Assembly (NCBI RefSeq): GCF_003664585.1
Contig: NZ_RCHI01000023.1
Location: 1-43,042 of the forward strand
Origin: Paenirhodobacter hankyongi
GTDB lineage: Bacteria > Pseudomonadota > Alphaproteobacteria > Rhodobacterales > Rhodobacteraceae
Length of the DNA: 43,042 bases
Direction of reading: 5' to 3'
The translations under genes and the position numbers were made by a program. Positions 1 through 43,042 of this stretch are shown in pieces; position 1 is the first letter of the stretch, and every line of letters begins with the position of its first letter. The notes under the pieces were generated by a model, which was not told where the DNA came from, searched no databases, and was given only the letters and a program-made list of their open reading frames with translations.

Positions 1-4
1 GCGA

Positions 5-1180
<1,176 letters not shown>

Positions 1181-1200
1181 TCTCGGACTGACCGTTCGGG

Positions 1201-1229
1201 AAAGGGCCGCCTTCGGGTGGCCCTTTTTC
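1201..1229 (+). terminator. Intrinsic terminator of tuf copy 1
   Basis: An 11-bp stem (AAAGGGCCGCC at 1201-1211 paired with GGTGGCCCTTT at 1216-1226, one G-U pair) is closed by a TTCG tetraloop and runs into a T tract. It lies 20 nt after the tuf stop codon, so tuf is separated from the tRNA-Trp/secE transcript. Confidence 0.88.
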
Positions 1230-1280
1230 GTTTTGCACGAGCGTGTTGCGCGCGGAAATGCGGGGCGTGCAAAAAGCCCC

Positions 1281-1309
1281 TTGATTTCCCGCGGCGCCTC
1301 CTTTAGCAC
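1281..1309 (+). promoter_or_regulatory. Putative promoter for tRNA-Trp and secE
   Basis: TTGATT at 1281-1286 and TAGCAC at 1304-1309 are separated by 17 nt. The predicted start lies a few bases before the tRNA 5' end at 1323, which is the expected geometry. The -10 match is poor by E. coli rules, and its last position is C, not T, as in the other promoters of this window. Confidence 0.5.
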
Positions 1310-1322
1310 CCGCACACGGCCT

Positions 1323-1398
1323 AGGGGTTTAGCTCAGTTGGTAGAGCATCGGTCTCCAAAACCGAGGGTCGTGGGTTCGAGTCCCCCAACCCCTGCCA
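1323..1398 (+). tRNA. tRNA-Trp (anticodon CCA)
   Basis: A 76-nt cloverleaf with encoded CCA. The acceptor stem pairs AGGGGTT (1323-1329) with AACCCCT (1388-1394), the discriminator is G, and CCA lies at 1396-1398. The anticodon loop CTCCAAA (1354-1360) places CCA at 1356-1358, which reads UGG. The T arm holds the usual GTTCGAG segment. It lies just upstream of secE, the arrangement seen in many proteobacteria. Confidence 0.97.
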
Positions 1399-1503
1399 GG
1401 CCGCTCTCCGGACATCGCGACAGGACGCACAGGCGGCAAGCCGCTTGTAATCCCGCGGCCGAGCGCGTATCTGGAGCCGGTCGCGAAAAAGAGGATCACG
1501 TGC

Positions 1504-1686
1504 ATGGCAAACCCCGTTCAGTTCCTGCAGCAGGTGCGCTCGGAAGTGGGCAAGATTGCCTGGCCGACCCGTCGGGAGGTTTTCCTGACGACGGTCATGG
1601 TCTTTGCGATGGCGGCGCTGACGGCGCTGTTCTTCTCGCTCGTCGACTGGGTGATCCGTCTCGGCGTCACCGCGGTGATCGGCTGA
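1504..1686 (+). CDS. secE: Preprotein translocase subunit SecE
   Basis: SecE is the small essential subunit of the SecYEG channel in the inner membrane. The 60-residue product is the short, single-span form: an amphipathic N-terminal helix with the typical VRSEVGKIAWPTRRE segment, then one membrane helix at about residues 29-50. GAGGA at 1491-1495 is the ribosome binding site. It follows tRNA-Trp and precedes nusG, the conserved secE-nusG pair. It is separated from nusG by about 190 nt that appear to carry a separate promoter. Confidence 0.95.
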   Translation: MANPVQFLQQVRSEVGKIAWPTRREVFLTTVMVFAMAALTALFFSLVDWVIRLGVTAVIG

Positions 1687-1719
1687 GGCGGCGCCGCGCC
1701 GCAGCCCCACGCAATTCGC

Positions 1720-1748
1720 TTGAAATCATGGGGCTGGGGCGCTAAAGG
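1720..1748 (+). promoter_or_regulatory. Putative promoter for nusG and downstream rplKA
   Basis: TTGAAA (1720-1725), a 17-nt spacer and TAAAGG (1743-1748). The predicted transcript would have a leader of about 120 nt before nusG. The -10 lacks T at its last position, as in the rpsL, rpsJ and rpmC promoters. AGCCCCA and TGGGGCT flank the -35 and could pair, which is a caveat. Confidence 0.45.
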
Positions 1749-1875
1749 GGCGGGACCTTTCCGGAACCGGCGTGCAACGATTCGGGTCGTGCGCGCCTTT
1801 TTGTTCCGGAAATCGGGGTAACCCGTTGGGGAAACGGAATTTTCGGCGGTCACCGTCGGTGGAAGGGCAGTGGGC

Positions 1876-2415
1876 ATGGCGAAGCGGTGGTATTCGGTGA
1901 GCGTTCTCTCGAACTTCGAGAAGAAGGTCGCCGAACAGATCAAGCAGGCTGTGGCCGAGAAGGGACTCGAGGACGAGATCGAAGAGGTTCTCGTTCCCAC
2001 CGAGGAAGTGATCGAGATCCGTCGTGGCAAGAAGGTCACGTCGGAGCGCCGCTTCATGCCGGGCTATGTGCTCGTGCGGATGGACATGAGCGATCGGGGC
2101 TATCACCTGATCACCTCGATCAACCGGGTCACCGGGTTCCTCGGCCCGCAGGGCAAGCCGACGCCGATGCGCGACGCCGAGGTGAACGCGATGCTGAACC
2201 GGACCAGCGAATCGGGCGAGGCCGTTGCGCCGCGCAACCTGATCCGCTTCGAGGTCGGCGAGAACGTGAGCGTGACCGACGGGCCCTTCGAGGGCTTCTC
2301 GGGCATGGTCGAGGAAGTCGACGACGCGGCGGGCCGCCTGAAGGTCACCGTGTCGATCTTCGGCCGGCCGACGCCGGTCGAGCTGGAATTCACCCAGGTG
2401 TCCAAGGGCGCCTGA
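1876..2415 (+). CDS. nusG: Transcription termination/antitermination protein NusG
   Basis: NusG binds the clamp of RNA polymerase and couples it to Rho or to the ribosome. The 179-residue product has the N-terminal NGN domain (opening KRWYSV, with the PGYVLVRM strand) and a C-terminal KOW domain at about 127-150 (VGENVSVTDGPFEGFSG). I place the start at ATG 1876, not at the in-frame GTG at 1870, because GGAAGGG (1861-1867) then sits 8 nt upstream. It follows secE and precedes rplK, the normal order. Confidence 0.95.
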   Translation: MAKRWYSVSVLSNFEKKVAEQIKQAVAEKGLEDEIEEVLVPTEEVIEIRRGKKVTSERRFMPGYVLVRMDMSDRGYHLITSINRVTGFLGPQGKPTPMRDAEVNAMLNRTSESGEAVAPRNLIRFEVGENVSVTDGPFEGFSGMVEEVDDAAGRLKVTVSIFGRPTPVELEFTQVSKGA

Positions 2416-2502
2416 GTGGGAGCTGCGGGAGGCAAGGGGCAACCCGCGCCGCACCGCTAAACTTCGCGCCCTCTGGCGTGACAGTGACAAGGAGCAGGCC
2501 AG

Positions 2503-2955
2503 ATGGCCAAGAAAGTTATCGGGCAGCTGAAGCTGCAAATCAAGGCCGGGCAGGCCAACCCCTCCCCGCCGGTCGGCCCCGCGCTCGGTCAGCGCGGGAT
2601 CAACATCATGGAATTCTGCAAGGCGTTCAACGCGCGCACGCAGGAAATGGAACAGGGTTCGCCCGTTCCGGTGGTGATCACCTACTACGCCGACAAGTCG
2701 TTCACCTTCGAGACCAAGACCTCGCCCGCCTCCTTCATGCTGAAGAAGGCCGCCGGTCTGAAGCCCGTCGGCAAGCGCAACCGTCCGAAGGGCTCGGCGA
2801 AGCCGGGCCGCGAGGTTGCCGGCACCGTGACCGCCGCCCAGGTGCGTGCGATCGCCGAAGCCAAGATGAAGGACCTGAACGCGAACGACGTCGAAGCCGC
2901 GATGCACATCATCCTGGGCTCGGCGAAGTCGGTCGGTATCGAGGTTAAGGGGTAA
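2503..2955 (+). CDS. rplK: 50S ribosomal protein L11
   Basis: L11 binds 23S rRNA at the GTPase-associated centre near the L7/L12 stalk. The 150-residue product starts with the family hallmark [20 protein letters not shown] and carries the [16 protein letters not shown] segment, with the C-terminal RNA-binding domain after about residue 75. AAGGAG at 2489-2494 is the ribosome binding site. Only 3 nt separate it from rplA, so the two are co-translated as in other bacteria, where L1 represses its own rplKA message. Confidence 0.97.
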
Positions 2956-2958
2956 GCC

Positions 2959-3657
2959 ATGGCCAAGCTGGGTAAACGCACGGCCGCCGCGCGCGCCGCT
3001 TTCGAAGGCAAGGCGAACCTCTCGGTCGAGGACGCCGTCAAGCTGATCAAGTCGGCCGCTGCGGCGAAGTTCGACGAGACGCTCGAGATCGCCATGAACC
3101 TGGGTGTCGACCCGCGTCACGCCGACCAGATGGTCCGCGGCGTGGTTCAGCTGCCGAACGGCACGGGCAAGACCGTGCGCGTCGCAGTGTTCGCCCGCGC
3201 TGCCAAGGCTGACGAAGCCAAGGCCGCCGGTGCCGACATCGTGGGCGCCGAAGACCTGATGGAAACCATCCAGTCGGGCAAGATCGAGTTCGATCGCTGC
3301 ATCGCGACGCCGGACATGATGCCGCTGGTCGGCCGTCTGGGCAAGATCCTCGGGCCGCGCAACCTGATGCCGAACCCGAAGGTCGGCACCGTGACCATGG
3401 ACGTCGCCAACGCGGTCAAGGCCGCGAAGGGCGGTGAGGTCCAGTTCAAGGTCGAGAAGGCCGGCGTGATCCACGGCGGCATCGGCAAGGTCTCGTTCAC
3501 CGAGGAAGCCCTCGCCCAGAACGTGCGCGCCTTCGTCGAAGCCGTGTCGAAGGCGAAGCCCACGGGCGCGAAGGGCACCTACCTGAAGAAGGTGTCGCTG
3601 AGCTCGACCATGGGCCCGGGCGTGACCGTCGACCTGTCGTCGGCGACCGCCAACTGA
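2959..3657 (+). CDS. rplA: 50S ribosomal protein L1
   Basis: L1 forms the mobile L1 stalk at the ribosomal E site and acts as a translational repressor in several bacteria. The product is 232 residues, the usual length, with [10 protein letters not shown] near residues 136-145 and the [11 protein letters not shown] region that identifies the family. It follows rplK by 3 nt. After its stop the message enters a 221-nt, strongly structured region before rplJ. Confidence 0.97.
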
Positions 3658-3878
3658 GAATTTGCCGGGAAACCGGCGAATGACGGGGCGGTGACGCCCC
3701 GTCCTGTCCGAGACGGAGGGAGCCGGTTCCCGGCTTAATGTCCTTCCTGAGATGGGGAACGAGAAATTCCGGGGGTGACCTCGGGCGATCTTCTCGGGAA
3801 CCGATCGGACCCGACCTTCGGGCAATCGCCCGCAGGAAATGAGAGCAGGGGGGAAACCCCCGAACTTGGAGTGTAACC
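3658..3878 (+). promoter_or_regulatory. Structured rplA-rplJ intergenic region, candidate L10 leader
   Basis: This 221-nt stretch has no gene but at least four compact hairpins capped by GNRA loops: GCCGG-GAAA-CCGGC (3664-3677), an 8-bp stem with loop GTGA (3683-3702), CCGGGG-GTGA-CCTCGG (3769-3784, one G-U pair) and GGGGG-GAAA-CCCCC (3848-3861). The last ends just before the rplJ ribosome binding site. In many bacteria the L10-L7/L12 complex represses rplJL by binding an mRNA leader at this place; that this is such a leader is inference from position and structure. I see no convincing promoter here. Confidence 0.5.
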
Positions 3879-4394
3879 GTGGATAGAGCCCAGAAAGAGA
3901 AAGTGGTCGAGGAACTCGGCCAGATCTTCGCAAGCTCTGGCGTCGTGGTGGTTGCCCACTACGAAGGCATGACGGTTGCTCAGATGCAGGATCTCCGGTC
4001 GCGCATGCGCGAAGCCGGTGGTTCGGTCCGCGTTGCCAAGAACACGCTCGCCAAGATCGCCCTTGAAGGAAAACCCTGCGAAAGCATGGGGAAACTTCTG
4101 ACGGGGATGACCGTCCTTGCCTTCTCCGAAGACCCGGTGGCTGCGGCCAAGGTCTCGGTGGACTACGCCAAGGCGAACGACAAGTTCGCAATCCTTGGCG
4201 GGGCCATGGGCACGGAGGCTCTGGATCCGGCCGGTGTCAAAACCGTGGCTGCCATGCCGTCGCGCGAAGAGCTCATCGCTCAGATCGCCTCGTGCATCGG
4301 TGCTCCGGCTTCGAACATCGCCGGTGCCATTGGCGCGCCTGCTTCGAACATCGCGGGTATCCTCAAGACTCTTGAGGAGCGGGAAGCCGCCTGA
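3879..4394 (+). CDS. rplJ: 50S ribosomal protein L10
   Basis: L10 anchors the L7/L12 dimers to the ribosome. The 171-residue product starts at GTG 3879 ([17 protein letters not shown]), preceded by TTGGAG at 3866-3871; no ATG gives the conserved N-terminus. The C-terminal part contains two adjacent 11-residue modules, [11 protein letters not shown] (140-150) and [11 protein letters not shown] (151-161). They correspond to the helical L12-binding repeats of L10. The gene is followed by rplL after 63 nt. It is probably controlled with rplL through the upstream leader. Confidence 0.96.
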
Positions 4395-4457
4395 CGCAAC
4401 CAATTGCCTTCGTCGGAACCGACGTTGGATAACCCTATATCAGAATGGAACGGAAAA

Positions 4458-4832
4458 ATGGCCGATCTTAAAGCCCTTGCCGAGCAGATTGTTAACCTGA
4501 CCCTGCTCGAAGCCCAGGAACTGAAAACCATCCTCAAGGATGAATACGGCATCGAGCCGGCTGCCGGTGGCGCCGTCATGATGGCCGGCCCGGCCGCTGG
4601 CCCGGCTGAAGCCGTCGAAGAGAAGACCGAGTTCGACGTCGTCCTGACCGACGCCGGCGCGAACAAGATCAACGTGATCAAGGAAGTCCGCGCGATCACC
4701 GGCCTTGGCCTCAAGGAAGCCAAGGACCTGGTCGAAGCTGGCGGCAAGGTCAAGGAAGGCGCGGCGAAGGCCGAAGCCGAAGAGATCAAGAAGAAGCTCG
4801 AAGAAGCCGGCGCCAAGGTCGAGCTCAAGTAA
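4458..4832 (+). CDS. rplL: 50S ribosomal protein L7/L12
   Basis: L7/L12 forms the flexible stalk that recruits translational GTPases. The 124-residue product starts [15 protein letters not shown]. It has an N-terminal dimerisation helix, an Ala/Gly/Pro-rich hinge near residues 36-52, and the C-terminal domain with [12 protein letters not shown] and KINVIKEVR. An in-frame TTG at 4404 would add 18 unrelated residues, so ATG 4458 is chosen; that is the normal N-terminus. Strong hairpins follow before rpoB. Confidence 0.97.
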
Positions 4833-4839
4833 TCGGGCC

Positions 4840-4901
4840 GGATGCGTCCGCATCCGCTTCTGTGAAAATGGGCTGGGTCCGGGGTCTTCCCGGGCCCAGC
4901 C
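4840..4901 (+). other. rplL-rpoB intercistronic hairpins (attenuator or processing site)
   Basis: Two stems follow the rplL stop: GGATGC-GTCC-GCATCC (4840-4855) and a 13-bp stem, 4871-4883 with 4889-4901, loop GTCTT and a single G-U pair. Neither is followed by a T tract, so it is not a classic terminator. In E. coli the same interval holds a partial terminator and an RNase III site that reduce rpoBC expression relative to rplJL; a similar role here is inference. The whole rplL-rpoB gap is about 246 nt. Confidence 0.6.
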
Positions 4902-5078
4902 GAACCTGTCTTGGCGAGGGTTTCGGACGGAAACCCTGTCCAAGGCGGCGTTCGCGGTTCGGGAGCCTTCCGGTGGGACGGAAGGCAGGTATGGAACCGC
5001 CCCCCTTGATCGCCACGCGCCGCGCACCGGGCCCCGACGGTGTGTGCGCCCGCGAAACGACGAAAGGTCACGACGAGC

Positions 5079-9215
<4,137 letters not shown>

Positions 9216-9261
9216 GCGCCACGGCGCTCACCACCCCTCTGACCTCTCACTCAAGGAATAG

Positions 9262-13500
<4,239 letters not shown>

Positions 13501-13525
13501 TCGTGGCCAGGGCCTGAAAGATCAG

Positions 13526-13555
13526 CCCCCGCGCGAGTGATCGCGCGGGGGTTTT
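13526..13555 (+). terminator. Intrinsic terminator of the rpoBC operon
   Basis: An 11-bp perfect GC stem (CCCCCGCGCGA 13526-13536 with TCGCGCGGGGG 13541-13551), loop GTGA, then TTTT. It separates rpoC from the accessory genes that follow. Confidence 0.9.
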
Positions 13556-13657
13556 CCGTTTTCCGCGGCGGGTTGACGCAGCCCCGACAGAGGCGCAGGA
13601 CTGAGCCGTTCCATGGGAGAACGGCGCGCAGGTGCCGTGCGGAACACGGAGGACAGA

Positions 13658-14371
13658 ATGAACCGGATCACCCAGGCCGCCCTTGCGGCCGTCCTTGGCA
13701 CGCTGGCGCTGCCGGCGCTGGCGAGCCCCTTCACCGATGCCGAGGCGCAGCTGCGTGCGGTCTATGGCGACTATCGCGCGGCGCTGTTCCTGTCGAATGC
13801 CGGAAAGGCACCCGAGACGGCGAAGGCGTTGGCGGGGTTCGACACCGCCTGGAGCGAGATGTCGGCGCAATGGGGCACCACGCCGCCGCCGCAATACGCC
13901 GCCGATGCTGCGCTGACGCAGACCTTCGACGCGGTTTCGGCGCTGATCGGCAAGGCGCGCGACGAGGTCGCGGCGGGCAAGCTGCCGGCGGCGCACGAGA
14001 CGCTCGAGGGCGTGCGGGCCGAGATTGCCGGGCTGCACGAACGCGCCGGGCTGATCGGCTTTTCCGACCGGATGAACGCCTATCACACGGCGATGGAAGA
14101 GGTTCTGGGCCGCGACTATGCGGCGATGGGGCCGGGGGCCGCGGCGGCGCTGGCGGGGGATGCGGCGGTGCTTGACTATCTCGCCGCGCAGATCGTCGCG
14201 AACCCGGCACCCGAGGCGGCAAACCCCGCCTATGCGCCGCTGATCGAGGCCTTTGCCGCCTCGGCCAGGGCGTTCCGGGCCGCGGCCGACAGCGGGGATA
14301 TGGCGGCCGCCCTGGCCGCCCGCGGCGCACTGAAGGTGCCCTATTCCAAGCTCTTCGCCCAGTTCGGCTGA
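13658..14371 (+). CDS. Exported helical protein of unknown function
   Basis: The 237-residue product starts at ATG 13658 with GGAGG at 13648-13652; an upstream in-frame start at 13613 is rejected because the signal peptide begins at the ATG. Residues 1-22 form a Sec signal peptide ending ALA, so the protein is probably periplasmic. The mature part is Ala-rich and almost all helical, with no Cys and no CxxCH haem motif. It ends PYSKLFAQFG; I recall similar C-termini in uncharacterised exported proteins linked to cytochromes, but I do not recognise a named family. It sits alone between the rpoC terminator and the lipid A-type cassette, in the same direction. Confidence 0.75.
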   Translation: MNRITQAALAAVLGTLALPALASPFTDAEAQLRAVYGDYRAALFLSNAGKAPETAKALAGFDTAWSEMSAQWGTTPPPQYAADAALTQTFDAVSALIGKARDEVAAGKLPAAHETLEGVRAEIAGLHERAGLIGFSDRMNAYHTAMEEVLGRDYAAMGPGAAAALAGDAAVLDYLAAQIVANPAPEAANPAYAPLIEAFAASARAFRAAADSGDMAAALAARGALKVPYSKLFAQFG

Positions 14372-14385
14372 ACCGTGCCGAGCGC

Positions 14386-14410
14386 CGCGCCGGGGCAGGC
14401 CCCCGGCGCG
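14386..14410 (+). terminator. Hairpin after the exported-protein gene
   Basis: A 10-bp perfect stem (CGCGCCGGGG with CCCCGGCGCG) with loop CAGGC lies 15 nt after the stop codon. It is followed by TGCTCCGTTT, not a clean T tract, so termination strength is uncertain. Confidence 0.5.
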
Positions 14411-14417
14411 TGCTCCG

Positions 14418-14446
14418 TTTACAACTTCGGGGCCTGCGGGTAAGAG
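14418..14446 (+). promoter_or_regulatory. Putative promoter of the GT2-LAB_N-GT39-PAP2 cassette
   Basis: TTTACA (14418-14423), a 17-nt spacer and TAAGAG (14441-14446), about 36 nt before the GT2 start codon. It overlaps the end of the preceding hairpin region. The last -10 base is G, as in other promoters here. Confidence 0.45.
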
Positions 14447-14482
14447 GTGGCGGCCCGTGCCGGGCGGAAAGGGCCGCGACAG

Positions 14483-15205
14483 ATGACCGAAGTTTCCATC
14501 GTGATCCCCGCCAAGAACGAGGCGGAAAACATCGAGACGCTGCTCGACGGGATCGACGCGGCGCTGGCGGGCCGCGACTACGAGGTGATCGTGGTCGACG
14601 ATGCCTCGGATGACGGCATGGCCGAGATCCTGCGCGCAAGGCTCGTGCGGGCGCCGCGACTGCGGGTGCTGCGCCATGACGTGTCGGGCGGACAGTCGGC
14701 GGCGGTGAGCTCGGGCGTGCGGGCGGCGCGTGGCGCGATCTGCGCGACGCTCGATGGCGACGGGCAGAACCCGCCCGAGGAACTGCCGAAGCTGATCGCG
14801 CCGCTCGAGGCGCCGGGGGCCGCGGCGATCGGGCTGGTCGCCGGGCAGCGCGTGGCGCGGCAGGACACGCTGTCGAAGCGGCTGGCGTCGAAATTCGCGA
14901 ACGGGCTGCGGGCGCGGGTACTCAATGACCACACCCGCGACACCGGCTGCGGGCTCAAGGCCTTCCGCCGCGCGGCCTATCTGGAGCTGCCCTATTTCAA
15001 TCACATGCACCGCTATCTGCCGGCGCTGTTTGCGCGTGACGGCTGGGGCGTGGCGCATGTCGACGTGAGCCATCGGCCGCGCGGCGGCGGGCGCTCGCAT
15101 TATTCGAACCTGCAGCGCGGACTTGTCGGCATCGTCGATCTGGCGGGCGTTGCCTGGCTGATCCGGCGCCGCAAGACGGCGCGCCCGACCGAGGTGACGA
15201 AATGA
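14483..15205 (+). CDS. Family 2 glycosyltransferase, DPM1/ArnC-like
   Basis: The 240-residue product starts MTEVSIVIPAKNEAENI, the GT-A nucleotide-binding fold. It has VVDDASDDG near residues 34-42 and the DGDGQNPPEELP segment that replaces the DxD region of polyprenyl-phosphate sugar transferases. The C-terminal part lacks the two membrane spans of GtrB and resembles the dolichol-phosphate-mannose synthase group. The expected reaction is transfer of a sugar from a nucleotide sugar to undecaprenyl phosphate on the cytoplasmic face; the sugar cannot be read from the sequence. It overlaps the next gene by 4 nt (ATGA), so the cassette is translationally coupled. GT39 and PAP2 partners suggest lipid A or envelope-lipid glycosylation. 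Confidence 0.88.
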   Translation: MTEVSIVIPAKNEAENIETLLDGIDAALAGRDYEVIVVDDASDDGMAEILRARLVRAPRLRVLRHDVSGGQSAAVSSGVRAARGAICATLDGDGQNPPEELPKLIAPLEAPGAAAIGLVAGQRVARQDTLSKRLASKFANGLRARVLNDHTRDTGCGLKAFRRAAYLELPYFNHMHRYLPALFARDGWGVAHVDVSHRPRGGGRSHYSNLQRGLVGIVDLAGVAWLIRRRKTARPTEVTK

Positions 15206-15510
15206 CCGAATGGCTGGAAAAGCTGCTCCATGTCGGCTCGATGACCGAGCTTTTGTGGGTGATCTTCGGCCTGGCCGCGCAGCTGATGTTCACCGCGCGC
15301 TTCCTGTTGCAGTGGATCGCGTCGGAGCGCGCCAAGGATTCGGTGATGCCGGTGGCGTTCTGGTATTTCTCGCTCGCGGGCGGGGTGATGCTGCTGGCCT
15401 ATGCGCTTTACCGCGCCGACCCGGTGTTCATCCTGGGGCAGGCTCTGGGCGTGGTGATCTATGCCCGCAACCTGTGGCTGATCTATGCCAAGCGTCGCCG
15501 TGAAGCCTGA
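15202..15510 (+). CDS. Lipid-A-disaccharide-synthase N-terminal-like membrane protein
   Basis: The 102-residue product consists only of the LAB_N domain: three membrane helices with FLLQWIASERAKDSVMP near residues 34-50, WYFSLAGG, and YRADPVFILGQ followed by VIYARNLWLIY. In other bacteria this domain is either fused to LpxB or stands alone next to GT2/GT39 genes; its biochemical role is not settled, although sugar-lipid flipping has been proposed for this membrane fold. It overlaps the GT2 gene by 4 nt and the GT39 gene by up to 26 nt. The context supports a role in the same envelope-lipid modification pathway. Confidence 0.88.
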   Translation: MTEWLEKLLHVGSMTELLWVIFGLAAQLMFTARFLLQWIASERAKDSVMPVAFWYFSLAGGVMLLAYALYRADPVFILGQALGVVIYARNLWLIYAKRRREA

Positions 15511-16942
15511 GCCGTCGCGGCCCGAGGCCGGGGGCTGGCTTGGCCCGGTGCTGGCAATCGTCGCCGCAGTGACCGCGGCGCGGGTGCTGGCGCTGGCCTT
15601 CGACCGCACCGATCTTTTCGTCGACGAGGCACAATACTGGCTCTGGGGCCAGCGCTTCGACTTCGGCTATTATTCGAAGCCGCCGCTGATCGGCTGGCTG
15701 ATCCGGGCGGTGACCGATCTCGCGGGATCGAGTGCGCCGTTCTGGGTGCGTCTGCCGGCGCCCGTCCTGCACGGGCTGACCGGTGTGATCCTTGCGGCGC
15801 TTGCTGCCCGCATCGCCGGGCGCGGCGCGGCGATCTGGACAGCGGCGCTCTATGTCACGCTGCCCTTCACCGCCGTCGGCTCGGCGATGATCTCGACCGA
15901 CACGGTGATGGCACCCTTCTTCGCGGGCGGCATGCTGTTCTTCTGGCGCCTTGGCGAGAGCCGGCGGGCGGGCGATGCGCTGGCGCTTGGCCTCTGCGCG
16001 GGCTTTGCCTTCATGGCGAAATACGTGGCGCTGTTCCTGCCGGCGGGGATCGTGCTGGCGGTGCTGGTGGCGCCCGCGCGGCGGATCGGCTGGGGCAATG
16101 CGCTGCTTGCGGTGCTGGCCTTCGCGCTGGTGATCGCGCCGAATGTCGCGTGGAACGTGACGCATCAGTTCGCCACGCTCGAGCACACGATGGACAACGT
16201 CGGCTGGGTGCGCGAGGGCGAGAGCGCGGGGCTGAACTGGGGCTCGATGGGCGGCTGGCTTGCGGCGCAGATCGCGGTCTTCGGCCCGGTGACGATGGGC
16301 GCGCTGATCCTCGGCGTGCTGCGCGCACGCACCGCAGAGCGGCGGGTGCTGGCCGCGCTGACCCTGCCGCCGCTGGTCGTGGTAACGGGGCAGGCGCTGC
16401 TCGAGAAGGCCTATGCGAACTGGGCGGTCTCGGCCTATCTCGCGGGGGTGATCCTCGCCGTGCTGGTGCTGCCGCGGTGGGGCCGGTGGCTTGCGTTGCT
16501 GACGAATCTTGTCGCGGTGACGGCGGTCGCGGCGCTGACGGTGCTCGCCCCCTGGCCCGCGCCGGGCGGCAAGCCGCTGCTGAACCGCTATCTCGGCCGC
16601 ACCGAGCTGAGCCGGCGGATCCTGGCCCTTGCCACCGCCGAGGGCGTGCCGGTCTACACCAGCGACCGCGATATCCTCGCCGATCTGTTCTACACCGGCC
16701 GCGATGCCGGGGTGACGATCTATGCGCCCCGTCCGGTCGGTCGGCCGATGAACTATTACGAGCAGAATTTCCCGTTGCCTGACGGGTTCGCCGGCCGCAT
16801 TCTGGTGATCCGCCGCAGCCCGATCGACTGTGGCGCCGGGCCCGTGCCGCCGGCGGGGATGCTGAACGGCTCGGGCACCTGGGAAGGGAAGGGGGTCACC
16901 CCCTACGTCGTGCCGGGAGAGTGCCTGAATGCCGCGCCTTGA
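15485..16942 (+). CDS. GT39/ArnT-like membrane glycosyltransferase
   Basis: The 485-residue product is a polytopic inner-membrane protein. After the first helix it has FVDEAQYWLWG (D47-E48) and then YYSKPPLIGWLIR, the diagnostic loop of ArnT and protein-mannosyltransferase relatives that use polyprenyl-phosphate sugars as donors on the periplasmic face. The start is uncertain: ATG 15485 overlaps the upstream gene by 26 nt, and GTG 15500 is an alternative; neither has a strong ribosome binding site, which fits translational coupling. It overlaps PAP2 by 14 nt. The likely job is transfer of the sugar loaded by the GT2 enzyme to lipid A or another periplasmic acceptor; the acceptor is inferred only from context. 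Confidence 0.85.
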   Translation: MPSVAVKPEPSRPEAGGWLGPVLAIVAAVTAARVLALAFDRTDLFVDEAQYWLWGQRFDFGYYSKPPLIGWLIRAVTDLAGSSAPFWVRLPAPVLHGLTGVILAALAARIAGRGAAIWTAALYVTLPFTAVGSAMISTDTVMAPFFAGGMLFFWRLGESRRAGDALALGLCAGFAFMAKYVALFLPAGIVLAVLVAPARRIGWGNALLAVLAFALVIAPNVAWNVTHQFATLEHTMDNVGWVREGESAGLNWGSMGGWLAAQIAVFGPVTMGALILGVLRARTAERRVLAALTLPPLVVVTGQALLEKAYANWAVSAYLAGVILAVLVLPRWGRWLALLTNLVAVTAVAALTVLAPWPAPGGKPLLNRYLGRTELSRRILALATAEGVPVYTSDRDILADLFYTGRDAGVTIYAPRPVGRPMNYYEQNFPLPDGFAGRILVIRRSPIDCGAGPVPPAGMLNGSGTWEGKGVTPYVVPGECLNAAP

Positions 16943-17651
16943 CCTGAGCCTGACCGGACGCTGGCTGCTGGCCGGCTGGTTCGCCGCGGTGATGCTGTTT
17001 CGCGGCGCGCCCTCGGTCGATCTGGCGATCTCGGGGCTGTTCTGGCATGCGGGATCGGGGTTCGACGTGATCGCCAACCCGCTGTGGGAATGGCTGCGCC
17101 AGCGGTTGTGGGATCTGGCGCTGATCGTGCTGGCGGTGGCGATCGTCGCCGGGCTGCGTGCCTTTGCCAAGGGACGCGCCGTCTGGGGGATGCCGGCGCG
17201 GGCCTGGGGATTCGTCGTGGCCCTTTATGTCGTCGGCCCGGGGCTGATCGTGAACGGCTTTCTCAAGGCCTATTCCGGCCGCGCCCGCCCGGCCTTCGTG
17301 ACCGAATTCGGTGGCACCAAGCTGTTCACCCCGGCGGGCACGTTCACCGACCAGTGCGCGCGCAACTGCTCCTTCGTCTCGGGCGAGGTTTCGGCTGCGG
17401 TGGCGCTTGCCGTGGCGCTGTGGCTTGCCTCGGTGCTCTGGACCCGGATCGAGGGCTGGCAGCGGGTCTATCTGCGCGCTGTCGCACTGTTCATCCCCGC
17501 CTTCGTCATCGTGCAGCGGGTGGCGACGGGGCGGCACTTCGCCTCGGACGCGGTCTTTGCCGCGCTGATCACCCTGACGCTCGCCTGGGGGCTTTACGCC
17601 CTCTTCGCCGGCCAGCTCGGGACGCGGCGCAATGCCGCCGGGGCGCCCTGA
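16929..17651 (+). CDS. PAP2-family membrane phosphatase
   Basis: The 240-residue integral membrane protein has the three PAP2 motifs: K113-x6-R120-P121, S151-G152, and R197-x5-H203-x3-D207. The second motif reads SGE instead of SGH, so the usual acid/base histidine is a glutamate (E153). Possible substrates are lipid A phosphates (LpxE-like), undecaprenyl pyrophosphate or phosphatidylglycerol phosphate; position in the glycosyltransferase cassette favours the first two. It overlaps the GT39 gene by 14 nt. The stop codon lies in the loop of a short GCGCCC/GGGCGC hairpin, right before the rpsL promoter. Confidence 0.85.
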   Translation: MPRLDLSLTGRWLLAGWFAAVMLFRGAPSVDLAISGLFWHAGSGFDVIANPLWEWLRQRLWDLALIVLAVAIVAGLRAFAKGRAVWGMPARAWGFVVALYVVGPGLIVNGFLKAYSGRARPAFVTEFGGTKLFTPAGTFTDQCARNCSFVSGEVSAAVALAVALWLASVLWTRIEGWQRVYLRAVALFIPAFVIVQRVATGRHFASDAVFAALITLTLAWGLYALFAGQLGTRRNAAGAP

Positions 17652-17659
17652 GGGCGCTG

Positions 17660-17688
17660 TTGACAAGGGGTCCGACTCCTCCTATAGC
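17660..17688 (+). promoter_or_regulatory. Promoter of the rpsL-rpsG-fusA-tuf (str) operon
   Basis: A consensus TTGACA (17660-17665), a 17-nt spacer and TATAGC (17683-17688). It lies only 8 nt after the PAP2 stop codon and about 235 nt before rpsL. The predicted leader has pairable segments (TCCTGA 17715-17720 with TCAGGA 17737-17742; a competing CTGAA/TTCAG hairpin). This is the best promoter match in the window. Confidence 0.75.
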
Positions 17689-17922
17689 CGCCGCTACCTG
17701 ATGGGCGCAGTGTGTCCTGAAGGTGGATTTCAGCGGTCAGGACCGGCCAACCGGCCTCTTTCCCTGAAGACGACGACGCATTCGCCCCGCCGCAAGACGG
17801 GAAGGGTGCGGTTTGGCGTTTCACGATCTGCGTGAAGCGCCGTCGAGAAGCGGCTCAGCCTCGCGCGGGGATCCCACCGGGCCGGGTTGAGAGTATTGAC
17901 AGAGCAAACACGGGGAACCGGA

Positions 17923-18294
17923 ATGCCTACCATCCAGCAGCTGATCCGCAAGCCGCGGCAGCCCAAGGTGCAGCGATCGAAATCGCAGCACCTTCAGCAG
18001 TGCCCGCAGAAGCGCGGCGTCTGCACGCGCGTCTACACCACGACGCCGAAGAAACCGAACTCGGCTATGCGTAAGGTCGCCAAGGTGCGCCTGACGAACG
18101 GCTTCGAGGTCATCTCCTACATCCCGGGCGAAAAGCACAACCTGCAGGAGCACTCCGTTGTGCTCATCCGCGGCGGTCGTGTGAAGGACCTTCCGGGTGT
18201 GCGCTATCACATCCTGCGCGGTGTTCTGGATACCCAGGGCGTCAAGGATCGTCGTCAGCGTCGTTCGAAATACGGCGCGAAGCGGCCGAAGTGA
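17923..18294 (+). CDS. rpsL: 30S ribosomal protein S12
   Basis: S12 lies at the decoding centre of the small subunit. The 123-residue product starts [12 protein letters not shown] at ATG 17923 with GGGGAA upstream; an in-frame earlier start would add 12 unrelated residues. The streptomycin-contact residues are wild type: K43 in [10 protein letters not shown] and K88 in [12 protein letters not shown]. It is the first gene of the str operon and is followed after 12 nt by rpsG. Confidence 0.97.
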
Positions 18295-18303
18295 GGAGTG
18301 TGA

Positions 18304-18777
<474 letters not shown>

Positions 18778-18791
18778 GAGAGGAACCCCTC

Positions 18792-20906
<2,115 letters not shown>

Positions 20907-20914
20907 GGCTGACG

Positions 20915-20938
20915 GCGTCCGGGGGTGACCCCGGGCGC
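20915..20938 (+). other. fusA-tuf intercistronic hairpin
   Basis: A 10-bp stem (20915-20924 with 20929-20938, one G-U pair) with a GTGA loop. No T tract follows, and tuf starts 34 nt later, so it is more likely an mRNA stability or processing structure than a terminator. Confidence 0.5.
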
Positions 20939-20972
20939 CTCTTCCCAGGTTCACGGACTACAGGAGGCCAGT

Positions 20973-22148
<1,176 letters not shown>

Positions 22149-22154
22149 TCGGGC

Positions 22155-22217
22155 GGCGGGGCAACCCGCCACCGACATCGAGATGCGAATGAATGGTGCG
22201 CCTGCGGGCGCACCATT
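22155..22217 (+). terminator. Two hairpins after tuf copy 2
   Basis: GGCGGG-GCAA-CCCGCC (22155-22170) is followed by an 11-bp perfect stem AATGGTGCGCC/GGCGCACCATT with loop TGCG (22192-22217). The second ends in TTTGCTCTT, a poor T tract, and runs straight into the rpsJ promoter. Termination may be partial, leaving some read-through from str into S10. Confidence 0.55.
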
Positions 22218-22222
22218 TGCTC

Positions 22223-22251
22223 TTGACAGACTCGGGTGCCTCCCGTAGAGC
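22223..22251 (+). promoter_or_regulatory. Promoter of rpsJ-rplC-rplD-rplW
   Basis: Consensus TTGACA (22223-22228), a 17-nt spacer and TAGAGC (22246-22251). Transcription would start near 22258 and give a leader of about 90 nt before rpsJ. The -35 and spacer match the rpsL promoter, and the -10 again lacks T at the last position. Confidence 0.7.
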
Positions 22252-22346
22252 GCCCCGGATCTCCAAGAGATTGTGGTTCGATGCAGGCGTCGCATTCGGC
22301 GGTGTCTGCCTCTCAACCTGATAGCCCCTGCGAGAGGCAAGACTAA
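22252..22346 (+). promoter_or_regulatory. rpsJ leader with ribosome-binding-site-hiding hairpin
   Basis: TGCCTCTC (22307-22314) can pair over 8 bp with GAGAGGCA (22332-22339), and GAGAGG is the only ribosome binding site for rpsJ at 22347. A stem here would therefore block initiation. In E. coli, L4, encoded two genes downstream, represses the S10 operon through its leader; an analogous control here is inference, because the structure differs from the E. coli leader. Confidence 0.5.
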
Positions 22347-22655
22347 ATGAGTGGTCAGAACATCCGCATCCGGCTCAAGGCGTTCGATTACCGCGTGCTG
22401 GACGCCAGCACCCAGGAAATCGTGAACACCGCCAAGCGTACCGGTGCACAGGTCCGCGGGCCGATCCCGCTGCCCAACAAGATCGAGAAATTCACGGTTC
22501 TCCGTGGTCCGCACATCGACAAGAAGTCGCGCGACCAGTGGGAAATCCGCACGCACAAGCGTCTGCTCGACATCGTCGACCCGACCCCCCAGACCGTGGA
22601 CGCGCTGATGAAGCTCGACCTCGCCGCTGGCGTCGACGTCGAGATCAAGGTCTGA
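22347..22655 (+). CDS. rpsJ: 30S ribosomal protein S10
   Basis: S10 is a head protein of the 30S subunit and, as NusE, part of antitermination complexes with NusB. The 102-residue product has [14 protein letters not shown] at the N-terminus and the long loop segment [20 protein letters not shown]. It is the first gene of the S10 block, 12 nt before rplC, under its own promoter and structured leader. Confidence 0.97.
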
Positions 22656-22666
22656 GGAGGCACGCC

Positions 22667-23395
22667 ATGACTCAACGTTCTGGTGTTATCGCCAAGAAGC
22701 TGGGCATGACCCGGCTGTTCCTCGAAGACGGCAAGCAGGTCCCGGTGACCGTGCTGCAGCTCGACAACCTCCAGGTCGTCGCGCAGCGCACCGTCGAAAC
22801 CGACGGCTACACCGCCGTTCAGCTCGGCGCCGGCGAAGCCAAGGCGAAGCGCGTGTCGGCTGCGATGCGTGGTCACTTCGCGAAGGCGAACGTCGCTCCG
22901 AAGCGCAAGCTGGCCGAGTTCCGCGTGGACCCGGAAAACCTGATCGACGTCGGTGCCGAGATCTCGGCCGAGCACTACAATGCCGGCCAGTTCGTCGACA
23001 TCGCCGGCACCTCGATCGGTAAGGGCTTTGCGGGCGTCATGAAGCGCCACAACTTCGGCGGTCTGCGCGCCTCGCACGGCGTGTCGATCTCGCACCGTTC
23101 GCACGGTTCGACCGGCCAGTGCCAGGACCCGGGCAAGGTGTTCAAGGGCAAGAAGATGGCTGGCCATCTGGGTGCCGTGCGTGTCACCACGCAGAACATC
23201 CAGGTCGTCAAGACCGATGCCGACCGCGGCCTGATCCTGGTGAAGGGCTCCGTGCCCGGCGCCAAGGGTGGCTGGGTCACCATCAAGGACGCCGTCAAGA
23301 AGCCGCTGCCGTCGGACGTTCCGATGCCGGCCGGTCTGAAGACGGCTGCCGCTGCTCCGGCCGAAGAAGTCTCGGTCGAAGGGGGTGAAGCATGA
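22667..23395 (+). CDS. rplC: 50S ribosomal protein L3
   Basis: L3 is a primary 23S rRNA-binding protein that reaches the peptidyl-transferase centre. The 242-residue product starts [18 protein letters not shown] at ATG 22667 with GAGGAGG upstream; earlier in-frame starts overlap rpsJ. The central loop [18 protein letters not shown], whose Gln is methylated in E. coli, is present. The product is about 30 residues longer than E. coli L3, with an Ala/Glu-rich C-terminal tail. It overlaps rplD by 4 nt (ATGA). Confidence 0.97.
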
Positions 23396-24012
23396 AACTC
23401 GATGTGATCACGCTTGACGGCGGCAAGGCCGGCTCGATCGATCTGGACGATGCGCTGTTCGGCCTCGAGCCGCGCGCCGACATCCTGCATCGCGTCGTGC
23501 GCTGGCAGCGCGCGAAGGCCCAGGCCGGCACCCACTCGGTGCTCGGCAAGTCGGACGTCAGCTACTCGACCAAGAAGATCTATCGCCAGAAGGGCACCGG
23601 CGGCGCTCGCCACGGGTCCAAGAAGGCCCCGATCTTCCGTCACGGTGGCGTCTACAAGGGCCCGACCCCGCGGTCGCACGCCCATGACCTGACGAAGAAG
23701 TTCCGCGCGCTCGGCCTGCGCCACGCGCTCTCGGCCAAGGCGAAAGCCGGCAACCTCGTGGTTCTGGACGCGGCCGACATGGCCGAAGCCAAGACCAAGC
23801 TGCTTGCCAAGGCCGCGAAGGAGCTTGGCTGGAAGAAGGTTCTGGTGATCGACGGCTCCGCCGTGAACGAGAACTTCGCCAAAGCCGCGCGCAACATCGA
23901 AGGCATCGACGTGCTGCCGTCGATGGGCGCCAACGTCTATGACATCCTCAAGCGTGAGACCCTGGTCCTCACGAAGGCGGGTGTCGAAGCTCTGGAGGCT
24001 CGCCTGAAATGA
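23392..24012 (+). CDS. rplD: 50S ribosomal protein L4
   Basis: L4 lines the peptide exit tunnel and in many bacteria represses the S10 operon. The 206-residue product has the tunnel-loop segment [19 protein letters not shown] near residues 65-83 and the C-terminal [15 protein letters not shown]. It overlaps both neighbours by 4 nt, which implies translational coupling from rplC through rplW. Confidence 0.97.
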
Positions 24013-24305
24013 GCGCGAAACCCGAACACTACGACGTGATCGTGAAGCCGATCATCACCGAAAAGGCCACCATGGCCTCGGAGAACGGCGCGGTGGTCTT
24101 CCAGGTCGCGAAAACGGCTACGAAGCCGGCGATCAAGGAAGCCGTCGAGACCCTCTTCGGCGTCAAGGTGAAGGCGGTCAACACCACCATCACCAAGGGC
24201 AAGACCAAGCGTTTCCGCGGCATGGCCGGCGTGCGCTCGGACGTGAAGAAGGCCTATGTGACGCTGGAAGACGGTCAGACGATCGACGTCTCGACCGGCC
24301 TCTGA
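24009..24305 (+). CDS. rplW: 50S ribosomal protein L23
   Basis: L23 sits at the tunnel exit and docks SRP and trigger factor. The 98-residue product has [15 protein letters not shown] near the N-terminus and the flexible loop [14 protein letters not shown]. Its start overlaps the rplD stop (ATGA). Normally rplB follows at once; here an intrinsic terminator lies 21 nt downstream and rplB is about 0.9 kb away. Confidence 0.97.
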
Positions 24306-24325
24306 GCCGATCTGTCAGAACCTGG

Positions 24326-24354
24326 AAAGGCCCTCGCGTGAGCGGGGGCCTTTT
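24326..24354 (+). terminator. Intrinsic terminator after rplW
   Basis: An 11-bp stem (AAGGCCCTCGC 24327-24337 with GCGGGGGCCTT 24342-24352, one G-U pair), loop GTGA, then a T run. It would stop the rpsJ-rplW transcript inside what is usually one S10 operon. Confidence 0.88.
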
Positions 24355-24497
24355 CGTTTGGGGAGGCGTGTCTGTCTTCCTAAGGTGGATGGGCCCATGT
24401 CGTTGTCATCAGGAAAAGCGTCGAGGACTTGAAGGGGGCGTTATGCGCTCCCAACTGACGCGTGTGGAATTGGCTATATCACCGCAGGAGATTTCCC

Positions 24498-24974
24498 ATG
24501 CCCTTGCCATTCTTCCCTATAGCATACCCGGTTTTGCACTCTTCAGGCGCATGGATCGCGTCTACTTCCGTCGGCGGGTATGTGGCCGGAACGCTTTCGT
24601 CCACCTATGTCGGTGCGCTTATTCTTGGGAATTTTTCTCTGCTAGCCACTTTGGTGAGTGCGTTGACCGCACTGTTTGGAAAGATCTTCTGTGGCGCTGC
24701 AATCATGGACGCAATGTCGGGCATTTCCGCCAGTGTGGGGACGTGGCTGGTGGCTGTCGGGCTTGATGGAGTGGCGAAGTTTCTGGGGATTGCTCCCGCG
24801 CCGACTTTTCTTGGGTTCACGCTGCAGGAAAGGAATGTCGGGGCGGCTATTTTGGTCTGCTTAGTCTTTGTCGGCGTGCTGTTTCGTCTCACTGCGAGGT
24901 GGAGGGTAGGCACCCCTGGTGATCGGCGAGAGTTGATGTCGAGGTTTCTCGGAGTCTCGAGAAGCGCCGGATAG
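24498..24974 (+). CDS. Small membrane protein of unknown function inserted in the S10 operon
   Basis: The 158-residue product starts MPLPFFPIAYPVL at ATG 24498, with AGGAG at 24486-24490 spaced 7 nt. At least three hydrophobic stretches are visible: about residues 24-55 (Gly/Ser/Thr-rich, then LILGNFSLLATLVSALTAL), 75-92 and 112-127, and the C-terminus is Arg-rich. I recognise no family and no catalytic motif. The codons are clearly more A+T-rich than those of neighbouring ribosomal genes, suggesting acquired DNA. It lies between the rplW terminator and new rplB control signals. No transposase, integrase or direct repeats are seen. A phage-type membrane protein is one possibility, without positive evidence. 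Confidence 0.6.
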   Translation: MPLPFFPIAYPVLHSSGAWIASTSVGGYVAGTLSSTYVGALILGNFSLLATLVSALTALFGKIFCGAAIMDAMSGISASVGTWLVAVGLDGVAKFLGIAPAPTFLGFTLQERNVGAAILVCLVFVGVLFRLTARWRVGTPGDRRELMSRFLGVSRSAG

Positions 24975-25012
24975 CTACTTCGGGGCGGTGCTCTTTGCTC
25001 ACGGCCCGATCC

Positions 25013-25165
25013 GTTGGGGGCGGTTCTATCTAACCTATAGACTCGCCCCCCCAACCCTGCTACATCGCGCCAGTCCCGCAGCCCCGGATTCGTTCCGGGG
25101 CGCTTGACTATTGAACTCGGGGACCTTCGGGGCCCTTTACACACAGACAGGCGGGGCAACCCGCC
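25013..25165 (+). promoter_or_regulatory. rplB upstream region: hairpins and possible promoter
   Basis: Three structures lie in the 215 nt before rplB. GTTGGGGGCG (25013-25022) can pair with CGCCCCCCCAAC (25044-25055) around an inner CTAT/ATAG stem. GCCCCGGA-TTCGT-TCCGGGGC spans 25081-25101. GGCGGG-GCAA-CCCGCC (25150-25165) is identical to the hairpin after tuf copy 2. TATAGA at 25036-25041, with TTGGGG 16 nt upstream, or TTGAAC (25111) with CTTTAC (25135), could be a promoter. Since a terminator lies upstream, some promoter for rplB is expected, but none is convincing. Confidence 0.4.
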
Positions 25166-25189
25166 GCAAGCTAACGGAAGACAGAAAGC

Positions 25190-26026
25190 ATGGCACTCAA
25201 GTCGTATAAGCCGACGACGCCGGGCCAGCGTGGGCTGGTTCTGATCGACCGTTCGGAGCTTTGGAAAGGCCGTCCGGTCAAAGCCCTCACTGAGGGCCTG
25301 ATCAAGACCGGTGGCCGGAACAATACCGGGCGCGTCACGATGTGGCACAAGGGTGGCGGCGCCAAGCGTCTCTACCGCGTCGTCGATTTCAAGCGTCGCA
25401 AGTTCGACGTTCCGGCGGTCGTCGAGCGGATCGAATACGATCCGAACCGTACCGCCTTCATCGCGCTGATCAAGTACCAGGACGGCGAGCTCGCCTACAT
25501 CCTGGCGCCGCAGCGCCTCGCTGTCGGCGACACCGTCTACTCGGGCCCGAAGCACGACATCAAGCCGGGCAACGCGATGCCGTTCTCGGGCATGCCGATC
25601 GGCACGATCGTGCACAACGTCGAGCTGAAGCCGGGCAAGGGCGGTCAGCTGGCCCGTGCCGCCGGCACCTACGCCCAGTTCGTCGGCCGTGACGGCGGCT
25701 ATGCTCAGATCCGCCTCTCGTCGGGCGAGCTGCGCATCGTGCGTCAGGAGTGCATGGCCACCATCGGTGCCGTGTCGAACGCCGACCACTCGAACCAGAA
25801 CTTCGGTAAAGCCGGTCGTATGCGCCACAAGGGCGTGCGTCCGACCGTCCGCGGCGTCGCGATGAACCCGATCGACCACCCGCATGGCGGTGGTGAAGGC
25901 CGGACCTCGGGTGGCCGTACCCCGGTGACCCCGTGGGGCAAGGACACCAAGGGCAAGAAGACTCGCTCGAACAAGAAGACGGACAAGTACATTCTCCGTT
26001 CGCGCAACGCCAAGAAGGGTCGCTAA
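25190..26026 (+). CDS. rplB: 50S ribosomal protein L2
   Basis: L2 is a highly conserved protein near the peptidyl-transferase centre and an intersubunit bridge. The 278-residue product starts [16 protein letters not shown], carries [20 protein letters not shown], and has the C-terminal [21 protein letters not shown] with the conserved histidine. GGAAG at 25176-25180 is the ribosome binding site. It begins a separate block rplB-rpsS-rplV-rpsC-rplP. Confidence 0.98.
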
Positions 26027-26029
26027 CAC

Positions 26030-26308
26030 ATGGCACGTTCTATCTGGAAAGGCCCCTTCGTCGACGCCTATCTGCTGAAGAAGGCGGAGAAGGCGAAAGC
26101 TTCGGGCAAATCGGACGTGATCAAGATCTGGTCGCGCCGCTCCACCATCCTGCCGCAGTTCGTCGGTCTGACCTTCGGCGTCTACAACGGCCAGAAGCAC
26201 ATCCCGGTCAACGTGACCGAGGAAATGATCGGCCAGAAGTTCGGTGAATATTCGCCGACCCGGACCTATTACGGTCACGCCGCCGACAAGAAAGCCAAGA
26301 GGAAGTAA
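26030..26308 (+). CDS. rpsS: 30S ribosomal protein S19
   Basis: S19 is a 30S head protein that contacts S13 and the intersubunit bridge. The 92-residue product starts [20 protein letters not shown], has [13 protein letters not shown] and the typical [18 protein letters not shown] end. It follows rplB by 3 nt and precedes rplV by 5 nt. Confidence 0.97.
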
Positions 26309-26313
26309 GAGCC

Positions 26314-26694
26314 ATGGGTAAGGAAAACAATCCGCGCCGCGTGGCGGACAACGAAGCTTTCGCCAAGACGAAGATGCTTCGCACCTCGCCGCAGAAGCTG
26401 AACCTCGTCGCTGCGATGATCCGCGGCAAGAAGGTCGACAAGGCTCTCGCCGATCTCACCTTCTCGAAGCGCCGCATCGCCGGTGACGTGAAGAAGTGCC
26501 TGCAGTCGGCCATCGCCAATGCCGAGAACAACCACGGCCTCGACGTCGACAACCTGGTCGTCGCGGAAGCCTGGGTCGGCAAGAACCTGGTCATGAAACG
26601 CGGTCGTCCGCGCGCCCGTGGTCGTTTCGGCAAGATCATGAAGCCGTTTTCGGAAATCACCATCAAGGTGCGTCAGATCGAGGAGCGTGCGTAA
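26314..26694 (+). CDS. rplV: 50S ribosomal protein L22
   Basis: L22 contacts all 23S domains and lines the exit tunnel with an extended hairpin. The 126-residue product has [22 protein letters not shown] in the N-terminal half and the tunnel loop [14 protein letters not shown] near residues 95-110, without alterations suggestive of macrolide resistance. Its TAA overlaps the rpsC ATG by one base. Confidence 0.97.
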
Positions 26695-27404
26695 TGGGAC
26701 AGAAGGTCAACCCGATCGGGATGCGCCTCCAGGTCAACCGCACCTGGGACAGCCGCTGGTTCGCCGAGTCGAAAGACTATGGTGACATGCTGCTCGAAGA
26801 CCTGAAGATGCGCGACTTCATCCATGAAGAAGCCAAGCAGGCCGGCATCAGCCGCGTGATCATCGAGCGTCCGCACAAGAAGTGCCGCGTGACCATTCAC
26901 GCTGCGCGTCCGGGCGTCATCATCGGCAAGAAGGGCGCGGACATCGAAGTCCTGCGCAAGAAGCTGGCGAACTTCACGAAGTCGGAACTGCACCTCAACA
27001 TCGTCGAGGTCCGCAAGCCCGAACTCGACGCCCAGCTGGTCGCCGAATCGATCGCGCAGCAGCTCGAGCGCCGCGTGTCCTTCCGTCGTGCGATGAAGCG
27101 CGCCGTGCAGAACGCGATGCGCATGGGCGCCCTCGGCATCCGGGTGAACGTTGCCGGCCGTCTCGGCGGCGCGGAAATCGCCCGTACCGAATGGTACCGT
27201 GAAGGTCGCGTGCCGCTGCACACCCTGCGTGCCGACATCGACTATGCGCTGTCCGAAGCGTCGACCCCCTACGGGATCATCGGCGTGAAGGTCTGGATCT
27301 TCAAAGGCGAGATCATGGAACATGATCCGCAAGCACGCGACCGCAAGGCCGCCGAGGCCCAGGAAGGCCCGGCGCCGCGTGGCCCGCGTCGCGACGCTCG
27401 TTGA
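26694..27404 (+). CDS. rpsC: 30S ribosomal protein S3
   Basis: S3 lies at the mRNA entry site and contributes to helicase activity. The 236-residue product starts [20 protein letters not shown]. It has the KH-domain [18 protein letters not shown] near residues 72-89 and the C-terminal domain [20 protein letters not shown]. It starts within the rplV stop (TAATG) and is followed after 12 nt by rplP. Confidence 0.97.
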
Positions 27405-27416
27405 GGGGTATGAGAG

Positions 27417-27830
27417 ATGCTGCAACCGAAACGGACGAAGTTCCGCAAACAGCACAAGGGCCGTATTCACGGTGAAGCCAAGGGCGGCTTCAACCTGAAC
27501 TTCGGGTCCTTCGCGCTGAAAGCCACCGAGCCGGAGCGTGTGACCGCGCGCCAGATCGAAGCTGCGCGTCGTGCGATCACCCGTCACATGAAGCGTCAGG
27601 GCCGGGTCTGGATCCGCGTGTTCCCGGATGTGCCGGTGTCGTCGAAGCCCACCGAAGTCCGTATGGGTAAAGGTAAGGGCTCGGTCGATTACTGGGCGGC
27701 CAAGGTGAAGCCGGGCCGGATCATGTTCGAGATCGACGGTGTGTCGGAAGTCGTTGCGCGCGAGGCCCTGCGCCTTGGCGCCAACAAGCTGCCGGTGCTG
27801 ACCCGCATCGTGGCGCGCGAAGACTGGTAA
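27417..27830 (+). CDS. rplP: 50S ribosomal protein L16
   Basis: L16 organises the A-site tRNA path on the 50S subunit. The 137-residue product starts [16 protein letters not shown], has the central [20 protein letters not shown] with the conserved Arg (hydroxylated in E. coli) and [17 protein letters not shown]. rpmC normally follows directly; here a strong terminator lies 24 nt downstream and rpmC is about 0.5 kb away beyond an antisense tRNA gene. Confidence 0.97.
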
Positions 27831-27853
27831 TCCGGTCTTCCCGTCAGGAGATC

Positions 27854-27886
27854 AGGCCCCCCGAGCGAATCGGGGGGCCTTTTCTT
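27854..27886 (+). terminator. Intrinsic terminator after rplP
   Basis: An 11-bp perfect stem (AGGCCCCCCGA 27854-27864 with TCGGGGGGCCT 27870-27880), loop GCGAA, then TTTTCTTTT. It closes the rplB-rplP transcript. Confidence 0.9.
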
Positions 27887-27960
27887 TTGGCGGTTCGATG
27901 TTCCGGGGGCTGCGGGGCCGGGGGCCGGGGGCCGGGGGCCTGGCGGCGGTGCAGGCGCGA

Positions 27961-27990
27961 AAACGCGAAAACCCGCGACGAATCGCGGGT
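27961..27990 (-). terminator. Intrinsic terminator of tRNA-Gln (minus strand)
   Basis: ACCCGCGA (27971-27978) and TCGCGGGT (27983-27990) form a perfect 8-bp stem with loop CGAA, read as TTCG on the minus strand. On that strand it is followed by TTTTCGCGTTTTCGC. It lies about 40 nt beyond the tRNA 3' end, back to back with the rplP terminator. Confidence 0.75.
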
Positions 27991-28031
27991 GAGCCGGAGC
28001 CAAGCAGATCAACATAGATGCTGGGGAAGGT

Positions 28032-28105
28032 TGGCTGCCCTCCGTGGATTCGAACCACGCTTACCTGAGTCAGAATCAGGCGTCCTGCCGCTAGACGAGA
28101 GGGCA
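28032..28105 (-). tRNA. tRNA-Gln (anticodon CTG)
   Basis: A 74-nt cloverleaf on the minus strand with encoded CCA (28034-28032). The acceptor stem pairs TGCCCTC with GAGGGCA, and the T arm contains GGTTCGAATCC. The anticodon stem CCTGA/TCAGG holds the loop TTCTGAC, giving CTG, which reads CAG. It is transcribed against the flanking ribosomal genes and has its own candidate promoter and terminator. Confidence 0.93.
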
Positions 28106-28153
28106 ACAGGGAGAAGTGCTTCGCCGCGAGCGGCTTCGGTCTTCTTGCGGGCC

Positions 28154-28182
28154 CAAGTAAGGGGTTGTGCGACCGACGTCAA
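28154..28182 (-). promoter_or_regulatory. Putative promoter of tRNA-Gln
   Basis: On the minus strand, TTGACG (28182-28177), a 17-nt spacer and TACTTG (28159-28154). The predicted start is about 42 nt before the tRNA 5' end at 28105. It is divergent from the rpmC promoter 50 bp away, and the -10 ends in G. Confidence 0.6.
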
Positions 28183-28231
28183 CCGGGAAATTGCATTTTG
28201 TCGCGCTTCCGTGAATTCGGGGCATTTGGCA

Positions 28232-28260
28232 TTGCCAGATTGGGGGTGTGGTGCTATAGG
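28232..28260 (+). promoter_or_regulatory. Putative promoter of rpmC and the spc genes
   Basis: TTGCCA (28232-28237), a 17-nt spacer and TATAGG (28255-28260), about 88 nt before rpmC. A promoter is required here because the tRNA-Gln unit and the rplP terminator separate rpmC from the upstream S10 genes. Confidence 0.65.
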
Positions 28261-28266
28261 CCGCGG

Positions 28267-28329
28267 GTCCGGACCTCCGGACATACATAACCCACCAGGA
28301 TCAGGGTCACCCCAAGGGGCCCTCTGGTG
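28267..28329 (+). promoter_or_regulatory. Structured leader of the rpmC transcript
   Basis: Right after the predicted start lie GTCCGG-ACCT-CCGGAC (28267-28282) and a longer stem closed by CACCAG (28293-28298) and CTGGTG (28324-28329), with CCCC-AA-GGGG inside. The second stem ends 6 nt before the rpmC ribosome binding site AAGGA. A regulatory role is possible but unproven. Confidence 0.4.
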
Positions 28330-28347
28330 CCAAAAAAGGACCGTGGC

Positions 28348-28548
28348 ATGAAAGCCCAAGAACTCAAGGCGAAGACGCCTGATGAGCTCCGCGACGCGCT
28401 GATCGCGCTGAAGAAGGAAGCCTTCAACCTCCGCTTCCAGCAGGCCACCGGCCAGCTCGAGAACACCGCCCGCATGCGCAATGTCCGTCGCGACGTCGCC
28501 CGCATCCAGACGGTGCTGAACGCCAAAGCCGCTGAAGCCGCGAAGTAA
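28348..28548 (+). CDS. rpmC: 50S ribosomal protein L29
   Basis: L29 lies next to L23 at the tunnel exit. The 66-residue product starts [19 protein letters not shown] at ATG 28348, with AAGGA 7 nt upstream; an in-frame start at 28327 would add 7 unrelated residues. It has the family's [23 protein letters not shown] segment in its C-terminal helix region (residues about 33-55). It is the first gene after the tRNA-Gln interruption and is followed after 11 nt by rpsQ. Confidence 0.96.
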
Positions 28549-28559
28549 GGAGTCTTCCG

Positions 28560-28793
28560 ATGCCCAAACGTATCCTGCAAGGCGTCGTCACCTCGGACAA
28601 GAATGACCAGACGGTCACCGTCCTCGTGGAACGCCGCTTCAAGCATCCGCTTCTCCAGAAGACGGTGCGGAAGTCGAAGAAATACCGCGCCCATGACGCG
28701 GAGAACACTTTCAAGACCGGTGACACCGTTCGCATCGAAGAGTGCGCGCCGATCTCGAAAACGAAACGCTGGAAGGTTGTCGTCGAGGCCTGA
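28560..28793 (+). CDS. rpsQ: 30S ribosomal protein S17
   Basis: S17 is an early-binding OB-fold protein of the 30S body. The 77-residue product starts [21 protein letters not shown] and has [18 protein letters not shown] and the [20 protein letters not shown] core. A 77-nt gap to rplN contains two hairpins: CGATAAAC/GTTTATCG (28811-28831) and TGGGG/CCCCA (28838-28852). Confidence 0.97.
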
Positions 28794-28870
28794 CTTCTGT
28801 CAGGTCCCGGCGATAAACGTTCAGTTTATCGAAACCCTGGGGCTCGTCCCCAAAGGTCGGGAGTAACCAA

Positions 28871-29239
28871 ATGATCCAGATGCAGACCAATCTGGATGTC
28901 GCTGACAACTCCGGCGCACGCCGAGTTCAGTGCATCAAGGTCCTGGGCGGCTCGCATCGCCGCTACGCATCCGTGGGCGACATCATCGTGGTGTCGGTCA
29001 AGGAGGCGATTCCGAAGGGCCGCGTGAAGAAGGGGGACGTCCGCAAGGCCGTCGTCGTTCGCACCGCCAAGGAAGTCCGTCGCGAAGATGGCACCGCCAT
29101 CCGCTTCGACCGCAACGCCGCCGTCATCCTGAACAACCAGGGCGAACCGGTCGGCACCCGTATCTTCGGGCCGGTCGTTCGCGAACTGCGCGCGAAGAAC
29201 TTCATGAAGATCATCTCGCTCGCTCCGGAGGTGCTGTAA
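28871..29239 (+). CDS. rplN: 50S ribosomal protein L14
   Basis: L14 forms an intersubunit bridge and is the binding site of silencing factor RsfS. The 122-residue product starts [27 protein letters not shown] and ends with [21 protein letters not shown], both diagnostic. It is the first gene of the classic spc set. Its stop overlaps the rplX start by one base. Confidence 0.97.
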
Positions 29240-29544
29240 TGGCTGCGAAGCTCCGCAAAGGCGACAAGGTCGTCGTTCTCGCCGGCAAGGACAAAGGCAA
29301 GCAGGGTGAAATCACCGCTGTCATGCCGAAGGACAACAAGGCCGTCGTCGAAGGCGTGAACATGGCGATCCGCCATACCCGCCAGACCCAGACCTCGCAG
29401 GGTGGCCGCATCGCCAAGGCGATGCCGATCGACCTGTCGAACCTCGCGCTCGTCGATGCCAACGGCAAGGCGACCCGCGTCGGCTTCCGTATCGAAGGCG
29501 AGGCCAAGGTCCGTTACGCCAAGACCACCGGGGAGGCGATCTGA
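29239..29544 (+). CDS. rplX: 50S ribosomal protein L24
   Basis: L24 is an assembly initiator on the 50S subunit. The 101-residue product starts [20 protein letters not shown], a KOW motif, and continues with [14 protein letters not shown]. The start ATG 29239 overlaps the rplN TAA; longer in-frame versions run into rplN. Its stop overlaps the rplE start (TGATG). Confidence 0.97.
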
Positions 29545-30104
29545 TGCTCGACCAGGCAACCTACACGCCCCGCCTGAAAACGCTGTACAAGGACACGATC
29601 CGTCCGGCGATGAAGGAAGAGTTTGGCTTCAAGAACGACATGCAGATCCCGCGTCTGGACAAGATCGTCCTGAACATGGGCGTCGGCGAAGCCGTCAAGG
29701 ACACCAAGAAGGTCAAGCAGGCCGCCGAAGAGCTGACGCTCATCGCCGGTCAGAAGGCTGTCATCACCCACGCCAAGAAGTCGGTCGCCGGCTTCCGCGT
29801 TCGTGAAGAGATGCCGCTTGGCTGCAAGGTGACCCTGCGCGGTGACCGCATGTATGAATTCCTCGACCGCCTGATCAACGTGGCCCTGCCGCGCGTCCGC
29901 GACTTCCGCGGCGTGAAGGGCTCTTCGTTCGATGGCCGTGGCAACTACGCGATGGGGCTCAAAGAGCAGATCGTGTTCCCCGAAATCGACTTCGACAAGG
30001 TCGACGAGGTGCTCGGCATGGACATCATCATCTGCACCACCTCGAGCGTGGACGCGGAAGCGAAGGCGCTGTTGAAGCATTTCAACATGCCGTTCAACAG
30101 CTGA
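29544..30104 (+). CDS. rplE: 50S ribosomal protein L5
   Basis: L5 binds 5S rRNA and contacts the P-site tRNA. The 186-residue product has [18 protein letters not shown] near residues 36-53, [22 protein letters not shown] and the C-terminal [18 protein letters not shown]. It is coupled to rplX by a TGATG overlap, and rpsN follows after 16 nt. In E. coli the S8 repressor site lies near this gene; I did not identify one here. Confidence 0.97.
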
Positions 30105-30120
30105 TCGCCGGAGAGAATTT

Positions 30121-30426
30121 ATGGCCAAGAAATCCATGGTTGAACGCGAAGTGAAGCGCGCGAAGCTGGTGAAACAGTACGCCACCAAGCGCGCCTCGCT
30201 GAAAGCGATCATCGAAGATCAGTCCAAGCCGATGGAAGAGCGCTTCAAGGCGACTCTGAAGCTCGCGGAACTGCCCCGCAACTCGTCGGCGACCCGGCTG
30301 CACAACCGGTGCCAGCTGACCGGTCGTCCGCATGCTTACTATCGTAAGCTCAAACTCTCGCGGATCATGCTCCGTGACCTGGCCTCGTTCGGCCGGATCC
30401 CGGGCATGGTGAAGTCGAGCTGGTAA
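30121..30426 (+). CDS. rpsN: 30S ribosomal protein S14
   Basis: S14 is a late-binding head protein. The 101-residue product is the long, zinc-free form: it has [19 protein letters not shown] near residues 55-73 and ends [15 protein letters not shown], without the CxxC pairs of the short zinc form. GGAGAG precedes the ATG, and rpsH follows after 13 nt. Confidence 0.97.
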
Positions 30427-30439
30427 GGGAGAGACGGGA

Positions 30440-30838
30440 ATGTCTGTGAACGATCCTCTCGGCGATATGCTGACCCGCATCCGCAACGCGCAAATGCGCG
30501 GCAAGTCCACCGTGCGCACCCCCGCGTCCAAGCTTCGTGCCTGGGTGCTCGACGTGCTGGCGGCGGAAGGCTACATCCGTGGCTACGAGAAGAAGGAAGG
30601 CACGCTCGGCCTGCCGGAACTCGAGATCTCGCTCAAGTACTTCGAGGGCACCCCGGTGATCCGCGAACTCAAGCGCGTCTCGACCCCCGGCCGTCGCGTC
30701 TACGCTTCGGTCAAGGAGATCCCGACGGTCCGTCAGGGCCTGGGCATCTCGATCGTCTCCACGCCCAAGGGCGTCATGACGGACGCGGCTGCGCGCACTG
30801 CCAACGTTGGCGGTGAAGTGCTCTGCACCGTGTTCTAA
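30440..30838 (+). CDS. rpsH: 30S ribosomal protein S8
   Basis: S8 is a primary 16S rRNA-binding protein and, in E. coli, the translational repressor of the spc operon. The 132-residue product starts [21 protein letters not shown] and carries the C-terminal [22 protein letters not shown] and GEVLCTVF, all typical. It is followed after 10 nt by rplF. Confidence 0.97.
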
Positions 30839-30848
30839 GGAGGGAAGC

Positions 30849-31382
30849 ATGTCTCGTATTGGTAAAAAACCGGTCGAGCTGCCCGCTGGCACCACTGCCA
30901 CGCTGGACGGTCAGACCATCGAAGTGAAGGGCCCGAAAGGGAGCCGCAGCTTCACCGCCACCGACGACGTGACCCTCACGCTCGAGGGCAACACCGTCAA
31001 GGTCACCCCGCGTGGCACGTCCAAGCGGGCGCGTCAGCAGTGGGGCATGGCCCGCTCGATGATCGAAAACCTCGGCGTCGGCGTCACCACCGGCTTCAAG
31101 AAAGAGCTCGAGATCCAGGGCGTGGGTTACCGCGCCGCGGTGCAGGGCAAGATTCTGAAGCTCTCGCTCGGCTATTCGCACGAAGTGAACTTCGAGGTGC
31201 CCGAAGGCGTGACCGTCACGTCGGCGAAGCCCACGGAAATCACCGTCGAAGGCATCGACCAGCAGCTGGTCGGTCAGGTCGCGGCCAACATCCGCGAGTG
31301 GCGGCAGCCGGAGCCCTACAAGGGCAAGGGCATCCGCTACAAGGGCGAGTACGTCTTCCGCAAGGAAGGCAAGAAGAAGTAA
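30849..31382 (+). CDS. rplF: 50S ribosomal protein L6
   Basis: L6 lies near the sarcin-ricin loop and the factor-binding site. The 177-residue product starts [19 protein letters not shown] at ATG 30849 with AAGGAGG upstream, in preference to an in-frame start inside rpsH. The C-terminal [18 protein letters not shown] is the RNA-binding signature. rplR follows after 11 nt. Confidence 0.97.
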
Positions 31383-31393
31383 GGGTGGCAAAA

Positions 31394-31753
31394 ATGGCGA
31401 ACAACAAACGCGAACTGTTCCTCAAGCGCCGCCTGCGCGTGCGGAACAAGCTTCGTTCGATGGCCAACGGGCGCCTGCGCCTCTCGGTCCATCGGTCCTC
31501 GAAGAACATCAGCGTCCAGCTGATCGACGACGTCAAGGGCGTGACCCTTGCCTCGGCCTCGACTCTCGAAAAAGAGCTCGGCGTCGTTGGCAAGAACAAC
31601 GTCGAAGCGGCGGCGAAGATCGGTGCGGCGATTGCCGAGCGCGCGAAGGCGGCGGGTGTCGAAGAATGCTACTTCGACCGTGGCGGCTTCCTCTTCCACG
31701 GGAAGATCAAGGCGCTTGCCGATGCGGCCCGCGAAGGCGGCCTGAAGTTCTGA
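31394..31753 (+). CDS. rplR: 50S ribosomal protein L18
   Basis: L18 delivers 5S rRNA to the large subunit with L5. The 119-residue product starts [20 protein letters not shown], has [20 protein letters not shown] and ends with [24 protein letters not shown] hairpin follows its stop in the 125-nt gap before rpsE. Confidence 0.97.
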
Positions 31754-31759
31754 TCCGGT

Positions 31760-31779
31760 GGGGGACGTCCGCGTCCCCC
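31760..31779 (+). other. rplR-rpsE intercistronic hairpin
   Basis: GGGGGACG (31760-31767) and CGTCCCCC (31772-31779) form a perfect 8-bp stem with loop TCCG, 6 nt after the rplR stop. No T tract follows, so full termination is unlikely. The rest of the 125-nt gap before rpsE shows no clear promoter. Confidence 0.5.
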
Positions 31780-31878
31780 CGATGATCCGGGAATGGCCCG
31801 GCGGTTCGCCGCTTCGGGTCGTTCACCAGGATTGGACAAAACGGCGTGTGCGCACGCCATCACGAAAAGGAATGCCTC

Positions 31879-32439
31879 ATGGCAGAACGTGAACATCGCC
31901 GGGACCGCCGCGCCGAGCGCGAGGAAACCCCGGAATTCGCCGATCGTCTGGTTGCGATCAACCGTGTGTCGAAAACCGTGAAGGGCGGCAAGCGCTTCGG
32001 TTTCGCCGCGCTCGTGGTGGTCGGTGACCAGCGCGGCCGCGTCGGCTTCGGCAAGGGCAAGGCCAAGGAAGTTCCGGAAGCGATCCGCAAGGCGACCGAA
32101 CAGGCGAAGCGTTCGCTCGTCCGCGTTCCGCTGCGCGACGGCCGCACGCTGCACCACGACGTCGAGGGCCGTCACGGCGCCGGCAAGGTGGTCATGCGCA
32201 CCGCCGTTGCCGGTACCGGGATCATCGCCGGCGGCCCGATGCGTGCCGTCTTCGAGATGCTGGGCGTGCAGGACGTGGTTGCGAAGTCGATCGGCTCGCA
32301 GAACCCGTACAACATGATCCGGGCCACGCTCGACGGCCTGAAGAAGGAAGCCTCGCCCCGTCACGTTGCGGCTCGCCGCGGCAAGAAGGTGGCGGACATC
32401 CTCGCCAAGCCCGAAGCCGACGCTTCGGCCGAAGCCTGA
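31879..32439 (+). CDS. rpsE: 30S ribosomal protein S5
   Basis: S5 affects decoding accuracy and lies at the mRNA entry site. The 186-residue product starts [16 protein letters not shown] at ATG 31879 with AAGGA upstream; the charged N-terminal extension is common in alphaproteobacteria. The family core [20 protein letters not shown] and [17 protein letters not shown] follow. It precedes rpmD by 12 nt. Confidence 0.97.
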
Positions 32440-32451
32440 GGAGACTGACCG

Positions 32452-32643
32452 ATGACGAAGAAAACCATCGTCGTGCAGCAGGTGGCCTCGGCCGCCCGCC
32501 GTCCCGCGATCCAGACCGCGACCCTGAAGGGTCTCGGCCTGAACAAGATCCGCCGCACCCGTGAGCTGGAAGATACCCCGGCGATCCGCGGCATGGTCAC
32601 CAAGATCTCGCACCTCGTGAAGATCATCGAAGAGCGCGGCTGA
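32452..32643 (+). CDS. rpmD: 50S ribosomal protein L30
   Basis: L30 is a small 50S protein found in most but not all bacteria. The 63-residue product has the hallmark [20 protein letters not shown] and [21 protein letters not shown]. It is the last ribosomal gene of the window: rplO and secY, which usually follow, are absent, and a strong terminator lies 23 nt after the stop. Confidence 0.97.
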
Positions 32644-32666
32644 GCGCCCTTCGCGACGAACGAAAG

Positions 32667-32692
32667 CGCCCCGGCCAGGCCGGGGCGTTTTT
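32667..32692 (+). terminator. Intrinsic terminator of the spc block
   Basis: CGCCCCGGCC and GGCCGGGGCG (32667-32687) are perfectly complementary around a single A, so the working loop is probably CCAGG; TTTTT follows. It ends the ribosomal region. Confidence 0.92.
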
Positions 32693-32727
32693 CATTGGAA
32701 CCTGCCCGCACGACGAAGGAGACGGTG

Positions 32728-33060
32728 ATGGACATGGCACAGCAGAAGGCGGAGACGCTGCGGACCTTCCGCGAGATCGCTGCGATGGAGCCGCTGCCCG
32801 AGCGTGGCCGCGTGGCCTTCCAGTTCGTCGCCGAGGATCCGGGCGCCGATTGGGACGGATTCGGCGAGGCGGTCGAGGACCTGGGCTATGACGCCGAGGG
32901 CTTCGAGGCGGTGGACGAAGACGAGGAAGACTGCCTCGAGATCATCACGCCCGAGATGGCGCTGACGGCCGAGGGGCTTTGGGCCGAGGAAGAGAAGCTC
33001 ACCCTGCTCGCCGCGGTCTATGGCTTCATCCCCGACGGCTGGGGATTCGTCGGCGCCTGA
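32728..33060 (+). CDS. RraB-like regulator of ribonuclease E activity
   Basis: The 110-residue acidic product starts MDMAQQKAETLRTFRE at ATG 32728, with AAGGAG 6 nt upstream; an in-frame start at 32695 lies inside the terminator. The pattern of a short N-terminal helix, FQFVAEDP, an Asp/Glu-rich middle and EIITPEMALTAEGLWAEE followed by AVYGFIPDGWGFVG fits the RraB family, whose E. coli member binds RNase E and inhibits mRNA decay. This is a family-level call; the gene is much shorter in its acidic tail than some relatives. It starts just after the spc terminator, and no promoter is evident. Confidence 0.65.
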   Translation: MDMAQQKAETLRTFREIAAMEPLPERGRVAFQFVAEDPGADWDGFGEAVEDLGYDAEGFEAVDEDEEDCLEIITPEMALTAEGLWAEEEKLTLLAAVYGFIPDGWGFVGA

Positions 33061-33186
33061 GCGGCCCGGGCCGACGCGCGGCGCGGCCGCGCGATCGGCA
33101 TTGCTTCCCCGAAAAGCCGGGCAGCTTGCAATTTTTGCGTCCGGAGTATCGAATCAGAGTTCCGATGCCCTGCCCGGACCGATCCG

Positions 33187-33954
33187 ATGACGCCAACGCC
33201 CTCGAAAACCGTGCGCTCGGTCGAACGCACCCTGCAACTGCTCGAATTCATGAACCGGGTCGCCGTGGCCCGGGTTCAGGATCTGGCGGCGCAGACCGGC
33301 CTGCCGGCGCCGACGGTGGTGCGTCTGCTCGAGACACTGATCGCCGCGGGCTATGTGCGCAAGCTGGGCCGGACGGCTGGCTATTGCGTGACCGAGAGGG
33401 TTGCGGCGCTCGGGGCGGGGCATCACGGGCTGCCGCAGGTTTTCGATGCCGCGCGACAGGCCGCCGAGGCGCTGACCCGGCGCACTTTGTGGCCGGCAGC
33501 GCTTGCCACGCTGGACGTCGACGCGCTGGTGATCCGCTTCAGCACCATCCCGATGAGCCCGCTGTCGCATTATCAGTCGACGATCAACCGGCGGATGACG
33601 CTGCTCGACTACGCCCATGGCCGCGCCTATCTCGCCTTCTGTCCGACGGCCGAGCGGCGCCATCTGGTCGCGCTGCTGCAGCAATCGGCCGCGACCCCGG
33701 CCGAGTCGCAGGCGATCGAGGAACGCGCGGCGGCGGTGGTGGCGATGACCCGCGCCAGCGGCTTTGGCGAGCGCAGCGGCAATGTCCAGCCCGAGACCCA
33801 TTCCCTCGCGCTGCCGCTGCGGCTTGGGGCAAAGCTCGTCGGCACGCTGGGCGTCACCTATTTCGCCCGTGCGCAGGTCGATGTGCCGGCGCTGAAGGCC
33901 GAGTTGCGGGCCGCCGTTGCGGCTTGCGAAACCGGCGCTCAGCCGGTCGGGTAA
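33187..33954 (+). CDS. IclR-family transcriptional regulator
   Basis: The 255-residue product has an N-terminal winged helix-turn-helix (SVERTLQLLEFMNR, then VQDLAAQTGLPAPTVVRLLETL at about residues 30-51) and the C-terminal IclR effector domain (from about 85). It resembles the MhpR/PcaR group that controls aromatic catabolism. It is the first gene of the accessory region, so control of the nearby catabolic genes or of the adjacent quinone reductase is plausible. Its 3' end overlaps the convergent flavoprotein gene by 16 bp. A weak promoter-like TTGCAA-N17-TCGAAT lies at 33126-33154. Confidence 0.85.
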   Translation: MTPTPSKTVRSVERTLQLLEFMNRVAVARVQDLAAQTGLPAPTVVRLLETLIAAGYVRKLGRTAGYCVTERVAALGAGHHGLPQVFDAARQAAEALTRRTLWPAALATLDVDALVIRFSTIPMSPLSHYQSTINRRMTLLDYAHGRAYLAFCPTAERRHLVALLQQSAATPAESQAIEERAAAVVAMTRASGFGERSGNVQPETHSLALPLRLGAKLVGTLGVTYFARAQVDVPALKAELRAAVAACETGAQPVG

Positions 33955-34526
33955 CGGGTCTTCGCGCGGTCGTCGTCCTGCCCCGAGGCGCAGCGGCGGG
34001 GCGCGGCATGACGCAGATGCCGGACATAGTGCATAGCCGATTGCGCCAGCGCCGCGTCGTCGCAGTCGCGCACCCCCGTCAGGGTGAAGGCGGGCAGGTA
34101 GTGCATCCCGGTATGGATCGCGAGCAGCTCGAAGGGCAGGGTGACCGCGTCGAGCGTGTGCCCGTAGCGGCCATCGGGGCTGTAATCCGCGCCGTTCGAG
34201 CCGGTCGAGACCGCGATGCCGAGCGTCTTGAGCTGCAGCGCCCGCCCCCCCGGACCATAGGCCCAGCCCCGTTTCAGGATCGTGACCATCCATTCCGACA
34301 GTCGCGGCGGGCAGGAATACCAGGTCAGCGGGAATTGCAGCACGATCCGGTCGTGGGCCTCGAGCAGCGCGCGCTCGTGCGCGCCGTCGATCGGGCCGTC
34401 CGGATAGGTTGCGTAAAGGTCGTGGACCGTGCAGGTCGCGCAGTCGCGGGCCGCCGCGGCCCAGGCGGCGTTGACCCGGCTGTGCGCCAGGTCCGGATGC
34501 GCAACGATCACCAGCGTGCCTGCCAT
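33939..34526 (-). CDS. NAD(P)H:quinone oxidoreductase-like flavoprotein (KefF/YwrO/MdaB type)
   Basis: The 195-residue product has the flavodoxin-like fold of short quinone reductases: LVIVAHPD at residues 5-12, then FPLTWYSCPPRLSEWM near 64-79, and RGWAYGPGGRALQ with the following STGS. The predicted reaction is two-electron reduction of quinones with NAD(P)H and bound FAD or FMN, in the cytoplasm. GGGGAGAAGAGAG precedes the ATG. It is convergent with the IclR gene and divergent from the cupin gene (about 160 bp). In an aromatic-degradation setting it may protect from quinones formed from catechols; this is inference. It could also be a KefF-like regulator, but no KefC channel gene is present. 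Confidence 0.85.
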   Translation of the reverse strand: MAGTLVIVAHPDLAHSRVNAAWAAAARDCATCTVHDLYATYPDGPIDGAHERALLEAHDRIVLQFPLTWYSCPPRLSEWMVTILKRGWAYGPGGRALQLKTLGIAVSTGSNGADYSPDGRYGHTLDAVTLPFELLAIHTGMHYLPAFTLTGVRDCDDAALAQSAMHYVRHLRHAAPRRCASGQDDDRAKTRYPTG

Positions 34527-34687
34527 CTCTCTTCTCCCCTCGTTCGGGGCACCGTCTCACCGCGCGGACGGTGGCTCAAGCGGGCCGGACGCCAATTCCG
34601 CCTCGTGGAACTGGCGCAGGTTTCGCGTGCGCCGCATGCGCTCCCGTGAGAGCTGTGGAGCGGACAGGACGATGCAGGGAGATGGCC

Positions 34688-35605
34688 ATGTTCGACGACA
34701 GCGATCCGCGCAAGGCGCTTCTCAGGACCGCCCCGGCCGAGGCGACGGCGACCGGTCCGTTCTGCCTGCCGCAGGTCGGGCGCTTCCACGAGGACCCGCC
34801 GCTTGCGACGGGCACCGGCTGGCGGGCGTGGATGCTCGGCGCGTCGCGGATGGTGCTGCGGGTGGTCGAGCTGGATGGCACGGCCGAGTTCGCGCGCTCG
34901 GGGCAGCTTGACGAATACATGGTGTTCGCGCTCGAACCCTCGGTGCGCTTCACCATCACCACCGGCGCGGGCGCGGTCGAGGATCACCCGGGCAACCATC
35001 TGTTCATCGTGCCGCCGGGCGACAGCCGGGTGACGCTGCAGGGCCGTGGCACGGTGACCTTCGTCTTCACCGCCCGTTCCGCCGACCTAGTGGCGCAATG
35101 TCCGCCCGCGGCGCGGCCCGCCGCGCCCAATCCCTGCATCCCGCCGTTCCAGCCCTGGCCCGACCCGCCCGGCGGCTTCCGGCTGCGGGCCTATGATCTG
35201 GATGTGCCGGTGCAGGAGGGGCGCTTTGGCCGCATCTTCCGCTGCACGACGCTGATGGTGAACATCTTGCCGCGCTTCACCGCGCCGCGCGACGCCGCGA
35301 AGGTCTCGCCGCATTTCCACGCGAGCTTCGAACAGGTCTCGCTGACGCTGGCGGGGGAGTTCGAGCATTTCCTGCGCTGGCCCTGGACGCCGGATCAGGC
35401 GCACTGGTTGCCCGATCTGCGCATCGCCTGTTCCAGCCCCTCGGCCACGGTGCTGCCGCCGCCGGCGCTGCACACCACGCTCTGGCTGTCGCCCGAGTCG
35501 CAGATCGTCGACATCTTCGCGCCGCCGCGGATGGATTTCTCGCAGCGCGCGGGCTGGGTCCTGAATGCGGAGGACTATCCGATGGCGCGCACCGAGATCG
35601 AATAG
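34688..35605 (+). CDS. Two-domain cupin protein, function unknown
   Basis: The 305-residue product starts MFDDSDPRKALL at ATG 34688, with AGGGAG (34676-34681) spaced 6 nt; ATG 34682 would overlap that site. Two cupin-like halves are visible. The N-terminal half, at about residues 55-135, has no clear metal ligands. The C-terminal half has HFHASFEQVSLTLAGE (H209, H211, E215) and a later His in ALHTT (H262), which suits a bound metal ion. No secretion signal is seen. Metal cupins include ring-cleaving dioxygenases and isomerases, but the specific reaction cannot be read. The gene lies tail-to-tail with tetR, 10 bp apart. Its location suggests a role in the same pathway. Confidence 0.65.
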   Translation: MFDDSDPRKALLRTAPAEATATGPFCLPQVGRFHEDPPLATGTGWRAWMLGASRMVLRVVELDGTAEFARSGQLDEYMVFALEPSVRFTITTGAGAVEDHPGNHLFIVPPGDSRVTLQGRGTVTFVFTARSADLVAQCPPAARPAAPNPCIPPFQPWPDPPGGFRLRAYDLDVPVQEGRFGRIFRCTTLMVNILPRFTAPRDAAKVSPHFHASFEQVSLTLAGEFEHFLRWPWTPDQAHWLPDLRIACSSPSATVLPPPALHTTLWLSPESQIVDIFAPPRMDFSQRAGWVLNAEDYPMARTEIE

Positions 35606-35615
35606 CGCGCGGCGC

Positions 35616-36596
35616 TCAGCGCCCGCCGCCGGGCGGCTCCGGGCCGCCGATCTCGCCAAGCGCGGGCATGCTGGCGATGACGATCTTTTCATGCGCGATC
35701 GCCGGCAGCGCCGGCAGCGGCCGGGTGCAGATCTGCTGCGCTTCGGCTGCACTCATGCCGAAGGCAAGCAGGATGTGGCGCGCGATCTGCTCGGGGTAAT
35801 CCGCGGGCGTGCACCCCTGGGTGATCGAGACCATGGCCGCCGCCACCGCCCCCATCAGGATGTCGCGGCCGATCTCGGCGGTGCTGATCGAGAACACCCC
35901 CTGATCGAGACCGCGCCGGATCGTCACCAGCGAATTGTGCCAGACCGTTTCGCCGAAGGTGTGGCCCGGCGCGCTCGAATGGATCATCGCCCAGCCCCAG
36001 GCCGGGTTCTTCTCGGCCGCGTGCAGATAGTAGCGAATCGCCACGGCGGTCTGTTCGGCCGGGCTGTCGAGTGCGGCGAGCATCAGGTGAACGGCGCGGT
36101 CGAACTCGCCGGTCAGTTCCTCCTGAAGCTGGTATTTCAGCTGCTCGAGATCGTCGAAGTGATTGTAGAAGGTGCCGCGCGCGACGCCGGCGCATTTGCA
36201 GATGTCCTCGATGCGCGAGGCCTGACCGGTCTCCTGGCCAAAGCAGGTGAAGGCGGCGGTCAGGAGGGTGTTGCGCGAGCGCGCCCGGCGGGCGGCGCCG
36301 ATCTCGGCGCGGCGCCCGCTGCCGGCGGTCCGGTAACCGAGGGTCGAAAGCTGGCTGTCGTCGTTTTCCGCCATGAACCGGTCTTGCTGCCCTTGCATCT
36401 GCGCGGGAGAATCGCCCGGCTTGCCGCATTGCGGCGCGGTGCCGGCCGCCCCCTCCGGTATGGTCTGGATTGTCTCCGAGGTCCAGCTTTGCGCAGGCGG
36501 GACAGGCCCGGAGGCCCCGCCGCGCGCAGGGGGAGGGCCGTCCCGGGTGGGGGTGGCTGGCGGCTCGCCCCGGCGCGGCCGTGTTCTGTCAACCAT
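35616..36596 (-). CDS. TetR-family transcriptional regulator
   Basis: The helix-turn-helix lies at about residues 126-149 of the 326-residue reading: RIEDICKCAGVARGTFYNHFDDLEQL-type segment preceded by RSRNTLLTAAFTCF. The C-terminal part is helical, as in TetR ligand domains. The start is uncertain. ATG at 36596 has AGGA 11 nt upstream but gives a Pro/Gly/Arg-rich N-terminal extension of about 75 residues. ATG at 36374 gives a conventional 252-residue TetR but has no ribosome binding site. It is divergent from the dioxygenase operon, and the intergenic palindromes near 36700 are its probable operator, overlapping a candidate tetR promoter. Confidence 0.85.
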   Translation of the reverse strand: MVDRTRPRRGEPPATPTRDGPPPARGGASGPVPPAQSWTSETIQTIPEGAAGTAPQCGKPGDSPAQMQGQQDRFMAENDDSQLSTLGYRTAGSGRRAEIGAARRARSRNTLLTAAFTCFGQETGQASRIEDICKCAGVARGTFYNHFDDLEQLKYQLQEELTGEFDRAVHLMLAALDSPAEQTAVAIRYYLHAAEKNPAWGWAMIHSSAPGHTFGETVWHNSLVTIRRGLDQGVFSISTAEIGRDILMGAVAAAMVSITQGCTPADYPEQIARHILLAFGMSAAEAQQICTRPLPALPAIAHEKIVIASMPALGEIGGPEPPGGGR

Positions 36597-36690
36597 TTGA
36601 AATCACGTCCTGCAAAAGCGCCCCAAGGCCCCTCTGAGGGCGGTGGAAGATGGAATGTTCCCAGAAGTTATTCCGTCTGGTGGAATTTGT

Positions 36691-36722
36691 AAAATGACGA
36701 TTTGTCATTTTGACATTCTGTC
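36691..36722. promoter_or_regulatory. Overlapping palindromic operator, probably for TetR
   Basis: AAAATGAC (36691-36698) and GTCATTTT (36704-36711) are a perfect inverted repeat with a 5-nt spacer. TGTCA-TTT-TGACA (36703-36715) and GACA-TTC-TGTC (36712-36722) overlap it. The result is four alternating TGAC/GTCA half-sites spaced about 8 bp apart. TTGACA of a possible plus-strand -35 lies inside, and TTTACA for the tetR promoter abuts it, so one protein could repress both directions. Confidence 0.65.
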
Positions 36723-36796
36723 GTAGTCTTTCCAGGCAGCTTGGAGGGCTGCGAGGGAGAGGATCGGCCCGGGAGAGCCGAACGGAGGAGATCACG

Positions 36797-36823
36797 ATGG
36801 CTGACGCACCGCGACCGGGCTGA
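36797..36823 (+). CDS. Possible eight-residue leader peptide
   Basis: ATG 36797 opens a frame reading MADAPRPG then TGA, preceded by an excellent ribosome binding site GGAGGAG (36784-36790). It sits about 210 nt before the dioxygenase gene. It could be a translated leader, or the remnant 5' end of a gene lost by deletion. There is no sign of a full downstream gene in this frame. Confidence 0.3.
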   Translation: MADAPRPG

Positions 36824-37036
36824 GCCGGTCCGTGCCGCGTGGGGCCTGCGCCGGTCGGTGCGGGGCTGCGGGCTGAACATTCCATGACATTTCGCAGTGG
36901 GCTGCGCGCACATGACGTGTGACGGCCGGGGTGTGCCCCGGGCGGGCCCTCTGCCACCGCCACTTGCGACATCCGGCGCCACATCCCGTGGCCGCCGCAG
37001 CGAGCATCATTGACTGAACACGGGAAGGACCAAGAC

Positions 37037-37951
37037 ATGGGGATCAACCGCATCGATCACGCCGCGATCTACGTGGGCGACATCGGCAAGGCGCTGAGCT
37101 GGTACGAGGACGTGCTGGGCTTGACGGTGCTGAGCCGCAGCGACGACAGCGCGCATCTGGCCTGCCGCGGCGCGGCCGCCGATCTGACGCTGGTGAAGGG
37201 CACCTGCTCGCTCGACAATTTCACCTTCGGCGTCGACGACGAGGAGGATCTCGACCGGGTCGGCGCGATCCTGACGCGCGAGGGCGTGGCGCATGAACGT
37301 TTCGCCGGCGACAGCCGCCCGGGCGAGGGCGCGGCGCTGAAATTCCACCTGCCCTCGGGGCATCAGCTGCGCCTGGCCACCGGCGGGGCCGAGCGGCGCG
37401 CCGGGATCTCGGATTTCGACGCCCGCGGCTCGCATGTGCCGTGCGACATGGACCACATCAACCTGCTCGGCGAGGTGGAGCCCGAGGTGATGCGCGACTT
37501 CCTGATGATGATCGGGTTCAAGTCGTCGCTGAACATCTCGGTCGAGGGCAAGCTCGCCGGGATCTGGCTGCGCGGCTCGGCCTATGACCACGACATCGCC
37601 TACATGAAGGCGGTGAACCCGGCGCACCGGCTGCACCACGTCGCCTTCGCGGTCGAGGACGGCAACCATTATTTCCGCCTCTCGGACCGGCTGATGGACA
37701 CCGGCCACCGCTGGGAATTCGGCCCCGGGCGCCACAACGCGGGGCTTGGCTCCTCGACCGGCTTCGGCACCAACAATTACGCCTACATCTTCGACCCCTT
37801 CGGCAACCGCAACGAGTTCTCCTCGGGGATGGAGCAGTTCGCCGACGACGCGACGCCGCTCAGCGTCGACATCGTGCCGGCGCAGATGCCCGAGGTGATG
37901 AACGGCTGGGGCTACGAGATGGCCGAGACCTTCATGACGGTCGGGTCCTGA
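37037..37951 (+). CDS. Type I extradiol ring-cleavage dioxygenase (BphC/HsaC-like)
   Basis: The 304-residue product has two vicinal-oxygen-chelate modules; the N-terminal half starts INRIDHAAIYVGDIGKALSWY. The C-terminal half carries the iron ligands expected for the family: H140 (MDHINLLG), H201 (LHHVAFAV) and E260 (PFGNRNEFSSG). The reaction is Fe(II)- and O2-dependent meta cleavage of a catechol. I chose ATG 37037 with GAAGGA upstream; an in-frame start at 37010 adds nine residues. It is the first enzyme gene of the operon. The hydrolase two genes downstream implies a substituted catechol whose cleavage product is a ketone, as in biphenyl or secosteroid pathways. Confidence 0.92.
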   Translation: MGINRIDHAAIYVGDIGKALSWYEDVLGLTVLSRSDDSAHLACRGAAADLTLVKGTCSLDNFTFGVDDEEDLDRVGAILTREGVAHERFAGDSRPGEGAALKFHLPSGHQLRLATGGAERRAGISDFDARGSHVPCDMDHINLLGEVEPEVMRDFLMMIGFKSSLNISVEGKLAGIWLRGSAYDHDIAYMKAVNPAHRLHHVAFAVEDGNHYFRLSDRLMDTGHRWEFGPGRHNAGLGSSTGFGTNNYAYIFDPFGNRNEFSSGMEQFADDATPLSVDIVPAQMPEVMNGWGYEMAETFMTVGS

Positions 37952-38006
37952 CCACGGGCGCAGGGCGGTCTCCCCGTGCGGGGAGACGCCCGACGGAGGG
38001 CATTCC

Positions 38007-38477
38007 ATGACGATCACCTGGCAGCAGTTCCATGCGCTCGAGGATCTGGTCCTGCGCTTCTGGGCCTGCGTCGATGAAACGGCGCCGATCGAGGGGCCGG
38101 AGCTGTTCACCGCGGACGGTGCGCTGGTCATCGAGAGCTTCCGCGCCGAGGGGCAGGCGGCGCTGGCGCGCTATTTCACCGCGCGCCGCGCGCTCTCGGC
38201 CGAGCGCGGGCGCCTCACCCGCCATCTGTGCACCAACCTGCGGTTGCTGCCCGGCGCGGGTGTGCGACTGGCGGCGACGATCACGGTGTTTTCCGGCAGC
38301 GGGGCACGCCCGGTCGCGCTTGGGCCGCCCTCGTCGCTGGCCGATTTCACCTTCGACTGTGTCGAGACGGCCGCGGGCTGGCGCCTTGCCCGCGTCACCG
38401 GCGCGCTGATCTTCGCCGGCGCCGACACGCCCGACCTGAAGCAGGCCGCCGCCGCGGCAAGGGGAGAGACGACATGA
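38007..38477 (+). CDS. NTF2/SnoaL-like protein
   Basis: The 156-residue product has the NTF2-like cone pattern: N-terminal helix FHALEDLVLRFWACVDE, PELFTADGALVIESFRAEG, RLTRHLCTNLRLL and a final GWRLARVTGALIFAG strand. Members include polyketide cyclases, ring-hydroxylating dioxygenase small subunits, dehydratases and isomerases. No ring-hydroxylating large subunit is present, so it is not a dioxygenase subunit here. It overlaps the hydrolase gene by 4 nt (ATGA) and is co-translated with it. An isomerase, dehydratase or binding role in the pathway is inference. Confidence 0.75.
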   Translation: MTITWQQFHALEDLVLRFWACVDETAPIEGPELFTADGALVIESFRAEGQAALARYFTARRALSAERGRLTRHLCTNLRLLPGAGVRLAATITVFSGSGARPVALGPPSSLADFTFDCVETAAGWRLARVTGALIFAGADTPDLKQAAAAARGETT

Positions 38478-39154
38478 GAAAGGTTGCGCTGATCCATGGC
38501 TGGGGCGGCTCCTACGCCGCGACCTGGCAGGCCGACGGCTGGGACGACGCGCTGCGCGCGGCGGGGTTCGAGCCGGTGGGGTTCGACATCGCCGGGCATG
38601 GGCCGCAGGGCGGCTCGCACGATCCGGCCGATTACGCCGATCTCGCCGGCGATCTGGCGGCGCGGCTGCCGGACGATCTGTTCGGCGCCATCGGCTTCTC
38701 GCTGGGCACGAAGCTGCTGCTCGAGCTGGAAGTGCGGCGGCCGGGGGCGAACGGGCGGCTGGTGCTGGGCGGCATCGGCGACAATCTCTTCGCGCCGGAA
38801 CAGGCCGGCCCCGTGCTTGTCGCCGCGCTGCGCGGCGCGGCGCAGGAACCGCCCACGCCGCAGGTCGCGGCGCTGCTCGACTATGCGCGGCGCAGCGGCT
38901 CCGACCCGGCCTGCCTTGCGGCCGTGCTGGAGCGGCCGGCGAATCCGGTGCTGACCGAGGCTCGGCTCGCGCAGGTGCGCACGCCGATTCTGATCTTCAA
39001 CAGCCGCGCCGACGCGGTGGCGCAGCCCGACACCCGCCTGTGTGCCGCGCTGCCCGGCGCCACGCATCGGCTGATCGACGGCACCGGCCATGTCGGCCTG
39101 ACCTCCGACATCCGCTTCCGCGACGCCGCGCTTGCCTTTCTGAGCCGGGGCTGA
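38474..39154 (+). CDS. Alpha/beta hydrolase, candidate meta-cleavage-product hydrolase
   Basis: The 226-residue product has the oxyanion motif LIHGWGGS near residues 6-13, the nucleophile elbow GFSLG (S76), D180 in SRADAV and H206 in GTGHVG, giving a complete Ser-Asp-His triad. It is shorter than BphD/HsaD/MhpC (about 280 residues), so the cap domain must be small, and a thioesterase or other esterase is possible. It lies in an operon with an extradiol dioxygenase, which favours C-C bond hydrolysis of the ring-cleavage product. The start overlaps the upstream stop codon. Confidence 0.8.
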   Translation: MRKVALIHGWGGSYAATWQADGWDDALRAAGFEPVGFDIAGHGPQGGSHDPADYADLAGDLAARLPDDLFGAIGFSLGTKLLLELEVRRPGANGRLVLGGIGDNLFAPEQAGPVLVAALRGAAQEPPTPQVAALLDYARRSGSDPACLAAVLERPANPVLTEARLAQVRTPILIFNSRADAVAQPDTRLCAALPGATHRLIDGTGHVGLTSDIRFRDAALAFLSRG

Positions 39155-39196
39155 CGCCGCCGGCAGACCACGACACCAACCAAAGGGAGGAGACCC

Positions 39197-40369
39197 ATGT
39201 TCGACGCGTCCACCACCATGATCGAGCGCATCCGCGCGATCCTGCCGCAGATCGCGGCCAATGCCGTGCAGGCCGAAGGGGACCGCATGGTCCCGAAGGA
39301 GAACATCGACCTGCTGAAGGCCACCGGTCTGCACCGCGCCTTCCAGCCCAGGGCCTATGGCGGGCTCGAGATGCGGGTGCCCGAGTTCGAGAACTGCATC
39401 GCGCTGATCGCCACCGCCTGCGGCTCGACCGCCTGGGCCTTCTCGCTGCTGGCCGAGCACAACCACCAGATCGCGCTCTATTCGCGCGAACTGCAGGACG
39501 AGATCTGGGGCGAGGACCCGGACACCGTCGCCTCCTCCTCGATCGCGCCCTATGGCAAGTCGGTCGAGGTCGAGGGCGGGGTGCGCTTTTCGGGGGAATT
39601 CGGCTGGTCCTCGGGCTGCGACCATGCGCAATGGGCGATCCTCGGCTTCCTGCGCGACGCGCCCGAGGGCGGCAAGGTCTACAGCTTCGCGATCCTGCCG
39701 CGCGCCGATTACGAGATCCGCGACACCTGGTTCACCCAGGGGATGCGCGGCACCGGCTCGAAGACGCTGGTGGTCAAGGACGCCTTCGTGCCGAACCACC
39801 GCATCGAGAGCGTCCCGGCGCTGATGAGCCTGACCTCGGCGGGGGGGCATCTGTATCCCGACAGCAAGATCTTCCACGTCCCCTTCATCTATGTCTTCGC
39901 AAGCTGCTTCTCCTCGGTCAGCCTCGGCATCGCGGAGCGGATGATCGCGCTTTACACCGAGCGCACCCAGGGCCGCGTGCGCGCCTATACCGGCGCGAAG
40001 GTCGGCCAGTCGATCCCCGCCTGCATGCGTCTGGCCGAAAGCGCGCATCAGGTGGCGGCGGGCCGCGCCTTCCTGGAAAAGACCTGGGAGGACATGCGCG
40101 ACCACGCCGAGCGCCGGGTTTTCCCCGATGCGCAGAAGATGGCCTATTGGCGCACCAACCAGGCCTATGCGGTGAAGATGTTCGTCGCCGCGGTGGACCG
40201 GCTGTTCGAGGCCTCGGGCGGTTCGGCCTGGTTCGACGACGCCGAGGCGCAGCGGCTGTTCCGCAACAGCCACATGACCGCCGCCCATGCCTATACCGAC
40301 TATGACATCTGCGCGCAGATCCTCGGCCGTGCGCTGATGGGGCTCGAGCCGGACCCGTCCCTGTTCTGA
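39197..40369 (+). CDS. Flavin-dependent monooxygenase, oxygenase component (HsaA/HpaH C2 type)
   Basis: The 390-residue product has the acyl-CoA-dehydrogenase fold of group D flavin monooxygenases: an N-terminal helical domain, a beta domain with FSGEFGWSSGCDHAQWAI near 131-148, and a C-terminal four-helix bundle. It uses reduced flavin from a separate reductase, encoded immediately downstream, to hydroxylate a phenol to a catechol. GGGAGGAG precedes the ATG. Closest recalled families are HsaA (a secosteroid phenol) and the Acinetobacter p-hydroxyphenylacetate hydroxylase C2. The product would feed the extradiol dioxygenase. A dibenzothiophene-type monooxygenase is a less likely alternative. 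Confidence 0.88.
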   Translation: MFDASTTMIERIRAILPQIAANAVQAEGDRMVPKENIDLLKATGLHRAFQPRAYGGLEMRVPEFENCIALIATACGSTAWAFSLLAEHNHQIALYSRELQDEIWGEDPDTVASSSIAPYGKSVEVEGGVRFSGEFGWSSGCDHAQWAILGFLRDAPEGGKVYSFAILPRADYEIRDTWFTQGMRGTGSKTLVVKDAFVPNHRIESVPALMSLTSAGGHLYPDSKIFHVPFIYVFASCFSSVSLGIAERMIALYTERTQGRVRAYTGAKVGQSIPACMRLAESAHQVAAGRAFLEKTWEDMRDHAERRVFPDAQKMAYWRTNQAYAVKMFVAAVDRLFEASGGSAWFDDAEAQRLFRNSHMTAAHAYTDYDICAQILGRALMGLEPDPSLF

Positions 40370-40448
40370 GCCCGTCCGGCCCGGCCTCCCCCCGGGCCGG
40401 GCCCCCGCGCCGGCGCGCCCTGCGCGCGTCGTCCTGACAGGAGTTCCC

Positions 40449-40970
40449 ATGACCGATCTTTCTTCCCCCGCCGCGACCGGGTTCGATCCGCGCGCCTTCC
40501 GCGCCGCGCTTGGCTGCTTTGCCACCGGCATCACGGTGATCACCGCCCAGGCCGGCGGTCGCCGTGTCGGCGTCACCGCGAACAGCTTCAATTCGCTTTC
40601 CCTCGATCCGCCGCTGATCCTGTGGAGCCTGGTGAAGACCTCGGCCAGCTATCCGGTGTTCGAGGCCGCCAGCCATTTCGCGGTGAACATTCTTGCCCAT
40701 GACCAGATCGCGCTGTGCCGCGCCTTTGCCGCGCGGGGCGGGGACAAGTTCGCCGGCCTTGCCCTGCGCGAGGGGCAGGGCGGCTGCCTGCTGCTGCCGG
40801 GCACCTGCGCCAGCATCGAATGCGCGCGCGAGGCGGTTCTCGACGGCGGTGACCACTGGCTGCTGATCGGGCGGGTCACCGGCTTTGCGCAGACCGACGC
40901 CGACCCGCTGCTGTACCACCGCGGCGCCTATTCGCTGGCGCAGCCGCACCCGCAGGCCGCCGCGCCCTGA
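40449..40970 (+). CDS. Flavin reductase (HsaB/HpaC type)
   Basis: The 173-residue product has the flavin-reductase-like split-barrel domain: FRAALGCFATGITVITA near residues 14-30, GVTANSFNSLSLDPPLILW at about 39-57, and the C-terminal PLLYHRGAYSL. It reduces FMN or FAD with NAD(P)H and hands it to the monooxygenase encoded just upstream. An HNA-type ring-hydroxylase role is excluded by its size. AGGAG lies before the start. The 79-nt gap from the upstream gene contains only a GC-rich repeat of CCGGG-type words. Confidence 0.9.
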   Translation: MTDLSSPAATGFDPRAFRAALGCFATGITVITAQAGGRRVGVTANSFNSLSLDPPLILWSLVKTSASYPVFEAASHFAVNILAHDQIALCRAFAARGGDKFAGLALREGQGGCLLLPGTCASIECAREAVLDGGDHWLLIGRVTGFAQTDADPLLYHRGAYSLAQPHPQAAAP

Positions 40971-41003
40971 CCTTCGTCGCACATCATAAGGGAGGAGACC
41001 TTG

Positions 41004-41873
41004 ATGAAGATGACCTGTACCCTGGGCGCCGGCGCGGTTGCGCTTGCGCTTGCCGCGCCGCCCGCCCGCGCGATCGACGTCGGCCCGGCCGATTACACGA
41101 TCCTGCCAAGCGGCACGGCGCTTGCCATGCTCTATCTGCAGCACCTGAGCGCCGACAGCCTCGAGGTGAACGGCACCGCCGTGCCCGGCTCGTCCTTCGA
41201 GGCGAATGTGGGGATCCTGCGCGGCCTCTATTACACCGCCTTCGGCGATCTGCCGGCGGCCTATCACCTCGTCATCCCCTTTGCCGAGATCGGCACCGCC
41301 CGGATCGGCGGCGCGGATCAGCCCACCACCAGCGGCCTTGGCGACACCACGCTCGGCCTGACCGTCTGGCCGGTGCAACCCGACGCGCCCGAGACCGGCA
41401 CCAGCTTCGGCGTCTCGCTCTTCGCGACGCTGCCCACCGGCGGCCATGAGGCGGGGCGCATCGGCATCGGCGAGGGCACCTGGTCGCTGACGCCGCAGAT
41501 CGGCGTGATCCAGGGGCTGGGCGGCGGCTTCTTCTTCGACGGGGCGCTCGATGTCGCCTTCCAGGGCGATCACACCGAGGCCGGGGCCGAGCAGTCGCGC
41601 CGCCCGTCGTGGCAGCTGCAGGCGATGTTGCGCAAGCAATGGGGGCCGGCGACCTCGCTGACGGTCGGCTATTCCGGCCAGCGCGGCGGCGAGCAGAAGG
41701 TGGATGGCGTCGAGACCGGCCTGAAGACCCACCGCGACCAGCTGCGTCTCTACCTGACGCATTTCGTCGATCCCACGACCCAGATCCAGGGGATGCTGGC
41801 GCGCGATTTCAACGTGGAGGGTGGCTTCAAATACGACAGCGCCGTGCAGCTGCGCCTCGTCAAGGTGTTCTGA
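41004..41873 (+). CDS. Outer-membrane channel-like protein (MetA-pathway/phenol type)
   Basis: The 289-residue product starts MKMTCTLGAGAVALAL, with a Sec signal peptide ending ARA at residue 23. ATG 41004 is chosen over TTG 41001 because GGAGGAG (40991-40997) is then 6 nt away. The mature part is made of alternating amphipathic strands and ends in Phe, typical of outer-membrane beta-barrels. Segments such as TSGLGDTTLGLTVWP and ATLPTGGH fit the outer-membrane family found in aromatic-degradation operons (Phenol_MetA_deg, transporter). A role in uptake of a hydrophobic aromatic is inference from family and position. Confidence 0.82.
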   Translation: MKMTCTLGAGAVALALAAPPARAIDVGPADYTILPSGTALAMLYLQHLSADSLEVNGTAVPGSSFEANVGILRGLYYTAFGDLPAAYHLVIPFAEIGTARIGGADQPTTSGLGDTTLGLTVWPVQPDAPETGTSFGVSLFATLPTGGHEAGRIGIGEGTWSLTPQIGVIQGLGGGFFFDGALDVAFQGDHTEAGAEQSRRPSWQLQAMLRKQWGPATSLTVGYSGQRGGEQKVDGVETGLKTHRDQLRLYLTHFVDPTTQIQGMLARDFNVEGGFKYDSAVQLRLVKVF

Positions 41874-41924
41874 CCCCGGCCGGCCCGGAACCTTCCGGGC
41901 CGGTCCTCGCCGAAAGGAGTGACC

Positions 41925-42710
41925 ATGCCGACCCACCCCAATGCCGGTGCCGCCAGGCTGACCGGTTTCCGCGCCCGCCTGCGCGCCGCCGAGCCGCTGC
42001 TGGGCACCTTCCTGAAGATCCCCTCGACGCAGCCGGCCGAGATTCTCGGTCAGCTCGGCTTCGACTTCGCGGTGATCGACGAGGAGCACGCCCCGCTGAA
42101 CCCCGAGACCACGGATGCCATCGTGCTTGCCTGCCGGGCACAGGGCATGGCCGGGCTGGTGCGCGTGCGCAGCCCGGCCGAGATCCTGCGCGTGCTCGAC
42201 AGCGGTGCCGATGGTGTTCTGGTGCCGCATGTGACCGACGCGCCGGCCGCGCGTCTCGCGGTGGCGCGGGCGCGCTATTGCGGCGAGCGGGGCTTCTCCC
42301 CGACCACGCGGGCGGGAGCCTTCGGTGCGATTGGCATGGCGCAGCACATCGCGCAGCAGGATGCGCGCTGTGCGGTGATCGCGATGATCGAGGATGCCGC
42401 AGCGATCGGGGCGATCGACGAGATCGTCGCGGTCGAGGGGCTCGATGCGATCTTCATCGGGCGCGCCGATCTGGCGGTGTCGATGGGCGCCGCGGCCAGG
42501 GCGGGGGAGCTCGAGGCGGCGGTGCACCGGGTGATGGCGGCGGCCGTGGCCGTGGGTCTGCCGGTGCTGATCCTGGCCGCCAATCCGGTCGAGCTGGCGC
42601 ATCTGCGCGAGCGCGGGGCGACGGGCTTCCTCACCGGATCGGATCAGGGCTTCCTGCGGGCGAGCGCGGCGCAGGCCCGCGCAAGCTTCCTGCCGCCATC
42701 CGGGGGATGA
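41925..42710 (+). CDS. HpcH/HpaI-family class II aldolase
   Basis: The 261-residue product has the TIM-barrel layout of HpaI: FDFAVIDEEHAP (H55), LVRVRS (R80), metal ligands E156 in MIEDAAAI and D182 in IGRADLAVSMG. These match the His, Arg, Glu and Asp of HpaI. The family cleaves 4-hydroxy-2-oxo acids to pyruvate and an aldehyde. ATG 41925 is used; an in-frame GTG at 41919 lies inside the AAAGGAG ribosome binding site. As last gene of the operon it fits the final step of meta cleavage. A hydratase that would supply its substrate is not in the window. Confidence 0.9.
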   Translation: MPTHPNAGAARLTGFRARLRAAEPLLGTFLKIPSTQPAEILGQLGFDFAVIDEEHAPLNPETTDAIVLACRAQGMAGLVRVRSPAEILRVLDSGADGVLVPHVTDAPAARLAVARARYCGERGFSPTTRAGAFGAIGMAQHIAQQDARCAVIAMIEDAAAIGAIDEIVAVEGLDAIFIGRADLAVSMGAAARAGELEAAVHRVMAAAVAVGLPVLILAANPVELAHLRERGATGFLTGSDQGFLRASAAQARASFLPPSGG

Positions 42711-42732
42711 CCGTCCGAGCGCGGGGCGCCCG

Positions 42733-42764
42733 CCCGGTGATTCCCGTGGCCCGGAATCACCGGG
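42733..42764 (+). terminator. Long perfect hairpin after the catabolic operon
   Basis: CCCGGTGATTCC (42733-42744) and GGAATCACCGGG (42753-42764) form a perfect 12-bp stem with an 8-nt loop, 22 nt after the aldolase stop. No T tract follows on either strand. It is probably a transcript end or 3' stabilising structure; intrinsic termination is uncertain. Confidence 0.5.
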
Positions 42765-43042
42765 CACCGGACAGCGCCGCAAGGGCGCGATTCTCCCCTG
42801 GCTGGGCGTGGTGTGGTGCTTTTGGTGTTCTTCTGGCGGTTCGATTCCCGGGGTTTCGGTGGTCGAGTCGGGGGTGAGCGGCCGGGGCTGCTGAATTTCT
42901 TTCGTTTGACGGCCTGTTCGCGCAACGATCTTTCCTGCAGGCAGTTTTTCCGGATTTCGGTTCCGGGCGCCGTTCTGTCTGGGGTCAATGAAAGCAGGGG
43001 ATTTTGGCTCCTGGGCGAGAAATCGTCGGGAAAAGTGAAAAA
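42765..43042. other. No gene recognised at the right end
   Basis: About 280 nt without a supportable gene. The sequence is G/T-rich on the plus strand and lower in G+C than the catabolic genes. Short reading frames on the minus strand overlap the aldolase 3' end and lack ribosome binding sites or recognisable content. A TTGACG at 42906 has no good -10 partner. Confidence 0.5.

Follow-up and report, generated by a model that had tools for sequence, protein, structure and literature searches.

Which compound is degraded by a compact ring-cleavage operon in which neither an FAA-type hydratase nor a semialdehyde dehydrogenase is recognized? This question is raised by a locus of Paenirhodobacter hankyongi (contig NZ_RCHI01000023.1). 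The window, that is, the stretch of DNA analyzed, is the entire contig (positions 1 to 43,042). An initial annotation, made from the sequence alone, had read positions 32728..42710 as an HsaABCD-like meta-cleavage operon and had left its substrate unnamed; the operon was supported, its likeness to HsaABCD was not (see below).

Extent and gene content of the module

Homology to the copy of the locus in a sister genome (L019) starts at 33117 and could be traced to 42694. Over most of its length, the module (∼33117–42710) is 94% identical to this copy, which is situated elsewhere in the sister genome. Of the stretch originally delimited, the left start had to be moved because 32728 belongs to a separate small gene adjoining the ribosomal operon. 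The following features were assigned:

33117..42710, no strand, mobile module, transferred as a whole (left limit set where homology to L019 ends; right limit, stop codon of the aldolase)
33187..33954, + strand, IclR-family regulator (NCBIfam NF007342, 396.3 versus a cut-off of 251)
33939..34526, − strand, flavodoxin-fold NAD(P)H quinone reductase-like protein (nearest model KefF, 168.4, below the cut-off of 210)
34688..35605, + strand, bicupin, proposed aldolase partner (a single complete metal site: H209, H211, E215, H262)
35616..36374, − strand, TetR-family regulator (Pfam; orthologue in 11/11 named loci)
37037..37951, + strand, extradiol dioxygenase of type I (VOC), with H140, H201, and E260 and with Phe aligned to HPCD R243
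38007..38477, + strand, SnoaL_4/NTF2-like protein, candidate hydratase or isomerase (Pfam)
38474..39154, + strand, short α/β hydrolase, candidate C–C hydrolase (Abhydrolase_6; S76-D180-H206)
39197..40369, + strand, oxygenase of the C2-type 4-hydroxyphenylacetate 3-hydroxylase clade (NCBIfam, alignment, tree; Ile231 at the position of C2 R263)
40449..40970, + strand, flavin reductase (Flavin_Reduct; matches only positions 3–164 of the 309-position hydroxylase-reductase model)
41004..41873, + strand, outer-membrane channel-like protein (Phenol_MetA_deg, Pfam)
41919..42710, + strand, HpcH/HpaI-type aldolase (reaches neither the HpaI nor the GarL equivalog cut-off)

With the exception of the cupin, all enzyme classes and regulators of the initial inventory, including the flanking IclR and TetR regulators, the quinone reductase, the outer-membrane channel, the NTF2-like protein and the HpaI-type aldolase, were recovered by Pfam (IclR, Flavodoxin_2, TetR, Glyoxalase-type extradiol dioxygenase, SnoaL_4, Abhydrolase_6, Acyl-CoA_dh_2-type monooxygenase, Flavin_Reduct, Phenol_MetA_deg, and HpcH_HpaI). 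The seven genes between 37037 and 42710 lie on a single strand with intergenic gaps of −4 to 79 bp, in line with the single catabolic operon proposed at the outset. A consensus promoter scan returned no promoter, and terminators did not exceed their number in shuffled sequence. The IclR regulator passes a model that we take to be linked to MhpR.

Recurrence and mobility

The gene-neighborhood search that had been suggested retrieved the same gene set, whole or partial, in 11 named loci, with synteny incomplete in three of them (L021, L028, and L029). Orthologues of the IclR regulator and the quinone reductase-like gene were each present in 9 of the 11 (the latter partial in L021), and the SnoaL-like gene in 10 (split in two pieces in L028). 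One copy of the module sits on a plasmid, and in the window genome it was apparently inserted beside the ribosomal protein operon. The module is best read as a horizontally moving catabolic operon, transferred between places and replicons in Rhodobacteraceae. To the right of the aldolase in the sister copy, the next long reading frames look phage-like, judged by reading alone.

Two plasmid clusters of Rhodococcus share SnoaL, hydrolase, cupin, and aldolase genes with the module. As the SnoaL query matched only 1 of 72,556 plasmid records, the spread of this protein was judged by the Pfam matches to SnoaL_4 in both Rhodococcus clusters.

Oxygenase and extradiol dioxygenase

Oxygenase and flavin reductase were both recognized by Pfam, which bears out the two-component flavin monooxygenase of the initial annotation. 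The oxygenase passes the NF045920 equivalog (C2 4-hydroxyphenylacetate hydroxylase; 703.1 versus a cut-off of 650), matches 2jbr, which we take to be HPAH of Acinetobacter baumannii, with 540 bits, and shares 62% identity with annotated 4-hydroxyphenylacetate hydroxylases. Residues H120, S146, S171, and H396 of C2, presumably functional in its active site, are retained in the aligned oxygenase. The position of C2 R263 is Ile in 12/12 clusters aligned and Arg in two annotated 4-hydroxyphenylacetate hydroxylases of the same alignment; the motif was not located in the Photobacterium row. R263 bears on the choice between acid and amine substrates. According to the accessible part of a study on C2, the R263D variant gained activity toward tyramine (PMC10816480).

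The dioxygenase residues named previously (H140, H201, and E260) are correct when counted from the Met at 37037 and aligned with XylE, whose active-site His and Tyr are also retained; we take these five to fill active-site and 2-His-1-Glu metal roles. At the position of HPCD R243, Phe is found in 12/12 dioxygenase rows of the clusters, and also in L035, and Arg in HpaD of Gemmobacter. A similar argument from HPCD R293 was dropped, as Gemmobacter HpaD itself lacks Arg there. Because both arginines are replaced, the module is, as judged from sequence, probably not dedicated to 4-hydroxyphenylacetate.

Hydrolase, cupin, and aldolase

The hydrolase had been credited with a full catalytic triad, and S76, D180, and H206, which we assume to form it, are invariant in 11/11 rows. 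Matches to its fold include DxnB2, BphD, and HsaD, with esterases at least as close and ranked above; sequence and model make it a candidate meta-cleavage-product C–C hydrolase.

For the cupin (305 aa), no Pfam or NCBIfam family matched at E ≤ 0.001. Its assignment as a cupin stands instead on H209-x-H211-x3-E215 plus H262, presumably the cupin metal motif and invariant in 10/10 aligned rows, and on a bicupin-like predicted structure of modest confidence (mean pLDDT 70). Among 22 loci selected by the cupin, an HpaI-type aldolase was encoded within 1 kb of it in 15 and anywhere in the fetched stretch in 19; in the other 3, none was detected within that stretch. Such aldolases number one to four per genome (10 genomes counted). 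The pair is also present in clusters without a ring-cleavage gene, and its reaction may therefore not be specific to ring fission.

In seven of the eight aldolase-bearing named loci, the aldolase gene is preceded by one for a β-keto-acid cleavage enzyme (BKACE). That of L020, the only relative on which the model was run, passes NF053538 (3,5-dioxohexanoate:acetyl-CoA type; 485.3 versus 430). In the window's genome, BKACE had no match anywhere and is hence missing from the module here; a possible remnant in the L019 spacer was considered and found not convincing. Beside its cluster, Rhodococcus opacus G13 encodes an acetoacetyl-CoA synthetase and a thiolase, as identified by reading translations rather than by family search.

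Hydratase and dehydrogenase

The absence of a local hydratase and dehydrogenase, noted from the outset, was confirmed for FAA-type hydratase and semialdehyde dehydrogenase. By tblastn, homologues of FAA, HpaH, HpaE, and CHM-isomerase were found inside the module in none of 13 stretches (the window, L019–L029, and L036; for L025 and L027, the left flank was covered by tblastn alone), and the same queries recovered themselves in L110 and L039. A DmpG query matched no control genome. Outside the module, an FAA gene lies ∼5.3 kb to the left in L027 and an aldehyde dehydrogenase-like gene ∼4.8 kb to the left in L020. A position just right of the window was discarded for the missing genes, given the contig end at 43042 and the phage-like right flank of L019. 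That the NTF2-like protein or the cupin supplies the missing step, as proposed initially, is plausible; on the two Rhodococcus plasmids, too, they accompany a hydrolase and an aldolase.

Proposed pathway

From here on, the substrate, the intermediates, and every reaction on the real substrate are what we infer. The reading we prefer, to which we give an even chance, is that the mobile operon degrades an uncharged phenol by hydroxylation, extradiol cleavage, hydrolysis, and aldol cleavage. The two-component monooxygenase would hydroxylate the phenol ortho to its hydroxyl group, the dioxygenase would open the ring, and the α/β hydrolase would cut the ring-fission product. Bicupin and/or SnoaL-like protein may then ready the fragment for the HpaI-type aldolase, which would split off pyruvate and leave a β-keto acid. 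In the relatives, the operon-borne BKACE would process this acid; R. opacus G13 would apparently use acetoacetyl-CoA synthetase plus thiolase, and the window strain would have to rely on genes outside the module. The substrate would enter through the outer-membrane protein, and the quinone reductase would re-reduce autoxidized catechol or hydroxyquinol. A meta-dihydroxy phenol (resorcinol or alkylresorcinol type) is possibly the substrate and is favored because its fission product would be a poly-keto acid requiring neither hydratase nor aldehyde dehydrogenase. A more far-reaching proposal, which we consider conceivable but doubtful, is a new aerobic route in which such a phenol is first hydroxylated and then cleaved to a 2,4,6-trioxo acid that is hydrolyzed, hence the dispensable hydratase and aldehyde dehydrogenase, with the unnamed metal bicupin as partner of the HpaI-type aldolase, a pair that would also serve several other unexplained catabolic clusters of Pseudomonadota and Actinomycetota.

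If true, a cupin present in two phyla but assigned to no Pfam family would gain a function, a meta-cleavage route ending in β-keto acids would be added, and a hydroxylase clade would have turned to neutral phenols, so that annotations naming the module oxygenase 4-hydroxyphenylacetate hydroxylase would need correction. The module also illustrates, for Rhodobacteraceae, the relocation of a complete catabolic gene set from one site or replicon to another. The cluster is not described in the accessible parts of PMC11069340, PMC6222606, PMC10470551, PMC10816480, PMC12718150, PMC11705938, and PMC4440368, nor was a paper on DUF6282 found in the open literature searched (subscription journals lay largely outside). 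The enzyme types are individually known; their combination is not yet explained.

Alternatives and comparison with known systems

The strongest rival, in our estimate unlikely, is classical catechol-type meta-cleavage of a hydrophobic alkylphenol: the hydrolase would release an acid and 2-hydroxypentadienoate, hydration of the latter would fall to the SnoaL-like protein, to the cupin, or to an FAA-type hydratase encoded elsewhere, and the aldolase would yield pyruvate and an aldehyde. Such a route fits the set of hydroxylase, extradiol dioxygenase, hydrolase, and aldolase, and the nearest model of the dioxygenase is catechol 2,3-dioxygenase (135 bits, below the cut-off of 320). FAA_hydrolase-family genes occur at six places in the window's genome, which leaves room for a hydratase supplied in trans and thus for a classical pathway. 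However, the hydratase and the semialdehyde dehydrogenase are absent from inside the module in all 13 stretches, with left-flank candidates only in L027 and L020, and BKACE and the acetoacetate enzymes of G13 would be left unexplained.

The plain 4-hydroxyphenylacetate pathway was rejected in view of the models, the loss of both arginines, and the missing hpa genes. A variant of it, in which homoprotocatechuate is degraded through a hydrolytic shortcut releasing formate, is improbable. The oxygenase does resemble the C2-type p-hydroxyphenylacetate 3-hydroxylase in its 2jbr match, equivalog, and aligned active-site residues, and the module shares two-component hydroxylation, type I extradiol cleavage, and an HpaI-family aldolase with the hpa pathway of Gemmobacter fulvus (L110). 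Yet Ile replaces R263 and Phe replaces R243 in all 12 clusters, the reductase covers only the N-terminal half of its 309-position model, and dioxygenase and aldolase fall short of the HpaD (123.3 versus 321.4 bits) and HpaI (115.2 versus 368.8) models. The isomerase, HpaE, FAA, and HpaH of L110 are all missing from the module, whereas α/β hydrolase, SnoaL, cupin, and, in the relatives, BKACE are added.

Slightly more improbable still is a pathway for flavonoid or chromone A-rings like fde/ifc, with a two-component oxygenase replacing the FAD hydroxylase. According to the accessible part of PMC11069340, hydroxylase, glyoxalase-type dioxygenase, and cupins of ifc act on the 8-hydroxylated A-ring, and the combination with an α/β hydrolase resembles that of the module at the level of enzyme classes. 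However, that hydroxylase is of another class, daidzein degradation proceeded unaffected when the α/β hydrolase gene of ifc was deleted (PMC11069340), and no gene recognized in the module would handle the remainder of such a molecule.

A secosteroid or HsaABCD-type pathway, suggested by the shared classes of two-component oxygenase, reductase, extradiol dioxygenase, and α/β hydrolase, is very improbable, as the models for HsaA (305.3 versus a cut-off of 450) and HsaB (157.6 versus 230) were failed, the dioxygenase did not match HsaC at E ≤ 0.001 (17 families in the list) and is 22% identical to the one HsaC compared, and in the tree, the phylogenetic check originally proposed, the oxygenase lies next to the hydroxylase rows and apart from the single HsaA row.

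The 7-hydroxycoumarin pathway (hcdABC) is similar, in what was accessible of PMC6222606, in that a trihydroxylated ring is opened by extradiol cleavage, and the resulting dihydroxy-oxo dienedioic acid is then hydrolyzed; it differs in its class A hydroxylase, FAA-family hydrolase, and acidic substrate. The anaerobic phloroglucinol pathway, as far as PMC10470551 was accessible, employs a BKACE-family enzyme (triacetate acetoacetate-lyase) on triacetate (3,5-dioxohexanoate), but it is reductive and proceeds without a ring-cleaving dioxygenase.

Gene content and distribution of the module

A family search of the proteins encoded in the window, which is a complete contig (C16, 43,042 bp) of a 3.8-Mb genome, confirmed the gene list of the initial annotation for this probable phenol catabolic module. 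The gene at its proposed start, position 32728, follows rpsE and rpmD (names assigned from reading translations) and lies outside the module:

32728-33060, small RraB-like gene (name from reading), left neighbour of the module

The gene-neighbourhood search that had been proposed, conducted as one scan of genome contigs, recovered the same gene set, whole or partial, at 11 loci, which were then probed by tblastn with 11 window proteins. The dioxygenase and TetR were present at 11 of 11 loci; SnoaL, hydrolase, oxygenase, flavin reductase and outer-membrane protein at 10 each (SnoaL split into two pieces in L028, the outer-membrane protein reduced to an N-terminal piece in L023); the cupin also at 10 (not found in L028, fragmented in L021, 3′ of the aldolase in L026); IclR and quinone reductase at nine (not found in L026 and L028); and the aldolase at eight (not found in L021, L028 and L029). 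No operon gene past the dioxygenase was detected in L029 with the window proteins. The module flanks were unlike each other at the nine loci where they were read (L019-L024, L026, L028 and L029), and a plasmid-borne copy exists in Pseudosulfitobacter (L036). With the window's own genome counted, the dioxygenase occurred in 4/394 sampled genomes of the family (E ≤ 1e-40) and 1/385 of the class (E ≤ 1e-30), which makes it rare in both; near-identical oxygenase was found in 2 of the 18 genomes of the genus, own included, and some match in five.

In Gemmobacter serpentinus (L029, 10907-18997), homology to the dioxygenase breaks off at residue 285, and the genes beyond it read as those of a Mu-like transposable phage. 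In Salipiger thiooxidans (L021, 15744-19550), no gene for a beta-keto-acid cleavage enzyme (BKACE) or aldolase was found right of the outer-membrane gene; recombinase- and ParB-like genes are there instead.

Window positions 25038-33060 are collinear (97%) with contig C19 of G006, a sister genome of the same genus, where rplO and secY come next after the small gene. Instead of these, the window enters the module at ∼33117; in its genome, rplO and secY are on C34, with other genes upstream of them. In G006, the module resides at another place, on that genome's C16 (33117-41927 at 94%; 41943-42694 at 86%). Because the ribosomal side is collinear with G006 C19, yet the module is on G006 C16, the module moved as a unit. 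Its insertion apparently separated the small RraB-like gene from rplO-secY in the ribosomal protein operon, the alternative being a false contig join.

The predicted ring-modifying enzymes

The oxygenase passed the NCBIfam equivalog model for C2 4-hydroxyphenylacetate hydroxylase (703.1 vs a cut-off of 650) and failed that for HsaA (305.3 vs 450). In a tree of 23 rows, with seven other rows ungrouped and several long branches, the 12 cluster proteins grouped together (96/96), apart from the single HsaA row. Next to them were three hydroxylase rows, of which two carry the annotation 4-hydroxyphenylacetate hydroxylase and the third comes from an unannotated stretch of a Photobacterium record. 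The label "HsaABCD-like" is, thus, not supported.

At the position aligned to R263 of the C2 hydroxylase (2jbr), which contacts the acid group of the substrate, all 12 cluster proteins have Ile, and the annotated hydroxylases of L039 and L040 have Arg. In the dioxygenase, residues align with the metal ligands and the active-site His and Tyr of XylE. The position of R243 in homoprotocatechuate dioxygenase (HPCD), an Arg that binds the acid, is Phe in 12/12 cluster rows and in a 57% relative (L035), and Arg in HpaD of the Gemmobacter fulvus hpa cluster (L110). Two enzymes of the operon thus lack a charged side chain that is present in relatives acting on acids. According to a review, the R263D exchange in C2 hydroxylase resulted in a gain of tyramine activity (PMC10816480).

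The lower pathway

Hydratase, semialdehyde dehydrogenase, isomerase and FAA_hydrolase (FAA) queries from L110, L039 and the window's own genome recovered themselves in L110, L039 and L100. Among 13 stretches (the window, L019-L029 and L036), none contained a match inside the module. The initial view that the substrate is not known and the lower route non-standard is supported. Outside the module, there were only two matches, an aldehyde dehydrogenase-like gene ∼4.8 kb to its left in L020 and an FAA gene ∼5.3 kb to its left in L027. Seven of the eight named loci with the aldolase (L020 and L022-L027; not the sister-genome copy, L019), and plasmid L036, carry a BKACE gene between the outer-membrane gene and the aldolase; that of L020 passed NF053538 (3,5-dioxohexanoate:acetyl-CoA type; 485.3 vs 430). 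BKACE is absent from the window and had no match in its genome or G006.

Two further clusters were observed. On C21 of the window's genome (L100, 384-6653), a second possible ring-cleavage cluster has TRAP-like genes and encodes a VOC protein of 333 aa that resembles BphC, a protein resembling FAD hydroxylases (names from reading) and an FAA_hydrolase protein. On a Burkholderia cenocepacia plasmid (L109, 169-4155), a VOC protein, BKACE, NTF2 and a distant oxygenase adjoin.

The cupin and the conserved core

The cupin, a bicupin according to a predicted structure of modest model confidence, was followed through 22 loci, namely each of the 10 places found beyond the genus, two of which share a genome, and 12 of 27 plasmid records. 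An HpaI-type aldolase was within 1 kb in 15 of them and anywhere in the stretch in 19; the stretches of L059, L096 and L098 had none, with a 33% aldolase of L098 situated ∼15 kb from the cupin, beyond the examined stretch. As ten of the genomes involved, the window's included, have one to four such aldolases each, pairing by chance seems unlikely. BKACE was present at 7/22. The pair also occurs in clusters whose stretches contain no annotated ring-cleavage gene (L053, L054 and L055), so the cupin looks like a general aldolase partner, not a ring-fission enzyme. In L056, extradiol ygiD lies ∼2.2 kb past the aldolase, and in L102, pca/pob genes adjoin the pair. DUF6282, for which the literature search found no paper, recurs in cupin clusters, as do TRAP transporters, except in L055.

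Clusters of IclR, DUF6282, HpaI aldolase and cupin recur in L053-L056, L103 and L104, five of the six with TRAP transporters. In Mameliella alba (L104, 8001-8899), the annotation splits the cupin gene into two reading frames. One region of a Sphingopyxis granuli RW412 plasmid (L058, 3496-16191) contains two BKACE, NTF2, cupin, aldolase and two oxygenase-like proteins of acyl-CoA-dehydrogenase fold.

Rhodococcus opacus strain 9 encodes, in a row, flavin reductase, NTF2-like protein, hydrolase (43%), an extradiol dioxygenase different from that of the window (it passes the model for BphC), cupin (39%) and aldolase (37%); an MhpA-type hydroxylase is encoded close by on the opposite strand. In R. 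opacus G13, aldolase, cupin, dioxygenase (57%), SnoaL and hydrolase are together and adjoin acetoacetyl-CoA synthetase- and thiolase-like genes (names from reading translations). Across phyla, SnoaL, hydrolase, cupin and aldolase are constant, and hydroxylase and dioxygenase variable.

A possible resorcinol-type substrate

Among readings of an uncharged phenol, a resorcinol-type substrate is preferred because no hydratase or dehydrogenase is local, relatives carry beta-keto-acid enzymes, the module has a quinone reductase, and hcdABC provides a precedent (PMC6222606). Against this stand six FAA_hydrolase places in the window's genome, which could supply a hydratase, a hydrolase fold that fits C-C hydrolase and esterase alike, and the BKACE step missing from that genome. 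A triacetate acetoacetate-lyase of the BKACE family acts in anaerobic phloroglucinol breakdown (PMC10470551). In the hcdABC route, opening of a trihydroxylated ring yields a dihydroxy-oxo dienedioic acid, followed by hydrolysis (PMC6222606). Another analogy is the ifc pathway, in which a pyranone is acted on by a hydroxylase, a glyoxalase-type dioxygenase and cupins (PMC11069340).
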